A stretch of DNA of 62,856 nucleotides from Clostridiales bacterium (GTDB lineage: Bacteria > Bacillota > Clostridia > Lachnospirales > Lachnospiraceae), in NCBI GenBank assembly GCA_020859995.1, contig JAJBVE010000054.1, forward strand, positions 1-62,856, given 5' to 3'. Below, in pieces: positions 1-62,856 of this stretch (position 1 is the stretch's first letter; each line of letters opens with the position of its first letter). A model generated the notes under the pieces. That model worked only from the letters and a program-made list of their open reading frames with translations. It was not told the DNA's origin and searched no databases. The position numbers and the translations under genes are program-made.

Positions 1-3
1 AGG

Positions 4-564
4 ATGACAGAAGTATATATTTTTCTCGCGGATGGTTTTGAAGAAATTGAAGGCCTGACTGTGGTGGATTTGCTGCGCAGAGCAGGGATATCGATACAAA
101 TGGTATCCATAACAGAGAGCAGGATGGTAAAAGGAAGCCATGGTATTGAAGTCAGGACGGATTTGCTGTTTGACGAAATTGATCCGGACGCGGCGCGGAT
201 GTTTGTGCTTCCTGGCGGGATGCCTGGGACCACACACCTGGCAGAGCATGCTGGTCTGGCAGAACTGCTGAAGAAGCAGGCTGCGGCTGGTAAAAAGATT
301 GCCGCCATCTGCGCGGCTCCGACAGTACTCGGAGGCCTGGGGCTGCTGAAGGATCATCAGGCTGTATGCTATCCGGGGCTGGAGGATCAGCTGACCGGGG
401 CACATACAACGAAAAACCCGGTGGAGATGAGCGGAGACATGACGACCAGTCGTGGGATGGGGACTGCGATTCCCTTTGGCCTGGCACTTGTCGCGCAACT
501 GCGGGGGCAGACTGCGGCTGATCAGCTGGCTGAATCGATTGTTTATCAGGCAGGAAATAAGTGA
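4..564 (+). CDS. DJ-1/PfpI family protein
   Basis: The 186-residue protein is a single class I glutamine-amidotransferase-like domain of the DJ-1/ThiJ/PfpI family (deglycase, chaperone or amidase activities are known in the family; the reaction here is not determined). Cys103 in AAICAAP matches the reactive nucleophile-elbow cysteine and Glu16 in GFEEIE matches the acidic residue that tunes it in human DJ-1 (Glu18). Length is typical of the short DJ-1 subgroup and there is no signal peptide, so it is cytoplasmic. Only AGG of a ribosome site precedes the ATG because the window begins there. It ends 238 bases before tig and is probably a separate unit. Confidence 0.9.
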   Translation: MTEVYIFLADGFEEIEGLTVVDLLRRAGISIQMVSITESRMVKGSHGIEVRTDLLFDEIDPDAARMFVLPGGMPGTTHLAEHAGLAELLKKQAAAGKKIAAICAAPTVLGGLGLLKDHQAVCYPGLEDQLTGAHTTKNPVEMSGDMTTSRGMGTAIPFGLALVAQLRGQTAADQLAESIVYQAGNK

Positions 565-604
565 AATGAGGATACTACGGCTTAAAATAGCGAAAAGAAG
601 CTGC

Positions 605-637
605 GAAAAGGCCGTGAAAAAGCCGTGAAAAAGCCGG
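605..637 (+). repeat. Three 11-bp tandem units upstream of tig
   Basis: Three near-identical units of the form GAAAARGCCGT run head to tail in the tig upstream region. They lie before the candidate promoter and have no assigned role. Confidence 0.6.
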
Positions 638-676
638 GATGAAGCAAAAAAAGGTCTGGTCTTTTTAACAGTGCTG

Positions 677-685
677 TGCTATACT
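677..685 (+). promoter_or_regulatory. Candidate extended -10 promoter for tig
   Basis: TGCTATACT combines a TG extension with a near-consensus -10 box (TATACT at 680-685). There is no good -35 box 17 bases upstream, which fits an extended -10 promoter. The predicted leader to tig is about 110 bases. Confidence 0.5.
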
Positions 686-802
686 TGAAAAATGACTGCG
701 ATTCAAATGACTGTAAATCAGATCTTTGAAAAATAATAATTTAAAGAAAGGAAAAGCTGCTATAACCAGCCAGACGCGGTTTAGCGGCGGGAACACGGTA
801 CA

Positions 803-2215
803 ATGGGTGTTGAAGTAGAAAAACTGGAAAATAATATGGCTAAGCTTACGATTGAAGTTTCGGCGGAAACATTTATCGCCGAGCTTGATAAAGCATACAA
901 AGCCCGGAGAAATCAGATCAATGTTCCGGGCTTCCGTAAAGGAAAGGCTCCGCGCAAGATGATTCAGAAGCTTTACGGCGCAGGCGTTTTCTTTGAGGAT
1001 GCCGCGAACAGCGTGATCAACAGTGAATATCCGAAGGCATTGAAGGAATGTGAGGAGACGGTTGTATCCCGTCCGGAGATTGATGTTGTTCAGATTGAAG
1101 AGGGCAAACCATTTATTTTTACTGCAACAGTAGCACTGAGACCGGAAGTGACCCTCGGCGACTATAAGGGAGTTGAGATCACCCGTACACCGGTCGAGAT
1201 TTCAGAAGCGGATGTGGACGCGGAAATCGAAAAAGAGCGCGAGCAGAATTCCCGCGTGATTGACGTCGATGACCGTCCTGTTATGGATGGTGATACAGTG
1301 AAGCTTGATTTTGAGGGCTTTGTGGATGGAGAAGCGTTTGAAGGCGGGAAAGGCACAGACTATCCGCTGACCATCGGATCGGGAAGCTTTATCCCCGGAT
1401 TTGAAGAGCAGCTGGTTGGCGCGGTGATTGGAGAGGAAAAAGAAGTCTCCGTCACATTCCCGGAGAATTATCAGGCAGAGGAGCTTCGCGGAAAGGCTGC
1501 AGTGTTTAAATGCACGGTAAATGAGATTACCAGGAAAGAGCTTCCGGATCTGGACGACGATTTCGCGCAGGATGTTTCAGAGTTTGATACATTAGAAGAA
1601 TACAAAGATGATGTTCGTTCAAAGCTTCTGGAAAAGAAAACAGAAGACGCGAAACGCGCGAAAGAAAATAAAGCAGTAGAAAAAGCCGTTGCGAACGCGC
1701 AGATCGATGTGCCTTCACCGATGATTGATGAGCAGGTGCAGAGCCAGATGGATGATTTCGCGAGCCGGATTCAGTCTCAGGGGCTCACGCTTGAGCAGTA
1801 CATGCAGTTTACAGGCATGACAGTGGATATGCTGCGTTCCCAGATGAGACCGGACGCGGAACGCCGTATCAGAACGACTCTTGTGCTGGAAGCAGTTGTG
1901 AAAGCAGAGACAATTGAAATCAGCGAAGAGCAGATCGATGAAGAAATTCATAACCTTGCAGAATCTTACAAGATGGAATTTGACAAGCTGAAAGAGAACC
2001 TGGGAGAGTACGGGATCGAGCAGGTGACGCGCGATTTGCAGATCCGGGCCGCGGTTGCGTTGATTACTGATTCCGCTGTTGAAGTGGATGCTCCCGAGGA
2101 GAACGAAGAAATAGAGGAAATTGCTGTCGATGGCGCCGAGGATGCCGCGTCTGACGGCAATCAGACCATGGCGGACCCGGACGATGCAGAGTCTGAGGAC
2201 GCACAGGAAGAGTAA
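803..2215 (+). CDS. tig: Trigger factor, ribosome-bound chaperone and prolyl isomerase
   Basis: Trigger factor binds the ribosome exit tunnel and folds nascent chains. The N-terminal ribosome-binding domain carries the signature GFRKGKAP at residues 43-50. An FKBP-type PPIase domain follows at about 150-245 and the helical C-terminal chaperone domain at about 250-430. At 470 residues it is some 40 longer than usual because of an acidic tail rich in Glu and Asp. The start is set by homology (MxVEVEKLENNMAKLTIEV); the ribosome site is weak. It precedes clpP and clpX, a common proteostasis order in Firmicutes. Confidence 0.97.
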   Translation: MGVEVEKLENNMAKLTIEVSAETFIAELDKAYKARRNQINVPGFRKGKAPRKMIQKLYGAGVFFEDAANSVINSEYPKALKECEETVVSRPEIDVVQIEEGKPFIFTATVALRPEVTLGDYKGVEITRTPVEISEADVDAEIEKEREQNSRVIDVDDRPVMDGDTVKLDFEGFVDGEAFEGGKGTDYPLTIGSGSFIPGFEEQLVGAVIGEEKEVSVTFPENYQAEELRGKAAVFKCTVNEITRKELPDLDDDFAQDVSEFDTLEEYKDDVRSKLLEKKTEDAKRAKENKAVEKAVANAQIDVPSPMIDEQVQSQMDDFASRIQSQGLTLEQYMQFTGMTVDMLRSQMRPDAERRIRTTLVLEAVVKAETIEISEEQIDEEIHNLAESYKMEFDKLKENLGEYGIEQVTRDLQIRAAVALITDSAVEVDAPEENEEIEEIAVDGAEDAASDGNQTMADPDDAESEDAQEE

Positions 2216-2332
2216 CATAATCTGCTGCTGACGATCCTGAAAAAAACGCAAAGGGCTCCGTTGTTGGCGGCCCAGAAAAGAAACGTGAAGGGATTTGTCA
2301 CTGACGGTTCTTAAATAAGGGGGATGAAAAGC

Positions 2333-2914
2333 ATGAGCTTTGTACCATATGTCATTGAACAGACGGGCAGAGGGGAACGCTCCTATGACATCTATTCGAG
2401 ATTGCTGAAAGACCGGATTATTTTCCTGGGAGAGGAAGTAACAGACGTAAGCGCGAACCTGATCGTCGCTCAGCTCCTTTTCCTGGAGTCGGAGGATCCG
2501 AATAAGGATATTCATCTGTACATCAATAGCCCGGGAGGTTCGGTACCGGCGGGCTTGGCTATCTATGATACGATGCATTATGTGAAGTGTGATGTATCCA
2601 CGATTTGCATGGGTATGGCTGCCAGTATGGGGGCGTTTCTGCTCGCGGGCGGAGCTAAGGGTAAGCGCTATGCACTGCCGAACGCGGAAATCATGATCCA
2701 TCAGCCTTCCGGCGGAGCTCAGGGACAGGCGACGGATATTAAGATTGCCGCTGAGAGGATTCTGAAGACAAAGCAGCAGCTGAACGAAATGTTGGCGGCC
2801 AATACCGGGCAGCCTTTGGAAGTGATCGCGGCTGATACAGAGAGAGACAATTTTATGAGTGCCGAGCAGGCGAAGGCCTATGGTCTGATTGACGAAGTGG
2901 TTACTTCACGGTAG
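2333..2914 (+). CDS. clpP: ATP-dependent Clp protease proteolytic subunit
   Basis: ClpP is the serine peptidase tetradecamer that degrades substrates unfolded by ClpX or ClpC. With the start at 2333 the catalytic triad falls at Ser98 (GMAASMGA), His123 (MIHQP) and Asp172 (TERDNF), the same numbers as in Bacillus subtilis ClpP. That start also lies 9 bases after the ribosome site AAGGGGG (2317-2323); the upstream ATG at 2324 directly abuts that site and is unlikely to be used. Length is 193 residues, normal for the family. No CtsR-type operator was recognised upstream. Confidence 0.96.
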
Positions 2915-3087
2915 GAAACTGTTCGATAGTAATATGTGCAGATTGTGCCAGATAACGTGTGAAACACAAATCATAAAAGACGGCGCGTTGAGCCGTGCCG
3001 AAATAGTTATGGTTTGCGGTTCGCGCGTTAGGCGGCGCAATGAAAAATGACTCACGTCGCTTATCATAATAATTAAGAGGTGGAGAT

Positions 3088-4377
3088 ATGCCGGGAAAAA
3101 TCATGGAGAAAGTCAGATGCTCTTTCTGCAACAAGACGGAGGATCAGGTGCGCAAGCTGATTTCCGGTCCGAACGGAGTTTATATCTGTGACGAGTGCAT
3201 TGATATCTGCGCTGAAATTGTGGAGGAAGAGCTCGCGGACGAATATATGGGCGATGACCCGGACGCGATTAATCTGCAGCGGCCTGCTCAGATCAAAGAA
3301 TTTCTGGATGAATATGTGATCGGACAGGATGACGCGAAAAAGGCCCTGGCTGTAGCTGTATATAATCATTACAAAAGGATCACGAGCGGGAGATATCTCA
3401 ATGTCGAGATCCAGAAGAGCAACATTCTGATGCTCGGACCGACCGGCAGCGGTAAAACTCTTCTTGCCCAGACGCTGGCGAGACTGTTGAATGTTCCATT
3501 TGCGATTGCGGATGCGACGTCGCTGACGGAGGCCGGATATGTCGGAGAGGATGTAGAGAATATTCTGCTGAAGATTATTCAGGCAGCTGATTACGATATA
3601 AAAAAAGCGGAGCATGGAATTATTTATATTGACGAGATCGATAAGATTACGAGAAAATCGGAGAATGCTTCCATCACCAGGGACGTTTCCGGTGAGGGTG
3701 TGCAGCAGGCGCTGCTAAAGATCCTCGAAGGCACGGTCGCTTCGGTACCGCCGCAGGGAGGAAGAAAGCATCCGCATCAGGAGCTGATACAGATTGACAC
3801 GACAGATATTCTCTTTATCTGCGGAGGCGCGTTTGAGGGACTTGACAAGATCATTGAGGCGCGTATGGATCGAAAAGGGATCGGTTTTGGCTCTGAACTG
3901 ACGCAGAACAGCACCCGAAATGTAGGCGAGGTTTTAAAAGAAGCCTTGCCGGAGGATTTCATTAAGTTTGGCATGATCCCTGAATTTATGGGCCGCGTGC
4001 CGGTCGTGGTTTCGCTTGACGAGCTCGACCGCGACAGCCTGATCCGCATCCTGACGGAGCCGAAGAACGCGATTGTGAAGCAGTACCAGGCTCTTCTGGG
4101 GCTGGATGACGTGGAGCTTTCTTTTACGCCGGAAGCGATCGAAGAGATTGCTGACCGTACGATCAAGAGAAGAACAGGAGCGCGAGGGCTGCGCGCGATT
4201 ATGGAGACGGCGATGATGGATCTGATGTTCCGGATTCCTTCTGATCGCTCGATCGCGACCTGTCTGGTGACAAAAGAAACGATTGAAGGCACACAGGAGC
4301 CGGAATTGACGTTCCGCTCGCCGGAGAGCCTTCCTCGCAGAAAACGCAGACGCGGTTTTTTTGAAGAGACAGCCTGA
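3088..4377 (+). CDS. clpX: Clp protease ATP-binding subunit ClpX
   Basis: ClpX is the AAA+ unfoldase partner of ClpP. The N-terminal zinc-binding domain has Cys11, Cys14, Cys34 and Cys37. Walker A is GPTGSGKT at residues 117-124 and Walker B lies in [10 protein letters not shown]. The pore and sensor regions look complete over 429 residues, and the C-terminus is Arg/Lys-rich. GAGGTGGAG just upstream fixes the start. It follows clpP after 173 bases in which I see no gene. Confidence 0.97.
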
Positions 4378-4536
4378 GATCAGACGCTTTTCGAAAAGAT
4401 TGTTCCAGACTGAGATGTTTTGCGAGAAGTTCATATGTTGTCACAGAGAGGGCAGCGAATACCAGAAATTAAAATCACATGGCACAAGAGGAAAAAACGC
4501 AGATTACGCCGTGATGATTGATAAAGAGAGAATGTT

Positions 4537-6873
4537 ATGGGAGACATTATCAGAAATCTGCCGGTGATCCCGCTGCGCGCGCTGACGGTATTTCCGTCTA
4601 TGATATTGAGTTTTGATATCAGCCGGGAAAAGTCTATTCGCGCGATAGAAGAAGCGATGACCGCAGATCAGACAATTTTTTTAGTGACGCAGAGAAACCC
4701 GGATGAAAATGATCCGGGTTTACCATCTTTATACGAAGTCGGCATGGCCGCGAAGATTCTGAATGTCGCGAAGCTGCCGAAAAATGTCATACGCGTGCGC
4801 GTGGAAGGACTTACCCGTGCCCGCCTGGTTTCCACATCAGACGAAAATGGAATTCTGTTCGCCCAGATTCAAACGATGGATGAAGTATCGGCGGATCTGA
4901 GCGCGATTGAGGAAGAGGCCATGCTGCGGGGACTGAAAGATCTGCTGGCACGTTATGGACAGGTGAATCAGAAATTCGGCAAGGAGCTGCTGCGGGGACT
5001 TCAGGAAATTCACAGTCTTGAAAAACTGACACTGACGACTTGTGTACATCTTCCGGTGCGTTTTGAAGAACGGCAAAGGCTTCTGGAAACGGATGAAATG
5101 ATAGAGCGCTACAATCTGCTGACCACGCTGCTCGCGCGGGAGATAGAGATAATCCAGGTACAGAATGAGATCCAGCAGAAGGTAAAGGAGCGCGTGGACA
5201 AAAACCAGCGGGAGTATGTCCTCCGCGAACAGATCCGCGTCATTCAGGAGGAATTAGGCGAGGATACCCTTCTCTCGGATGTGCGGCATTATCAGGAAGC
5301 CGCCGGAAAGCTGCAGGCGCCGGATGCTGTTAAAGAAAAAATAAATAAAGAAGCGGAACGGCTGAAAAGTATCGGTATGAATTCGGCGGAAAATTCGGTC
5401 GTGCGCGGGTATGTGGAGACTTTGCTGGAAATTCCGTGGGAAAAGGCTTCCACAGACAATCATGATTTGAAAAATGCCAGGAAAATTCTGGATCAGGACC
5501 ATTACGGGCTGGAGAAGGTGAAAGAGCGTGTGCTGGAGTTTCTGGCGGTGCGCTGCCTGACGGAAAAAGGAGACAGCCCGATTATCTGTCTTGTGGGGCC
5601 GCCTGGGACAGGTAAATCATCCATTGCGCAGTCGATTGCGCGGGCACTTGATAAGAAATTTGTGCGGATCAGCCTGGGAGGCGTCCGGGACGAAGCAGAG
5701 ATTCGCGGACACCGGCGCACCTATGTAGGGGCGATGCCGGGGCGGATTGTAGACGGACTGCGGCAGGCCGGGGTCAAAAACCCTCTGATGCTTCTGGATG
5801 AGATTGACAAGGTGAGCAGCGACTATAAAGGAGATCCGTCTTCCGCGCTGCTGGAAGTGCTTGATTCCGAGCAGAACAGCCACTTCCGGGACAATTATGT
5901 GGAACTTCCGGTCGACCTTTCAGAGATCCTTTTCATTGCGACGGCAAATGATGTGCATACGATCCCGCGTCCTTTGCTGGACCGTATGGAACTCATAGAA
6001 GTGACGAGCTATACTGCGAATGAGAAATTTCATATAGCAAAAGAGCATCTTATGAAAAAGCAGCTCTCACACAATGGGCTCAAAAAGGGGCAGCTTACGA
6101 TCACCAAAACGGCGATGACGGCTGTCATCGAAGGCTACACCCGGGAAGCCGGCGTCCGGCAGCTGGAGCGCAGACTCGGAGAGATCTGCAGAAAGGCCGC
6201 CAGGGAGATCCTTGAGGATGGCGCTTCTTCTGTAAAAGTGACCGGGCGAAATCTGGAAAAATACCTCGGAAAACGACACAACACGATCCTCAGGCGCAAT
6301 GCGAAAAATGACATTGGCATCGTTCGTGGCCTGGCTTGGACCAGTGTGGGCGGCGACACCCTGCAGATCGAGGTGAATACGATGCCTGGCAAAGGGGAAT
6401 TTCTGCTGACCGGACAGATGGGCGATGTGATGAAAGAATCCGCCCGCACGGCGATCAGCTATGTACGTTCCCTGGGCAATGAGTATGAAATAGATCCGGA
6501 ATTCTTCACAAAGAATGATATTCACATCCACATTCCGGAGGGCGCAGTGCCTAAGGACGGTCCGTCCGCCGGCATTACGATGGCGGTAGCGATTCTCTCC
6601 GCGATCACCAGAATTCCGGTACGCGCCGATGTGGCAATGACCGGTGAAATCACGCTCCGCGGCAGAGTACTTCCGATCGGAGGACTTAAGGAAAAGCTGC
6701 TGGCGGCAAAACAGGCCGGCATCACGACCGTGATCGTTCCATCGGAGAATAAGCCTGCCATCGAAGAGATACCCGCTGAAATTACGGACGGATTGAGCCT
6801 TGTATACGCAGCCACTATGCCGGATGTCCTCAAGACGGCGCTTGCGGCGGCAAGCCAGGCCACTGATTCTTAA
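4537..6873 (+). CDS. lon: ATP-dependent protease Lon
   Basis: Lon is a homo-oligomeric AAA+ serine protease for damaged and regulatory proteins. The N-terminal LAN domain covers about 1-205, a coiled region about 205-300, the AAA+ module includes GPPGTGKSS, and the protease domain holds the Ser677-Lys720 dyad (DGPSAG and GGLKEK), matching Ser679/Lys722 of E. coli. Length (778) is usual. The last nine codons and the stop lie inside a 40-bp tandem repeat that continues past the gene (see 6844-6963). Confidence 0.97.
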   Translation: MGDIIRNLPVIPLRALTVFPSMILSFDISREKSIRAIEEAMTADQTIFLVTQRNPDENDPGLPSLYEVGMAAKILNVAKLPKNVIRVRVEGLTRARLVSTSDENGILFAQIQTMDEVSADLSAIEEEAMLRGLKDLLARYGQVNQKFGKELLRGLQEIHSLEKLTLTTCVHLPVRFEERQRLLETDEMIERYNLLTTLLAREIEIIQVQNEIQQKVKERVDKNQREYVLREQIRVIQEELGEDTLLSDVRHYQEAAGKLQAPDAVKEKINKEAERLKSIGMNSAENSVVRGYVETLLEIPWEKASTDNHDLKNARKILDQDHYGLEKVKERVLEFLAVRCLTEKGDSPIICLVGPPGTGKSSIAQSIARALDKKFVRISLGGVRDEAEIRGHRRTYVGAMPGRIVDGLRQAGVKNPLMLLDEIDKVSSDYKGDPSSALLEVLDSEQNSHFRDNYVELPVDLSEILFIATANDVHTIPRPLLDRMELIEVTSYTANEKFHIAKEHLMKKQLSHNGLKKGQLTITKTAMTAVIEGYTREAGVRQLERRLGEICRKAAREILEDGASSVKVTGRNLEKYLGKRHNTILRRNAKNDIGIVRGLAWTSVGGDTLQIEVNTMPGKGEFLLTGQMGDVMKESARTAISYVRSLGNEYEIDPEFFTKNDIHIHIPEGAVPKDGPSAGITMAVAILSAITRIPVRADVAMTGEITLRGRVLPIGGLKEKLLAAKQAGITTVIVPSENKPAIEEIPAEITDGLSLVYAATMPDVLKTALAAASQATDS

Positions 6874-6963
6874 GACAGCATATGCGATGGCAAGCCATGT
6901 CACTGAATCTTAAGACAGCATCTGCGGCGGCAAACTATGTAATGGGTTCTTAAAACAATATAT
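6844..6963 (+). repeat. Three 40-bp tandem units spanning the lon stop codon
   Basis: Units at 6844-6883, 6884-6923 and 6924-6963 have period 40 and decay with distance from the gene. Unit 1 encodes the last nine Lon residues and its stop, and each later unit retains the same TTCTTAA or ATCTTAA stop context. This looks like stepwise duplication of the 3' end of lon. Confidence 0.85.
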
Positions 6964-7044
6964 GTGGAAGCGGGCTGAGTTAAATTTGCGTGAGACTACG
7001 AATGTAGTGACTATTATGCTGCACAGGGGGAAACAGGAAATAAC

Positions 7045-7650
7045 ATGATTATTAAAGAAGTAAGCCTTGAAACGGTATGCGGAATTACAAGCAGACTTCC
7101 GGAAAATGATAAATGTGAGGTGGCGTTTGCCGGAAAGTCCAATGTAGGAAAATCCTCTCTGATCAATGCGCTGATGAATCGAAAGTCACTGGCTCGTACC
7201 AGCGCGCAGCCGGGGAAGACCCAGACGATTAATTTTTATAACGTCAACGATCTTTTGTATCTGGTGGATCTCCCAGGGTATGGCTATGCCAAAGTTCCCC
7301 AGTCGGAAAAAGAAAAATGGGGCAAAATGATCGAGCGGTATCTGCATACGTCTAAACAGCTGAAAGCGGTTTTCCTGCTGATTGATATTCGTCACGAGCC
7401 GGGCACCAATGACTGCACTATGTATGACTGGATTTGCGGCAACGGATATGAACCAATCATACTGGCAACCAAGCTTGACAAGATCAAACGCAGCCAGGTA
7501 CCGCATCAGATAAAGCTTTTGCGCGAAGGCCTGCGTCTTCGTCCGGGTACGGTAATCATTCCGTTCTCCTCCCAGACACGTCAGGGGCGAGACGAAACCT
7601 GGGCAGAGATTGAGAAAATCTGCTTTTCTGGCGAGTGGCAAAGCCACTAA
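7045..7650 (+). CDS. engB: Ribosome biogenesis GTPase EngB (YsxC/YihA)
   Basis: EngB is a TRAFAC-class GTPase needed for assembly of the 50S subunit and is commonly found beside lon. G1 is GKSNVGKS at residues 30-37, G3 is DLPGYG and G4 is TKLD. The start has GGGGGAAA upstream. The C-terminal residues EWQSH and the stop are encoded by the first copy of a 39-bp repeat (7631-7669), so the native end of the protein appears to have been replaced by repeat DNA. Confidence 0.95.
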   Translation: MIIKEVSLETVCGITSRLPENDKCEVAFAGKSNVGKSSLINALMNRKSLARTSAQPGKTQTINFYNVNDLLYLVDLPGYGYAKVPQSEKEKWGKMIERYLHTSKQLKAVFLLIDIRHEPGTNDCTMYDWICGNGYEPIILATKLDKIKRSQVPHQIKLLREGLRLRPGTVIIPFSSQTRQGRDETWAEIEKICFSGEWQSH

Positions 7651-7754
7651 TATCATTACGCGGCCGTGTTTCAATCGGATAGGGAACGTCCTTTTCCCTA
7701 TCCGCTGCGCCGGCCGCGAGTGGCAAAGCCACTAATTTCATTACGCGGCCGTGT
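7631..7754. repeat. 39-bp direct repeat flanking a GGATAGGGAA hairpin
   Basis: Copies at 7631-7669 and 7716-7754 match at 38 of 39 positions. Each starts with the hairpin AGTGGCAAAGCCACT. Between them lies GGATAGGGAA (7677-7686) paired with TTCCCTATCC (7694-7703). These modules recur elsewhere in the window, for example at 10037, 10125 and 55531. Confidence 0.9.
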
Positions 7755-7769
7755 GCATAAAAAGAAAAA

Positions 7770-7805
7770 CCCCCGCTGCCGATAAGAGGGTATCAGCAGT
7801 GGGGG
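7770..7805. terminator. Bidirectional terminator between engB and rpsT
   Basis: A 15-bp stem with one mismatch and a 6-base loop is followed by TTTTTCTTTT on the minus strand and by TCATTTTGTTT on the plus strand. It would end both rpsT and engB transcripts. Confidence 0.9.
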
Positions 7806-7906
7806 TCATTTTGTTTGCTTTTACGGGGTATAATCTGCAACCGCCTGGGAACATCACGGATATGGGGAATTGTCCCGCACAGCTGCCGATTATTCTATAG
7901 GAATCA

Positions 7907-8170
7907 TTAAGCCATCCCGTTGACTGCCTTGGCCAGACGAGAGACTTTTCTTGCTGCGTTATTTTTATGATAAACGCCCTTTGTGGCAGCTTTATCAATC
8001 GTAGAAGTAGCAGCAAGCAGAGCTTCCTCGGCAGCCGCCTTGTCATTTGCGGCAACAGCCGCTTCGACCTTTCTGATTGCGGTCTTTACAGAAGACTTGA
8101 TGGATTTATTTCTGTCATGTTTCTTCTGAGAAACGAGAATCCTTTTCTTTGCGGATTTAATATTAGCCAA
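7907..8170 (-). CDS. rpsT: 30S ribosomal protein S20
   Basis: S20 is a primary 16S rRNA-binding protein of the small subunit. The 87-residue Lys/Ala-rich protein begins ANIKSAKKRI after its initiator, the usual S20 N-terminus. The start is TTG at 8170-8168, placed by the ribosome site GGGAGGTG six bases upstream and by homology; an ATG further upstream (8239) would add a non-homologous extension. It is transcribed opposite to its neighbours, from the promoter at 8245-8273 to the terminator at 7770-7805. Confidence 0.96.
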   Translation of the reverse strand: MANIKSAKKRILVSQKKHDRNKSIKSSVKTAIRKVEAAVAANDKAAAEEALLAATSTIDKAATKGVYHKNNAARKVSRLAKAVNGMA

Positions 8171-8244
8171 TGTGAACACCTCCCAACTTTTCAAGAATAC
8201 AGGTTGCTTAAAACGGACACGGTCGTTTTTTACACACATGTTTT

Positions 8245-8273
8245 ATCTTAGCCCAAACAGGAGTCTCTGTCAA
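8245..8273 (-). promoter_or_regulatory. Sigma-A promoter of rpsT
   Basis: Read on the minus strand: TTGACA (8273-8268), 17-base spacer, TAAGAT (8250-8245). It is divergent from the metY promoter 17 bases away. Confidence 0.85.
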
Positions 8274-8290
8274 GAAAAATTTTCATATCA

Positions 8291-8319
8291 TTGACAGGAA
8301 AAGGACAAGCGTGTAAAAT
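8291..8319 (+). promoter_or_regulatory. Sigma-A promoter of the metY-like gene
   Basis: TTGACA (8291-8296), 17-base spacer, TAAAAT (8314-8319). The predicted leader of about 130 bases contains the inverted repeat TCACATCA (8331-8338) and TGATGTGA (8369-8376). No S-box riboswitch signature was seen. Confidence 0.8.
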
Positions 8320-8453
8320 CAAATTATTGTTCACATCAGTAGAGAAGGAAGTACCGTAAAATTGGTCATGATGTGACCTGTAACAAAATCAGGGAAAACA
8401 CAGCTGCGTGAGGATACCAAACAGCTGCGTAAAACAGGAAGAGAGGACTTAAA

Positions 8454-9737
8454 ATGAGCGATTACAGAATTGGCACGCGCTGCGTGCAGGGCGGCTATAC
8501 ACCGGGCAATGGGGAACCGCGTCAGATCCCGATTGTGCAGTCTACGACATTTCGTTACGCGACCAGCGAAGACATGGGGAAGCTGTTTGACCTGGAAGCG
8601 AGCGGTTATTTTTATACACGGCTGCAGAATCCGACAAATGATCATGTGGCAGCGAAGATCACGGAGATGGAAGGCGGCACTGCCGGAATGCTGACCTCCT
8701 CCGGGCAGGCGGCAAACTTTTTTGCGCTTTTCAATATCTGCGAGTGCGGCGACCATATTGTTTCTTCTTCTTCCATCTATGGGGGGACGTTTAATCTGAT
8801 TTCCGTGACAATGGCAAAAATGGGAATCACGGCGACCTTTGTCAGTCCGGACGCGAGTGAAGAGGAGCTGAATGCGGCTTTCCAGCCGAATACAAAGGCG
8901 GTTTTTGGCGAGACCATCGCAAATCCGGCACTGACGGTGCTGGATATTGAAAAATTTGCAAAAGTGGCTCATGAACATGGAGTGCCGCTGATTGTGGATA
9001 ACACCTTCCCGACGCCGGTCAACTGCCGTCCGTTCGAGTGGGGAGCGGATATTGTCACACATTCGACGACCAAATACATGGATGGCCATGGCGCGGCTGT
9101 AGGCGGCGCGATCATCGATCATGGCGTCTTTGACTGGATGGCTCACGCAGAAAAATTCCCCGGGCTGTGCACGCCGGATGAGAGCTACCATGGCATTACC
9201 TATGCGGAAAAGTTTGGCAAAGAAGGCGCATTTATCACGAAATGCACCTCTCAGCTGATGCGCGATTTCGGTTCCATACAGTCTCCGCAGAACGCGTTTC
9301 TGCTGAATCTTGGACTGGAATCTCTGCATGTGCGTATGCCGAAGCACGTGGAAAACGGACAGGCTGTCGCGGAATTTCTCTATAATCATCCGAAGGTGGC
9401 ATATGTGAATTACTCCGGGCTTCCGACCGACAAGTATTATGAGATTGCGCAGAAATATCTGCCGAACGGCGGCTGCGGCGTCGTCTCCTTCGGCCTGAAG
9501 GGCGGCCGGGAGGCAGCGTCGATCTTTATGCGCGAGCTGAAGCTGGGAGCGATCGAGACCCATGTGGCGGACGCGAGGACCTGCTGTTTGAATCCGGCGA
9601 CCTCCACCCACCGCCAGATGAATGACGAACAGCTTGCCGAGGCGGGCGTACCGGCTGAGCTGATCCGCATCAGCCTGGGACTTGAGGATAAGGAAGATCT
9701 GATCGCGGATATTGCAAACGCGCTGGACGCGATCTGA
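8454..9737 (+). CDS. metY: O-acetylhomoserine aminocarboxypropyltransferase (sulfhydrylase)
   Basis: This Cys/Met-metabolism PLP enzyme makes homocysteine (or methionine) from O-acetylhomoserine and sulfide (or methanethiol). The PLP lysine is Lys207 in HSTTKYMDGHG. The phosphate-binding YTRLQNPT motif is at 54-61 and the segment around GGTAGMLTSSGQ is typical. At 427 residues it has the length of the OAH sulfhydrylase subgroup rather than the shorter cystathionine gamma-synthases. A consensus promoter lies upstream and a strong terminator at 9877. A 25-codon remnant of a close paralogue sits 2.8 kb downstream (12537). Confidence 0.92.
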   Translation: MSDYRIGTRCVQGGYTPGNGEPRQIPIVQSTTFRYATSEDMGKLFDLEASGYFYTRLQNPTNDHVAAKITEMEGGTAGMLTSSGQAANFFALFNICECGDHIVSSSSIYGGTFNLISVTMAKMGITATFVSPDASEEELNAAFQPNTKAVFGETIANPALTVLDIEKFAKVAHEHGVPLIVDNTFPTPVNCRPFEWGADIVTHSTTKYMDGHGAAVGGAIIDHGVFDWMAHAEKFPGLCTPDESYHGITYAEKFGKEGAFITKCTSQLMRDFGSIQSPQNAFLLNLGLESLHVRMPKHVENGQAVAEFLYNHPKVAYVNYSGLPTDKYYEIAQKYLPNGGCGVVSFGLKGGREAASIFMRELKLGAIETHVADARTCCLNPATSTHRQMNDEQLAEAGVPAELIRISLGLEDKEDLIADIANALDAI

Positions 9738-9876
9738 GCATTTGATTGGATGGAACACGATCTGGTCGGATTCGACAGATCCGGCCTGGACGCAAAAGGG
9801 AGATTTGCCTGCCGGGTAAAATGAGGGCGGGATAAGGAATCCCCCCCCTTTTCAGGAACCATTTGAACGCATATAG

Positions 9877-9911
9877 AATAGATGTCGGTCTTAGACCGGC
9901 ATCTATTTTTT
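9877..9911 (+). terminator. Terminator of the metY-like gene
   Basis: AATAGATGTCGGTCT pairs with AGACCGGCATCTATT (one G-U pair), followed by a T tract. Confidence 0.9.
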
Positions 9912-10180
9912 ATGCACAGAGCCGGGCAAGGCATATCCCATGCGAAGCGTGGGATGCCCACATCCACAATCAAAGATTGTGGACATAACCCGGCGAGGGA
10001 GTTTTGCGGCTAAAGCCGCACCCGGCTCGCGCAGGCGGATAGGGGAGAAAAGCGTTCCCCTATCCGATTACACACAGGCGCGCTTGGAAATTAGCAGCTA
10101 AAGCTGCTCGCGCCTGGCGCAGGCGGATAGGGGAAAAAGACGTTCCCCTATCCGATTGATGCGCAGGGCCGGGTAAGATG
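9912..10180. repeat. Cluster of modular palindromic repeats
   Basis: No gene is seen between 9738 and 10389. The stretch holds CAGAGCCGGGCAA (9917-9929), hairpin CCACAATC/GATTGTGG (9964-9982), CATAACCCGGCGAG (9984-9997), TGCGGCT/AGCCGCA (10005-10020), GGATAGGGGA/TCCCCTATCC (10037-10065), AGCAGCT/AGCTGCT (10093-10108) and a second GGATAGGGGA/TCCCCTATCC (10125-10153). The same modules recur at 7.6, 42.9, 55.5 and 61.2 kb in other combinations. The remainder, up to the ribosome site at 10374, shows nothing recognisable. Confidence 0.85.
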
Positions 10181-10389
10181 TTGCACTATGAAAACTGAAT
10201 ATCGAAAAGGATCTGCCCCAAAAGGAAACACGTAAGAAGATTGTCTATGAAAAAAGAACAAATCAAAGCAGAATCTGTCTGAAAACATCGCAAGCATAAT
10301 CGCCTGCTTGCGGTGCAGGCATCAGCGGCGGCGCACGCCCTGCGTCTCACATTGTAAGCGATGTAAAACCTGTAAAGGAGGATCATGGT

Positions 10390-12459
10390 ATGAATATGGT
10401 TAATACACATCATCAAATGTTTCTCAAGAAATGGGGACGTCTTTATTGTTCCAAATGTGGAAAAGCGGTCATGCAGGATGAATATAACCGAAGACGCCAT
10501 GCTTCTGAATGCGGATTTCACTGGGATAAAGATCTTACGGCGATCGTTCAGGACGGCTTATATTATGCGTATTCGTTTCTGGTAGAGAACGATAAACTGA
10601 TTTTTCTGGTTTCGAAGCTGGTGCTGTGGAATCGGCCGGGGTTTGAGGACAAGTTTCGCGGGAGCGTCTGGCAGGAGGTTTTTCGCGCGTCTTTTGTCAG
10701 GAACAGCCATGAAATAGAAGAGGAAGGTCTTTACAACGTGGATGTCTGGATGAAGAAATTCATCGACCAGCAGCACCTGGCCTGTCTGCAGCCGGATCGG
10801 GGAGTGCGTGCCATCCACGAATACTTTCCGGAAATTATGGATATTCACAGATTTGGGACATTTCTGGATACTTACCGTCAGAGGGGATATTCACGGAAAA
10901 CATACGATGTCCGCCGGGAACTGGAAGAGCCGCTGAATGGGACTGTGCGTGAAATCATCCGTGAGAATAAGGAGATTGCTGTTCTAGCGGTTAGCGAATT
11001 TGAAAAAGAAGGAGAAATGTTCCTGGTGCTGGACCTGGGGTGGTCGTCATCAAGAATCATCATCTCGAAGGATTTTCTGGTGTCGCGGGAGCCGCATGTG
11101 GATCTGTCCTTTCTGGAAGGAATAGAGAAGCACGAATACGCAAAAAACTGGAAAGCCCCCAAAATAGAGATTCTGGAATACCCTTACGGCGGAATCCTGC
11201 AGCGTTTCGCCAGGAAATATCCGTCTTTTATGCTCGCAGAGTATCAAAAAGGGGGCGGCAATAATCCTCTGGTTCCGCTGCTTTCTCCAGTGTATGACCA
11301 TTCTCTGGAGCTTTTGGCAAAGGCAGGTCTCGGGAAAATCTGCGGCTTTTATCGTTTCGTTTGCGATCAGCCATGGTTTCATGCCGAAGAAACGGATATC
11401 CGCAGGATGATGGGGCTGCCGGTAAAAGTCTTAAAGCGCCTCCAGGATCTGCCAAGAGATACTTTTGTTGCCATGATGCCCATATACGCGCAGGTTTACG
11501 GGAAAAAGCCGCAATTTCTTCAGGTGGAGCAGTTTTCCGATGCCTATAACGATATGCTGCGCTACAACGATGTCTGCCGCGACGGAGGCGGGGAAGCCGG
11601 GAATGGATTCGATGGCTTCGGGGACTGGTCTGACCGGCTGATTTTACAGACACTTCGCTATCTTTCCGGCTGTTCTGGCTCGCGGGAATATGTCACATAC
11701 AAAGACTATATACGGATGTGCCGGCTGATTCAGAGCTATCCGGACGGACGATTTCCCAAAAATCTGGACGCGGCGCATGATCACGCGCTTCGGTTATATC
11801 ATCTCCGAAAGAATGAATATCAGAACAGAGAATTTATGGCGGCTGTAGAAAAAGAAGAGTACGCGCGCCTTGCCACAGATTACAAAGAAGAAGAGGAGGG
11901 AGCAGAAAAAGAGCAGGATCGCGCGGAAACAGGGAGGAAACACACTCAAAAAGGAAAGGAGCAAGATCATACAAATAAAAAGCGGGCACGAAAAGAAAAG
12001 GAACAGAGTAGTAACGAAAATAAGGAAGAGTGCAAAGAAAGAAAGGAGGATTGCAAGGACAATTCAGAAGAAAAAACGGAGGAAGTTTACGAGGTACTCA
12101 CTCCTTCCAGTATGTGGGATCTTGTGAAGGAGTCCGAGAAACTGCATCATTGTGTCCGCATTTACACAGACGCGGTGAAAGAAGGGAGAACCTACATTTT
12201 GTTTTTACGCCGCCGGGAAGACCGTGACAAACCATTTGCCACGATGGAAGTCGTTCCGCCCAAAACGGCGTCCCGCAGAAACGACGGGCTCGTGAAACCG
12301 ACTCTCATTCAGCTCAAAGCGGTCAACAATACGAAGGCTCCGGCGGACGCGCAGCAATTTGTCTGCCGCTGGGCCAGGGAAAAGGGGGTGAGGATTGATA
12401 CCAGAGACATGGATGAGAGGATTATCCGCGAGAGCGGAGCTGATCATCCGGCTGCATAG
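10390..12459 (+). CDS. PcfJ-like protein, orphan
   Basis: The C-terminal part (about residues 575-660) resembles the PcfJ-like domain known from conjugative plasmids such as pCF10: a LHHCVRIYTD core, then a beta-rich segment with FLRRRED and ATMEV, then IQLKAVNN. Its molecular role is not established. The N-terminus has CxxC (SKCGK, about residues 20-23) and a further Cys before HW, possibly a small zinc ribbon. Residues about 495-570 are a low-complexity Lys/Glu-rich linker. No conjugation gene is nearby, so it is an orphan. AAAGGAGG eight bases upstream fixes the start. Family assignment is by motif only. Confidence 0.7.
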   Translation: MNMVNTHHQMFLKKWGRLYCSKCGKAVMQDEYNRRRHASECGFHWDKDLTAIVQDGLYYAYSFLVENDKLIFLVSKLVLWNRPGFEDKFRGSVWQEVFRASFVRNSHEIEEEGLYNVDVWMKKFIDQQHLACLQPDRGVRAIHEYFPEIMDIHRFGTFLDTYRQRGYSRKTYDVRRELEEPLNGTVREIIRENKEIAVLAVSEFEKEGEMFLVLDLGWSSSRIIISKDFLVSREPHVDLSFLEGIEKHEYAKNWKAPKIEILEYPYGGILQRFARKYPSFMLAEYQKGGGNNPLVPLLSPVYDHSLELLAKAGLGKICGFYRFVCDQPWFHAEETDIRRMMGLPVKVLKRLQDLPRDTFVAMMPIYAQVYGKKPQFLQVEQFSDAYNDMLRYNDVCRDGGGEAGNGFDGFGDWSDRLILQTLRYLSGCSGSREYVTYKDYIRMCRLIQSYPDGRFPKNLDAAHDHALRLYHLRKNEYQNREFMAAVEKEEYARLATDYKEEEEGAEKEQDRAETGRKHTQKGKEQDHTNKKRARKEKEQSSNENKEECKERKEDCKDNSEEKTEEVYEVLTPSSMWDLVKESEKLHHCVRIYTDAVKEGRTYILFLRRREDRDKPFATMEVVPPKTASRRNDGLVKPTLIQLKAVNNTKAPADAQQFVCRWAREKGVRIDTRDMDERIIRESGADHPAA

Positions 12460-12536
12460 GAGGAAAGCAGATTTTTTCTGATCGCGCGCAGATGCTGAGC
12501 TCCTGTTGCCTGCCGCAGGGGCTTGGCAGGCCGGAT

Positions 12537-12614
12537 TTGACGCGCATCAGCCTGGGACTGGAAGACAAGGAAGACCTGATCGCAGATATCGCAGACACGC
12601 TGGATGCAATCTGA
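12537..12614 (+). pseudogene. Remnant 3' end of a second OAH sulfhydrylase gene
   Basis: Twenty-five codons and a stop encode RISLGLEDKEDLIADIA followed by DTLDAI, matching the end of the intact gene (9660-9737) at about 65 of 78 bases, with most differences silent. The rest of the gene is missing; the 50 bases upstream only vaguely resemble it. The silent pattern suggests the paralogue was functional until deleted. Confidence 0.85.
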
Positions 12615-12810
12615 TTTGTCTGAACATGAACGGATTGGATCAGAATTAAAAAATGATTGCTTAAATCTTCCAAACGTTATATAGTATGGGGCGGGATATA
12701 GAAACAACCCATATTTTACGCGCAAAGCTGGCAAGGTCATCTGGCGGCCTATGCCGCGTCTGCGTGAAAGAAAAGGGGAATTCCCCCATCTGACTTGGGA
12801 GGTAAATATT
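12615..12810 (+). other. Gene-free leader of the DUF3737 gene
   Basis: It contains a short hairpin GCGGC-CTAT-GCCGC (12744-12757) in a context similar to the palindromic repeats at 9.9 kb, and the ribosome site GGGAGGT (12797-12803) for the TTG start at 12811. Nothing else is recognised. Confidence 0.5.
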
Positions 12811-13665
12811 TTGGAAGAAAAGAAAGAAATCTGCCAGAAGCGTCTGACTGGCGAACGCGCCCTCTTTCAGGGGCATGATCTGAAAATAAGAGACACCATT
12901 TTTGACGACGGCGAGTCGCCGCTGAAAGAGAGCCGGAATATCGAGCTGGAGGGGTGCATGTTTAAATGGAAATATCCGCTCTGGTACGCAAAAAACATTT
13001 CTGTGAAAAACTGTACCTGGTTTGAAATGGGACGCGCCGGCGTCTGGTATACAGACCACATCACAGTAGAGGATTCCGCGATCGAGGCTCCGAAAAATTT
13101 CCGCCGATGCAGCGACCTCACACTCCGGAATGTCTCCTTTCCAAATGCCGCCGAGACCCTGTGGAGCTGCCGGGGGATACGGCTGGAGCAGGTGATGGCA
13201 AAGGGAGATTATTTTGCCATGAACTGCGAGGATATGGATGTCCGCGACTTCACACTCTACGGCAATTATTCCTTTGACGGAGCCAGAAATGTCGAGATCC
13301 GCCATTCACGCCTGCTCTCGAAGGACTCCTTCTGGAACAGCGAGAATGTGACGGTGTACGACTCCTTTATTTCCGGCGAATACCTGGGCTGGAACGCGAA
13401 AAACCTGACCCTGATCAACTGCACGGTAGAGAGTCTGCAAGGCATGTGCTACATCGACAATCTGGTGATGAAAAACTGCCGCCTGCTCAACACAACGCTG
13501 GCATTTGAGTACTCGACCGTAGACGCCGAGATCGACAGCCACATCGACAGCGTCCTGAACCCCTCAGGCGGCGTGATCCGCGCAGAATCCATCGGTGAAC
13601 TGATCCTGGAGCGCGACAAGATCGACCCGGAAAAGACACGGATTATCTGTATGGGAGAAAAATGA
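12811..13665 (+). CDS. DUF3737 family right-handed beta-helix protein
   Basis: The 284-residue protein is made of short repeating strands of the form N(I/V)x(V/L)xxCxxxxxxxLW, as expected of a right-handed parallel beta-helix, and matches my recollection of the DUF3737 family, whose function is unknown. There is no signal peptide. I place the start at TTG 12811 because GGGAGGT lies seven bases upstream; an in-frame ATG at 12751 has no ribosome site and would add 20 non-homologous residues overlapping a repeat. It stands alone between repeat-rich gaps. Confidence 0.75.
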   Translation: MEEKKEICQKRLTGERALFQGHDLKIRDTIFDDGESPLKESRNIELEGCMFKWKYPLWYAKNISVKNCTWFEMGRAGVWYTDHITVEDSAIEAPKNFRRCSDLTLRNVSFPNAAETLWSCRGIRLEQVMAKGDYFAMNCEDMDVRDFTLYGNYSFDGARNVEIRHSRLLSKDSFWNSENVTVYDSFISGEYLGWNAKNLTLINCTVESLQGMCYIDNLVMKNCRLLNTTLAFEYSTVDAEIDSHIDSVLNPSGGVIRAESIGELILERDKIDPEKTRIICMGEK

Positions 13666-13696
13666 TTTTGAGATCACGAATTGTGATTTCAAAAAC

Positions 13697-13723
13697 TTTA
13701 AGGTCGCAAATTGCGGCCTTAAA
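13697..13723. repeat. Hairpin repeat, copy 1
   Basis: TTTAAGGTCGCA-AA-TTGCGGCCTTAAA is a near-perfect palindrome. It is closely related to the hairpin at 15724-15750, so the pair forms a small dispersed family. A smaller hairpin, ATCACGAATTGTGAT, precedes it. Confidence 0.7.
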
Positions 13724-13746
13724 AAAATTCTGGATTTTGCAGAATA

Positions 13747-13779
13747 AAATATGTGCATACAGATTGAAAAACAAGATTG
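13747..13779. repeat. 33-bp direct repeat, left copy (possible att or deletion junction)
   Basis: It matches 17609-17641 at 29 of 33 positions and shares the run CTGAAAAACAAGATTG-like 3' half. Recognisable serine-recombinase coding sequence begins at the very next base (13780). The two copies bracket the prophage remnant. Confidence 0.7.
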
Positions 13780-14524
13780 ACCGCATTTGATTTTGCCGGA
13801 GAAAATGTAGATGCTGCTGTGACGGTTCTTCCCACGGGTGCGTCTGGCAAGTTCCCGCTGTACCAGCTCGAAGGTCTCCGGATCAATGATGGCCTCGTGG
13901 TTGTTTTCCACGTAATACTGCGGCATCTCGCCTTCGTTGACTTTTGTCTTCTTCGTAAGGAAGTCCGTAGTGAAGGTTTTCTGGAGCAGGGCATCACCCT
14001 TGTACTTTTCGTTCGAAAGGATGCTCTTCACAGCGGATGGATTCCATTTGTCCCTGCCTGCAGGAGATTTTATTCCTTCCCGTGTCAGCTGTGTGGCGAT
14101 GCCGCAGGGAGTTTTCCCTTCCAGAAAAAGCTGGTAGATTTTCCGGATGGTGACGGCCTGCTCCTGATTGACAATGAGGTTTCCGTCTGGTCCGCGCTCG
14201 TAACCGAGGAACCGTTTGAACGGAACCGTGACTTTCCCATCGAAGAAGCGTTTCCGCTGTCCCCAGGTGCCGTGCTCGGAAATGGAGCGGGATTCCTCCT
14301 GCGCCAGCGAGGACATGATTGTGATGAGCAGCTCGCCCTTGCCGTCAAAAGTCCAGATGTTCTCCTTTTCGAAGTAGCATTCCGTGCCATTCTCCTTTAG
14401 CTGTCGGATTGTCGAAAGACTATCTACGGTGTTTCTCGCGAAGCGGCTGACCGATTTTGTGACAATCAGGTCGATTTTCCCCTCCAGAGCATCGGCAATC
14501 ATGCGTTTGAAGCCTTCCCTGTGC
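13780..14524 (-). pseudogene. Truncated large serine recombinase
   Basis: The fragment covers the later part of the resolvase domain (IVTKSVSRFARNT, then TFDGKGELLITIMSSLAQEE) and the recombinase domain (KIYQLFLEGKTPCGIA through RRTRGKNRHS). The N-terminus with the catalytic serine is missing: upstream the frame runs into tail-protein sequence at about 14525. The C-terminus is lost after SGKIKCG, exactly at the 33-bp repeat. An open frame continues to 13564 but is not homologous. It cannot be catalytic. Confidence 0.88.
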
Positions 14525-14747
14525 CGGGTAGAGGTACCCGTAATTCATTCATCTGTATCGTATCCGAGTCAAACGGCACGTAATTCACCGCCTGCAGGTC
14601 ATTCAGGATGTTGGTACACAGTTCCGCACGCGTTTCGTCCCATCCAAACTGGAGGAGTGGGTTTACTCCCAGATTCATGGTCAGACCGTCATCCGGGTCT
14701 ACACAGTAATACTCGGCAGTTTCAGTCCGCATATTTGTGGAACTCAC
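14499..14747 (-). pseudogene. Phage tail/structural protein fragment, second piece
   Basis: Residues such as YYCVDPDDGLTMNLGVNPLL and TRAELCTNILNDL resemble the middle of the same large phage structural protein whose N-terminus lies at 14744-15091, after a deletion and frame change. The 3' end is fused to the recombinase fragment near 14524. Family assignment is by recollection of Clostridia prophage tail proteins and is tentative. Confidence 0.6.
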
Positions 14748-15091
14748 CGCCGTATACCGTGTGATAAAATCAGAAAAGGAACTACTAAACCTTCCTCATA
14801 GCTTCCGTTCGGCAGAAGCAGGAAGCAGGAAATCTCGATAATGGCATCCTCCAATGTGTACCGGTCAACCTCGGAGTAGAGCGTAATTCCAAGCTCTGAC
14901 GAATACACCGTTCCGAGCTCAATTTCCGTACTGCCACAGCACTGCGAGGAGATGCAGCCGGAGTCTTTCACAATGTCGCTGTAATCGAAGGAATAGACCT
15001 TTCCGGCAGTAGTGGTGATCGTCCCAGCCCAGTAGTAGGTACGGGTGTTTTCCTGCACCGCCTCTAAAAATTCATCGCTCACCGCATACAT
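14744..15091 (-). pseudogene. Phage tail/structural protein fragment, N-terminal piece
   Basis: The fragment starts MYAVSDEFLEAVQENTRTYY and ends just after EEGLVVPF in a short off-frame tail, where intact relatives would continue for hundreds of residues. Its 3' end overlaps the next piece by four bases. The in-frame ATG at 15133 would add 14 residues that look foreign. Confidence 0.65.
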
Positions 15092-15196
15092 CCGCCACCG
15101 CCTCCTTCCGTGCGTCAAAAAAGCACCAGCCACTATGACTGATGCTTTGTAAAAATCATTCTGTTCTAATTTGTCACCGAAAAACTGGAATTTCAG

Positions 15197-15697
15197 CTAC
15201 TGTGCCATTTTTACTCTTGCTTTTGCTGTATATTCTTTGATTTCCACCTTAATTACGGCAACAGCTGCCACCATTTTTTCTGTAAATTCAAAAGTCCTTT
15301 TCGTTTGATTTTCCATCAGTAGATTTAATGCCCTTTTTTTCTCTTCTACATCATCGACTATTGACGCACAGCCTTGTCCAATTACTGATGAATAAAAAGA
15401 GCCATATTCACACGGGACGTCATCGGCAGAATCAAGTTCTATATCTGTTTCAAGTTCAACACAGACATTGGAATTATTTCTGAGCAATTCAATCTTGCGT
15501 CCTGTTTTTGCACCATGCATATAAAAAATAAACATATCCCTATTGCTATCATATTCATATCCATAATGGAGTGGAACAATATAAGGGAATCCACTATCAA
15601 CTAACCCCAGATGTAAGATTTTGGCCTGATCAATAATTTTGATGATTTGATTGATGTCAGTTACAGCCCTATCTTTTCTTCTGAATTCTTTATTCAT
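15197..15697 (-). CDS. Pyridoxamine 5'-phosphate oxidase-like (NimA-type) flavoprotein
   Basis: The 166-residue protein has the split-barrel FMN-binding fold pattern: LHLGLVDSGFPYIVPLHYGY, then FYMHGAKTGRKIELLRNNSNVCVE, then GSFYSSVIGQGCA. This matches the NimA-related group, some members of which reduce nitroimidazoles; the substrate here is unknown. It lies inside the prophage remnant but is itself intact. The TTTAAGGTC hairpin at 15724 separates it from the ORF6N gene. Confidence 0.85.
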   Translation of the reverse strand: MNKEFRRKDRAVTDINQIIKIIDQAKILHLGLVDSGFPYIVPLHYGYEYDSNRDMFIFYMHGAKTGRKIELLRNNSNVCVELETDIELDSADDVPCEYGSFYSSVIGQGCASIVDDVEEKKRALNLLMENQTKRTFEFTEKMVAAVAVIKVEIKEYTAKARVKMAQ

Positions 15698-15723
15698 CGC
15701 TTACCTCCATATTTCAATTTGTC

Positions 15724-15750
15724 TTTAAGGTCACAGGTTGTGACCTTAAA
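15724..15750. repeat. Hairpin repeat, copy 2
   Basis: TTTAAGGTCACA-GG-TTGTGACCTTAAA is a perfect 12-bp stem related to 13697-13723. Confidence 0.75.
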
Positions 15751-15752
15751 TA

Positions 15753-16721
15753 TTATTCTTCTGTTTCCAATTCTAACCGCTGCAAAATATCTTTGACTAC
15801 ACCTTCGTCTTGAAGAAGACTTACTGCAAAGCATTTTTTCCCAGCGTCTTTCAATGACGCGCCTATATGATATGCGATTTTCTCATCAAGAATGAGAAAG
15901 CGGTCATGAAAAGCTTTCGTGTGCTTCACAACTAAAGTTGGATATTGAGCATTAAATTTTTCTGCATCTGCATTACTCAACTTTGTTTTTTCATGCGTAT
16001 AGATGGTAACTGATACTTTATCATTTTTCTTGCAGAGTAGATTCAATGTGTCCACATCTACATATCCATCTATTAACGTAATTTCCTTTTCTGCTTTTTG
16101 AATCAAATTGACAAGTAATCCGAATGCATCATAAATCTGCCCATCAAAGAAGACTTTTTGGGTGGACTCTTCATGCTCAGATATGTAATCAAATATTTGT
16201 TCCAGTTTCGCGTCTGTTTGCTCTTGATACTGGAGCTGACGTAACTCAACTGCGCTGATACGCTCAAACATAATTGCATTATTAGCAATAAAGTGACGCA
16301 TTTCCACAAAAGCTCGCATAATGCCAATGCTTACATTTACTGCAACATCACTATGAAGAACACTTGCAAGCATGGATATGCCTTGTTCAGTGAAAACATA
16401 AGGCAGATATCGCCTGCCGCCTCGCCCCTCCGTGGTGTTTTCTGTGTCTGTTTTTGAGGTACCAATTTGGCACCTCAAAGTTTGATACTCGTCCTCAGAC
16501 AATTGAAACATAAAATCTTCTGGAAATCGGTTAATGTTTCTTTTCACTGAACGATTCAAGGCTTTTGTTTCTACTTGATAAAGCATAGCCAAGTCACTGT
16601 CTATCATAACTTGCTGACCTCGGACAACGTAAATCAGGCTGCGTATATCGACCTGCACCGCTTCGGCAACAGCAATGTCTGTTTTTTCTTCTGTGACAAC
16701 CTCATTTATTTCTGCTGCCAT
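15753..16721 (-). CDS. ORF6N-domain protein with C-terminal PLD-like region
   Basis: Residues about 25-125 match the ORF6N DNA-binding domain of phage and mobile-element proteins (VMIDSDLAMLYQVETKALNR, then RNINRFPEDFMFQLSEDE, then YVFTEQGISMLASVL). The C-terminal half (about 200-320) contains HDRFLILD and a following Gly/Lys segment, resembling a phospholipase-D-like fold. The 322-residue frame is intact. A -10-like TATACT lies upstream on the minus strand near 16770. It is probably cargo of the degraded prophage. Confidence 0.85.
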   Translation of the reverse strand: MAAEINEVVTEEKTDIAVAEAVQVDIRSLIYVVRGQQVMIDSDLAMLYQVETKALNRSVKRNINRFPEDFMFQLSEDEYQTLRCQIGTSKTDTENTTEGRGGRRYLPYVFTEQGISMLASVLHSDVAVNVSIGIMRAFVEMRHFIANNAIMFERISAVELRQLQYQEQTDAKLEQIFDYISEHEESTQKVFFDGQIYDAFGLLVNLIQKAEKEITLIDGYVDVDTLNLLCKKNDKVSVTIYTHEKTKLSNADAEKFNAQYPTLVVKHTKAFHDRFLILDEKIAYHIGASLKDAGKKCFAVSLLQDEGVVKDILQRLELETEE

Positions 16722-16890
16722 CGAACTTCCTCCCCCATACTGTCATTTCGGTGTGATTTCCATAGTATAACACAATGCGCCAAAATACGACAGTATCTTT
16801 TGAACTTTTTGAGAAGAAATAGCAGTAGCAGTACAAAACGAGCCGTCAGAAGACGTCCATATCATGCTGGTCGGCCAGCCGGACTTTCTT

Positions 16891-17019
16891 CTAATCCGAA
16901 TATGAGTCGTTTCCGCTCTCTACGTACATATCATTCACGATTCCGATGGTCAGCAAATCCAAATCCCTTATGCTAATGCCCAGCTGTACGCACCGCAGAA
17001 GAAAGAGCAGGGTCGTCAT
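16891..17019 (-). pseudogene. Short remnant of a phage tail-region protein
   Basis: A 42-residue frame (MTTLLFLLRCVQLGISIRDL, continuing to YSD) resembles the C-terminus of the small protein usually encoded just after the major tail protein of siphoviruses. It lies immediately downstream of the tail-protein remnant in the correct order. The 5' part is missing. Confidence 0.5.
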
Positions 17020-17046
17020 TTCCCGCTCACTTTTGCGAAGTTTTTT

Positions 17047-17445
17047 TTAGACTCGACATCGCTCTGGATGTTCAAGCCCCACAGCTTGTTCAAGATTTCT
17101 CAAATCCTTGTAGATGTCGCGCTGAAATTTCAGACGGTAAATACGGGGGATGGCCGCGCTTGCCTTAACCATGCCATCGGAAAGCGGGGTAGCCTTGATG
17201 GACAGCGTTTCCGTCTGCACCTCCTTGGTATCCTCATTCGTCTGGCCCTCAATCTTCGGACGGGAAGCGGAGCAGTTATACAGGACATGCCTGATGTGCT
17301 TCTGGTCGCCGTCAAACTCGAAGAGCAATGAAAACGACTCCAGCTCCACCTCGGAATTCTCTACCAGCACGCCGTCATCATCCAGCGTCAACTTCGCGTA
17401 GTGCGCGTTTTTCAGGTTAAACTTAACCTTGTTATTGTCAGCCAT
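17047..17445 (-). pseudogene. Phage major tail protein (phi13-like), internally deleted
   Basis: The frame starts MADNNKVKFNLKNAHYAKLT after the ribosome site GGAGGT and continues with FEFDGDQKHIRHVLYNCSAS and IEGQTNEDTKEVQTETL, all typical of phi13-type major tail proteins. At 132 residues it is shorter than the usual 190 or so; the missing part lies between about residues 25 and 40. An in-frame ATG at 17499 lacks a ribosome site and overlaps the upstream gene. Confidence 0.7.
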
Positions 17446-17447
17446 TC

Positions 17448-17675
17448 TTATACCTCCATTTCGTAGAGCACCTCGTACAGAAGCTCGCTTTCTATCCATA
17501 CTTCGCTCTTGTTATAATAAATTCCATACTCCGTGAGTACTGTCTCCACCTGCTCCTCAAAATCCGGGTCCTTCTTATCCGTGTAAAGCTCGATGTGCAG
17601 TGATGCACAAATATATGCGTATAGACTGAAAAACAAGATTGTGGAGCCTGTTTTTTTGTGGTAAGATATTTCCAA
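17448..17675 (-). pseudogene. Phage tail-terminator-like protein, 5' truncated
   Basis: The last 50 residues or so (IELYTDKKDPDFEEQVETVL, then SEVWIESELLYEVLYEMEV) look like the C-terminus of a siphovirus head-tail joining or tail-terminator protein. Homology stops about nine bases from the 33-bp repeat at 17609-17641; upstream codons are foreign. It ends two bases before the tail-protein start, as in intact phage operons. Confidence 0.65.
17609..17641. repeat. 33-bp direct repeat, right copy
   Basis: It matches 13747-13779 at 29 of 33 positions. It marks the right edge of the prophage remnant, 99 bases before the hsdM start. Confidence 0.7.
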
Positions 17676-17740
17676 TTTACAGCAAAAAACGGTTTCAGCC
17701 GCTGCATGACTTACAAAAAACGAACGGACGGATTAGAAAA

Positions 17741-19273
17741 ATGATCACAGGAATCATCAAAAACAAAATTGACAAGATATGGACAGACATCTGGGCCGGA
17801 GGGATTACGAATCCGCTGACAGTGATCGAGCAGCTGACATATCTGATGTTTATACGCTCCCTTGACGAAAAGGAACTGGAAACAGAAGAATTTGAAAACA
17901 TGACCGGGGAGAAAATGGCCAAAATTTTCCCGCAGTCGGCTGCCGGTCAGTCCATGCGCTGGAGCAAGTTCAAAAACAACGATCCGAGGCAGATTTACGA
18001 TGTGATTTCCCAGCGCGTGTTTCCTGCAATTAAAAATCTGAAGTATGGACGCCTGCCGGATTTTACGGAGCAGGGAGAGCTGCTTGAAATCGAAGACGAG
18101 CCGAATAACGCAGGCAGCAGCAACACGGCATTCGCACGGTACATGAGTGACGCCATGTTCTTGATCCCGACGCCACAGGTTCTGCAGAAAATTATTACCG
18201 GACTGGACGATCTGTACGAGCGTGACATTGCTGATCTGGATATGCAGGGCGACCTATATGAGTATATGCTGGGAAAACTGGCGACTGCCGGTCAGAACGG
18301 TCAGTTCCGCACTCCGAAGCATATTCGGGATATGATGGTAGAACTGGTTCAGCCAACCCCTGACGACCTCATATGTGATCCTGCCTGCGGCACCGCCGGG
18401 TTCCTCGTCTCCGCAGCGGAATACATTCGCAAAAATTATGAGGATACCATGACTCCGGAGCAGTGGGAACATTTTTCGGGAGAATTATTCACTGGATATG
18501 ATATTGATCGAACCATGCTCCGCATTTCAGCAATGAACCTGATGCTGCACTCCATCAGCAATCCGGATGTAGACTACAAAGACAGCGTGTCGAAACAGAA
18601 TCAGATTTCTGATAAGTTTACGGTCTGCCTTGCCAATCCCCCATTCAAAGGAACCATTGACGCCGAAAGCATCAATGACAATCTGAAAGCAGTCACAAAT
18701 ACAAAGAAAACGGAACTGCTGTTTCTGGCATTGTTCCTCCGTATTATGAAAAAAGGCGGCCGCTGCGCCTGCATCGTCCCGGACGGCGTTTTGTTTGGCT
18801 CATCGACAGCGCATAAAGCGATCCGAAAAGAGCTGATAGAAAATCATCAGCTTCGCGCGGTAATCTCCATGCCGTCCGGCGTATTTAAACCCTATGCGGG
18901 AGTTTCCACAGCGGTTCTCGTCTTTACCAAGACCGGAGCAGGCGGTACAGATCAGGTCTGGTTTTACGATATGAAAGCCGATGGATTCAGCCTGGATGAT
19001 AAACGCTCAGAGATTGCGGATAATGACATTCCTGACATCATCCAACGGTTCCATCATCTGGAATCGGAAAAGGACAGGGAACGAACAGAACAGAGCTTCT
19101 TTGTACCGAAACAGGAGATCGTGGATAACGGATATGACCTGTCTATTAACAAATATAAAAAGACGGAATACGTGCCGGTAAAATATCCGCCTACTTCGGA
19201 AATTCTGGACAGGCTGGATGAGCTGGAAAAAGAGATTGCGAAAGGATTGAAAGAACTGAGGGAGATGCTGTGA
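17741..19273 (+). CDS. hsdM: Type I restriction-modification methyltransferase subunit M
   Basis: HsdM transfers methyl from S-adenosylmethionine to N6 of adenine at the site chosen by HsdS. The N-terminal helical HsdM_N domain covers about 1-130. The SAM motif DPACGTAGFL starts at residue 213 and the catalytic NPPF is at 299-302. Length from ATG 17741 is 510 residues, normal for the family. The frame is open back to 17639, but those codons are upstream of any homology and border the prophage scar. Its stop overlaps the GTG start of the next gene. Confidence 0.93.
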   Translation: MITGIIKNKIDKIWTDIWAGGITNPLTVIEQLTYLMFIRSLDEKELETEEFENMTGEKMAKIFPQSAAGQSMRWSKFKNNDPRQIYDVISQRVFPAIKNLKYGRLPDFTEQGELLEIEDEPNNAGSSNTAFARYMSDAMFLIPTPQVLQKIITGLDDLYERDIADLDMQGDLYEYMLGKLATAGQNGQFRTPKHIRDMMVELVQPTPDDLICDPACGTAGFLVSAAEYIRKNYEDTMTPEQWEHFSGELFTGYDIDRTMLRISAMNLMLHSISNPDVDYKDSVSKQNQISDKFTVCLANPPFKGTIDAESINDNLKAVTNTKKTELLFLALFLRIMKKGGRCACIVPDGVLFGSSTAHKAIRKELIENHQLRAVISMPSGVFKPYAGVSTAVLVFTKTGAGGTDQVWFYDMKADGFSLDDKRSEIADNDIPDIIQRFHHLESEKDRERTEQSFFVPKQEIVDNGYDLSINKYKKTEYVPVKYPPTSEILDRLDELEKEIAKGLKELREML

Positions 19274-20976
19274 ATACGCAATATTTTGATTATGACAAGG
19301 CAGGGCCGGATGCGGCACTATATTTGCTTTTATCTTCTCTGATAGACCGATGGGAAACGGAGGTCGTGGAATTTAAGGAAGCAAAAGGGCAATATGACGC
19401 TGATAAAATTGGCAGATATTTTTCCGCGATAAGCAACGAAGCCAATTTGCGAAATAAACAGTATGGGTGGCTTATATTCGGGGTCAGCGAGGCAACCAAA
19501 GACAAGAGGGTAGTAGGAACCAATTTTAAGGATACAAAAAGCCTGAGCAAGTTTAAATACGAAATAGCTAAAAGTACCACTGGTGAAATGAGTTTTATAG
19601 ATATTTATGAGCTTTACCCTCATGTAGGGGGAAAGCAGAGCAGAGTTGTTATGTTTAAGATTCCAGCAGCTGTGACCGGGATTCCTACGGCATGGAAAAA
19701 TCGCTATTATTCCAGAAACGGCGACAGCCTTGATATTTTACCACAGTATAAAATAGATATGATACGCGGTCAGGTGCGCTGGGACTGGTCGGCGCAGGTG
19801 ATTCCGGGAAGTGATATCACGAATCTGGACAAAGACGCGATAGCCGTCGCCCGGTCAAAATACAAAGATAAGAAAAAAGAACATATTCAGCGGGAAGTAG
19901 ATGGAATGACAGATGAACAATTTCTTCGAAAACTCCGGCTGATCAACGAAGGTCAACTTACTTATGCTGCGATGGTTTTGCTGGGAAAGGAGGACTGTAA
20001 GCATCTCATAGACAGACCGCCGACAATTATGTGGAGGCTTTATGGTGCTACCGGAAAGGATCGTGCGTATGAACTGTTTGAAATTCCTTTTATCAATGTC
20101 GGCGACCGATTGTTTGAGAAAATAAGGAATCTGCAGTATAAATATATGCCAAATCGAAATACGCTGCTGCCTGAATTTACATCCTCTTATAATCAGGATA
20201 TGCTCTACGAATTGCTTCATAATTGTGTGGCACATATGGAATATCGGCGGGGTGCGAGAATTTATCTGGACGAGTATGATGATAAACTGATATTTACAAA
20301 CCCCGGAGATTTTATACCTGGCGATGTGCGAAATGTACTGAATCCGGGATATGCGCCGCCTTTTTACAAAAATCAGCTTTTGGCAGAAACAATGGCAAGC
20401 TTTGGCATGATTGATACCGCTTCGATGGGAATCCGAAGAGTGTACGAGATACTGCGCGATAAATATTTTCCCATGCCGGATTATGATATCATGCATGATC
20501 AGGTCAGGGTGACCGTGTACGGTTCAATCATAGATGAAAAATATACGCATTTGCTTTACGATATACCGGACCTGGATCTTGAAACGGTATTTCTGATGGA
20601 TCGTGTGCAGAAAAAGCTGAAAATTACTGGTGAAGAGAGCCGTCTGCTACGGAAAATGAAATTAATCGAAGGGAAAATGCCTAATCTGTATTTATCTGCG
20701 GGGGTGGCAGAATCTCTGGACGAGAAAGAGCAGTACATCAAGAATAGGGCATTTAATGATGAGTATTATAAAAAACTGATTGTAGATTATCTGAAACAAT
20801 GGGGGAAAGGGCAGAAACAGGATTTCAAACGTCTGCTGTGGGAAAAACTTCCTGATGGACTGACGGATAAGCAGAAGGATGACAAGATAGCGAATCTGCT
20901 CTCATCATTACGACGAGCCGGAGTTATCAGGCTTGACGGTCCAAATCAGCGGCGCGCATACTGGATAATTGCTTAA
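19270..20976 (+). CDS. AlbA_2-domain / GHKL-ATPase-like protein inside the type I RM operon
   Basis: The N-terminus has the AlbA_2 (Schlafen-type) pattern EVVEFKEAKGQYDADKIGRY and WLIFGVSE. The middle (about 310-400) matches the C-terminal ATPase-like region of COG2865-type proteins (LLHNCVAHMEYRRGARIYL, then IFTNPGDF, then LLAETMASFGMIDTASMGIR). The C-terminal 150 residues may hold a winged helix. Such proteins are annotated as putative regulators or helicases and are often found in restriction and defence loci. The GTG start overlaps the hsdM stop, so the two are translationally coupled. The last codons lie in the first arm of an AT-rich inverted repeat. Confidence 0.8.
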   Translation: MNTQYFDYDKAGPDAALYLLLSSLIDRWETEVVEFKEAKGQYDADKIGRYFSAISNEANLRNKQYGWLIFGVSEATKDKRVVGTNFKDTKSLSKFKYEIAKSTTGEMSFIDIYELYPHVGGKQSRVVMFKIPAAVTGIPTAWKNRYYSRNGDSLDILPQYKIDMIRGQVRWDWSAQVIPGSDITNLDKDAIAVARSKYKDKKKEHIQREVDGMTDEQFLRKLRLINEGQLTYAAMVLLGKEDCKHLIDRPPTIMWRLYGATGKDRAYELFEIPFINVGDRLFEKIRNLQYKYMPNRNTLLPEFTSSYNQDMLYELLHNCVAHMEYRRGARIYLDEYDDKLIFTNPGDFIPGDVRNVLNPGYAPPFYKNQLLAETMASFGMIDTASMGIRRVYEILRDKYFPMPDYDIMHDQVRVTVYGSIIDEKYTHLLYDIPDLDLETVFLMDRVQKKLKITGEESRLLRKMKLIEGKMPNLYLSAGVAESLDEKEQYIKNRAFNDEYYKKLIVDYLKQWGKGQKQDFKRLLWEKLPDGLTDKQKDDKIANLLSSLRRAGVIRLDGPNQRRAYWIIA

Positions 20977-21104
20977 ATATGTAATTTGCAAATTTTAATT
21001 TAAGCAATTGAGGACGTAAAAAACCCTTATTTGCAAGGGTTTTAGAAAATCAAATCGCTTTACTATTGCTTAAATTGAAAATTGAAAATTTTCATTTAAG
21101 CAAT
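20968..21104. repeat. Two inverted repeats with the same arms around a terminator
   Basis: ATTGCTTAAAT/ATTTAAGCAAT occurs at 20968-20978 with 20998-21008, and again at 21065-21075 with 21094-21104. Between the pairs is the hairpin AAAACCCTT (21020-21028)/AAGGGTTTT (21035-21043), a likely terminator or attenuator between the AlbA_2 gene and the specificity genes. Confidence 0.85.
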
Positions 21105-21193
21105 CCGTAATATTCTATATTTGCTTCGAAACAGTGATTTAACATTGGAATTGAAGATTTTAACAGACAGGATGTTAATGAGGTGATAAGACA

Positions 21194-21520
21194 ATGGCAC
21201 AGGATGGAATTACTAAGCGAGACTGGGCACTTTTCAGAGAAAAGGTTCCCGAATGGCAGGAAGCTTACATGGAAACGCTTGTAAAAGAATACGTGGAGCT
21301 ATTATCAGGAGACGGAGCTGCATCTGATAAATTCTGGGAGCTGGATAAGAGGATCAAAGCGGACAAACGCCGCAAAAGCGTGGTTATGGAGATGAGCCGT
21401 TCGGAGATGCTGTATAATATCCTCGATTTGATACGGGAAGGGTCTATTACGGTGGATGATTTAGGGGATTTCAGCGAACAGCTGAGGGGGACAGTGAAGC
21501 TGCTGATGGAACGGTGGTAA
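21194..21520 (+). CDS. Small conserved protein of the type I RM locus
   Basis: The 108-residue acidic and helical protein has no motif I can assign. GAGGTGAT nine bases upstream supports the start. It begins a new translational block after the hairpins, and its stop lies 14 bases before the half hsdS. I recall similar small proteins just before hsdS in Clostridia type I loci but cannot name a function. Confidence 0.65.
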   Translation: MAQDGITKRDWALFREKVPEWQEAYMETLVKEYVELLSGDGAASDKFWELDKRIKADKRRKSVVMEMSRSEMLYNILDLIREGSITVDDLGDFSEQLRGTVKLLMERW

Positions 21521-21534
21521 AGGGAGACGGCAAC

Positions 21535-22026
21535 ATGAAGTTTGCAGATGTTTTAGAAATTCGAAATGGAAAAAACCAACGACAAGTAGAAAATCCGCAA
21601 GGAAAATATCCTATTTATGGTAGTGGCGGCGTGATGGGATATGCGGATGATTACCTTTGTGAAGCTGAGACAGTAGTAATCGGGAGAAAAGGCAGCATTA
21701 ACAATCCTATATTTGTAAATGAGCCTTTCTGGAATGTTGATACGGCGTTTGGATTAGTTGCAAATAGGCAGTTGTTATTACCAAAGTATCTATACTATTT
21801 TTGCGAGAATTATAATTTTGAGAAATTAAATACTACAGTTACGATTCCGAGCCTTACGAAAGCAAATTTGCTCCAAATTAACATTGATATACCTGGATTG
21901 GATAAACAGAAGGGCATTGTAGAAAATTTGGACAAAATAGCTGGTCTAATATCAATGAGACAGAAAGAGATTGACTTTTTAGAGCAGCTTGTCAAATCCC
22001 GGTTTCTAGGGGAGGTGGCGGCATGA
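21535..22026 (+). CDS. hsdS: Half-length type I specificity subunit (one TRD)
   Basis: The 163-residue protein contains one target-recognition domain: KYPIYGSGGVMGYADDYL, then VVIGRKGSINNPIF, then the helix LDKQKGIVENLDKIAGLISM ending QLVKSRF. Full HsdS proteins have two such units. The frame stops just after SRF, at TCCCGGTTTCTAGGG, which resembles the junction sequence TCCCGGTTTATAGAG found in the full hsdS and in the silent cassette. The ribosome site AGGGAG favours ATG 21535 over an upstream GTG at 21514. Half-S proteins can work as dimers; whether this one does is unknown. Confidence 0.85.
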   Translation: MKFADVLEIRNGKNQRQVENPQGKYPIYGSGGVMGYADDYLCEAETVVIGRKGSINNPIFVNEPFWNVDTAFGLVANRQLLLPKYLYYFCENYNFEKLNTTVTIPSLTKANLLQINIDIPGLDKQKGIVENLDKIAGLISMRQKEIDFLEQLVKSRFLGEVAA

Positions 22027-23168
22027 AACAGATTGTACTTACGGATTTGTGTTCATTGAACATGGGACAGTCACCAGAGTCCACCACATATAATGAAGTT
22101 GGAATTGGTTTGCCTTTTTTTCAAGGCAATGCTGATTTCGGAGAAATACATCCTGAAACGCGTGTTTGGTGTTCATCACCTGCGAAAATTGCTAACGCAG
22201 GGGATATACTTATTTCTGTACGTGCACCAATTGGAGCTATGAATTTAGCGACAGAACAGTGTTGTATTGGTAGAGGTCTTGCTGCATTGACCCCATATGA
22301 AGATAAGTGTAATAGGCAGTATCTTTATTATGCAATTCAAAGCCGAGTGAAAGAATTGATTGCAAAAGGGACGGGGAGTACATTTAAGGCGATTGGCAAA
22401 AAGGTGTTGGAAACAACGCTGATTCCGTTTTATTCTTTAGAAGAACAGGACGAAATTGTGATGAGATTGCAAAAGATAGATTCTGTTATTAGTGAACGGC
22501 GCGAACAGCAGGAACTATTGGATAGGCTTGTCCGGTCCCGGTTTATAGAGATGTTCGGTGACCCTGTGAGTAATCCTATGAAATGGAAAACTTTATCTTT
22601 TCGCCAAGCCGGAGCGCGGTTAAGTGATGGCCCTTTCGGTTCAAATTTGAAATCAGAGCATTATACTGAAACTGGCGTTCGTGTTATTAGATTGGGTAAT
22701 ATCGGCGTAGGGAAATTTGTCGACACCGACAAGAGTTATATTTCTATAGAACACTATGAAAAGCTTAAGAAGTATACCTGTAGGGGAGGCGAAATTGTCA
22801 TTGGAACACTTGGAGAGCCTAATTTGCGGGCATGTATAATACCAGATAATATAGAAGTTGCTATTAATAAGGCAGATTGCGTACATTATATACCAAAGAG
22901 CGACGTCTTAAATGAAAGATTTGTTTGCCAGTACATAAATTGTCCAGAAACACTTTTGTTGGCAGCAGGTATGGTACATGGTCAAACGAGATCACGAATA
23001 TCATCAGGTCAAATAGCGCAAATGCCAATTTTTATACCACCTATGGAGCGTCAGGAGCAATTTGCCGCCTTCGTCCAAGCCACCGACAAATCGAAATCGG
23101 CAATCCAACGAAGCTTGGATGAACTGAAAATACTGAAAAAATCGCTGATGCAGAAATATTTTGGATAA
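22023..23168 (+). CDS. hsdS: Type I restriction-modification specificity subunit, two TRDs
   Basis: HsdS sets the bipartite recognition sequence of the HsdM2S(R2) complex. TRD1 spans about 1-150 with central helix EEQDEIVMRLQKIDSVISER, TRD2 spans about 185-345, and a C-terminal helix carries AFVQATDKSKSAIQRSLDEL. The ATGA overlap with the half-S gene indicates coupling. The sequence between the TRDs (22536-22561) recurs at 24626-24651 with one mismatch in 26 bases, and ACCGACAAATCGAAA near the end of TRD2 (23082-23096) recurs at 25148-25162. TRD2 is therefore flanked by repeats shared with the downstream cassette. Confidence 0.92.
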   Translation: MKQIVLTDLCSLNMGQSPESTTYNEVGIGLPFFQGNADFGEIHPETRVWCSSPAKIANAGDILISVRAPIGAMNLATEQCCIGRGLAALTPYEDKCNRQYLYYAIQSRVKELIAKGTGSTFKAIGKKVLETTLIPFYSLEEQDEIVMRLQKIDSVISERREQQELLDRLVRSRFIEMFGDPVSNPMKWKTLSFRQAGARLSDGPFGSNLKSEHYTETGVRVIRLGNIGVGKFVDTDKSYISIEHYEKLKKYTCRGGEIVIGTLGEPNLRACIIPDNIEVAINKADCVHYIPKSDVLNERFVCQYINCPETLLLAAGMVHGQTRSRISSGQIAQMPIFIPPMERQEQFAAFVQATDKSKSAIQRSLDELKILKKSLMQKYFG

Positions 23169-23260
23169 TGAATGAGGTGCAGGATGATACGGTTCTGAAA
23201 GGACTGTGCTATCATGAACGAAGAAATAATCATTGAAATTACCAGAAAAATGCTCCCTTA
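23164..23260 (+). repeat. 97-bp direct repeat, copy 1 (5' end of a recombinase gene)
   Basis: It matches 23576-23672 at roughly nine in ten positions. It covers the upstream region, the ribosome site and the first 15 or so codons of the tyrosine recombinase. Confidence 0.9.
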
Positions 23261-23291
23261 TCGTGCGATTTTGCTTTGCTGCGGTTCCTGA
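23214..23291 (+). pseudogene. Truncated duplicate of the tyrosine recombinase start
   Basis: The frame begins MNEEIIIEITRKMLPY, as in the intact gene, then diverges after CCCTTA and stops after 25 codons. The break falls at CTTATCGTG, one arm of the inverted repeat 23257-23265/23300-23308. Confidence 0.85.
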
Positions 23292-23308
23292 TTATTATAC
23301 ACGATAAG
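23257..23308. repeat. 9-bp inverted repeat at the duplication breakpoint
   Basis: CTTATCGTG (23257-23265) and CACGATAAG (23300-23308) are perfect inverted copies. The left arm straddles the point where similarity to the intact recombinase gene ends, so it may be a former crossover or element end. Confidence 0.6.
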
Positions 23309-23401
23309 CTTTTTCCGCTGAATATCTGTTTTAACTTAAATTATTAACTTTTAACTTTTGAAAAGTTATAATTCAATAAAATGAGCAAGGAAGGGATTGC
23401 G

Positions 23402-23485
23402 ATGGATTTTCTTACAAATATTTTGGAATACATGAGCAGTCCGAAGATTGGAATAAACAAAATGGACTACCATTGGCAGGAATAA
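23402..23485 (+). CDS. Possible 27-residue peptide
   Basis: A short frame (MDFLTNILEYMSSPKIGINK, then MDYHWQE) follows GGAAGGGA at a workable distance. No homology is recognised and it could be chance. The rest of the gap 23292-23554 is AT-rich and shows nothing else. Confidence 0.3.
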   Translation: MDFLTNILEYMSSPKIGINKMDYHWQE

Positions 23486-23554
23486 CTTCGGAAATGCAGG
23501 ATTAATAAGGACAAGAGCAAACAAAATAAATAAAAGGTTTTGATGAAAGATTTT

Positions 23555-23583
23555 TTGACAGGCAGAATTATTTTAGATAATGA
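23555..23583 (+). promoter_or_regulatory. Candidate promoter of the tyrosine recombinase
   Basis: TTGACA (23555-23560), 17-base spacer, TAATGA (23578-23583). The truncated duplicate lacks the TTGACA box. Confidence 0.6.
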
Positions 23584-23625
23584 ATGGGGAGCAGGATGAT
23601 ACGGTACAGAAAGGACTGTACTATC

Positions 23626-24618
23626 ATGAACGAAGAAATTATCACTGAAATTACCAGAAAAATGCTCCCTTACCTTGACAATGCGCAGTTGGAACAGTTA
23701 CAGAACGTTCTTCATCATTATTTATGGAATGTTACAATTGTTGAAACTGAAGAAAAAACTGAAATCGCGGAAAAATCAAATAATGAGTTGCTTGAATTGT
23801 TTTTATCGGCAAAGCGTGTGGAAGGATGCAGCGAAAAGACAATGCATTATTACGAGACGACGATTGATAAGTTGTTTCTGACGATAGACATTCATGTGAC
23901 TCATATGCAGACAGATGATCTTCGCAACTATCTTTCTGAATATCAGAAGAATAGGCAGTGTAGTAAAAGTAATATTGATAATATACGCCGAGTACTGTCC
24001 AGCTTTTTCTCTTGGCTGGAGGAAGAAAATTATATCTTAAAGAGTCCTATGAGACGTATTCATAAGATTCGCACGACAAAAACAGTCAAGGAAACGTACA
24101 GTGATGAAGCATTGGAGACCATGCGCGATCAATGCGGTAACATTCGCGATCTGGCAATTATTGATATGCTGGCATCAACAGGAATGCGTGTGGGAGAATT
24201 GGTAAAGCTGAATATTGCCGACATTGATTTCGAGAACCGAGAATGCGTTGTTTTCGGAAAAGGAAGCAAGGAACGGCCGGTTTACTTTGATGCACGAACG
24301 AAGATTCATCTCAAGAATTATCTTGCAAGTCGTTCAGACGATAATCCGGCACTTTTCGTATCATTGCAGAAGCCACATGCAAGGTTAGAGATTAGTGGAG
24401 TTGAAATTCGGCTGAGGCAGCTTGGGCGAAGACTGGGAATACCGAAAGTTCATTCGCATAAGTTTAGGAGAACATTGGCGACAAAGGCGATAGATAAAGG
24501 AATGCCTGTTGAACAAGTACAGAGGCTGCTCGGACATGCTAAAATTGATACAACGATGCAGTATGCAATGGTAGATCAAAACAACGTGAAGATTAGCCAC
24601 AAAAAGTATATAGCATAA
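23626..24618 (+). CDS. Tyrosine recombinase of the hsdS locus
   Basis: This is a XerC/D-like tyrosine recombinase of 330 residues. The SAM-like N-terminal core-binding domain covers about 60-145. The catalytic residues are Arg188 (TGMRVGEL), His278 and Arg281 (HKFRRT), His304 (LLGHAKIDTT) and Tyr313 (MQYAMV). An in-frame ATG at 23584 exists, but homology and the duplicated copy both begin at MNEE. The gene ends seven bases before the junction repeat of a silent hsdS cassette. This is the arrangement of recombinases that exchange TRDs in phase-variable type I systems. Confidence 0.93.
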   Translation: MNEEIITEITRKMLPYLDNAQLEQLQNVLHHYLWNVTIVETEEKTEIAEKSNNELLELFLSAKRVEGCSEKTMHYYETTIDKLFLTIDIHVTHMQTDDLRNYLSEYQKNRQCSKSNIDNIRRVLSSFFSWLEEENYILKSPMRRIHKIRTTKTVKETYSDEALETMRDQCGNIRDLAIIDMLASTGMRVGELVKLNIADIDFENRECVVFGKGSKERPVYFDARTKIHLKNYLASRSDDNPALFVSLQKPHARLEISGVEIRLRQLGRRLGIPKVHSHKFRRTLATKAIDKGMPVEQVQRLLGHAKIDTTMQYAMVDQNNVKISHKKYIA

Positions 24619-24640
24619 ATTCCTCTCCCGGTTTATAGAG

Positions 24641-25246
24641 ATGTTTGGTGATATTAATATTAATGATAAGGGTTGGGATGCGTATCCGCTTGGCGAACTT
24701 TGCACAATAGTACGAGGTGGATCACCAAGACCGATTGAAAAATATTTAGGCGGAGATGTGCCATGGATAAAAATAGGAGATGCAACTGATGGGGAAAGCA
24801 TTTATCTCCATTCGACCAAGGAACATATTATTCAAGAGGGCGTATCAAAAAGTAGAATGGTGAGAACTGGTAGCTTGATATTTGCAAATTGCGGAGTCTC
24901 ATTGGGGTTTGCTCGAATTATTACCTTTGATGGATGTATTCATGATGGGTGGCTTGCAATGGAGGATATAGACTCCCGGTTGAACAAAGTATTTTTATTA
25001 CAGGCATTGAATCAGATGACAGAGCATTTTAGAAAAATTGCCCCTGCTGGAACACAGCCGAATCTGAACACTGCAATAATGAAATCATATGTACAGATTG
25101 TCCCACCCATGCAACTTCAAAAGGAGTTTATAGCTTTCGTGCAGGCAACCGACAAATCGAAACACTACAGTTTCGCAGCCATTGAAAACTACCGGTGGAT
25201 AGCTGATAATTACAGGCAGATATATATGGATGCATTACCTGGATAA
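24641..25246 (+). CDS. hsdS: Silent hsdS cassette (one TRD)
   Basis: The 201-residue frame begins at the MFGD codons internal to full-length hsdS, without its own ribosome site, and carries an alternative TRD (PLGELCTIVRGGSPRPIEKY, then VPWIKIGDAT, then GTQPNLNTAIMKSYVQIVPP). The shared junction starts upstream at 24626 and the far repeat is AFVQATDKSK. After that the sequence diverges and ends, lacking the last conserved helix. It is most likely a donor for TRD2 exchange and not expressed as such. Confidence 0.85.
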   Translation: MFGDININDKGWDAYPLGELCTIVRGGSPRPIEKYLGGDVPWIKIGDATDGESIYLHSTKEHIIQEGVSKSRMVRTGSLIFANCGVSLGFARIITFDGCIHDGWLAMEDIDSRLNKVFLLQALNQMTEHFRKIAPAGTQPNLNTAIMKSYVQIVPPMQLQKEFIAFVQATDKSKHYSFAAIENYRWIADNYRQIYMDALPG

Positions 25247-25305
25247 GAAGAAAAAGATATAATTTTTTGAAAATCGTAAATGGCGGGTAGAAAGAAGGAT
25301 ACAGA

Positions 25306-25380
25306 TGGCGGAATCCCACCCAAACTCGGCGGAATCCTACCCAAACTGTCGGATTTCCAACCCAAACTCCCACCCAAGCC
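25306..25380. repeat. 21-bp tandem repeat before hsdR
   Basis: Three units (25306-25326, 25327-25347, 25348-25368) and a partial fourth share CCCAAACT. In one forward frame they read as GGIPPKL-type heptads, reminiscent of the Gly/Lys repeats that end some AlbA_2-type ATPase proteins, so this may be a gene scar. Confidence 0.75.
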
Positions 25381-25503
25381 ATGAAGTGTAGGGAACAGTA
25401 TTTTAAAAATCGCGCAATATGATTTTAAACAGATACATTACGTGAAAAAATTGAAACGGCTCAACTAACTACAAACGATAAAATACAGACAGGAGTGTAT
25501 GCG

Positions 25504-28500
25504 ATGTCAAATTTTGAATTCTTAAAAGAGAAAAAAGAATACGAGCTTTTTGCGTCTGCCGCGGTGGAAGCAGAAAGGGTATACGTGACATCGCCTGCCA
25601 TGTGCGCGGTCGGCTGCAGAAAGGCGCTGGAGCTGGCTGTGAAGTGGGTATATTCTGCGGATAATACGATGCAGATGCCCTATAGAGATAATCTTCAGTC
25701 GCTGATTCATGAGCAGACTTTTCGTTTTGCGGTGGACTATAACACCTGGGGAAAGCTGCCTTATATTATCAAGCTGGGAAATCTGGCGGTGCATACGGAG
25801 AAAAATGTGCAGGCCTCTGATGCGCTGGCTTCTTTGCGTGCATTGTTTGAGTTTATTCAGTGGGTGGATTACTGCTATGGCAGCGATTATATAGAGCGCA
25901 AATTTGATGAATCCCTGGTTCCGAAGGAAAAAGTGGTCGTTGATACGAAAAAAATTAAGGAACAGGAAAGCCTGCTTGGTGAAAAGGACGCGGAGATTGA
26001 GAAACTGCGTAAGCAGATTGAAGCAATGTCAGAGCAGTATACGAGTGCCAAAGAGCAGCATAAGCAGGACCGCAGCTTTACCGCGGAGGATTTATCAGAG
26101 TTTCAGACCAGGAAAATTTATATTGACGTGGACATGAAGCAGATGGGCTGGAAGTTTTCCGGTACGGATGCGGATGTTCGGGAAGAATATCCGGTTGATG
26201 ATATGGCTGGTGTGATTGGACAGAAGGGATATGCGGATTATGTGCTGTTTGGAAAAGATGGCCTGCCTTTGGCTGTGGTAGAGGCGAAACGGACCAGTAA
26301 GGATCCGAATATCGGCCGGAAGCAGGCTATGTTATATGCGGACTGCCTGGAAAAGAAATTTGGCAGGCGTCCGGTCATGTTTACGACGAATGGATTTGAA
26401 ACGTTTTATTGGGACGACCGGACCAGTCCGCAGCGGAAGGTAAGCAGTATTTTCAGCAAGGACGGCCTGCAGAAGCTGATTAATCGGCGGATGGAGCATG
26501 GGGATCTGATATCGATACCGATCGATGACCGGATTACGGATCGTTATTATCAGAAGGAAGCGATTCGCGCGGTCTGTGAGCAGATTGAACGCGGCTTTCG
26601 GAAGCATTTGCTGGTAATGAGTACGGGCACAGGTAAGACCAGGACGGCGGCGAGCCTGACGGATGTCTTGAGCCGTGCCGGTTATGTTACGAATATTCTG
26701 TTCCTGGCGGACCGCACCGCCCTGGTGAAGCAGGCGAAGGATGATTTCAAAAATTATCTGCCGGAGATGTCCCTGTGCAATCTGTGTTCCAATAAAGACG
26801 ACAGCAATGCCCGCATTGTGTTTTCTACGTACCCGACCATGCTGAACGCGATTGATCAAACGAAAACGGCCGAAGGTATACCACTGTTTACGCCGGAACA
26901 TTTTGACCTGATTATCATTGATGAGAGCCACAGGAGCATTTTCAAAAAGTACCGCGCAATTTTTGAATATTTTGACGCGATTATGGTGGGCCTGACGGCG
27001 ACCCCGAAAACAGACGTGGACCGCAACACCTATGACTTTTTCGAGATGGAGCATGGCGTGCCGACTTATGCATATGATTATGAAACGGTGGTGGAAAAGG
27101 ATCATGTGCTGGTGCCGTATTATAATTATGAAGTCAAAACTAAATTTCTTGAGGAAGGGATTACTTACGACGATTTGTCAGAAGAAGATAAGGAGCGCTA
27201 TGAGGACGACTTTATAGAGGATGGAACGATGCCGGAATTCATTCCGTCGGCGCAGTTAAATAAATTCGTTTTCAACGAAACGACGGTCGATCTTGTTCTG
27301 CAGGATCTGATGGAGCGCGGGATAAAGGTCGCCGGCGGTGAGCGGATTGGCAAGACCATCATATTTGCACAGAATAAGCGCCACGCAGAGTTTATTCTGG
27401 AGCGTTTTAATAAGCTTTATCCCAAATATAAGGGTAAATTTGCGCAGAGAGTGATTTGTGACGATACCTATGCGCAGACAATTATTGATGATTTCAAGGT
27501 GGCCGATAAAGAGCCACACATTGTAGTCTCGGTCGATATGATGGATACCGGTATTGACGTGCCGGAGTGTGTGAATCTTGTATTCTTTAAAAAGGTACGC
27601 TCGAAGGCGAAATTCTGGCAGATGATTGGCCGCGGAACCCGTCTGTGCAAAGGGCTTACGTGTTTTGACCAGATCGATGGAGAGTACATAGATAAACGGC
27701 GATTCCTTATTTTTGATTACTGTGGGAACTTCGAATATTTCCGGGAGCACAAGGAAGGGTACGAGACAAGAGAGACAAAATCTCTGTCGGAAGCGATTTT
27801 CGGGAAACAGATCAAGCTGGCGGCTGCTTTGCAGGAACCTGCTTTTTCCGATGCGGAGTTTCAGACCTGGAGAGGAGAACTTGTATCCGAATGTCAGAGT
27901 CTGGTACAGCAGTTATCCGAAGATCTGGTAGAGGTGCGTCTGCGCCGGGAATTTGTAGAGAAGTATAAAAAGCAGGGGGCATTTGATTATATCAGTGAAA
28001 ATGACAAGGGCGAATTATTGAAGCATATTGCGCCGGTGATTCATTTGGATGATTGGAAAGCACCCCCTGGCGATGGCAGTGGAAAAGATACATCGCGCCT
28101 GGGCGGTATTGACGAGCTGGCACTGCGTTTTGATAATTTTATGTACGGACTGATGCTGGCTTCTGTTGAACAGATGCCTTCCCTGAAGCGTGCGAGAGGG
28201 CAGCTTTGTGACATTGCGGTTCTGCTGGAGCATAAAGCCGCGATTCCGCAGGTAAAGGCGAAGCTTTCGGTTTTAAAAGAGGTGCAGACGGACGCCTTTT
28301 GGGACGCAAATGATCTGCTGCAGTTTGAGAGAGTCCGTAAAGAACTGCGTGAACTGATCAAATTTCTGGATAACAGCGATCCGCGCAAGCCGATTATTAC
28401 TAGACTTACCGACTCGGTGATAGACCAGCAGGAAGGGAATCCCCTCGATGCGGCATATGATTTTGAGGATTACAGGAAAAAGGTCAATCGCTATGTCATG

Positions 28501-28929
28501 GAGCATGGCAATACGATGGCCATCTATAAGCTGACGCATAATATCAGGCTCTCTGATGGAGACTATCAGGAGCTGGAGCGCATATTGACCAGTGAGCTGG
28601 GAAGCCAGGAGGATTATCAGCGGGAATATGGCGATACGCCCTTTGGCCTGTTGATCCGCAGAATTGCCAAAATGGATCACGATGCGGCCATGCAGGCATT
28701 TTCTGCTTTTATCAACGATGAGTCTTTGAACCAGCGGCAGATTGCCTTCGTCTATAAAATTATTAATCATATTGAGCAGAACGGATATATGGAAAGCGTT
28801 GCGGAACTGACGAAACCGCCGTTTGACAAGCCGCTGAGCTTTACAAAGTTGTTTGATGCCAGAACCAGAACAGCGCTGGTGGCGGCGATCAATCAGATAA
28901 AAGAAAATGCGGTTGTTACGGTTGCGTGA
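25504..28929 (+). CDS. hsdR: Type I restriction endonuclease subunit R
   Basis: HsdR is the ATP-driven translocase and nuclease of the type I complex. An N-terminal DUF4145-like helical domain (about 20-120) and a coiled coil (about 150-190) come first. The PD-(D/E)xK nuclease follows, with VVEAKR (Glu260, Lys262). Then come the SF2 helicase with Walker A STGTGKT (Lys378) and DESH (from Asp473), helicase C-terminal motifs ending IGRGTRLC, and an EcoEI-type C-terminal region. Length is 1141 residues. AGGAG at 25491-25495 supports ATG 25504 rather than GTG 25495. It is separated from the other subunits by the switching region. Confidence 0.94.
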   Translation: MSNFEFLKEKKEYELFASAAVEAERVYVTSPAMCAVGCRKALELAVKWVYSADNTMQMPYRDNLQSLIHEQTFRFAVDYNTWGKLPYIIKLGNLAVHTEKNVQASDALASLRALFEFIQWVDYCYGSDYIERKFDESLVPKEKVVVDTKKIKEQESLLGEKDAEIEKLRKQIEAMSEQYTSAKEQHKQDRSFTAEDLSEFQTRKIYIDVDMKQMGWKFSGTDADVREEYPVDDMAGVIGQKGYADYVLFGKDGLPLAVVEAKRTSKDPNIGRKQAMLYADCLEKKFGRRPVMFTTNGFETFYWDDRTSPQRKVSSIFSKDGLQKLINRRMEHGDLISIPIDDRITDRYYQKEAIRAVCEQIERGFRKHLLVMSTGTGKTRTAASLTDVLSRAGYVTNILFLADRTALVKQAKDDFKNYLPEMSLCNLCSNKDDSNARIVFSTYPTMLNAIDQTKTAEGIPLFTPEHFDLIIIDESHRSIFKKYRAIFEYFDAIMVGLTATPKTDVDRNTYDFFEMEHGVPTYAYDYETVVEKDHVLVPYYNYEVKTKFLEEGITYDDLSEEDKERYEDDFIEDGTMPEFIPSAQLNKFVFNETTVDLVLQDLMERGIKVAGGERIGKTIIFAQNKRHAEFILERFNKLYPKYKGKFAQRVICDDTYAQTIIDDFKVADKEPHIVVSVDMMDTGIDVPECVNLVFFKKVRSKAKFWQMIGRGTRLCKGLTCFDQIDGEYIDKRRFLIFDYCGNFEYFREHKEGYETRETKSLSEAIFGKQIKLAAALQEPAFSDAEFQTWRGELVSECQSLVQQLSEDLVEVRLRREFVEKYKKQGAFDYISENDKGELLKHIAPVIHLDDWKAPPGDGSGKDTSRLGGIDELALRFDNFMYGLMLASVEQMPSLKRARGQLCDIAVLLEHKAAIPQVKAKLSVLKEVQTDAFWDANDLLQFERVRKELRELIKFLDNSDPRKPIITRLTDSVIDQQEGNPLDAAYDFEDYRKKVNRYVMEHGNTMAIYKLTHNIRLSDGDYQELERILTSELGSQEDYQREYGDTPFGLLIRRIAKMDHDAAMQAFSAFINDESLNQRQIAFVYKIINHIEQNGYMESVAELTKPPFDKPLSFTKLFDARTRTALVAAINQIKENAVVTVA

Positions 28930-29065
28930 TTGCGAAGCATTTGACTTCTATATGCGGCTGTGCCCACGAAGTAGACCCGAGAACATGAGCAAATTCATGC
29001 AGGAAATTAAGAGGAATATTTTAGGTGAAATAGTAAAACTATGGTTCCGGCTTTATGGTTCCGGT

Positions 29066-29094
29066 TTGCCCGAGTTGAGGCTATAAGATAATAA
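29066..29094 (+). promoter_or_regulatory. Candidate promoter of the patB-like gene
   Basis: TTGCCC (29066-29071), 17-base spacer, TAATAA (29089-29094), then ribosome site GAGGAGGAG before the ATG at 29128. Confidence 0.55.
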
Positions 29095-29127
29095 TCAGAT
29101 AGGAATGTATGAGGAGGAGACACTGTA

Positions 29128-30357
29128 ATGAAATATGATTTTGACACGGTCATTGACCGCAGGAATACCAGTTCTCTCAAATGGAACGTAAAAGAAGAGG
29201 AGCTTCCCATGTGGGTGGCGGATATGGATTTTCAGACTGCGCCGGAGATTCGCTCGGCGATTGAGAAACGGGCTGCGCATGGTGTTTTCGGGTATACGGA
29301 TATTCCGGACGCCTGGTATCAAGCGTACATCGGCTGGTGGCAGAACCGTCACAATTATACAATGGAAAAAGAGTGGCTGATTTTCTGCACGGGCATTGTT
29401 CCTGCTATTTCCAGTATGGTGCGCAAGCTGACTACGCCTGCGGAGAAGGTGCTTTTGCAGACGCCGGTTTACAACATCTTTTTTAACTCGGTTCTGAACA
29501 ATGGCCGGCAGGTGCTGGAAAGTCCGCTGTGCTACGATGGGGAGCGCTATTCGATGGATTTTGCGGACCTGGAAGAGAAACTTGCTGACCCGCAGACGAC
29601 TCTGATGATTTTGTGCAATCCGCAGAATCCGTCTGGGAATATCTGGGACCGCCAGACCCTTGCCGCGGTTGGCGAGCTGTGCAAAAAACATCATGTGACT
29701 GTGATTTCAGACGAGATTCACTGTGACCTTGTCGCCCCTGGATGCAGCTATGTGCCGTTTGCCTCTGTCTCAGAAACCTGCCGTGAGATCAGTGTGACCT
29801 GTGTGGCGCCGACGAAAACATTCAACATCGCAGGACTGCAGACGGCTGCTGTCATCGTCCCCGACCCGGTTTTGCGCCATAAGGTCTGGAGAGGGCTGAA
29901 TACTGATGAAGTGGCGGAGCCGAACGCTTTTGCGGTTGACGCTGCCATAGCGGCGTTTACAGAGGGCGGATCATGGCTGGACGCTCTGCGTGAATATATC
30001 TGGAAAAATAAGGAGACTGTGAAAGCCTATATCGCGGCGCATATTCCGGGAGTCCGGGTCGTGGATTCAGACGCGACCTATCTGATGTGGTTGGACTGCG
30101 GAGCCTATTATGGCGCGAAATGTGGCGCGGGAGCAGGCAATGACGATCGCTCAGATGAAAAACATGACGCTGATTGCGCCGCTGACATCAGCCATTTCGA
30201 CCTGGCCGGATTTATCCGGGAGAAAACAGGCCTCTATCTTTCTTCCGGGAGCCAGTATGGAGGGAATGGAGCGCAGTTTCTGCGCCTGAATGTGGCCTGT
30301 CCCAACAGTGTGGTGCTCGATGGAATGAAAAGACTGGAGGCAGCCCTACGGCAATAA
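29128..30357 (+). CDS. patB: MalY/PatB family C-S lyase (aminotransferase fold)
   Basis: This PLP-dependent enzyme of fold type I cleaves cystathionine or cysteine conjugates in characterised relatives. The N-terminus FDTVIDRRNTSSLKWN and LPMWVADMDF is diagnostic of the MalY/PatB group. CNPQNPSGNIW is the aspartate-binding strand and Lys230 in APTKTFNIAGL binds PLP. Residues about 330-352 carry an insert rich in Gly, Ala, Asp and Lys that relatives lack, between LDCGAYYG and HFDLAGFIREKTGLYLS. A consensus-like promoter precedes it and no close operon partner follows. Confidence 0.88.
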   Translation: MKYDFDTVIDRRNTSSLKWNVKEEELPMWVADMDFQTAPEIRSAIEKRAAHGVFGYTDIPDAWYQAYIGWWQNRHNYTMEKEWLIFCTGIVPAISSMVRKLTTPAEKVLLQTPVYNIFFNSVLNNGRQVLESPLCYDGERYSMDFADLEEKLADPQTTLMILCNPQNPSGNIWDRQTLAAVGELCKKHHVTVISDEIHCDLVAPGCSYVPFASVSETCREISVTCVAPTKTFNIAGLQTAAVIVPDPVLRHKVWRGLNTDEVAEPNAFAVDAAIAAFTEGGSWLDALREYIWKNKETVKAYIAAHIPGVRVVDSDATYLMWLDCGAYYGAKCGAGAGNDDRSDEKHDADCAADISHFDLAGFIREKTGLYLSSGSQYGGNGAQFLRLNVACPNSVVLDGMKRLEAALRQ

Positions 30358-30424
30358 AAAGACAGATATGTGAATTTTTCTGAGGCCAGGAAGAGAAAAC
30401 TCTTCCTGACCGGTCACTTTGCAT

Positions 30425-32002
30425 TCAGACAAACCGTTCAATGATACACTCGTGCTCTTTGGTGGTCTTGTCATAATTGATTCCGACAAGCAGCAGGTCA
30501 TTTTTATATTTTTTTAACGCGCCGTCATATCGGTTTTCTTTTATTTGCCGGATGGCTGTGTCTGCGGTTTTATCATATTTTAATTCAATAATCATTGCTG
30601 GTTTGTCGGTATTACCGGCAGGGATAAATGCCAGGTCCGCGAATCCTTTTCCGGATGGAAGCTCACGGATAATCGTATAATCCCTTTGTGCGGTGAAGTA
30701 GGCAATTGTAATAGCACAGCTCAGAGAATTCTCATCATTGTAAGCCAGGATAGAGGAATGAGCAGCATGGATTCTGGCTAAAGCTTTCGCGACAGCGGAA
30801 GCATTTCCCTGAATAGTCGATTTCAGCAAGGCTTCAGAATCGTTAAGCGCTTCTTCGATCTCACGCCAATTCTCCCCTTCCACAGCGTTCTGAAACTCCG
30901 TTGCGACTTCCTGATTCGGTATGGATACTTCTGCGTGATTTTCGTCATAGGCCAGGTAACCCAGGTGAATCAGAAGTGTCAGGACATCGTCCCTGCTTCG
31001 GAATGTGGACATATCATTCTGAAATCTGCCGGTATTGATGCGGATTTTTTCTCCGCCCAGCATGGCTATCACAGCATCCTTCAGGCCATCCAGATTCATA
31101 CTGATATAGCCTTTTAATGATTCATATGTCTCAGTATTGGTCCAATACGTCCGAAAACGTTTTCTTTTTATGGCAGATATCACAGAATTTGGGCTATAGA
31201 CAGACAGACCGTCAGAAAGATGATATCCGTCATACCACCTTTTCATTTCGTCGAAACTAATATGATGGGTCTCACAGAGAGTCTCTACCTCCTGCTCTGT
31301 AAATCCTACATAATCTGCTAAAATATCAGGCTCCGTCATAGTATATTCTCTGAAATCAGTCAGTGCGGATTCAGTCCCGTACTTTTTGATGGGAAGTATT
31401 CCGGTCATGTAAGCACCGGCAATTGAGATATCCGTAGCCGGACCACTTTTAAACAGTCCGCGTAAAAACTGAATGTAGGCATTTTGTAAAACTTCATCAT
31501 GCTTTACTTCTCTGAACAGAGCGTCCCATTCATCAATAATAATAAAAAAACGATTGCCCGTTTTTTGGGTTACAGCCACGAGCGCATCCGGCAAAATATC
31601 CTCGCCTTCTCTTAGGCATCCTGGAAAAGCTTCTCTCAATTCGCGGATTACGCTGGTCTGTATATCAGACAGGATATGGTGAATGTTTTTTGTCAGTGAG
31701 ATAAAGCGTGTGATATCCAGATAAATGACGTCGAAACGATTCCTGTATTGCCCGCAGGGATCTGATTTTGAGATTTCCAGGCCATCAAACAGCTCTTTAG
31801 AATCACAGCTTCTGTCGTAATATGCATTCAGCATCTTTGCTGCGTAAGATTTTCCAAAACGCCTTGGGCGGCTGAAGCTGGTCAGCTTGTCCGTTGTATC
31901 AATTGTTTTGTTTATGAAATCAATCAGTCCGGTCTTATCTACATAAATTCCATTCCGAATCTGCCGGAAGCTGATATTCCCGCAATTTAAATATAATCCC
32001 AT
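30425..32002 (-). CDS. AAA-ATPase_like protein with C-terminal PD-(D/E)xK nuclease domain
   Basis: The N-terminal part (YVDKTGLIDFINK, then SRPRRFGKSYAAKML as the variant P-loop, then FFIIIDEWDALF as Walker B) matches the AAA-ATPase_like family. The C-terminal 100 residues (FADLAFIPAGNTDKPAMIIE, then LKYDK) match the PDDEXK_9 nuclease region. The family is widespread in gut Clostridia and Bacteroidetes and its function is not established, although links to mobile elements have been suggested. The frame is complete at 525 residues. It faces the patB-like gene tail to tail. Confidence 0.88.
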   Translation of the reverse strand: MGLYLNCGNISFRQIRNGIYVDKTGLIDFINKTIDTTDKLTSFSRPRRFGKSYAAKMLNAYYDRSCDSKELFDGLEISKSDPCGQYRNRFDVIYLDITRFISLTKNIHHILSDIQTSVIRELREAFPGCLREGEDILPDALVAVTQKTGNRFFIIIDEWDALFREVKHDEVLQNAYIQFLRGLFKSGPATDISIAGAYMTGILPIKKYGTESALTDFREYTMTEPDILADYVGFTEQEVETLCETHHISFDEMKRWYDGYHLSDGLSVYSPNSVISAIKRKRFRTYWTNTETYESLKGYISMNLDGLKDAVIAMLGGEKIRINTGRFQNDMSTFRSRDDVLTLLIHLGYLAYDENHAEVSIPNQEVATEFQNAVEGENWREIEEALNDSEALLKSTIQGNASAVAKALARIHAAHSSILAYNDENSLSCAITIAYFTAQRDYTIIRELPSGKGFADLAFIPAGNTDKPAMIIELKYDKTADTAIRQIKENRYDGALKKYKNDLLLVGINYDKTTKEHECIIERFV

Positions 32003-32446
32003 AAGAACCCCCTGCTTGCTTTCAAAAGATTTTCACGGATGGAGAAATCCATTTGTAACCATATTTCTTTGCTGCGATAGTTTGTTCCCGCCCGTTAGTA
32101 TATCAGAAATAATACTCCTAGTATAGACCATCCGTGTGGATAGCTTTCGCGACGATACGCAGGCGGCAGAGAAATTTTCTGACGGCGGTCGCTGTGTTGG
32201 AAAACAGGGGGACGGAATAATTACCAACTTAAGAGTTGGTGTATTATGAGTTTATTATAAAGAGCTTGTGAAAAATGTCAAGCGATAAGGTGATAAGGCA
32301 GCAGAATGAAAAGTAATGTTACGCCCAGCAATAAAACCCACAAAAAACAACACAAAACCCGAGAGAAAAACAACACAACAAAACAAAAAACGGACACAGA
32401 ACTCAAAAAAACCGTCAAAAAATTTTCAAAAACAATCAAAAAAAGG

Positions 32447-32475
32447 TTCCCAAAGCGGCATATCTGTGCTACAAT
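32447..32475 (+). promoter_or_regulatory. Candidate promoter of the diol dehydratase operon
   Basis: TTCCCA (32447-32452), 17-base spacer ending TGTGC, TACAAT (32470-32475). Upstream, 32222-32239 holds the hairpin ACCAACTTAAGAGTTGGT. 32316-32446 is strikingly poor in G and rich in A and C. 32003-32221 shows no gene. No cobalamin riboswitch signature was recognised. Confidence 0.55.
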
Positions 32476-32492
32476 GAAAGCCACGCAACTAA

Positions 32493-32541
32493 AATCGCTT
32501 CGCGATTGGGCGCGGCCTTCATCCATACTCGCTACGCGAGT
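32493..32541 (+). promoter_or_regulatory. Two small hairpins in the pduC leader
   Basis: AATCGC-TTC-GCGATT (32493-32507) and ACTCGC-TAC-GCGAGT (32527-32541) have the same 6-bp stem plan with a triloop. Their role is unknown. Confidence 0.6.
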
Positions 32542-32587
32542 ACGGACATGCAATGATCGAAATAGCAGTTTTTGGGGGAATCGTAAG

Positions 32588-34252
32588 ATGAAAAGATCAA
32601 AGAGAATAGAGGCTCTGGATCAGCGGAAGGTGAATCTGGACGGTTTTATCGATGAGTGGCCGGAAAAAGGATTCGCCGCGATGGACAGTCCTTATGATCC
32701 GGCGCCGTCCGTCCGGGTCGAGAACGGACGGATCGTGGAGCTGGACGGCAAGAAGCGGGAGGAGTTTGACTTTATTGATCAGTTTATAGCGGATTACGCG
32801 ATGCGCGTGGATCGGGTGGAGCACTCTATGGCTATGTCCTCCGTCGATATTGCGCGGATGATCGTGGATATTCATGTTTCCAGGGACGAAATTCTGAAGA
32901 TCGTATCCGGCATCACTCCGGCGAAAATGAAAGAGGTCATCAACGAGCTGAATGTGGTCGAGATGATGATGGGCATGCAGAAGATGCGCGCGCGCCGGGT
33001 GCCGGGAAATCAGGCACATATTACAAATCTAAAGGACGACCCGGTACAGCTGGCGGCCGATGCCGCCGAGGGAGCGCTCCGAGGCTTCCGCGAGGAGGAG
33101 ACGACGATGGGAGTCGCCCGCTACGCGCCCTTCAGTGCGATTGCGCTGCTGATCGGCTCGCAGGTGGGCGGACGCGGCGTGCTGACCCAGTGTTCCGCAG
33201 AAGAAGCTACGGAGCTGGAGCTGGGGATCCGCGGCTTTACGACCTATGCGGAGACCCTTTCTGTGTACGGGACAGAGAAGGTATTTATCGACGGCGATGA
33301 TACGCCTTATTCCAAGGCTTTCCTGAATTCCGCCTATGCCTCCCGCGGATTGAAGGTGCGTTTTACCTCAGGATCCGGCTCGGAAGCTCTGATGGGCAGT
33401 ACGGAAAAGAAGTCCATGCTCTACCTGGAGTGCCGCTGCCTGTACATGACGAAGGGAGCAGGCTCTCAGGGGATTCAGAACGGCTCTGTGAGCTGTATCG
33501 GCATTACGGCGAGCGTGCCGGCCGGGATTCGCGAGGTGATGGGAGAAAATCTGGTGGCGGCGCTTCTGGGACTGGAGTGCGCATCTTCCAATGACCAGAG
33601 CTTTTCGCATTCGGATATGCGCAGAACGGCGCGGACGATGCTTCAGTTTCTACCGGGTACGGATTTTATCTTTTCCGGCTATGCGGCGGAGCCCAATTAT
33701 GACAATATGTTTGCCGGGTCCAATTTTGACGCGGAAGACTTTGACGATTACAATGTGATGCAGAGAGATATGCAGGTGGACGGCGGCCTGCGGCCGGTGA
33801 CAGAAGAGGACGTGATCCGTGTGCGGCGCAGGGCGGCCAAAGCTGTGCAGGCAGTTTTCTCGTACCTGCATGTGGCGGAAGTGACGGACGAGCAGGTGGA
33901 GGCTGTGACCTACGCGCACGGCAGTAAGGATACGCTGGACCGGGATGTGGTAGCGGATCTGATGGGAGTGGAAGACCTGATGAAGCGCGGCATCACGGGC
34001 GTGGATGTGGTGAAGGCGCTCGCGGAGACCGGCTATGAGGACGTGGCAGAGAGTGTCCTGAACATGCTCCGGCAGCGGGTGATCGGTGACTATATGCAGA
34101 CCGCGGCGATCCTGGATGAAGACTTCCATGTGATGAGCGGCATGAATACGCCGAATGATTACATGGGCCCGGGAACCGGCTACCGGGTGAACGGCGCACG
34201 CTGGGAAGAGATCAAAAAGATCCCGCACAGGATCGACCGTAATCATTTCTAA
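32588..34252 (+). CDS. pduC: B12-dependent diol/glycerol dehydratase large subunit
   Basis: This is the catalytic alpha subunit of adenosylcobalamin-dependent diol or glycerol dehydratase (1,2-propanediol to propanal, or glycerol to 3-hydroxypropanal). The 554-residue frame begins MKRSKRIEALDQRKVNLDGF and contains the TIM-barrel segments QVGGRGVLTQCSAEEATEL and GAGSQGIQNGSVSCIGITA typical of PduC/DhaB1. GGGGGAA nine bases upstream fixes the start; the frame is open back to 32306 but those 94 codons are leader. Whether the preferred substrate is glycerol or propanediol cannot be told from sequence by eye. Confidence 0.95.
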   Translation: MKRSKRIEALDQRKVNLDGFIDEWPEKGFAAMDSPYDPAPSVRVENGRIVELDGKKREEFDFIDQFIADYAMRVDRVEHSMAMSSVDIARMIVDIHVSRDEILKIVSGITPAKMKEVINELNVVEMMMGMQKMRARRVPGNQAHITNLKDDPVQLAADAAEGALRGFREEETTMGVARYAPFSAIALLIGSQVGGRGVLTQCSAEEATELELGIRGFTTYAETLSVYGTEKVFIDGDDTPYSKAFLNSAYASRGLKVRFTSGSGSEALMGSTEKKSMLYLECRCLYMTKGAGSQGIQNGSVSCIGITASVPAGIREVMGENLVAALLGLECASSNDQSFSHSDMRRTARTMLQFLPGTDFIFSGYAAEPNYDNMFAGSNFDAEDFDDYNVMQRDMQVDGGLRPVTEEDVIRVRRRAAKAVQAVFSYLHVAEVTDEQVEAVTYAHGSKDTLDRDVVADLMGVEDLMKRGITGVDVVKALAETGYEDVAESVLNMLRQRVIGDYMQTAAILDEDFHVMSGMNTPNDYMGPGTGYRVNGARWEEIKKIPHRIDRNHF

Positions 34253-34265
34253 GGAGGACACGGAT

Positions 34266-34772
34266 ATGGAAGTAAATGAAACACTGGTCCGGCAGATTAC
34301 GGAAGCAGTCGTCCGTGAGCTCCAGATGAGGGATTACGGTGGAAAAAGTGGGACAGCTGATGGTAATGGAGCCGGAGTAAAAGGCGGAATAGCTGGCGGC
34401 AGTGAGCCAGATACCGCACTTCCGGATAAAATAGATTATCACGGTTACCCGCAGGCGAAACAGGGAACGGACCCGAAGGAGGTCGTGATTGGCGTGGGCG
34501 CTGCTTTTGGCACCGTGATCAAACACACCATCACCGGCATCCCGGTCGACAAGGTGATCAAGGCCATTATCGCCGGGATCGAGGAGGAAGGGATGACTGC
34601 GCGGGTGGTCAAAAACCTGAAGACCTCGGACGTCTGTTTTATCGGGCTTGAGGCTGCGAAGCTGAGCGGCTCCGGCTTTGGGATCGGCCTGCAGTCGAAG
34701 GGGACGGCAGTCATTCATCACAAGGCTCTTTACCCGCTTTCTAATCTCGAACTATTTCCCCAGGCGCCGTAG
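34266..34772 (+). pseudogene. pduD: Diol dehydratase medium subunit, N-terminal part ended by an in-frame TAG
   Basis: The first 168 residues match PduD up to LSNLELFPQAP, where relatives continue LLTLETY. Here codon 169 is TAG and codon 170 is ATG, with the rest of PduD in the same frame (34773-34964). One base change from TTG would restore the reading frame. The N-terminus MEVNETLVRQITEAVVREL is an amphipathic helix like the microcompartment-targeting peptide of PduD, followed by a Gly-rich linker (about 24-50). Either the gene is broken, or the subunit is made in two parts by reinitiation at TAGATG. Confidence 0.9.
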
Positions 34773-34964
34773 ATGACGCTGGAGACTTACTTCGCAATCG
34801 GAAAAAACGCGGCAAGGTACGTAAAGGGTGAAAAGGTAGTGCCGGTGCCTGGCACAAATGACCCGATGGTGCGGGCGAAATACCAGGTAAAAGCGGCGCT
34901 GATGCATATCCGCGAGACGGATCAGCTCTGTCCGGAGCTGAATATCATTGAATGGACGGTGTGA
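34773..34964 (+). pseudogene. pduD: Diol dehydratase medium subunit, C-terminal part
   Basis: This 63-residue frame starts at the ATG directly after the TAG and encodes the PduD C-terminus ([15 protein letters not shown], then [20 protein letters not shown]). No clear ribosome site precedes it, so translation would depend on reinitiation or stop-codon readthrough. It ends four bases before the pduE start. Confidence 0.88.
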
Positions 34965-34968
34965 GAGT

Positions 34969-35361
34969 ATGGCATATCCTTTAGGAGAGCATGAGGCAGA
35001 GCGAATCACCTCAAGAACAGGGAAAAAATTATCAGAGATTACGCTGGAAGAAGTCCGGAACGGCAATATCACCGCCGATGATATTAAGATTTCGCAGGAG
35101 ACGCTGGCCGCGCAGGGAGCGGTGTGCAGAGAACATGACAATCCGGCCATGGATGAGAACTTTGTGCGCGCGTCTGAGATGGTAAATATTCCGGATGATG
35201 TGATCCTGAAAATGTATAATCAGCTGCGCCCCAACCGTTCCACAAAGATGGAGCTGGTGCAGATGGCGCAGACCCTGCTGGAGCAGTATCACGCGCCGCA
35301 CTGCGCGAAGCTGGTGCTGGACGCGGCGGAGATTTATGAAAAGCGGGGGATTTTATTGTAA
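34969..35361 (+). CDS. pduE: Diol dehydratase small subunit
   Basis: This is the gamma subunit of the dehydratase. Typical segments are LGEHEAERITSRTGKKLSEI near the N-terminus and IYNQLRPNRST-like KMYNQLRPNRSTKMEL in the middle. Length is 130 residues. I place the start at ATG 34969, four bases after the pduD stop; an in-frame ATG at 34948 would overlap pduD. Confidence 0.93.
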   Translation: MAYPLGEHEAERITSRTGKKLSEITLEEVRNGNITADDIKISQETLAAQGAVCREHDNPAMDENFVRASEMVNIPDDVILKMYNQLRPNRSTKMELVQMAQTLLEQYHAPHCAKLVLDAAEIYEKRGILL

Positions 35362-35370
35362 AGGAACACG

Positions 35371-37428
35371 GTGAGCGGTATGGGAATCAGGACGGTTGCG
35401 GGGATCGATATCGGAAATTCGACAACAGAAGTATGCATCGGCACGTTTGACGAGAAGGGCAGACTCACCTTTCACGCCAGTGCCCGGACCCTGACGACCG
35501 GGACTAAGGGGACGCCGGAAAATGTGCGCGGGATTCGCACAGCGCTGGAGATGGCTGTGGAAAAGACCGGGCCGCACCGGATTTATCCGGATGTGCTGCT
35601 GCTCAACGAGGCAGCGCCTGTGATCGGGGACACGGCCATGGAGACCATTACTGAGACCATTATTATGGAATCCTCCATGATCGGGCACAATCCATCCACT
35701 CCGGCAGGCGTCGGACAGGCAGTGGGCGAAATTATCCGCATTGATCATCTCTCCCGGGCGATTCCCGGGAAAAGCTACATCGTGACAGTCCCGAAAGAGG
35801 TTTCCTACGAGACGGCAGCTTCGCAGCTGAACGCGGCATGGGAGCAGATCCGCATGACCGGGGCGATCCTGCAGCGCGACGAGGCCGTTCTGGTATACAA
35901 TCGCCTGCGCCACAAGATTCCGATCCTGGATGAGGTGGCGAAGCTGGAGCAGATTCCGGAGTTCCGGATGGCTGCCATCGAGGTGGCGCCGGCAGGGCAG
36001 ACGATCCGCATGCTTTCGAATCCGTATGGGATTGCGACTTTGCTGGATCTGAACGCGGATGAAACCCGTCAGGTAATGCCGATTGCCAAGAGCCTGATCG
36101 GGAAAAGAAGTGCGGTAGTTATCCGTACGCCAGGAGGCAATGTCCGGGAGCAGACGATTCCTGCCGGGGAAATTTACATCAGCGGGGAGCGCAGAACAAG
36201 CGTACAGATTGATGCGGGTGCGGAGAAAATCATGGAGGCTGTCCGCGAGGCGGGCGTGATCACAGACGTGGACGGCCAGGAAAACAGCAATGTGGGAAAT
36301 ATGCTGCGGCGGATCAAAAGCGGCATGCACCGCGTTTCCGGCCAGCAGCCGGAAAACATCCGCATCACTGATATTCTGGCGGTAGACACGTTGGCTCCTG
36401 TGCGGATTTCGGGGGCGCTGGCGGATGAGACCTGTATGGAAAAAGCCGTCGGTGTGGCCGCAATGGTCAAGACCAGTCGGCTGCCGATGCAGGAGATTGC
36501 CGATCTGCTCAGCGAAGAGATGGGGATTCCCGCGCGCGTGGCCGGTGTGGAGGCAGTCATGGCTTCCATGGGAGCGCTGACGACTCCCGGGACAAAGCTT
36601 CCGCTGGCAATTCTCGATATGGGCGGCGGCTCGACAGATGCCGCATTGGTGACGGAGGATGGCAATGTGGCAGTCACGCACCAGGCGGGAGCCGGTGAAC
36701 TGGTGACGATGCTGATTCAGACGGAGCTCGGCCTGCACAGCCGCATGACGGCAGAACGGATCAAACGTTCACCGCTGGCAAAGGTCGAGAGTCTGTTTCA
36801 TATCCGGCTGGAGAGCGGAGAAATCCGCTTTTTCGAGGAACCTCTGGATCCGCGGCTGTTTGGGTGTGTGGTGCTGCTGGAACAGAAGAAATCGCTGGAC
36901 AGGGATGGGGCATACGCTGCGGGGGCGAATTCCGCGGGGGCATACACCGCAGGTACGAATTCCACTGGAGCCTATACTACAGGGACAAATTCCGCGGGAT
37001 CGTACACCACTGGGCTGAATTCTGCCGGGACATACACACCAGGCGTGAATTCCACTGAAGCAAATACCTCGTGGGCAAACCAGTTTTCTCAGGACAGTCC
37101 CTGGGAGATGGTGCGGATCGAGGAGGATCTGACCCTTGAGCGCATCGCGGACGTGCGCCGCGAGGCTAAGCGAAAGGTATTTGTGACAAATGCGCTGCGG
37201 GCGCTGGAAAGCATCGCGCCGGATCATGACCTGCGGAAGGTGCCGAATGTAGTCTTGGTCGGAGGATCAGCGGAGGATTTTGAGATTCCGGAGCTGCTAT
37301 TAGAGGAGCTTTCTAAATACCGGGTACTCTGCGGCCGTGGAAACATCCGCAAAACAGAAGGACCGCGCAACGCGGTGGCAACAGGACTGGTGATGTCCTG
37401 GTGGGGGAATCGTCATGGAAATGAATAA
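35371..37428 (+). CDS. pduG: Diol dehydratase reactivase large subunit
   Basis: This actin/Hsp70-fold ATPase exchanges damaged cobalamin out of the dehydratase. The phosphate-binding motif is AGIDIGNSTTEV near the start and the second is LDMGGGSTDAALV (about 417-429). At 685 residues it is about 75 longer than usual because of an insert of five 10-residue repeats at 513-562, GAYTAGTNSA-like, plus a degenerate sixth, between LLEQKKSLDRD and the ERIADVRREAK region. The GTG start at 35371 lies six bases after AAGGA; ATG 35380 is an alternative. pduH overlaps its end by 14 bases. Confidence 0.93.
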   Translation: MSGMGIRTVAGIDIGNSTTEVCIGTFDEKGRLTFHASARTLTTGTKGTPENVRGIRTALEMAVEKTGPHRIYPDVLLLNEAAPVIGDTAMETITETIIMESSMIGHNPSTPAGVGQAVGEIIRIDHLSRAIPGKSYIVTVPKEVSYETAASQLNAAWEQIRMTGAILQRDEAVLVYNRLRHKIPILDEVAKLEQIPEFRMAAIEVAPAGQTIRMLSNPYGIATLLDLNADETRQVMPIAKSLIGKRSAVVIRTPGGNVREQTIPAGEIYISGERRTSVQIDAGAEKIMEAVREAGVITDVDGQENSNVGNMLRRIKSGMHRVSGQQPENIRITDILAVDTLAPVRISGALADETCMEKAVGVAAMVKTSRLPMQEIADLLSEEMGIPARVAGVEAVMASMGALTTPGTKLPLAILDMGGGSTDAALVTEDGNVAVTHQAGAGELVTMLIQTELGLHSRMTAERIKRSPLAKVESLFHIRLESGEIRFFEEPLDPRLFGCVVLLEQKKSLDRDGAYAAGANSAGAYTAGTNSTGAYTTGTNSAGSYTTGLNSAGTYTPGVNSTEANTSWANQFSQDSPWEMVRIEEDLTLERIADVRREAKRKVFVTNALRALESIAPDHDLRKVPNVVLVGGSAEDFEIPELLLEELSKYRVLCGRGNIRKTEGPRNAVATGLVMSWWGNRHGNE
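36907..37056 (+). repeat. 30-bp intragenic minisatellite in pduG (five units)
   Basis: Five in-frame 30-bp units encode GAYAAGANSA, GAYTAGTNST, GAYTTGTNSA, GSYTTGLNSA and GTYTPGVNST. GAATTC recurs in several units. A degenerate sixth unit follows to about 37086. Confidence 0.95.
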
Positions 37429-37747
37429 ACCGGCTGTTCATCTGTATACAACAGACGAGCATCTGCCCTCTTTGCCAGAGATCTGCGCAGGCCTGGAAGA
37501 GGAAGGCGTGCCGTGGAAGCTGATACAAACAGAAGGAACCGCGGAAGAGCTGGCATACCGTGCCGCGCAGGATTCCGTGCTGGAGACTGGAATTGGAGTG
37601 ACCGGACAGGCTGCGGCACTGCAGATCAGCCGCGTACCAAAGGAGCGTCCGGTATTTCTCTTTGCAAATCCGACCGCAGATCAGAGTCGGGCATTGGGAA
37701 CCAACGCCGCCAGAGCGGTGAAGAAAAGACGGTTTGTAGAAGCGTAA
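37415..37747 (+). CDS. pduH: Diol dehydratase reactivase small subunit
   Basis: The 110-residue partner of PduG resembles the dehydratase beta subunit fold. It shows the DDEHLPSLPEICAGLEEEGV-like N-terminus (here TDEHL) and ends GTNAARAVKKRRF, usual for PduH/DhaG. It overlaps pduG by 14 bases, indicating coupling. After it, 37748-37790 holds short degenerate AAAAGCACAG-type repeats. Confidence 0.9.
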   Translation: MEMNKPAVHLYTTDEHLPSLPEICAGLEEEGVPWKLIQTEGTAEELAYRAAQDSVLETGIGVTGQAAALQISRVPKERPVFLFANPTADQSRALGTNAARAVKKRRFVEA

Positions 37748-37881
37748 AAGTGTAAAAGCACAGAAGCACAAAAGCATGGAAACATAGAGACAAGGCATGC
37801 AGAACTCGTTTGAGAAAAGAATCAGGAAGTAGGAATCAGACAGTCAGGATTCACGCAGCAGACAGGGAAAGGAGTACGGCA

Positions 37882-39027
37882 GTGAAAATTTATACCAAAA
37901 CAGGCGACCGAATGACGACTGGACTCCTTGATGGGACGCGGGTATCCAAGCATGATGAACGCATTCATCTTCTTGGAAACATCGACGAACTGAACAGCCA
38001 GCTCGGCGTGGTAAAGAGCCTCACGGCGGAACCGGCGCGGAAGGATGAGCTTTCCGGCATCCAGAGAATGCTGATGAGGATCATGTCCGGAATCGCGGAC
38101 GCTTCACAATCAGGAAGCTATCAGGTAGATGCAGCTTCCATTGCGCATCTGGAGGCGGAGATTGACCGCATGGAATCAGCTTTTGAACGGATAAAGGACT
38201 TTGTTCTGCCTGGCGGTTCCTTTTATTCTGCCCAGATTGATGTGGCGAGAACTGTGACCAGACGCTGTGAGCGGTGGTTTGCCCAGGCGGCGGAGGAGTA
38301 TCCCCTGGATACAGAGGCAGCCTGTTACCTGAACCGTCTTTCTGATTACCTGTATGTGCTGGCCCGGTATGTGGATGCTTCTGAGCAGGAGCAGACACAG
38401 CAGATGCCTGGAGCGAAGCAGTCGCAGAAAGGGCAATCTTTGAGCGACTCTTTAACGATAGAGCAAAAAGAGACGAAAGGCACGAAAGACACAAAAGACA
38501 TTACAGACGTAATAGATACAAAAGATTCATCCGATGTAAAAAATGAAATAATTCCCCTTACTGCCAAGAGAGCACAGCAGGCTGTTGACCAGCTCCATAA
38601 GCAGATCAACCATTCCTGCGGGACATTTTATACCTTCTGCGTCTGTGACGCTGAGGGAAAGCAGCTGGCGACAAACGCGCTGGCGCATTATTCAGTGGCT
38701 GTCTTTGAGGCACAGCGTTCCGCCACGAACGCGCTCCTGCGGGCTGCCAGAGCTGCTGTGGGGACAGGAGCAGATGTGGCATCAGGGCAGACAGCAGCAT
38801 TTGGACCGATTCCAACGTCAGAGCGGACAGCGCTATCCGCGTCAATTGCAGTGCCAGGCCAACTGGCGGCAGCAGGATCAGCTACGGTACCCGAAGACGG
38901 AGGAGCCGCTGTATACATTCAGGGCCGGCTGGCCGGCAGCGTGGGCGTGTACGGCTCATACAAAAAAGACATAAATGAAAAAGCGCAAATGCTGCTGGAT
39001 TTGATTTGCTTTAGTAATTTTCTTTAA
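37882..39027 (+). CDS. pduO: PduO-type cob(I)alamin adenosyltransferase with C-terminal GlcG/HbpS domain
   Basis: The enzyme makes adenosylcobalamin, the cofactor of the dehydratase. The N-terminal PduO domain has KIYTKTGDRMTTGLLDG and the ATP-site helix VARTVTRRCERWF. The C-terminal domain (LTAKRAQQAVDQLHKQINHS to GSVGVYGS) is the heme/cofactor-binding GlcG/HbpS-like fold found in two-domain PduO. Two low-complexity stretches are present: a Lys/Thr/Asp-rich linker at about 185-235 and an Ala/Gly/Thr-rich loop within the C-terminal domain. GTG 37882 is chosen because AAAGGAG lies seven bases upstream and homology begins there. Confidence 0.9.
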   Translation: MKIYTKTGDRMTTGLLDGTRVSKHDERIHLLGNIDELNSQLGVVKSLTAEPARKDELSGIQRMLMRIMSGIADASQSGSYQVDAASIAHLEAEIDRMESAFERIKDFVLPGGSFYSAQIDVARTVTRRCERWFAQAAEEYPLDTEAACYLNRLSDYLYVLARYVDASEQEQTQQMPGAKQSQKGQSLSDSLTIEQKETKGTKDTKDITDVIDTKDSSDVKNEIIPLTAKRAQQAVDQLHKQINHSCGTFYTFCVCDAEGKQLATNALAHYSVAVFEAQRSATNALLRAARAAVGTGADVASGQTAAFGPIPTSERTALSASIAVPGQLAAAGSATVPEDGGAAVYIQGRLAGSVGVYGSYKKDINEKAQMLLDLICFSNFL

Positions 39028-39033
39028 AGCGAG

Positions 39034-39297
39034 ATGTTTGAAATGATGTACCCGTTTATGACTCTTAACGATGACACAGAAATCACTCACTCGGAGATGA
39101 AGCCCGATGGACGCGTCAAGGTTTACATTAAAACGCCAGATTTGAAAGATGGCTTCTATAATGCTGTATGCTGGCTTCCAGAATACCAGTGGGAAAGTGT
39201 CCGTGGTTATTCAGAACAAGAGATGCTGTACTTTAAAAAATTGCTCCGAAATAATGCACATCTGATCCTTGAATTTGCCCAGGAAGGAGAAATATAG
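39034..39297 (+). CDS. Small conserved hypothetical protein
   Basis: The 87-residue protein (YPFMTLNDDTEITHSEMKPD, then WLPEYQWESVRGYSEQEM) belongs to a small family I have seen in Clostridia but cannot name functionally. It starts seven bases after pduO and is likely last in the operon, before the hairpin at 39296. An alternative start is ATG 39046. The ribosome site is weak in both cases. Confidence 0.7.
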   Translation: MFEMMYPFMTLNDDTEITHSEMKPDGRVKVYIKTPDLKDGFYNAVCWLPEYQWESVRGYSEQEMLYFKKLLRNNAHLILEFAQEGEI

Positions 39298-39356
39298 AGC
39301 GACAATCCACTGTTGAAACTTCGGTTCCGGCAGATGAGTTGCCGCTCTGTTTTTGT
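39296..39356 (+). terminator. Terminator after the pdu operon
   Basis: AGAGCGACAA (39296-39305) pairs with TTGCCGCTCT (39339-39348) with one mismatch, followed by GTTTTTGTTT. Confidence 0.65.
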
Positions 39357-39558
39357 TTCTTATGCGGCGAAACAGGAAAAATTTACCGAAAACATGGTTG
39401 AATCCGGCGCAATAGCGTGGTAATTTATAAGCATAAATCAGAAGCGAGTGAAAAGATATCGTAACGATTTAGGACAGATATTTGCACTTGCCGTGAAAAC
39501 TGTATGAAAGCATGTAGTGAGATATCAATAAACAAACCGTGATAAGGGGGGAATCACC

Positions 39559-40518
39559 ATGAATCCAGGCAATAATCCAGGGCAGTATGAGAATATCCAG
39601 CATCTGACCAATACTGCCGCCAAAGTGAGCGTGTATGGGATACGAAGCTCCGCCTATCACTGGCATTACGATTATGAGCTGATTGTGGTTCTCAGAGGAA
39701 AGATTGAGGCGCAGTATGGGCTGTACGGACCGGAGGCTCAGAGGCTGTCTGCCGGAGACATGATTCTGATTAATTCCAAGGGGATCCATGGATTCCGTGG
39801 GGTGGAACTGAACAATGTCTGTCTCTGTATCCAGTTTTCTCCGGCGCTTCTGGAACCGGTGCCGGTCGGGATGAGCTATCTTTTCTTTTTGAATAGCAGC
39901 AGTCAGAAATACCCCTCGAAAATTCCTTACAGCCAATATATCAAAACGGCAGCGATGGTCGGGCTGTCTCATCGGGGAACAGACAGAGGCTCTGTTTTGC
40001 GCGAAAGCGCATGGCTGCAGATGCTGATTGCTGATTTGCTGGACGGGGCACAGTATGAGCTGAGATCTGCGCCGCCAAATAATGAAAAGAACGCGGAACT
40101 GGTGATGGCGATCAGCAGCTTTGTGGATCAAAACCTTTCGGCGGATAATCTTCCGGCTGCGGTCTGCCGCGAATTTGGCCTCAGCGAGAAAGGCGTTTAC
40201 CGGATTTTGAAGGACACGGTCGGGCAGACTTTAAAGGAGCTGATTGATACCGCCCGTATAGAGAAAGCCTGTACGCTTCTGCAGGATGTCCGCATGCCCC
40301 TGCAAGTTGTTTCGGATCTGTGCGGCTATTCCGGTGAGGCCACCTTTTACCGTCGGTTTCGCTCGGCCATGGGCATTACGCCGGGGGAATACCGCAAAGG
40401 CGCGGAGGCGAACGCGGTAAGCAATGATATCCAGGATTATCTGTATTTTGATGATTTCGGAGTGGGGGAACTGCTTCACCGATGGGCTGAGATAGATGTG
40501 GAAGGATGGCAGGATTGA
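39559..40518 (+). CDS. AraC family transcriptional regulator
   Basis: The N-terminal cupin-like sensor (HWHYDYELIVVLRGKIEAQY, then LSAGDMILINSKGIHGF) is followed by a C-terminal pair of helix-turn-helix motifs (LPAAVCREFGLSEKGVYRIL and MPLQVVSDLCGYSGEATFYR, then ITPGEYRK). It ends one base before the GH3 gene, so the two are cotranscribed. AraC proteins of this type usually activate at paired direct half-sites; the elements at 43114, 44865 and 57118 fit, making this the best candidate regulator of the whole locus. The link to those sites is inference. Confidence 0.92.
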   Translation: MNPGNNPGQYENIQHLTNTAAKVSVYGIRSSAYHWHYDYELIVVLRGKIEAQYGLYGPEAQRLSAGDMILINSKGIHGFRGVELNNVCLCIQFSPALLEPVPVGMSYLFFLNSSSQKYPSKIPYSQYIKTAAMVGLSHRGTDRGSVLRESAWLQMLIADLLDGAQYELRSAPPNNEKNAELVMAISSFVDQNLSADNLPAAVCREFGLSEKGVYRILKDTVGQTLKELIDTARIEKACTLLQDVRMPLQVVSDLCGYSGEATFYRRFRSAMGITPGEYRKGAEANAVSNDIQDYLYFDDFGVGELLHRWAEIDVEGWQD

Positions 40519-40519
40519 C

Positions 40520-42670
40520 ATGACCAGAGAGGAAAGACTGAAATACACGGCCAGCGCCAGGAAGCTTATCGAGAGTATGACCCTGGAGGAAAAAATCAGC
40601 CTGATGAGCGGTGATTCGTCCATACAGCAGGTCTCTGACGCGAAACTGGAAGGCTATCATTTTAATTATGCACCGTTTGAGGCTGGCGGTTGCGAAAAAT
40701 ACCAGATTCCTGCGCTGTGTTATTGTGACGGTCCGCGAGGTGTGGTCTGCGGCTATGGAGAAACGACATGCTTTCCGGTTCCAATCTTAAGGGGAGCATC
40801 TTTTGATGTGGAACTGGAGGAGGAAATTGGCCGGGCGATCGGCGAGGAGGTGCGGGCGGCCGGAGGCAATCTGTATGGGGGAATTTGTGTGAACCTCCCG
40901 TGGCACCCGGGCTGGGGACGCAGCCAGGAGGTCTACGGGGAAGACAGTTTTGCTCTGGGAGCCATGGGAGTGGCGGCAGTCCGGGGCGTCCAGGCTGCGG
41001 GCGTGATGGCCTGTGTCAAGCATTACGCATTCAATTCGATGGAAAACAGCCGCTTTCAGGTGAATGTTACCTGCCGGAAACGCACAGAACGAGAAGTTTT
41101 TCTCGCACATTTTAAGGAATGCGTGGATGCGGGGGCGGCAGTGGTGATGAGCGCCTATAACCAGTATCAGGGAGAACACTGCGGCCATTCAGAGTACCTG
41201 ATCCGTCAGGTGCTGAAGGAAGAGTGGGGCTTTGACGGAATTGTGATCAGTGATTTCTTCTGGGGCATTTTGGATACGGTCAAAGCTGCGAAAGCGGGGG
41301 TAGATGTGGAGATGTGCCACACCCGCTATTACGGTGAAAAACTTGCGGATGCGGTGCAAAAGGGCGAGGTGCCGGAAACTGTCGTAGATGAGGCTGCGCT
41401 GCGGATTGTGCGGACGATCCTGGCGTTTGAGGAAGAGAACAGCCTTATTCAGCACGAGGAAGTTGGAAGAGCCGTTCAGTGCAAAAAAGAGGTTAACACT
41501 GGCAATTTCGAAGGGACAGATCGCTTCGGACATCTTCGGACATGGAGAATGCAGGATTATGACCGCGCCAGCCACCGTGAGCTGGCTTTGAAATCAGCGC
41601 AGGAAGGGATTACTCTGATCAAAAATGAACATCAGATCCTTCCGCTGAAAAAGGATCTGCGGAAGATCGCCGTGATCGGAAGGCTTGCCTCTGCGGAAAA
41701 TACAGGGGACCATGGCTCATCGAGAGTTTATCCCGCCCATGTGGTCACACCTCTGGAAGGACTCGTAAAAGCAGTGCCTGATACAGAGGTGGCCTTTTAT
41801 GACGGGGATGATATGGAGCATATTAAACAGCTTGCCAAGGAATCGGACGCGGCAGTGTTTGTCGTTGGTCTGGATTTCAGGGACGAGGGAGAATATAATT
41901 CGCCGAAGACCGCAAGCATCTATGGGACAACGAGAGGCGGGGACCGTTCCTCGCTTAGTCTGCGTCCGGCTGATGTACAGGTGCTAAAGGAGACTGGAGC
42001 GGTAAATCCGGTATCTGTGGCCATTCTTATGGGAGGCGGAGCGATCACCGTATCCGAGTGGGAGCAGAACATTCCGGCGATTTTACATGCGTACTATCCG
42101 GGACAGGAGGGCGGTACAGCACTGGCGCAGATCCTGTTTGGTGAGGTAAATCCTTCCGGGAAACTGCCCTTTGTCCTTCCATACTCAGAAAACGATTTTC
42201 CAGAGATGAACTGGGAGGCGGACACTCAATACTATGGGTATTATCACGGCTACATGTATCTGGATCAAAAAAGGGTGAAACCCTACCGCTCTTACGGCTT
42301 TGGACTCAGTTACACTTCCTTTCAGCTGGATCGTGCTGTGTTTACGTGCGACGGAAAAAGGATCACTGCGTCTGTCGATATAGAAAACAGCGGCGCAGTT
42401 TCCGGGGCTGAGGTGATTCAACTCTATGTGGGCTGTCCGCATTCAGATGTGGAACGCCCGGCCAGAACCCTCTGCGGTTTCCAAAGAGTCACGCTTGCTG
42501 CGGGTCAGAAACAAAGAGTCTCTCTGTCCTGTCCGGTAGAAAAGCTTTCTTATTATAATGAAGAGACACAGAAATTTGAGCTGGAATATACGGACTACGA
42601 AGTGTACATCGGAACGTCCGAGGCGGAGGAAGATCTGCAAAAAGGAACGATCCGGCTTTGCCGAGATTGA
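40520..42670 (+). CDS. Glycoside hydrolase family 3, intracellular
   Basis: A GH3 beta-glycosidase of 716 residues. The TIM-like domain carries Asp245 in IVISDFFWG at the nucleophile position and the KH motif VKHYAFN. The second domain holds GITLIKNEHQILPL and the third is fibronectin-III-like (VSGAEVIQLYVG). No signal peptide is seen, so it would act on imported substrate. The usual nucleophile motif SDW is SDF here. The ATG at 40520 follows AGGA and comes one base after the AraC stop. The sugar specificity (glucoside, xyloside or other) cannot be read by eye. Confidence 0.92.
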   Translation: MTREERLKYTASARKLIESMTLEEKISLMSGDSSIQQVSDAKLEGYHFNYAPFEAGGCEKYQIPALCYCDGPRGVVCGYGETTCFPVPILRGASFDVELEEEIGRAIGEEVRAAGGNLYGGICVNLPWHPGWGRSQEVYGEDSFALGAMGVAAVRGVQAAGVMACVKHYAFNSMENSRFQVNVTCRKRTEREVFLAHFKECVDAGAAVVMSAYNQYQGEHCGHSEYLIRQVLKEEWGFDGIVISDFFWGILDTVKAAKAGVDVEMCHTRYYGEKLADAVQKGEVPETVVDEAALRIVRTILAFEEENSLIQHEEVGRAVQCKKEVNTGNFEGTDRFGHLRTWRMQDYDRASHRELALKSAQEGITLIKNEHQILPLKKDLRKIAVIGRLASAENTGDHGSSRVYPAHVVTPLEGLVKAVPDTEVAFYDGDDMEHIKQLAKESDAAVFVVGLDFRDEGEYNSPKTASIYGTTRGGDRSSLSLRPADVQVLKETGAVNPVSVAILMGGGAITVSEWEQNIPAILHAYYPGQEGGTALAQILFGEVNPSGKLPFVLPYSENDFPEMNWEADTQYYGYYHGYMYLDQKRVKPYRSYGFGLSYTSFQLDRAVFTCDGKRITASVDIENSGAVSGAEVIQLYVGCPHSDVERPARTLCGFQRVTLAAGQKQRVSLSCPVEKLSYYNEETQKFELEYTDYEVYIGTSEAEEDLQKGTIRLCRD

Positions 42671-42823
42671 CCGGGAAAAATCCTGACAGATTGTGTAATG
42701 CCGGTATATGTATTTTCAGATTGAGTACAATTGCTGGCCAGATAATTGAAAATTAAATGTAACAATTCAAAATCAGCAGGCAGTAGATCGTCTGCTGTTT
42801 TGAACGATAGCGATAAAACAAGA

Positions 42824-42866
42824 AAAACTCTCCTGATTGATACTGATCGATTCAGGGGAGTTTTTT
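42824..42866 (+). terminator. Terminator after the AraC-GH3 unit
   Basis: AAAACTCTCCTGA pairs with TTCAGGGGAGTTTT, followed by a T tract. Confidence 0.9.
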
Positions 42867-42869
42867 GAT

Positions 42870-42965
42870 TCGCAGAGCCGGGCAAAGAATTCTGCGGCTA
42901 AAGTCGCACCCCGGCCTGCGTGGGCGAGCAGGAGTTGAAAGGGCCGCTTCCTGCCCGATCACAAA
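42870..42965. repeat. Palindromic repeat cluster after the GH3 gene
   Basis: CAGAGCCGGGCAA (42873-42885) is identical to 9917-9929, and TGCGGCTAAAGTCGCA (42893-42908) is a variant of the hairpin at 10005. A GGGCGAGCAGGAG/CTTCCTGCCC stem follows. The gap 42671-43113 otherwise shows no gene. Confidence 0.75.
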
Positions 42966-43113
42966 CGGCCGCAAAAGGAATAATCTGGCTTTGCCGACGC
43001 AGCAAGTAGGGAAATTGCCCTGCCAAATTCATGATACAGAGTCATAGCAATGGGCACTCTGCTCGAAAAATAGCGGCTGCACAGCAAAAACAGGGCATTC
43101 TGTACAAAAAAGT

Positions 43114-43175
43114 CCGAAAATGAGAGCGAAATCTGCCGAACCTGACAACGGCGGAGAGAAAAAGAATGATATCCT
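43114..43175 (+). promoter_or_regulatory. Paired direct-repeat operator and promoter of the esterase gene (site 1)
   Basis: Half-sites CCGAAAATGA (43114-43123) and CCGAACCTGA (43136-43145) are 22 bp apart start to start. A TATCCT box (43170-43175) lies 34 bp after the start of the second half-site. The second half-site sits where a -35 box would be, as in class II activation by AraC-type proteins. Sites 2 and 3 have the same geometry. Confidence 0.75.
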
Positions 43176-43200
43176 TTCTACATAAAGGAGGGATATGAAC

Positions 43201-44847
43201 ATGCTGGCAGTTACAAATTACGGAGTAGTAAAGGGGGTCTTTGACGGTAATATGAAGCGTGCGTTGTTCGCGGGGATTCCCTATGCAAAGCCTCCGGTAG
43301 GAGAACTCCGGTTTCGGGCGCCGCAGCCGCCGGAATCGTGGACAGGCGTGCGAGATTGTACTTCTTTTGCTCCTGCGGCCATGCAGAAAAAGATTGTGGT
43401 GCCGCCTGGAAAACGCTGGCTGTGCTATGGGCAGGAAAATTTTATATCGGAAGAGACGCCGGTCAGTGAGGACTGTCTGTATCTGAATGTCTGGACGCCG
43501 ATGTATGCCCTGCGAACAGAGGGAAAAGGAAGCCCTGCAGCAAAGCTTCCGGTGCTGGTCATTTTTCACGGCGGCGGATTTACAACGGGAGCAGGATCTG
43601 TGCCGGTTCTGAATGGAGGCAATTTTACAGAGGAGGACGTGATAGTCGTAACGGTCAATTACCGCCTCGGTATCTTCGGATTCCTGACGCATCCGACGTT
43701 ATCAAAAGAAAACGACCAGGGCGTTTCCGGCAATTATGGGATACTGGATCAGATCATGGCTCTTCGCTGGGTACACAACAATATAGAAGCCTTTGGCGGA
43801 GATCCCGAGTGCGTGACGATTGCGGGGGAATCCGCAGGGGGCGGGTGCGTCAGCGTCCTGTATCAGTCTCCGTTGGCCAAGGGGCTGCTCCACCGGGCGT
43901 TTGCGCAGAGCGGTGCGCTCTTTGCCGGCATCAGTTCTCTGGTCGGATACCGTGAGGTGACGCTTGCGGGAAGGCAGGAGCAGGACAGCGTGTCTCTGGC
44001 GGCGATCGGCGTCACTACGGCAGAAGAATTAAGAAAACTGGATACGGAGACTTTAATGAAAATCCAGGGTGCCTGGGGACCGAACATTGACGGCTGGGTG
44101 CTGCCGGGAGATTACAGTGCGGTATTCGGGGCGCGCGCACAGAATGATGTTCCGCTGCTGCTCGGGAGCAATTCCGATGAGGGACTGATTTTTACGAATC
44201 CGCAGATTACAAAGGAAACGTTTACTGAGGAAATGCGGGTACGCTATGGGGATTGTGGAAAAACGTTGATGGATCTTTATCTTGAAGATGCCGCGAGTGC
44301 AGCACAGGCAGCAGCCTGGGAGTGCCGGGATCGCATGTTTGAGCACCATATGTATATCTGGGCGCGGATGCAGGCGGCTTGCGGATTGAGTCCGGTCTGG
44401 CTTTACTATTTTGACCGCCCGATACCGGATATTGGTTTCGGCGCGTTTCATTCCTCGGCTCTGCCATATTTTTATAAAAACCAGAAATATACGGATGTAT
44501 CCTGGGAAGAGACGGACCGGGAGCTTTCCGGGAAAATGTCCCGGTATCTGAAGAATTTTATTTATACTGGAAATCCGAACGAAAAAGCTTCCGATCTGCC
44601 GGTGTGGCAGCCATATGCTTCACCCTCGCCGGGCAGTATCCCACATGTTGCGCAGGATATTCCATTCGAAAAGCGAAATCGAATGGACGAATTCAGCCGC
44701 CGACCGAAAGAAGGAAGCATTTCCGTTTTCACAGACACAGATCAGGTCATGGAGCTGGGAGAACACTGCCAGATGATTCCAAAGCCGCACAAAAAGACAA
44801 TGGACACAATGACGGAAATCCTTGGAATTAACCCGAAACTTATATAG
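43201..44847 (+). CDS. Type B carboxylesterase, intracellular
   Basis: An alpha/beta hydrolase of the carboxylesterase type B (COesterase) family: FAGIPYAKPPVGELRFRAP near the N-terminus, EDCLYLNVWTP, the oxyanion hole HGGGF, and the nucleophile Ser211 in GESAGGG. No signal peptide is present. AGGAGGG eight bases upstream supports ATG 43201 over ATG 43195. It is controlled by operator site 1 and followed after 17 bases by operator site 2, so it is its own transcription unit. A role in removing acyl groups from imported glycosides is inferred from context. Confidence 0.9.
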   Translation: MLAVTNYGVVKGVFDGNMKRALFAGIPYAKPPVGELRFRAPQPPESWTGVRDCTSFAPAAMQKKIVVPPGKRWLCYGQENFISEETPVSEDCLYLNVWTPMYALRTEGKGSPAAKLPVLVIFHGGGFTTGAGSVPVLNGGNFTEEDVIVVTVNYRLGIFGFLTHPTLSKENDQGVSGNYGILDQIMALRWVHNNIEAFGGDPECVTIAGESAGGGCVSVLYQSPLAKGLLHRAFAQSGALFAGISSLVGYREVTLAGRQEQDSVSLAAIGVTTAEELRKLDTETLMKIQGAWGPNIDGWVLPGDYSAVFGARAQNDVPLLLGSNSDEGLIFTNPQITKETFTEEMRVRYGDCGKTLMDLYLEDAASAAQAAAWECRDRMFEHHMYIWARMQAACGLSPVWLYYFDRPIPDIGFGAFHSSALPYFYKNQKYTDVSWEETDRELSGKMSRYLKNFIYTGNPNEKASDLPVWQPYASPSPGSIPHVAQDIPFEKRNRMDEFSRRPKEGSISVFTDTDQVMELGEHCQMIPKPHKKTMDTMTEILGINPKLI

Positions 44848-44864
44848 CTTCCGCACAAAAAGAA

Positions 44865-44926
44865 CCGAAAATGATAGTGGATTTTGCGGAAAATGACAAC
44901 AATAAAAAGCGAAAACAAGCTATCCT
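44865..44926 (+). promoter_or_regulatory. Paired direct-repeat operator and promoter of the ABC operon (site 2)
   Basis: CCGAAAATGA (44865-44874) and CGGAAAATGA (44887-44896), 22 bp apart, with TATCCT at 44921-44926, 34 bp after the second half-site start. Identical geometry to sites 1 and 3. Confidence 0.75.
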
Positions 44927-44997
44927 TTATGTACAAAAAGAATAAACAGTTCCGTTACAGGAGCTGCGGAAAGAAAAAGAAAAGGAGGAACACCCGG

Positions 44998-46509
44998 ATG
45001 GAAAATAATGCGGAAGTGCTGCTGAGCTGTAAAAATCTCTGTAAGAACTTCGGTGCGACCAGAGCGCTGATCGACGTTGATTTTGAACTCCGGCGGGGCG
45101 AGGTGTGCGGCCTGATTGGTGAAAATGGATCCGGAAAATCTACGATGACATCCATTTTTGCCGGCGTACAGCCGCAGACGAGCGGCGAGCTTTTCTGCAA
45201 AGGCCAGCCGTACAAGCCGGGAAACATGGTGAACGCGCAGAGGCACGGAGTAGCAATGATCGTACAGGAAGCAGCGACCCTGCCGAGCATCGATGTGGCC
45301 AGCAACATTTTCATTGGCAACTATGCTTCCTTCAGCAAGGGCGGCTATCTGAATGTAAAGAAAATGCATTCCGAGGCGGACCGTATTCTGAAGGAAATCG
45401 GAGCGGACGATCTGAATGCGAATATGCCGCTCTCCCAGCTGAATTTCGAAGACCGGAAGATTGTAGAAATCGCTCGCGCCATGTATCTGCAGCCGGAGGT
45501 GCTGATCATTGATGAGTCCACGACGGCGCTGGCGCAGAAGGGCCGCCAGCTTTTGTATAAGCTGATTGACAAGATGCGCAGCGAGAATAAGGGAATTATT
45601 TTTATTTCGCACGATCTGGATGAGCTCGTGCAGGTCTGTAACAAAATCACCTGCCTGCGCGATGGCGTGATGGTCGGACATTTGACTGGGGATGAGATTA
45701 CTGTTGATAACATGCGTCCCCTGATGGTAGGCCGTGAGCTGACCGGCAGCTATTACCGCGACGACTGGGACGGCTCCTGCAGCGACGAGGTCGTGCTGGA
45801 TGTCCGGCATATCACCTCCGCAGACGGCTACATTAAGAACTTCAGCGTACAGCTTCATAAAGGAGAAATCCTGGGCTTCGGCGGCCTTGCAGGCTGCGGG
45901 ATGCATGAGGTCGGACGGATGATGTTCGGACTGGACGAAACCATCACCGGAGAGGTCGTGCATGTGCCATCCAACACAAAGATTGAGTCCGTCACGGATG
46001 CGGTGAAACAGAACATGGGGTATGTTTCGAAGGACCGTGACAATGAATCCATTATTTTGAACGCCAGCATTCAGAGCAACACGGTCATGGCGTCCTACAA
46101 GAAACTGACAAAGGGCCTGTTTGTTTCCCCGAAGGATGAAAAGGAGCTTTCCGACGCGCAGATCAAAGCCATGAGTACCAAATGTGTCTCCGGCAAGCAG
46201 TTCTGCAGTCAGCTCTCCGGCGGCAACAAACAGAAGGTGGCCTTTTCCAAGTGGCTGGCGGCCGGCAGCGAGGTGTACATCATGGACTGCCCGACACGAG
46301 GCATTGATATTGGCGTCAAGGCCGCCATGTATCAGATGATTTACCAGTTTAAAAAAGAAGGCAAGGCGATTGTGATGATCTCAGAGGAGCTGCCGGAGCT
46401 GATCGGCATGAGCGACCGGATGATCATCATGAGAGACGGACAACTGGCCAGCGAGATTATGCGCAGCAAGACGGTCAGCGATACACAGCTGATTGAGTAC
46501 ATGGTATAG
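44998..46509 (+). CDS. Sugar ABC transporter ATP-binding protein (double NBD, RbsA/MglA type)
   Basis: The 503-residue protein has two nucleotide-binding domains. The first has Walker A GENGSGKST (41-49), LSQLNFEDRKIVEIARAMYL and IDESTTAL. The second has the degenerate P-loop GFGGLAGCGMHEVG and the signature LSGGNKQKVAFSKWL with PTRGIDIG, as is normal for the carbohydrate uptake CUT2 class. GGAGGA before ATG 44998 fixes the start. It heads an operon with two permeases and two binding proteins. The ligand is unknown. Confidence 0.93.
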   Translation: MENNAEVLLSCKNLCKNFGATRALIDVDFELRRGEVCGLIGENGSGKSTMTSIFAGVQPQTSGELFCKGQPYKPGNMVNAQRHGVAMIVQEAATLPSIDVASNIFIGNYASFSKGGYLNVKKMHSEADRILKEIGADDLNANMPLSQLNFEDRKIVEIARAMYLQPEVLIIDESTTALAQKGRQLLYKLIDKMRSENKGIIFISHDLDELVQVCNKITCLRDGVMVGHLTGDEITVDNMRPLMVGRELTGSYYRDDWDGSCSDEVVLDVRHITSADGYIKNFSVQLHKGEILGFGGLAGCGMHEVGRMMFGLDETITGEVVHVPSNTKIESVTDAVKQNMGYVSKDRDNESIILNASIQSNTVMASYKKLTKGLFVSPKDEKELSDAQIKAMSTKCVSGKQFCSQLSGGNKQKVAFSKWLAAGSEVYIMDCPTRGIDIGVKAAMYQMIYQFKKEGKAIVMISEELPELIGMSDRMIIMRDGQLASEIMRSKTVSDTQLIEYMV

Positions 46510-46523
46510 AGGAGGGATTGAAC

Positions 46524-47528
46524 ATGCAGGAAAATGCAAATGTGAAGTCTGCGGCATCCCAGGGAGAGGACATCCAGAAAAAGCTGAATGAGGCAGAACT
46601 GCGCAAGGAGCGCCTGACGATGGTACTCCCCTATGCCGGAATTGTTTTTCTGGTAGTATTGTTTTCCGTTTTGACAAAAGGAAAATTCATCGGCGCGGAT
46701 AATCTCAGTCTGCTGTTAAATCAGTGTTATACCCTGGTGATTGTCATTATCGGAGCGACCTTCCTGTATTCTATGGGGGCGATGGATCTTTCACTCGGGC
46801 AGGTGATGGCTGTTTCATCGATGGTTTTGTCGCTGCTGTATCAGAGAAACGTGCCGTTGCTGGTCTGCTTTCTTGTCGCGGTGATTGTTGCAGTAGCCTT
46901 CATGAGCATCACAGCAACGGCAAAGAACTATTTGAAGCTGGATTCTTTCATTGCTTCTCTGTGTATTTCGAATGTAGCTTCCGGAATCGTGTCGGCAGTT
47001 TCCAAGAAGGGGAAAATCGTATTCCCGTACAGCAAGGCTCCCTGGTTAAACGGAGTCCCAGTCAAAGTGGTGGTATTGGTGGTACTGCTTGTTGTGGGAT
47101 ATCTGCTGTATAACTACACAGTCCTGGGCAAATCGGTCAAAGCAATCGGCGGGAGTATGACGGTAGCCAGAATCAGCGGCATCAAAGTGGAAAAAACGAT
47201 TTATCTGGTCTATCTGTTAATGGGCATTATGCTCGCGATCGCAGGAGTTTTCAATGTAGCGAGAGCAGGTGTGGTTGACCCGACAACAGGCAGCTCAATG
47301 AACCTGAATGTCATGGTAGGAATTGTGCTGGGAGGATTTCCGCTTTCCGGCGGTGCGAATTCTAAATTCAGCGCACCAATCATCGGCGCGTTGATGGTCA
47401 TTATCCTGACAAACGGGCTTGGAATGCTGGGGTACGCTTCGGCAGTGGGATATCTGTTCAAGGGAATCCTGTTTGTGATTGTCATTGCCCTTACATATGA
47501 AAAAACCAAAGGGAAACTGGTTGAGTAA
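46524..47528 (+). CDS. ABC transporter permease 1 (RbsC/BPD_transp_2 type)
   Basis: The 334-residue membrane protein has about eight to ten hydrophobic helices and the family segments YSMGAMDLSLGQVMAVSSMV and GIVLGGFPLSGGANSKFSAP. The N-terminal 30 residues are polar and probably cytoplasmic. GGAGGG seven bases upstream supports ATG 46524 over TTG 46518. With the second permease (48946) it could form a heterodimeric channel. Confidence 0.9.
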   Translation: MQENANVKSAASQGEDIQKKLNEAELRKERLTMVLPYAGIVFLVVLFSVLTKGKFIGADNLSLLLNQCYTLVIVIIGATFLYSMGAMDLSLGQVMAVSSMVLSLLYQRNVPLLVCFLVAVIVAVAFMSITATAKNYLKLDSFIASLCISNVASGIVSAVSKKGKIVFPYSKAPWLNGVPVKVVVLVVLLVVGYLLYNYTVLGKSVKAIGGSMTVARISGIKVEKTIYLVYLLMGIMLAIAGVFNVARAGVVDPTTGSSMNLNVMVGIVLGGFPLSGGANSKFSAPIIGALMVIILTNGLGMLGYASAVGYLFKGILFVIVIALTYEKTKGKLVE

Positions 47529-47565
47529 TTTTTATCACAATCGCATAGGGAAGAACAGCTTTTCA

Positions 47566-47588
47566 ACCTTGCGGCTGACGCAAAAGGT
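47566..47588 (+). promoter_or_regulatory. Intercistronic hairpin before binding protein 1
   Basis: ACCTTGCG and CGCAAAAGGT form a bulged stem around GCTGA. Similar hairpins occur at other junctions of this operon. Confidence 0.5.
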
Positions 47589-47656
47589 AACGGTGAATAT
47601 CGTATTTTGTAATATATGAGAAAAAAATATTTTTATATAAAAAGGAGACAAACATC

Positions 47657-48820
47657 ATGAAGAAAAGAACATTGGCATTGTTATTAGCGGCAACGACAGC
47701 GGTATCGATGACAGGAATGAATGTCAGCGCGGAGGAGAACTTAAGCGCGGATGGACTGGGCGGATACAAAATCGGGTTTTTCTATTATTCAACCGCCGAT
47801 ACGCTTTCCCAGCAGTTCCACAATACTCTGGATTACTGTGCAGAACTGACGAACTGTGAGATGGAATACTACGATATGACCTCATGGGATACCGAGTCTA
47901 TCAGTACGGCAGTCGAAACACTGGTATCCAATGGCTGTGACGGCGTCATCATGATTCTCGGATCTTCTCCGTCGTTGTATGAGTATCTGGAAGAAAATGA
48001 AGTGTATTATGTTGCTCAGACGCGTTCTTATACGGATGAGGTAGCATTGGTGACGGATGGTTCGGAATATAACTGCGGATTTGTCGGCGATCTGGGCGGG
48101 GAGTCCGGCGGAAACTATAAGTCCGGCTATGATATTACACAGGTGCTGGCTGATGAGGGATGCACGAGCATCGCGATCATCGGCGGAAGCGAAGGCGAGA
48201 CCATGAATGATGAGCGTGTGGAAGGCGCCAAAGCCGCAGCTGAGGCGAATGGAATGGAGGTCGTAGCGGAATACAGAGGCAGCGATTTCCTGACTGGTTC
48301 ATCGGATATCCTGGCAGCGTATGGGACGGACATTGATGGAATCGTAGTAACCGGCGGCGGTGAAAACGTGATGGCGTCGGTGCAGGCCGCAGGTCTGACT
48401 GGTCAGATCAAGGTAGTTGCTGTAGACGCAAGTGGTGATACGGAAGCTTATTTTGACGCAGGGATGCTGACTGCAACCTATGCCGGCGGCAGTACTTACA
48501 TGGTTAATTTCTATATGCAGCTGTTCAATGCACTTTCGGGAGCAGATCGTCTCTTTAGTGAGGAAGATCCCAGACTCGTACCGATGTTTCAGGGCTTTAT
48601 TGTAACAAGCGCAGAGGAATATGCCTCAGCGATCTCTTATACAGATGGTGAGTATTCCGGCGGTCTCCTTCCGGATGAAATCCTTTCCTTCTGTTCTCTG
48701 ACCGGCGGGGAAGAAATGACCGTGGAAGAGAGAGAAGCTCTTATTGAGAACTACATCAGTACAGATTATTGGAATCTTGCAGATATTATGGACCGTATTG
48801 ACAATTATACAGCTGAGTAA
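47657..48820 (+). CDS. Periplasmic-binding-protein-like sugar-binding protein 1
   Basis: A 387-residue type I (Peripla_BP_4-like) substrate-binding protein with an N-terminal signal peptide (KKRTLALLLAATTAVSMTG, cleavage after NVSA). No lipobox cysteine is present, unlike most Gram-positive binding proteins. The N-lobe begins GGYKIGFFYYSTAD. The mature protein is closely related to the second binding protein at 52425, with the first 120 residues nearly the same and the hinge and C-lobe loops more different. It lies between the two permease genes. Confidence 0.88.
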   Translation: MKKRTLALLLAATTAVSMTGMNVSAEENLSADGLGGYKIGFFYYSTADTLSQQFHNTLDYCAELTNCEMEYYDMTSWDTESISTAVETLVSNGCDGVIMILGSSPSLYEYLEENEVYYVAQTRSYTDEVALVTDGSEYNCGFVGDLGGESGGNYKSGYDITQVLADEGCTSIAIIGGSEGETMNDERVEGAKAAAEANGMEVVAEYRGSDFLTGSSDILAAYGTDIDGIVVTGGGENVMASVQAAGLTGQIKVVAVDASGDTEAYFDAGMLTATYAGGSTYMVNFYMQLFNALSGADRLFSEEDPRLVPMFQGFIVTSAEEYASAISYTDGEYSGGLLPDEILSFCSLTGGEEMTVEEREALIENYISTDYWNLADIMDRIDNYTAE

Positions 48821-48877
48821 TGGCAGCGTGAAAGTGGATTGTTATCCTTCATCATATCTTTTTGTGGGATGTGTTTG

Positions 48878-48911
48878 CTGGTTTTCATGCGGTATGACGC
48901 GTGAAAACCAG
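48878..48911 (+). promoter_or_regulatory. Intercistronic hairpin before permease 2
   Basis: CTGGTTTTCATGCG (48878-48891) and CGCGTGAAAACCAG (48898-48911) pair at 13 of 14 positions. It may stabilise or attenuate mRNA between the binding protein and the permease. Confidence 0.75.
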
Positions 48912-48945
48912 ACAACACCAGGCACATGAGAAAAGGAGAGCAAAT

Positions 48946-49941
48946 ATGAGTATAAAAGCAAAAATTATGAACTGGGTCAAGGCTTTGATCCTGCCCGTAG
49001 GTGTCTGGGCGATCTTTTCAATCATCACGGGCGGAAGATTCGCGACGACAACTGCGGTATTATCGGCACTACGAACCGCCGTTGTGCCGATTATCCTGGG
49101 CATGACGCTGGCATTCGGTATGCAGATGAACATGTGGAATTTTGCAGCAGGAGCAATCCTGTATGCCTGCGCAATCTTTGGAGCTTATTTCGCGGATCTT
49201 ACAGGCAGCGGAATTCCGGGGCTGTGTGTGTTTTCCATTCTGACCGGAGTGGTGCTCTGTGCGGCAATGGGGATCCTGTACCGGATTTTGCGGGTGCCGT
49301 GTCTGGTGTTGTCTCTGGGAATGGTGATGGTGATTGAGGCTCTGCCGAACATCTTCGTCCCGGGAGCGAATGGAAAGATCGGCCTGCTGGACGGCTACCT
49401 CGGAAGCTCCCCGTACTGCTATATCATTCTGGCTGTGATGTTCGCGATTTTTTATTTCATCAACAGCTGTACGACTCTGGGTGCGAATATGAGGGCGATC
49501 GGCGCGAATATCAAAATCGCTGACAGCGCAGGTATCGACATTGACCGGACAAAATTTATCTCTTTCCTGCTCTCAGGCGTTTTTCTGGGAGTGGCCGGAA
49601 TCGTCTATATGTCAGCAAATGTATCTGTCACAGCAGTGACGGGAATCGCTTCGGTATCGATTATCTTTGACGGAATCATGGGTGTATTCCTTGCGCTGGT
49701 GCTGTCGAGATGGATTAATTTCAGCGCGTCTGTTCTGATCGGAACCTTTACCATCCGCCTGCTGAGCTCCGGACTGGTAGCCTGCGGATTCAGCTCTGAG
49801 GTACGCGGAATCCTGACCGGCGTATTCCTGTTTGCGGTTATTACATTTTCCGCGAACGCGAATGTTCCGCAGCAGATGCGGGAGAAGAAGAGAATCGCTG
49901 CAGAAGCGGATATGGAATTTTCCTCTGCAAAGCAGGGATGA
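48946..49941 (+). CDS. ABC transporter permease 2 (RbsC/BPD_transp_2 type)
   Basis: The 331-residue polytopic protein has the segments LRTAVVPIILGMTLAFGMQM and MRAIGANIKIADSAGIDIDR, typical of sugar permeases of the RbsC group. It is shorter at the N-terminus than permease 1 and clearly diverged from it. GGAGAG supports ATG 48946; the frame is open to GTG 48901. Confidence 0.9.
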   Translation: MSIKAKIMNWVKALILPVGVWAIFSIITGGRFATTTAVLSALRTAVVPIILGMTLAFGMQMNMWNFAAGAILYACAIFGAYFADLTGSGIPGLCVFSILTGVVLCAAMGILYRILRVPCLVLSLGMVMVIEALPNIFVPGANGKIGLLDGYLGSSPYCYIILAVMFAIFYFINSCTTLGANMRAIGANIKIADSAGIDIDRTKFISFLLSGVFLGVAGIVYMSANVSVTAVTGIASVSIIFDGIMGVFLALVLSRWINFSASVLIGTFTIRLLSSGLVACGFSSEVRGILTGVFLFAVITFSANANVPQQMREKKRIAAEADMEFSSAKQG

Positions 49942-49971
49942 ATGCATCGTTTGAATCATTAGCAGTGACCC

Positions 49972-50016
49972 TTTCGCAAAAGGTGTTATCTGAGAAAGGC
50001 AGCTCCTTTTGCGAAA
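49972..50016 (+). promoter_or_regulatory. Perfect 12-bp intercistronic inverted repeat
   Basis: TTTCGCAAAAGG (49972-49983) and CCTTTTGCGAAA (50005-50016) are perfect inverted copies between permease 2 and the GH3 gene. Confidence 0.8.
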
Positions 50017-50037
50017 TTTGGGTTAAGGGAGGATTAT

Positions 50038-52389
50038 ATGGCGACGAAATTAACGGATGCGGCTTCCATTGAAGAAATAATAAAGGAAATGACAGTGAAA
50101 GAGAAAGCGGCCTGCATTACGGGGGGAAGTTCCTTTTGCACCAGAGCCATGGAAAAATATGGAATTCCCAGTCTGCTCCTTTTGGATGGGGGGACCGGCT
50201 ACAATACAAATCAGTATTACCTGGATCTGACCTATCAGGAATATGCGAAGCGCCGTGAAGAGGAAGGAAATCCGATTGATGAAGAAACCTGCATCGGACG
50301 CATGGGCGGGCTGGAGATTGTCTTAAGTGATCCCGATCTGTGGGAGCTCCGGCACAAACATGCCCGGGAAGCGATGGGCGATAACCGGGAATATGGCTGC
50401 TATCCGCCGGGGATCCTCTTTGGAGCTACCTGGAATCCGGAGGTGATTGAAGCCTGCGGGCACGCCCTCGGAGAGGAGACCAATGCGCGCGGCGTGGATG
50501 TCCTTCTGGGGACGCCGAACGTCAACATTCACCGGGATCCGAGAAACGGCCGTCTGTTTGAGGGCTATTCGGAGGATCCATGTCTGGTGTCAAAGCTGGC
50601 GCCGTTCTTTGTAAAGGGTGTGCAGGACGAGGGCGTTCTCGCGGATGTCAAGCATTTCGCGGCGAACAACCAGGAGACAGACCGCATGGGTGTCAATGAG
50701 CATATCCCGGAGCGTGCATTGAGAGAAATCTATCTGCCGGGATTTCAGGCCTGTGTGGATGCCGGCTGCAAAACCGTGATGTCTGCTTACAATAAAATCA
50801 ACGGCGTCCCCTGCGCACAGAATCGCTGGCTGCTGCATGACGTTCTGCGCGGCGAGTGGGGGTTTGACGGTTTTGTCATGACTGACTGGTCGGCTGCCTA
50901 TGATCAGGTGGAAGCCTGTGCGGCAGGAAATGATCTGGTCATGCCGGGACCGAGACAGATGGGGACGATCATTCGTGCAGTGGAGGAGGGCACCCTTCCG
51001 GAGGAGGCTCTGGATGAATGTGTGCGGAATTTCCTCCGCGGAGTCCTGGAATCACCCACGATGAAAGGCAGAAAGACAGAGTTTGATATTCAGGAGGGAA
51101 TCGCCGCGGCCTACAACGCAGCTAAGGAAGGAATCGTTCTTTTGAAAAATGATGGAATCCTGCCGCTTTCGAAGGACGCAAGACCGGCCTTTTTCGGCAG
51201 GCGCAGCCGGGAAATGCTTGCTTCCGGGGCTGGAAGTGCCGCGGTGAATACCTCACTGAATACAAATGTATATGACTGTGTCGCCGAAGCATTGGGAGCA
51301 GATCAGGTCAGCTTTGGCGAGATCCGGGAAGATACGACGGTTGTGATCGTGACGGTGAGCGCGAACGGGCAGGAGGGCGCAGACCGTCCCGATATGCTCA
51401 TGGAGCCGGAGGACCGCGCGGTGCTTGACGCAGCCATGGCTCAGGCGGAGGCGAAAGAAATTCCGGTAATTGTGCTTCTGAATGTCGCCGCTCCGGTTCA
51501 GGTCGTGGACTGGGAGCAAAAGACATCGGCAATCCTGTGCATGTTTATACCGGGCATGCAGGGAGGAGCAGCAGCGGCGGACATCCTGCTTGGAAAAGTA
51601 AATCCGTCCGGAAAGCTGCCGCTGACCTTCCCGAAGGAATACCGTGACTGTCCGACCTATGGGAATTTCCCGGGCTACGACAGCGAGGTGTGGTACGGCG
51701 AAGGCATCTATGTGGGCTACCGCTACTATGAGAAAAAGGGTGTCGAGGTCATGTACCCGTTTGGGTATGGTCTCTCCTACACAACCTTTGCAATCACCGG
51801 AGCGGATGTGCCGTCTCAGGTCAATGTGGATGAAGGGGACGTGACGGTTGCTGTCAAGGTGAAAAATACCGGAGCAATGGCGGGCTCTGAGGTCGTCCAG
51901 CTTTACATTCATGATGTGGAAAGTACACTGGAGAAGCCGTATAAAGAGCTGAAGGCGTTTCAGAAGGTCTATCTGGAGCCTGGCGAAGAAAAGGAAATTC
52001 ATCTGGTTTTGACCAAAAAGGACTTTGCCAGCTACGATTGCCGCCTGAGCAAATGGGCGGCGGAGCCGGGAGAATTCCGGCTTCTGATCGGAAATTCTTC
52101 CGCGAATATCACCCATAGCCTGACCTTGAATGTCGTCTGCGAAAATCCGTACAGCATCGGGCCGCAGACAGATATCGTGAAGGTGGTATCTAATCCGAGA
52201 GCGCAGGAAATTGCGGAAGAGGTAGCCGGAGTCAAATTACATGAAGTGGCAGGAAGCTATATCGTGTTCCAGCCGCTGACAACCTTTTCACAGATCTGGA
52301 AGGAGTGTGTGCTTCCCGCTATCCATGTAGATGAGGAAACCTCACAGTCCATGCTGGATAAAATTTACAGTGCGTGGAGTGCTCTGTAA
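50038..52389 (+). CDS. Glycoside hydrolase family 3, intracellular, second
   Basis: A GH3 beta-glycosidase of 783 residues with Asp283 in VMTDWS at the nucleophile position, VKHFAANNQE in the catalytic domain, the alpha/beta sandwich domain with KEGIVLLKNDGILPL, and a fibronectin-III-like domain (YPFGYGLSYTTF, then GSEVVQLYIHD). The C-terminal 90 residues extend beyond the usual end. No signal peptide is seen. GGGAGGA before the ATG is a strong ribosome site. It is only distantly similar to the GH3 at 40520, so the pair may act on different linkages. Confidence 0.93.
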   Translation: MATKLTDAASIEEIIKEMTVKEKAACITGGSSFCTRAMEKYGIPSLLLLDGGTGYNTNQYYLDLTYQEYAKRREEEGNPIDEETCIGRMGGLEIVLSDPDLWELRHKHAREAMGDNREYGCYPPGILFGATWNPEVIEACGHALGEETNARGVDVLLGTPNVNIHRDPRNGRLFEGYSEDPCLVSKLAPFFVKGVQDEGVLADVKHFAANNQETDRMGVNEHIPERALREIYLPGFQACVDAGCKTVMSAYNKINGVPCAQNRWLLHDVLRGEWGFDGFVMTDWSAAYDQVEACAAGNDLVMPGPRQMGTIIRAVEEGTLPEEALDECVRNFLRGVLESPTMKGRKTEFDIQEGIAAAYNAAKEGIVLLKNDGILPLSKDARPAFFGRRSREMLASGAGSAAVNTSLNTNVYDCVAEALGADQVSFGEIREDTTVVIVTVSANGQEGADRPDMLMEPEDRAVLDAAMAQAEAKEIPVIVLLNVAAPVQVVDWEQKTSAILCMFIPGMQGGAAAADILLGKVNPSGKLPLTFPKEYRDCPTYGNFPGYDSEVWYGEGIYVGYRYYEKKGVEVMYPFGYGLSYTTFAITGADVPSQVNVDEGDVTVAVKVKNTGAMAGSEVVQLYIHDVESTLEKPYKELKAFQKVYLEPGEEKEIHLVLTKKDFASYDCRLSKWAAEPGEFRLLIGNSSANITHSLTLNVVCENPYSIGPQTDIVKVVSNPRAQEIAEEVAGVKLHEVAGSYIVFQPLTTFSQIWKECVLPAIHVDEETSQSMLDKIYSAWSAL

Positions 52390-52424
52390 GGGAACCAAAA
52401 AAACAAATAAGGAGGATATCGAAA

Positions 52425-53609
52425 ATGAAAAAAGCCTGGTCAGTAATTTTGGCGGCGACAATGATGGCAGCAGCAGTGGCGGCTCCGGTAAGTGCAGAGG
52501 AAGGCAGCGCGGAAGTGCTGACAGCCGGAGAAAACTTAAGTGCAGATGGTCTTGGAGGATATAAAATTGGTTTCTTTTATTATTCCACGGCCGATGCACA
52601 GTCTTTGCAGTTCCATAATGTACTGGATTACTGCGCAGAACTGACAAATTGCGAAATGGAATACTACGACATGACCGCATGGGATACTGAGGCGATCAGT
52701 ACCGCAGTGGAAACACTGGTTTCCAATGGCTGTGACGGAATTATCATGATTCTGGGCTCTTCTCCATCCCTTTATGAATACATGGAAGAGAATGGCGTCT
52801 ATTATGTACTGCAGACACGTTCTTACACCGATGAGGTGGCTCTTGTCGTGGATGGATCGGAATACAATTGCGGCATTGTAGGAGATCTGGGTGGCACAGA
52901 TGGAGCGAATTATAAGGGAGGCTACGATAGTACCCTGGTGCTCGCGGACGAGGGATGTGAAAACATCGCGATCATCGCCAACAGCGAGGGCGAGACTATG
53001 AGTGATGAAATGGTGGAAGGTGCTGAGGCTGCTGCGGCAGATACTGGAATGAATATCGCGGCAGAATACAGGGGCAGCGATATTGGAACAGGCGCGTCTG
53101 ATATTCTCGCGTCCTATGGCACTGAGATTGATGGAATTGTTTACTGTGGGTCTGGCGATTATGTTCTCGCAGCTATTCAGTCCGCTGGTTTGAGCGGTCA
53201 GATCGCGCTGGTGCAGGGAGAATGCAGCGATGCTGCAGAGTATTTTGAAGCCGGACTGCTGACGGCTACCACCGCAGGAGCAAGCGTGTACATGGTTGAT
53301 CTGTATATGCAGGTATTTAATGGATTATGTGGAGCTGACCGGCTTTTCTGTGAAGAAGATCCGAGACTGGTTCCTCTGTTCAGCAGCTTTCTGGTAACAT
53401 CAGCTGAGGAATACGAAGCTGCTTCTATTTACACAGATGGAGAGGTTCCGGGAGGCATTCTGCCGGATGAAATCTTATCCTTCTGCTCCCTTACCGGCGG
53501 CGATATGACCATAGAAGAGAGAGAAGCACTGGTGGAAACCTATCAGAGCACGGATTACTGGAACATCTCAGATATTACAGCCCGCGTAGGAAGTTATCTG
53601 GGTGAGTAA
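52425..53609 (+). CDS. Periplasmic-binding-protein-like sugar-binding protein 2
   Basis: A 394-residue paralogue of the protein at 47657. The signal peptide (KKAWSVILAATMMAAAVAAP, cleavage after VSA) again lacks a lipobox. The mature protein starts with a short linker and ENLSADGLGGYKIGFFYYST, nearly identical to binding protein 1, while hinge and C-lobe segments differ (VYCGSGDYVL here, VVTGGGENVM there). GGAGGA before ATG 52425 fixes the start. It shares the ABC operon but follows the GH3 gene. Confidence 0.88.
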   Translation: MKKAWSVILAATMMAAAVAAPVSAEEGSAEVLTAGENLSADGLGGYKIGFFYYSTADAQSLQFHNVLDYCAELTNCEMEYYDMTAWDTEAISTAVETLVSNGCDGIIMILGSSPSLYEYMEENGVYYVLQTRSYTDEVALVVDGSEYNCGIVGDLGGTDGANYKGGYDSTLVLADEGCENIAIIANSEGETMSDEMVEGAEAAAADTGMNIAAEYRGSDIGTGASDILASYGTEIDGIVYCGSGDYVLAAIQSAGLSGQIALVQGECSDAAEYFEAGLLTATTAGASVYMVDLYMQVFNGLCGADRLFCEEDPRLVPLFSSFLVTSAEEYEAASIYTDGEVPGGILPDEILSFCSLTGGDMTIEEREALVETYQSTDYWNISDITARVGSYLGE

Positions 53610-53667
53610 ATCAATGTACTGCGGCACCCGGCTGTCAGGATATCAGATGTAAGGTGAAACTAACAGG

Positions 53668-53731
53668 GTATGAGGCGGAAAAAACGCCTCATACTGAATC
53701 CGGTGAGCAGGAGGCGGACTGTCTCCTGCTC
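53668..53731 (+). promoter_or_regulatory. Two intercistronic hairpins before the tannase gene
   Basis: GTATGAGGCG/CGCCTCATAC (53668-53677 with 53685-53694) and GAGCAGGAG/CTCCTGCTC (53705-53713 with 53723-53731) are perfect stems. Neither is followed by a T tract, so they look like processing or attenuation structures rather than strong terminators. Confidence 0.75.
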
Positions 53732-53778
53732 GACTTCAATAATGCAGCAAAAGACAGTACTGAGAGGAGGATCATAAA

Positions 53779-55326
53779 ATGCTGAAAAAATGTGCAAAAA
53801 TGCTGGAATTACCGCTGGAAATCCCGGCGGAGCAAATCGGTCTGCCGACAAACGGCGCGACAGTCACTGCCTGTATGTTATTTCACGAAGGTGAGCCGGA
53901 TCCGTCTCCGTTTGGAGCGGCCTATCACCTTTCATTTACTGCGGATGTATACCGGTACGAGGGTGTGATCCATCCGGTTGATCCGGAGGCGCCGGACATT
54001 CATTTTGAAGCCGGGATGCCCCTTTCCTGGAATGGAAAAATCATGCAGATGGGCGGCGGCGGAGTCAATGGCTATGTGCCGCCGTGCACGATGCCGCCGC
54101 ACGGCCAGGATCGTACCGATCATTCAGCATTAAAACAAGGGTATGTGGTCTTTGCCAGCGACAGTGGACACACATTTATTAATGGCGATATGATGGACTG
54201 CAGCTGGGCATTGAACCGGGAGTGCTTTGAGAATTTTGCACATCAGTCTCTGAAAAAGGTAAAGGATACGGCAGCGGTTCTGACGGAGCTGGTATATGGG
54301 GAAAAACCGGAGAAGGTCTATTTTTACGGGGGCTCGAATGGCGGGCGCGAGTGTATGAAAGCTATACAGAATTATCCGGAGGACTATGATGGGGCGATCT
54401 GCTTTTTCCCGGTGCTGTACTGGGTGCAGAAGGTTCTTTCGGACATCCGCTGCAACAGAGTGGCGGCAAAGATTGGTGAGACAGGCTGGATTGATCCGGA
54501 GACGGATGCCCGGATTCAGGAAGCGGTACTGGGACTTTGCGATGAGCTGGATGGTGTCAAGGATGGCCTGATTTCCAATTCATCCGCGGCCAGACAAAAG
54601 CATGAAGAACTGAAAGCAGCGGTCAGAAAGGTCGTCTCAGAGGAGCAGTTCCAGATCCTTGAGGCGTTCGAGGAGCCTTATGTCATGCCGTATCCGCTTG
54701 AGTATGGGCAGCCGGTATTTCCAGGGTATTCGGTGTTCGAGGGGACTTCCCTTCTGATCCCGCTTGCCATGCAGAAGCAGGCCATGGAGATCGGAAGATC
54801 GACCGGGAGCGACAGCGTCTTCCAGAGCTTCTTCGCGCAGGATCCGAATTATAAGTTAGATGATGATTCCTTCGATCCGGAGAAGTGGAAGGATCGTATT
54901 CAGGAGCTCTCAAAATGGCTGGACGCCTATGATACTAACCTTGACGCGTTTATACAGAGAGGCGGAAAGCTGATCCTGATACAGGGGACCACCGATCCGC
55001 AGGTGACCATGTACGGCACCATTCAGTATTATGAGAACCTGCTGGAGAAATATGGACAGGAGGATCTGAGGAAGTTTATGAGGTTTTACCTGGCTCCGGG
55101 CTATGGCCATGGAACCGACGGCAGCTTTATCATCATGTCGGATTTCCTGCATGCGCTGGATACCTGGGTGGAAGAAGGAACGGCTCCGGGCACCCTGACC
55201 GTGAAGGACCGCAATCCGCAGACAGCCGGAAGAACGAGGCCGTTGTATGAATATCCGGGGTATCCGGTATACAGCGGGAGCAGAGATCCAGATGATGCGC
55301 AGAATTATCGGGAAGGAAAAATGTAA
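53779..55326 (+). CDS. Tannase/feruloyl esterase family protein, intracellular
   Basis: A 515-residue alpha/beta hydrolase of the tannase/feruloyl esterase family, enzymes that release phenolic acids such as gallate or ferulate from sugar esters. Ser186 lies in the nucleophile elbow FYGGSNGGRE, preceded by FASDSGH. LDAFIQRGGKLILIQGTTDP and YLAPGYGHGTDG supply the acid and histidine region. There is no signal peptide, whereas many tannases are secreted. AGAGGAGG precedes the ATG. It is the last gene of the ABC operon. Confidence 0.87.
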   Translation: MLKKCAKMLELPLEIPAEQIGLPTNGATVTACMLFHEGEPDPSPFGAAYHLSFTADVYRYEGVIHPVDPEAPDIHFEAGMPLSWNGKIMQMGGGGVNGYVPPCTMPPHGQDRTDHSALKQGYVVFASDSGHTFINGDMMDCSWALNRECFENFAHQSLKKVKDTAAVLTELVYGEKPEKVYFYGGSNGGRECMKAIQNYPEDYDGAICFFPVLYWVQKVLSDIRCNRVAAKIGETGWIDPETDARIQEAVLGLCDELDGVKDGLISNSSAARQKHEELKAAVRKVVSEEQFQILEAFEEPYVMPYPLEYGQPVFPGYSVFEGTSLLIPLAMQKQAMEIGRSTGSDSVFQSFFAQDPNYKLDDDSFDPEKWKDRIQELSKWLDAYDTNLDAFIQRGGKLILIQGTTDPQVTMYGTIQYYENLLEKYGQEDLRKFMRFYLAPGYGHGTDGSFIIMSDFLHALDTWVEEGTAPGTLTVKDRNPQTAGRTRPLYEYPGYPVYSGSRDPDDAQNYREGKM

Positions 55327-55530
55327 TTCTGCTGCCAGGGTTGCTTCCCTGCATTTATTTCCGCGAAGCAACGATCCAGGTAGCCGGAGCCATAAGGACA
55401 CTTGTTAAGTGCCGAACGAAGCGAAGCGTAGAACCATCGGCAAGCCGGTCCCCTTGTGGCATAGCTTGCACGGATATTTGATTCCTATGAGGGATAGAGC
55501 AGAGTTTTAAATGGGATATAGAGCGAAGAC

Positions 55531-55610
55531 GGATAGGGGAGTAGTACGCTCCCCTATCCGATTGCACGGGGCATAACCCGGCGAGAAAATTTTGCAGCTT
55601 AAGCTGGCTC
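55531..55610. repeat. Palindromic repeat cluster after the tannase gene
   Basis: GGATAGGGGAG (55531-55541)/CTCCCCTATCC (55549-55559) is followed by CATAACCCGGCGAG (55572-55585), both also found at 10 kb, and a GCAGCTTAAGCTGG stem. The hairpin may terminate transcription between the convergent genes. 55327-55530 shows no gene. Confidence 0.8.
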
Positions 55611-56837
55611 TTAGAACGCCTGACACGCTGCCATGTGGTCAATCAGGTTAATGTGCCGGATGCCATTGCGTTTTTGCAGCATATAATCAGTCGTCCCTAC
55701 ATATTTGGTATAATTGTCCCGGATTTCTTCAAGAGGACGGTATTCCCGATCCTCTGTTTCCTGGCTGAGCAGGATTGTATAGGCCACCTGCATATAGGAA
55801 TAGTCTCCGGCAGGGCTCCGGAAAATGAAATCGCACTCCAGCTTGCCGATTCGTCCCACGCTGATGGCGTAATCCAGACTGCGGGCATAAAAATAGACAA
55901 TATTTTCCAGAACAGGGCCGTAGTTGATTCGGTTGTCTGTGTTCCGGGAGAAATACAGGCTCAGATCGGCCAGATAATACTTTTTCGCGCCGGACAGGGA
56001 TTTTTTGGACTTCATGTCAAAGCGATTGCATTCATAAAGAATTTTAGCATCCACCAGGGCCTGGACATATCTGGATACCGTGGCTCTGGTGATTCTGATT
56101 CCGTTTTTCCCTAACGCTTCGGTCAGACTTTTGATGCTGGTGGTTGCACCGAAATTGTTGATGAGATAATCTCTTACTGCATCAAATGCTGCGATGTCCT
56201 TTACTTTTACACGTCTCCGGATGTCTTTCTCAAAAATTTCCTGAATGATTCCTGCAACATAGGTTTGTCTTGCCTGGTCATCGTCAATGGTAACTGTTCT
56301 GGGAAAACCTCCGTTCAGAATATAGCGGTTGAATTCCACGGTCGGGTTTGAATCTACGGGTTTCTGATAAAACTGCTTAAACTGCAGGTATTCATCATAA
56401 CTCAATGTGAACAGTTCAAATTCCAGATAGCGTCCGGTAAGTTTGGTAATCAGTTCGCCGCTGAGCAAGTAAGAATTGGAACCGGTAATGAAAATGGAAA
56501 ATCCGCCGTCCGTGCGGAAGGCATTGACTACTTCTTCGAATCCAGTCACATTTTGTACTTCATCAATGAACAGGTAATTGCAGGCATTGTTTTTGACGCA
56601 GCTTTCAATGAGTGTTTCCAGTTGATCAGCAGTTTTGATTTTCCTGTATTTCCGACTGTCAAGATCAAGATAAATAATATTGTCCGGGTGAACTCCGCGA
56701 TCCAGCAACTCCGCCGCAACGGTCTGCATTAGGCTGGACTTCCCGCATCGGCGAATACCGGTAATTACCTTGATGATATCCTCGGCATCATAAAAGGGCC
56801 GGATTTTTTTCAGATACTTTTCACGTTTGAACAGCAT
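55611..56837 (-). CDS. AAA_14/DUF4143 ATP-binding protein
   Basis: The 408-residue protein has the P-loop ITGIRRCGKSSLMQT, Walker B NYLFIDEVQN and the sensor-like FITGSNSYLLSGEL. A winged-helix segment and the C-terminal DUF4143 nuclease-like region (LENIVYFYARSLDYAISVGR, then LECDFIF) follow. The family is common in gut anaerobes and its function is unknown. It lies antisense between two parts of the putative regulon and is probably unrelated to it. Its promoter overlaps a 29-bp perfect inverted repeat. Confidence 0.88.
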   Translation of the reverse strand: MLFKREKYLKKIRPFYDAEDIIKVITGIRRCGKSSLMQTVAAELLDRGVHPDNIIYLDLDSRKYRKIKTADQLETLIESCVKNNACNYLFIDEVQNVTGFEEVVNAFRTDGGFSIFITGSNSYLLSGELITKLTGRYLEFELFTLSYDEYLQFKQFYQKPVDSNPTVEFNRYILNGGFPRTVTIDDDQARQTYVAGIIQEIFEKDIRRRVKVKDIAAFDAVRDYLINNFGATTSIKSLTEALGKNGIRITRATVSRYVQALVDAKILYECNRFDMKSKKSLSGAKKYYLADLSLYFSRNTDNRINYGPVLENIVYFYARSLDYAISVGRIGKLECDFIFRSPAGDYSYMQVAYTILLSQETEDREYRPLEEIRDNYTKYVGTTDYMLQKRNGIRHINLIDHMAACQAF

Positions 56838-56870
56838 TTTTCATGACGCTCCCCTCTGATTGCTGTTCCC

Positions 56871-56956
56871 AGTATACTCTTATTTAATGAAAAGAGCAAG
56901 TTATCGAATCACTTTTTTGCTAATTAAAAAAAAGTGATTCGATAACTTGCTCTTTT
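56871..56956 (-). promoter_or_regulatory. Promoter and 29-bp perfect inverted repeat of the AAA_14 gene
   Basis: On the minus strand TTGCTC (56899-56894), a 17-base spacer and TATACT (56876-56871) form a promoter. The -35 box lies inside the left arm (56890-56918) of a perfect 29-bp inverted repeat whose right arm is 56928-56956, with a 9-base loop. This could be an operator, an element end or an attenuator. The gap 56957-57117 shows nothing else. Confidence 0.8.
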
Positions 56957-57117
56957 CGCATATTTCATTGGCCTTATCCTGTGGAATTTATCATGTGGCA
57001 GGCGGCTTTTCTTGCACGTGCTGGATGCTATAATTTGCTCAACAGATAATCGATGAGTATCCCACGGAAAGAAAGGGCTATGACACTGAAAAAATCGGAT
57101 ATTTTGAATAAAAATGT

Positions 57118-57179
57118 CCGGGAATGAGAAGGAATATTGTCGAAACTGACAACAATGAAAAAACTTCCCATGCTATTCT
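57118..57179 (+). promoter_or_regulatory. Paired direct-repeat operator and promoter of the Fe-S flavoprotein operon (site 3)
   Basis: CCGGGAATGA (57118-57127) and TCGAAACTGA (57140-57149), 22 bp apart, with TATTCT at 57174-57179, 34 bp after the second half-site start. The geometry matches sites 1 and 2, which are 12-14 kb away. It places the transcript start near 57186, downstream of the ATG at 57124. Confidence 0.7.
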
Positions 57180-57294
57180 CTATACTATAATGCGCTTATC
57201 GAAATTTGCGGTGTCTGTGCCGGATAATTTTGAGGGCCAATGTGCAACGAAGCTTCGAAAAAGTTACAAACAGGAAGAAAGGACGGATACAAGG

Positions 57295-59940
57295 ATGAAA
57301 AAAGTAATCGAACTGGCAAACTCGATCAGCAATATCCCGAATGACTCTCCGGAGGCGTTTGTGGAGGATGACGCACCTGTACAGCTCTTGAAATCGATGG
57401 GAGTCGATGACACGCTGGCGGAAGTGGCGCTTCTGTGCACCAGAAATCCGGAGACGGTGGAGCAGATTGCGGAGCGCAATCAGGTGCCTGCGGATGAAAT
57501 CCGGGATCAGATTGTGGAACTCGGGGAGATCGGCGTCCTGTTTTTTGAGGATAAAGAAGATGGGCAGCGGTATTACAATCGTGTGCCGTGGGCGCCGGGC
57601 ATTTGCGAGCATTGCCTGACGAAACCGTCCATGCGGAATATGGAAGTGGCGAAGTATTTTGATATGACAGGATTCAAGAGCGGCGTAAAGGGTGCGGCGA
57701 AGGCTCCGGTGGGTGCTGGTTTCATGCGTGTAATCCCGATTGGCCGGTCGATTGACGCGCAGACGAAGACGGTTTCCTATGAAGAAGTGCAGACCTACCT
57801 GGATCAGAGTGATTATTATTCCGTGACGGTCTGTGCCTGCCGGACATCCAAGAAGCTGCTCGGCGAGCCGTGTGAGCATCAGATCGAGGACCGCTGCATC
57901 CAGATTGGAGCGGAGGCAGAATATTATGTGAAGACCGGCCGGGCCCGCCGCATCACGAGGGAGGAAGCGGAACAGATCCTCCGCGATGCGGAGCGGGAAG
58001 GACTGGTGCACGAGATTTTTAATAATGAAGGGGTTAATAAGTCTACGTTTATCTGCAACTGCTGCGGATGCTCCTGCTCAGTGCTGCGCCGCGTGTCCCT
58101 GATGCGCTGCCCGGACTATGTGCGGTCGAATTTCGTCGCGGAGATCAATCCGGACAATTGCGTAGCCTGCGGCGCCTGTGTGGAATCCTGCAACGCGAAC
58201 GCGCTGGTGCTCGGAAATGCGCTGACCGGGAAAAAGCCGAAGATGACGACGGAAACTCCTTACGATCATGAGTGGGGCGAGGAGAGATGGGATAAGGAAA
58301 ACTGGAGAAAGCGCGTGATGGTTTCGGAGACGGGTTCGAGTCCATGTAAATCGAAGTGCCCGGCACACATATCGATCCAGGGCTATATCAAAAAAGCTTC
58401 CCAGGGAAAATATGACGAAGCGCTCCGCGTAATTAAACGCGACAATCCGTTCCCGGCAGTCTGCGGCCGTGTCTGTCCGCATTCCTGTGAGACCGAGTGC
58501 AGCCGGAACCGGGTCGATGAGCCTCTGGCAATTGATGAGATCAAGAAGTTTATCGCCGATCTGGATCTGAAGGCGGTTGATACCTACGTGCCGCAGGTAT
58601 ATACGCATTATAACGAAAAGGTGGCGATCATCGGCAGCGGCCCTGCGGGTCTGTCCTGTGCGTATTATCTGGGCTGCGAGGGCTATCCGGTCACGGTATT
58701 TGAGAAAAATGAGCGGCCTGGCGGCATGCTGACCATGGGAATTCCGGAATTTTGTCTGGACCGGGATGTGATTGACGCGGAAATCGACATTATCCGTAAG
58801 CTTGGCGTAGAGATCCGTTGCGGTGCGGAAGTCGGAAGGGATGTCACGATCGCGCAGCTGCGCGAGCAGGGATACCGGGCATTCTATGTGGCGATCGGCG
58901 CACAGGCCGGGCGGAAGCTGAATGTGGAAGGCGAGGATGCGGAAGGTGTAATCTCGGGTGTCGATTTTCTGCGCGAGGTAAGCCTGCATAAGATCACGGA
59001 ATTAAAGGGAGACTGTGTCGTAGTCGGCGGCGGAAACGTGGCAATCGATGTCGCGAGAAGCGCGGTGCGTGTGGCGAATGGCTCTGTTTCCATGTACTGC
59101 CTGGAGCAGCCGCATGAGATGCCGGCGCTTCCGAAGGAGCAGGCGGACGCGACTGGTGAGGGCGTACAGATTCGGAATGGCTGGGGACCGAAGCGAATCC
59201 TGACTGAAAACGGAAAAGCGGTCGGCGTGGAGTTTATGCGCTGTGTTTCCGTATTCAACGAGGAAGGACGTTTCAGCCCGACTTACGACGAAAACGACAC
59301 AATTACCGTAAAAGCGGATCATATCCTTACCGCGATCGGACAGAGCATTGTTATGGGCGATCTGCTTACAGGCACTGCTGTCGAATTTGGCAGAGGGAAT
59401 TCCATTAAAGTCGAAGAAATCACCTGGCAGTCGAAGGAGAAAGATATCTTCGCAGGCGGCGATGTGGTGACCGGACCAAAATTCGCGATCGACGCCATCG
59501 CGGCCGGAAAGCAAGGCGCGATCTCGATTCATCGCTTCATCCGCGGACGCGGCCTGGCGGTAAAGAGGGAACGGAATTACATTCCGCTGGATAAGGAGAG
59601 TCTCTCTGCGGCCGGATACGACCGAATGCCGCGTCAGAATCCGCCGGAGGTGAAGGCGGAGGAGTCGCGCAAGACATTTAAAGACCTGAGAAAGGATCTC
59701 ACAGAGGAGCAGATTCGGAAAGAGACCGCCCGCTGCCTGGGATGCGGCGTGACCTATGTCGACCAGTACCAGTGCATCGGCTGCGGCGTCTGCGCGACCA
59801 AGTGCGAATTTGACGCAATCAAACTGGTGCGCCGCTACAATGCCCCGTCTCTGCCGAAGCAGATGATCGCGCCTGCCATCGCAAAATATACCAAAGAACG
59901 TGAAGAAAGAATCGCGAAAAAGGCGGGGAGTGCGAACTGA
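57295..59940 (+). CDS. Multi-cluster Fe-S/FAD NAD(P)-dependent oxidoreductase (GltD-like)
   Basis: The 881-residue cytoplasmic protein has, in order: a helical N-terminus resembling a winged helix (about 45-95); a Cys-rich module (Cys180, 182, 193, 201 and CNCCGCSC at 254-261); a ferredoxin motif CVACGACVESC near 289; a Fer4_20-type GltD linker (Cys390, 394, 398, 402); the FAD motif GSGPAG at 447-452; the NAD(P) motif GGGNVAID at 578-585; and a C-terminal ferredoxin motif (Cys827, 830, 833, 837). This is the plan of electron-transfer or NADPH-dependent glutamate-synthase-like flavoproteins, with an unusual front end. I choose ATG 57295, since the frame open from 57124 lies within the operator-promoter. 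Its electron acceptor is unknown. Confidence 0.85.
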   Translation: MKKVIELANSISNIPNDSPEAFVEDDAPVQLLKSMGVDDTLAEVALLCTRNPETVEQIAERNQVPADEIRDQIVELGEIGVLFFEDKEDGQRYYNRVPWAPGICEHCLTKPSMRNMEVAKYFDMTGFKSGVKGAAKAPVGAGFMRVIPIGRSIDAQTKTVSYEEVQTYLDQSDYYSVTVCACRTSKKLLGEPCEHQIEDRCIQIGAEAEYYVKTGRARRITREEAEQILRDAEREGLVHEIFNNEGVNKSTFICNCCGCSCSVLRRVSLMRCPDYVRSNFVAEINPDNCVACGACVESCNANALVLGNALTGKKPKMTTETPYDHEWGEERWDKENWRKRVMVSETGSSPCKSKCPAHISIQGYIKKASQGKYDEALRVIKRDNPFPAVCGRVCPHSCETECSRNRVDEPLAIDEIKKFIADLDLKAVDTYVPQVYTHYNEKVAIIGSGPAGLSCAYYLGCEGYPVTVFEKNERPGGMLTMGIPEFCLDRDVIDAEIDIIRKLGVEIRCGAEVGRDVTIAQLREQGYRAFYVAIGAQAGRKLNVEGEDAEGVISGVDFLREVSLHKITELKGDCVVVGGGNVAIDVARSAVRVANGSVSMYCLEQPHEMPALPKEQADATGEGVQIRNGWGPKRILTENGKAVGVEFMRCVSVFNEEGRFSPTYDENDTITVKADHILTAIGQSIVMGDLLTGTAVEFGRGNSIKVEEITWQSKEKDIFAGGDVVTGPKFAIDAIAAGKQGAISIHRFIRGRGLAVKRERNYIPLDKESLSAAGYDRMPRQNPPEVKAEESRKTFKDLRKDLTEEQIRKETARCLGCGVTYVDQYQCIGCGVCATKCEFDAIKLVRRYNAPSLPKQMIAPAIAKYTKEREERIAKKAGSAN

Positions 59941-60058
59941 TTCCGGAAGAGGGAAAGTGGCTCCAGGAGAGCAATTTCAGGAGTGAAAAAGCGAAAGAAT
60001 CCAATGAGTAAGTTTCTTAACCTCATTGATTCTTTTCACAGAAAGGCAGATTACAGAC

Positions 60059-60403
60059 ATGCATGAAATGGGAGTAATGCTCAATATCGTTGACCAGGTG
60101 GACGAGATCGCAAGAGAAAATCAGGTCAAAAAGATTCACACGCTGACGCTCGAGATCGGGGCGCTGACCGGTGTGATGCCGGAATATATGAATGCCTGCT
60201 GGGACGCCATTCAGGAGCAGTACGAACTGTTTGCCAGCGCTGAGCTGAACATTGTAGAAATCGCCGGGCTTGGCACCTGCAACCGCTGCGGAAAGATTTT
60301 CGACCTCGTCGAGCGAGACGGCGTGTGTCCCTTCTGCGGAGAATCCAGCTATCGAGTAATATCCGGCGACGAGGTGGTCATCCGCGATATTGCGGTCGAA
60401 TGA
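60059..60403 (+). CDS. hypA: Nickel metallochaperone HypA
   Basis: The 114-residue HypA delivers nickel to [NiFe]-hydrogenase (or urease) maturation. The N-terminus MHEMGVM with His2 binds nickel, and the zinc ribbon uses Cys74, Cys77, Cys90 and Cys93. I use ATG 60059, because the family always begins MHE; the frame is open from 60026. It lies 118 bases after the flavoprotein. No hydrogenase structural gene is in the window. Confidence 0.93.
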   Translation: MHEMGVMLNIVDQVDEIARENQVKKIHTLTLEIGALTGVMPEYMNACWDAIQEQYELFASAELNIVEIAGLGTCNRCGKIFDLVERDGVCPFCGESSYRVISGDEVVIRDIAVE

Positions 60404-60438
60404 AGAATGGCAGTTTGAGAAGAGGAGGAAGAGATCCT

Positions 60439-61122
60439 GTGGATAAAACAAGAGCAGTCCGGGTTATTGAAATTAAGCAGAATGTCTTTGCAAAAAATGA
60501 GATCAACGCAGACAAAATCCGGACGCAGCTAAAAAAAGAAAAGACCTTTATGGTGAACCTGATGGCGTCTCCAGGTGCGGGCAAGACCAGCGTCCTGATG
60601 CGCACGATACAGACGCTGGGAAACGAAATGAAAATCGGCGTCATGGAGGCGGACATTGATGCTACCGTGGACGCAGAGACCATCGCGTCCTCCGGGACAA
60701 AAGCGATCCAGCTGCATACCGGCGGTATGTGCCACATGGATGCGGAAATGACGAAGCAGGGGCTCGATGAGATCGGTGCTGCGGATTTCGACCTGCTGTT
60801 TTTGGAAAATGTGGGCAATCTGGTCTGCCCGGCAGAGTTCGACACCGGCGCATCTGTCAATGTGGCGATTCTCTCCGTCCCGGAGGGAGACGATAAACCT
60901 CTGAAATATCCGCTGATGTTTCAGGTCAGCGACCTGGTCCTGATCAACAAAATCGACGCGAAGGTGATTTTTGACTTTGACGACGAAGCGGTAGCAGAGC
61001 GGATCCACAAAAGAAATCCGAATGCGGAGGTCATTTTTCTCTCCGCCAAAACCGGCGAAGGATTTGAAAAATGGTGTGACTGGCTGTGGCGACATGTTAC
61101 GGATTGGAATTCCGCTGAGTGA
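60439..61122 (+). CDS. hypB: Nickel incorporation GTPase HypB
   Basis: A SIMIBI-class GTPase that loads nickel with HypA. The P-loop is SPGAGKT (44-50) and the metal-binding Cys98-His99 lies in TGGMCHMDAEM. The guanine motif NKID is present. Length is 227 residues, without an N-terminal His-rich stretch. The GTG at 60439 follows GAGGAGG; the frame is open upstream into hypA but homology begins here. No hypC, hypD, hypE or hypF is nearby. Confidence 0.93.
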   Translation: MDKTRAVRVIEIKQNVFAKNEINADKIRTQLKKEKTFMVNLMASPGAGKTSVLMRTIQTLGNEMKIGVMEADIDATVDAETIASSGTKAIQLHTGGMCHMDAEMTKQGLDEIGAADFDLLFLENVGNLVCPAEFDTGASVNVAILSVPEGDDKPLKYPLMFQVSDLVLINKIDAKVIFDFDDEAVAERIHKRNPNAEVIFLSAKTGEGFEKWCDWLWRHVTDWNSAE

Positions 61123-61149
61123 TTATGTGGAATTAGTTAAAGGAAGGGA

Positions 61150-61290
61150 AAAATCTCGCACAAAGTGTGGGAAGCCTGCATTCACAATCGGAGATTGTGG
61201 ACATACCACGCCCTACAATCGAAGAGTGGTGGCATAACCCGGCGAGGGTTTAGCGAACCTCCATCAGGACTTCAACTGCCTGGCTCGCTG
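61150..61290. repeat. Palindromic repeat cluster after hypB
   Basis: CACAATC-GGA-GATTGTG (61183-61199) is followed by CATAACCCGGCGAG (61233-61246), the same pair of modules as at 9964-9997. The stretch 61123-61323 contains no gene. Confidence 0.8.
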
Positions 61291-61323
61291 CTTCGCTGGG
61301 AATAATGCGAGAGGAGAAAAACA

Positions 61324-62145
61324 ATGGCAATCACAAAACCTTATATATGTGAAATCGCACCGAAAACCTATGTAATCAATGAATTTGGCCTTTCAGCCAT
61401 GTATCTGCTGGTCGGAGAAGAAAAAGCACTCTTGATTGATACCGGGTGCGGCATCTGTGATCTGAAGCAGGTGGTTCGGATCCTGACGGATAAGCCGCTG
61501 ATTGTGGTCCTGACGCATGCGCATATGGATCATGCCGGAGGAATGTGTGCCTTTGAGCAGGTCTACCTGAATGAGAAGGACGTCGGACTGGCGAAAAGCA
61601 TCCGCAGAGAAGACATCGTATCCTATGCGGAGATGTTTGGCAAGGCGGGCGGCTATCAGGTCTATGACTATTCCCCTGAGAGCGCGCCGAAGTTTCAAAA
61701 ATATCCGGAGTTTTTGCCCTTGAATGACGGAGATACCTTCGACCTTGGCGGGCGGATCATCGAGGCGTATACCATTCCCGGCCATACGGCTGGCAGCGTG
61801 ACTCTTCTGGATGGCGCGAACCGTCTGATGATCAGCGGGGACTGCTGCAATGTGAACCTCTTGGCACTTGGCGCCAGCATCAAGACCACCTTAAAAGGAC
61901 TTAAGAAATTCCGCTCTCTCGCGGATCGTTTTGACCAGAATTTCAACGGACATGTCGGGTACATGGGGCAGCCGAACTGCTTCAGCCAGCCGCAGAGCAC
62001 CGCAGACGACCTGATCCATATCTGCGAAGACATCCTGGCCGGAAAGGGAGACCCGAAGCCTTACGAGTTTCTTGGTGTAGCATTGAAACAGATGAGCTAT
62101 GGGGCTGTGAAGCTGTCCTATGATCCGGAATCTCTTGTAGACTAG
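61324..62145 (+). CDS. Metallo-beta-lactamase-fold hydrolase
   Basis: The 273-residue protein has the metal motif THAHMDH (His65, His67, Asp69, His70), then IPGHTAGSVTLLDGANRLMI with the next ligand histidine and SGDCC with the bridging position. It resembles glyoxalase II-like and general MBL hydrolases; the substrate is unknown. No signal peptide. AGAGGAG precedes the ATG. It lies after the hypAB genes but beyond a repeat cluster, so membership in that operon is uncertain. Confidence 0.9.
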   Translation: MAITKPYICEIAPKTYVINEFGLSAMYLLVGEEKALLIDTGCGICDLKQVVRILTDKPLIVVLTHAHMDHAGGMCAFEQVYLNEKDVGLAKSIRREDIVSYAEMFGKAGGYQVYDYSPESAPKFQKYPEFLPLNDGDTFDLGGRIIEAYTIPGHTAGSVTLLDGANRLMISGDCCNVNLLALGASIKTTLKGLKKFRSLADRFDQNFNGHVGYMGQPNCFSQPQSTADDLIHICEDILAGKGDPKPYEFLGVALKQMSYGAVKLSYDPESLVD

Positions 62146-62178
62146 AGGATGGCAGTGAGAATACAATTTTTTTAAATT

Positions 62179-62229
62179 TATGCGTTGCGTATTTATTCGG
62201 CATATGCTAAGATAGATACACAACGCATA
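62179..62229 (+). promoter_or_regulatory. Promoter flanked by an inverted repeat, HTH-RhuM pair
   Basis: TTGCGT (62185-62190), 17-base spacer, TAAGAT (62208-62213). TATGCGTTG (62179-62187) and CAACGCATA (62221-62229) are perfect inverted copies that overlap the -35 box and the predicted start of transcription, a layout expected for autorepression by the downstream HTH protein. Confidence 0.7.
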
Positions 62230-62304
62230 TTTTGTTTTAGCATACGAGGAACGCCGCCGGTGGTCGGTTTCGTTGTTGATTTTATGGAGGAAAGAGGAAA
62301 CGAC

Positions 62305-62505
62305 ATGGAATTAAAAAACAGAATCAGGGAACTGCGGGAAAGTACAGGTATGAACCGAAAGGAATTTTGCGAATATTTTCAAATCCCTTATAGAACAGTT
62401 ACAGACTGGGAACTGGGCAACCGGCACGCACCAGAGTACGTGATCCGGCTGCTGGCCTATTATATTCAAACGGAAAACATTCATAAGGAGGCAAACGAAC
62501 GATGA
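62305..62505 (+). CDS. Small helix-turn-helix protein
   Basis: The 66-residue protein is a single XRE-like HTH: LKNRIRELRESTGMNRKEFC, then FQIPYRTVTDWELGNRHAPE. GAGGAAAGAGGA upstream supports ATG 62305; the frame is open from 62185. Its stop overlaps the next start (ATGA). It is probably the regulator of the pair with the RhuM gene. Confidence 0.85.
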   Translation: MELKNRIRELRESTGMNRKEFCEYFQIPYRTVTDWELGNRHAPEYVIRLLAYYIQTENIHKEANER

Positions 62506-62856
62506 GCCAATCCAATATTATCATGTATACAACGGAGGATGGAGTGACGAAGATTGAGGCCACTTTTGACGAGGATACGGTCTGGCTGTCTATTGATCAG
62601 ATGGCGGAATTGTTTCAACGAGACAAAAGCGTCATTGGTAAACATATCAGAAATATTTTCAAAGAAGGAGAACTGATTAAGGAATCAGTTTGGGCAAAAT
62701 TTGCCTACACTGCCGCCGATGGGAAAACCTATCAGGTCGATTACTATAACCTGGATGTGATCATCTCGGTGGGCTATCGTGTGAAGTCCCTACGAGGGAC
62801 GCAATTCCGCATATGGGCGAGTGGTATCCTGAAAGAGTATATGAAAAAGGGATTTG
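62502..62856 (+). CDS. RhuM family protein, cut by the window end
   Basis: The first 118 codons encode the conserved N-terminus of the virulence RhuM family: MYTTEDG, then DTVWLSIDQMAELFQRDKSV, then HIRNIFKEGEL and SVGYRVKSLRGTQFRIWA. The function of the family is not known; it is common on mobile islands. The ribosome site AAGGAGG lies in the HTH gene and the two genes overlap by four bases. The 3' end lies outside the window. Confidence 0.88.
   Translation, partial: MSQSNIIMYTTEDGVTKIEATFDEDTVWLSIDQMAELFQRDKSVIGKHIRNIFKEGELIKESVWAKFAYTAADGKTYQVDYYNLDVIISVGYRVKSLRGTQFRIWASGILKEYMKKGF

Follow-up and report, generated by a model that had tools for sequence, protein, structure and literature searches.

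Three pairs of direct repeats, each upstream of its own promoter in a Lachnospiraceae contig, very likely serve as operators for a single one-component activator of the AraC family, whose gene is most likely the one at 39559. The window, i.e. the whole stretch of DNA that was analysed, is 62,856 nt long (contig JAJBVE010000054.1, positions 1 to 62,856). Sequence, geometry, conservation and co-occurrence of the sites were read from genomes, and from these we predict binding, activation, start sites, inducer and pathway. The nearby AraC-type regulator very probably switches on a whole cluster for the use of plant compounds.

Direct reading of the sequence placed pair A at 43114 (CCGAAAATGA) and 43136 (CCGAACCTGA), pair B at 44865 (CCGAAAATGA) and 44887 (CGGAAAATGA), and pair C at 57118 (CCGGGAATGA) and 57140 (TCGAAACTGA). 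The repeat period is 22 bp in all three pairs, and TATCCT at 43170, TATCCT at 44921 and TATTCT at 57174 each lie 34 bp past the start of the second half-site. The original prediction of three half-site pairs 22 bp apart, with TATYCT at 34 bp, was correct to the base; its 10-bp half-sites were rightly positioned, but the real half-site is longer, about 16 bp (GTCCGAAAATGAGAGC / TGCCGAACCTGACAAC). Operator A accordingly spans 43112..43149 on the forward strand, with two 16-bp direct half-sites at 43112 and 43134, and is joined on the same strand by operator B (44863..44900, direct half-sites at 44863 and 44885) and operator C (57116..57153, direct half-sites at 57116 and 57138). Eight sites were compared, from the window, its sister species G313 and G385, a member of a different genus. 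TGACAAC is invariant in the downstream half-site copy and the period is 22 in all eight. When periods of 19-25 were left free, the window, G313 and G385 all ranked 22 first, using a matrix built from the window and G385 sites; the searches that located the sister-species and G385 sites fixed the period at 22.

The inferred -10 elements all lie on the forward strand. That of operator A is TATCCT at 43170..43175 following TGA, an extended -10; that of B is TATCCT at 44921..44926 following AGC, without the full TGN; and that of C is TATTCT at 57174..57179 following TGC, again an extended -10. TATCCT matches TATAAT at 4/6 positions; the -10 matrix used was a generic one. Across the eight sites (5 if ortholog pairs are counted once), the first T, the A and the last T of the hexamer are kept in 8/8, as is a G at -14, and TGN is found in 6/8. 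No TTGACA-like hexamer was found 16-18 bp from the -10 at the promoters; the proximal half-site contains CTGACA/ATGACA, but 22 bp away from the -10. Measured from the inferred start, the operator centre falls at -51.5 and the half-sites at -70 to -55 and -48 to -33. The sites combine two direct half-sites spaced by roughly two helical turns, the proximal one reaching the -35, with a poor -35 and a usable -10; reckoned from the predicted start, this placement resembles class II AraC activation.

In the mechanism we propose, the activator would occupy both 16-bp half-sites, direct repeats spaced by two helical turns with their centre at about -51.5 and the proximal half-site extending to the -35 position. 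With no -35 hexamer at 16-18 bp from the -10, RNA polymerase would depend on the activator being bound (class II activation). An inducer at the cupin domain, probably a sugar or glycoside, would induce the three gene groups in concert: esterase, ABC importer-GH3-tannase, and Fe-S flavoprotein-hypAB. Two features count against this explanation: the TG of the extended -10 is absent from promoter B, and in promoter C, TATTCT is followed directly downstream by two other -10-like hexamers, TATACT at 57181 and TATAAT at 57186, either of which could be an alternative -10.

The arrangement is like that of E. coli araBAD I1-I2, described in the available text of PMC7408454 as centred at -52.5, in having two direct half-sites of AraC with a centre near -52 that reach the -35 region; it is unlike araBAD in its half-site sequence and in serving three operons of one cluster. 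According to the same available text, AraC itself both represses and activates, and the repeats could by that token be repressor operators, or else an RNA-level element. We consider this very unlikely, as the sites lie upstream of the -10, neither over it nor in the inferred leader, and tandem-repeat sites of AraC-family proteins upstream of promoters in Caldicellulosiruptor bescii were interpreted as activator sites (PMC8579813, available text). A known RNA family was ruled out for 39000-62856, where no Rfam family matched at gathering score.

The putative activator is a 319-aa AraC-family protein (39559..40518, forward strand) with an N-terminal cupin/AraC-binding domain and a C-terminal HTH. 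Its AraC/XylS HTH scored above the Pfam gathering thresholds (PF12833, 1.9e-17; PF00165, 4.1e-09), as did the N-terminal ligand/dimerisation domain (AraC_binding, PF02311, 3.7e-05; 23.9 bits, cut-off 21.1), and Cupin_2 reached 25.6 bits, below its 27.2 cut-off. A plasmid search with the protein returned 377 records, all at <60% identity.

Scanned over the 4,401,041-base genome with up to 3 mismatches allowed, the pattern CCGRRAATGA-N13-SGAAMMTGACAAC hits exactly 3 places. All three hits are perfect (0 mismatches), and each stands ahead of a gene on the same strand. The reversed control of this pattern occurs at 0 places in the same genome, and shuffled windows gave 0.02 matches on average. Another pattern, constructed differently and taking in the -10, found just these 3 in the window's own genome at up to 2 mismatches. 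Both patterns were derived from the sites themselves, and the latter was chosen after all 8 sites were known; what carries information is the lack of any near match elsewhere in the genome. Many random matches had been named as the outcome that would speak against a regulon, and the whole-genome scans gave no further match. The window was also scored for a fourth site, ahead of araC, of the first GH3 or of the tannase; this was rejected, the next-best scores in the window (14.8 and lower) being within the null.

Searches beyond this genome gave some counts on the other side. Among other genomes of the family, 60/298 match at up to 3 mismatches (64 places) versus about 20 for the reversed control. 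The pattern including the -10 has one 2-mismatch place in G015, a genome without a 39559-type AraC, and a third, unlinked place in G385. A scan of a genome-contig collection, which may omit the window's own or very near genomes, returned 3 matches in MI.9_6, one in a Bacteroidaceae MAG and one in an alphaproteobacterial MAG, with about 2 chance matches expected by our own estimate.

All three sites are present in the sister species, with 0, 1 and 1 mismatches. The DNA upstream of A and C aligns poorly, but from about 30 bp ahead of the first half-site onward conservation is high. Substitutions number 3/96 in the half-sites, 3/18 in the spacer, 13/60 in the linker and 1/18 in the -10 (half-sites 3/96 versus spacer plus linker 16/78, p = 3.5e-4); judged by these counts, the half-sites are under constraint between species. 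This bears on the idea that duplication of a single promoter segment gave rise to all three, with no shared regulation. B and C do have TGACAACAATRAAAAA in common, covering the operator end and the DNA just behind it; nevertheless, the spacers and linkers of A, B and C diverge while half-sites and distances are kept, the half-sites are constrained, and like geometry occurs in other genera ahead of different genes, leaving duplication with hardly any probability.

The sites also track the presence or absence of the 39559-type AraC in the genomes searched. Those found with an AraC of at least 65% identity, namely the window's own, G313 and G385, have 3, 3 and 2 sites, and the other 45/47 genomes of the genus have neither a full-length AraC ortholog nor a place better than 3 mismatches. 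Conservation, proposed as a check on the regulon, therefore held in both other genomes found with the AraC and the main genes. In G310, a 5' fragment of araC abuts the far end of the third operon; this looks like a deletion scar and is consistent with regulator and operators having been lost together. Genome uniqueness, conservation and co-occurrence hence lend support to the predicted regulon, with 39559 as its putative regulator.

Because regulator and targets are linked, co-occurrence cannot separate the 39559 AraC from another protein of the island. The sites might also be operators of a different AraC-family protein encoded elsewhere: besides 35 first-look candidates, a search with the 39559 protein gave two more AraC-type matches at E <= 1e-10 in the window's own genome, and in G385 a second AraC gene lies directly behind one site, which counts against our assignment. 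We regard this as unlikely, given that close operator matches accompany the 39559-type AraC in the genomes searched, that the window sites all lie within 18 kb of 39559, that a scan of window proteins turned up no other AraC-type gene, and that sites of like geometry occur beside most of the distant homologs of the 39559 protein. The 39559 AraC is thus the best-supported candidate for binding the three operators.

G385 has two sites and an AraC 65% identical. With a matrix trained without G385, these scored 40.7 and 22.3, against a largest maximum of 20.3 in 100 simulated loci; the half-site matrix for the period, distant-locus and cassette scans includes both, so G385 is independent only in this held-out test. 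Its -10-like hexamers, TATAGT and TACACT, lie exactly 22 bp after TGACA, the same distance as in the window. Operator B is kept before the orthologous ABC ATPase operon, and the second site precedes the AraC-family gene mentioned above, with a carboxylesterase next, a near counterpart of A. Seven more distant AraC-GH3 pairs (26-39% identical) were scored for a site of this geometry, to within one base, against a null of 40 to 100 first-order Markov simulations per locus. Such a site beats the null at 5 loci, is marginal at G124 (2/40 simulations reach its score) and is absent at G254 (best score 11.2, reached by 34/40). G671, from another family (AraC 39%) and examined after the scoring was fixed, gave a best score of 29.6 versus a null maximum of 22.2 in 60; its site is roughly 150 bp upstream of where araC begins in the alignment, with a -10 offset one base longer. 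A GH3 gene adjoins araC in 8/8 non-genus loci read by tblastn (G385, G170, G254, G124, G069, G398, G367 and G671). There is perhaps an even chance that a GH3-linked AraC subfamily, spread over two or more families of the order, has a common operator-promoter cassette, with half-sites like GTCCNAAAATGANAN, a period of 22 +/- one and a near-fixed -10 distance, that stays readable to about 26-39% regulator identity while targets turn over, and that in this lineage was set before the Fe-S flavoprotein-HypAB module.

We recognised no description of this operator or regulon in the open-access literature searched; the control mode itself is of a known kind, of which this is a good example. As described in the available text of PMC8579813, the Firmicute C. 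bescii likewise controls carbohydrate clusters through local AraC-family regulators (PecR, PecR2 and HemR), whose tandem-repeat sites lie upstream of promoters; the substrates and targets differ from those here, the comparison being by description. Pseudomonas aeruginosa CdhR/GbdR, AraC-family activators that bind direct repeats at a catabolic operon, differ in being class I, binding further upstream and having a glutamine-amidotransferase-like sensor domain (PMC5806209, available text). The present sites would give an AraC regulator of the Lachnospiraceae a concrete regulon and a defined operator. To our knowledge, few such regulators have been characterised in this family. The operator could also aid annotation of GH3-linked AraC regulons in related genomes.

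The regulon appears local and mostly coherent, comprising an esterase, an ABC importer, GH3 and a tannase family member. The GH3 glycosidase partner of araC (40496..42670, forward strand; NCBIfam GH3 families) is followed by operator A and a carboxylesterase (PF00135; 43195..44847, forward strand). The inferred operon downstream of B (44998..55326, forward strand) encodes an ABC ATPase (44998), permeases (46518 and 48901), a binding protein (47657), a GH3 (50038), a second binding protein (52374) and a tannase/feruloyl esterase family protein (53779); both the CUT2 label and the proposed substrate are assumptions of ours. A gap of 170 bp precedes the tannase, site scoring found no operator in front of it, and it is presumed to belong to the B operon. 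The inferred operon downstream of C (57295..62145, forward strand) comprises an Fe-S flavoprotein with a GltD/NfnA-type FAD domain (57295-59940), hypA (60026), hypB (60325) and a metallo-beta-lactamase-fold protein (61324). Some of the targets had been described as not obviously related, which is apt only for the Fe-S flavoprotein-hypAB genes; most of the others look like one cluster for plant glycoside and ester use. The Fe-S flavoprotein-hypAB cassette was probably recruited into the regulon, as no such site was found in the fetched flanks of 9/9 cassette loci inspected in other genera. Placing this uncharacterised cassette under the same inferred inducer as the esterase-importer-GH3-tannase cluster gives a hint of its role and, if true, the operator couples the use of plant glycosides and esters to a redox/nickel module. 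Among the hsdS genes, no inverted repeats of at least 20 bp were found. From the sequence and the sister-species alignment, the true start of the carboxylesterase is probably the ATG at 43201, behind AAGGAGG.

Rereading of the sequence of this Lachnospiraceae bacterium placed the three pairs of direct half-sites exactly where the original prediction had them, in operators A, B and C (pairs starting at window positions 43114, 44865 and 57118). The window is one complete contig. The period is 22 bp in each pair, and the first base of the hexamer (TATCCT at A and B, TATTCT at C) lies 34 bp downstream of the first base of the second half-site. A scan of the whole genome (4,401,041 bases in 239 contigs) with a 36-bp operator pattern and up to 3 mismatches returned three places, all of them perfect, and the reversed pattern used as a control returned none; shuffles of the window gave a mean of 0.02 matches. 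The repeated operator geometry is confirmed, and its interpretation as an AraC-type regulon, with the AraC-family gene araC at 39559..40518 (+) as the presumed activator, is supported. This kind of system is well known; the particular regulon and operator are new. The putative target of A is a carboxylesterase (PF00135). Those of B are an ABC importer of the sugar type, its two binding proteins included, together with a GH3 enzyme and a tannase/feruloyl-esterase-family protein. Those of C begin with an Fe-S flavoprotein, whose FAD domain is of the GltD/NfnA type, and continue with hypA, hypB and a protein of the metallo-beta-lactamase fold. A second GH3 gene directly follows araC. The esterase, importer, GH3 and tannase-family genes suggest that the substrates are acylated or aromatic glycosides from plants.

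With the transcription start placed 7 nt behind the -10 hexamer, the half-sites would span -70 to -55 and -48 to -33, centered at -51.5. The start at C is the least certain, because TATACT and TATAAT lie immediately downstream of its -10. No -35-like hexamer is present 16-18 bp from the -10 at the sites; the -10 is extended at A and C, and B has only the G of this extension.

An AraC-family protein would occupy paired half-sites that reach the -35 region, in the manner of araBAD. One source (PMC7408454) describes araBAD I1-I2 as direct-repeat half-sites centered at -52.5 and overlapping the -35 region, the same arrangement as the one proposed here, with its center at -51.5. AraC-family sites upstream of promoters in C. 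bescii are interpreted as activator sites in another (PMC8579813).

The sites are conserved in a sister species (G313), which carries all three at 0, 1 and 1 mismatches and an AraC 94% identical to that of the window. Upstream of A and C the alignment of the two genomes is poor up to a point about 30 bp ahead of the first half-site, and from there to the -10 conservation is strong. Substitutions number 3/96 in the half-sites, 3/18 in the 6-bp spacers, 13/60 in the linkers between operator and -10, and 1/18 in the -10 hexamers (half-sites vs spacer plus linker, Fisher p = 3.5e-4). Homology with the sister species begins just 25 bp upstream of araC (window 39534). The left flank of the window carries diol dehydratase, reactivase and PduO genes, and the 7.4 kb read on that side in G313 are different.

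Among 47 genus genomes, own included, AraC has a full-length ortholog only in the own genome and G313, and the same holds for the Fe-S flavoprotein at 1e-100. A weaker AraC-family match is present in 24 of the remaining 45, as expected since the family is large; one of these, in G310, is a 51-residue fragment with 82% identity. At 14601-15483 of the G310 locus, a 5' fragment of araC (window 39572-39739) abuts, with a 16-base overlap, a match to window 62119-62856, and the intervening window stretch of about 22.4 kb holds the remainder of araC and the three operators. The junction is likely a deletion scar that brought the araC fragment up against the distal end of the third operon. It is consistent with joint loss of araC and operators, and it does not test the operators independently. 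The operator pattern also has 14 places at 3 mismatches in 13/45 other genus genomes, which we take as chance. In the rest of a set of 299 family genomes that includes the own one, the pattern never matches at fewer than 2 mismatches; 60 of these 298 others have places at 2-3 mismatches (64 places by table count vs about 20 for the reversed control), an excess that could reflect composition or weak relatives.

With a threshold of 1e-25, AraC matches were found in 8 of 397 family genomes (own included), the closest, at 65%, being in G385, a member of a different genus. It retains araC-GH3, the carboxylesterase, the ABC importer and the second GH3, and in the 30 kb read neither the Fe-S flavoprotein nor the tannase has an ortholog. 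Two sites lie in this locus, differing from the window pattern at 3 and 6 positions; five other places also match at 6 mismatches, and therefore that level alone says little. One site precedes the ABC ATPase, as site B does in the window, and the other precedes a second AraC-family gene, which the carboxylesterase follows. A matrix trained on the window and G313 sites only ranked the two first and second (40.7 and 22.3; third place 8.6), and the largest maximum over 100 simulated loci was 20.3. TATAGT and TACACT stand 22 bp after TGACA, as in the window, at sites chosen without regard to the -10. Over eight sites (three window/G313 ortholog pairs and the two from G385), three hexamer positions are invariant (first T, A and last T, 8/8) and the third base is T in 7/8, with G at -14 in 8/8 and TGN in 6/8. 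The pattern built from all eight has 3, 3 and 2 perfect places in the own genome, G313 and G385, the last with one extra, unlinked place at 2 mismatches; among nine other genomes, G015 alone has a place at 2 mismatches.

More distant AraC-GH3 loci were scanned for a half-site pair plus -10, allowing +/-1 base in period and distance, with 40 simulations each. Of six loci with AraC identities of 26-37%, four have a best site that none of the 40 simulations reached. In G170 it lies upstream of araC-GH3, with the distance shortened by one base; in G069 and G398 it precedes a GH43-MFS sugar transporter pair by about 110 bp, with a period of 21 in G069; in G367 it lies between GH3 and araC. G124 is marginal, with 2/40 simulations reaching its best site, and the ORF behind that site looks like the same GH43. 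No site in G254 rose above the null, 34/40 simulations reaching its best score. G385 has a third place, ahead of araC, that scored 21.4 (0/40), and 46 other loci (146 kb) scored at most 19.1. With the period varied from 12 to 40, the best was 22 in G385, G398 and G367 and 21 in G069; 22 came second in G124, neither 21 nor 22 was among the top three in G254, and in G170 the best period, 21, belongs by score to another place than its site. An AraC match at 1e-45 was found in three of 392 order genomes (own, G254 and G671). G671 belongs to another family (AraC 39% identical), and its locus was obtained once the scoring had been settled. The best site there lies about 150 bp upstream of the araC start in the alignment and scored 29.6 against a null maximum of 22.2 (60 simulations) and 10.7 for the next in the locus, with TGATATAGT one base farther away than in the window. 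The distant loci were positive in 5/7, marginal in 1/7 and negative in 1/7, a hint that the operator belongs to the whole GH3-linked AraC subfamily.

The flavoprotein is common, with a homolog at 1e-150 or better in 62/299 family genomes (own included). At nine other flavoprotein loci hypA adjoins in 9/9 and hypB in 8/9, and none of the nine has an operator above control level (scores 9.9-15.6) within the 5.2-5.6 kb scanned at each, where about 1.5 kb per side was covered and a promoter farther away would escape. Since all nine lack such a site, the cassette was probably recruited to the regulon in this lineage.

The window also holds a type I restriction-modification island (17639-28929) with hsdM, three hsdS-like ORFs, an integrase among them, and hsdR; its hsdS region (21400-25400) has no inverted repeats of at least 20 bp. 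The two ABC binding proteins (47657-48820 and 52374-53609) are paralogs, each about 73% identical to G313's copy of the other. Between the second of them and the tannase, G313 has an extra metallo-beta-lactamase-fold ORF that is absent in the window (53609-53779), where two inverted-repeat stretches seem, by eye, conserved between the two genomes. An AAA_14/DUF4143 ORF (55611-56837, minus strand) lies between the tannase and operator C and is absent there in G313, which looks like an insertion in the window or a loss in G313.
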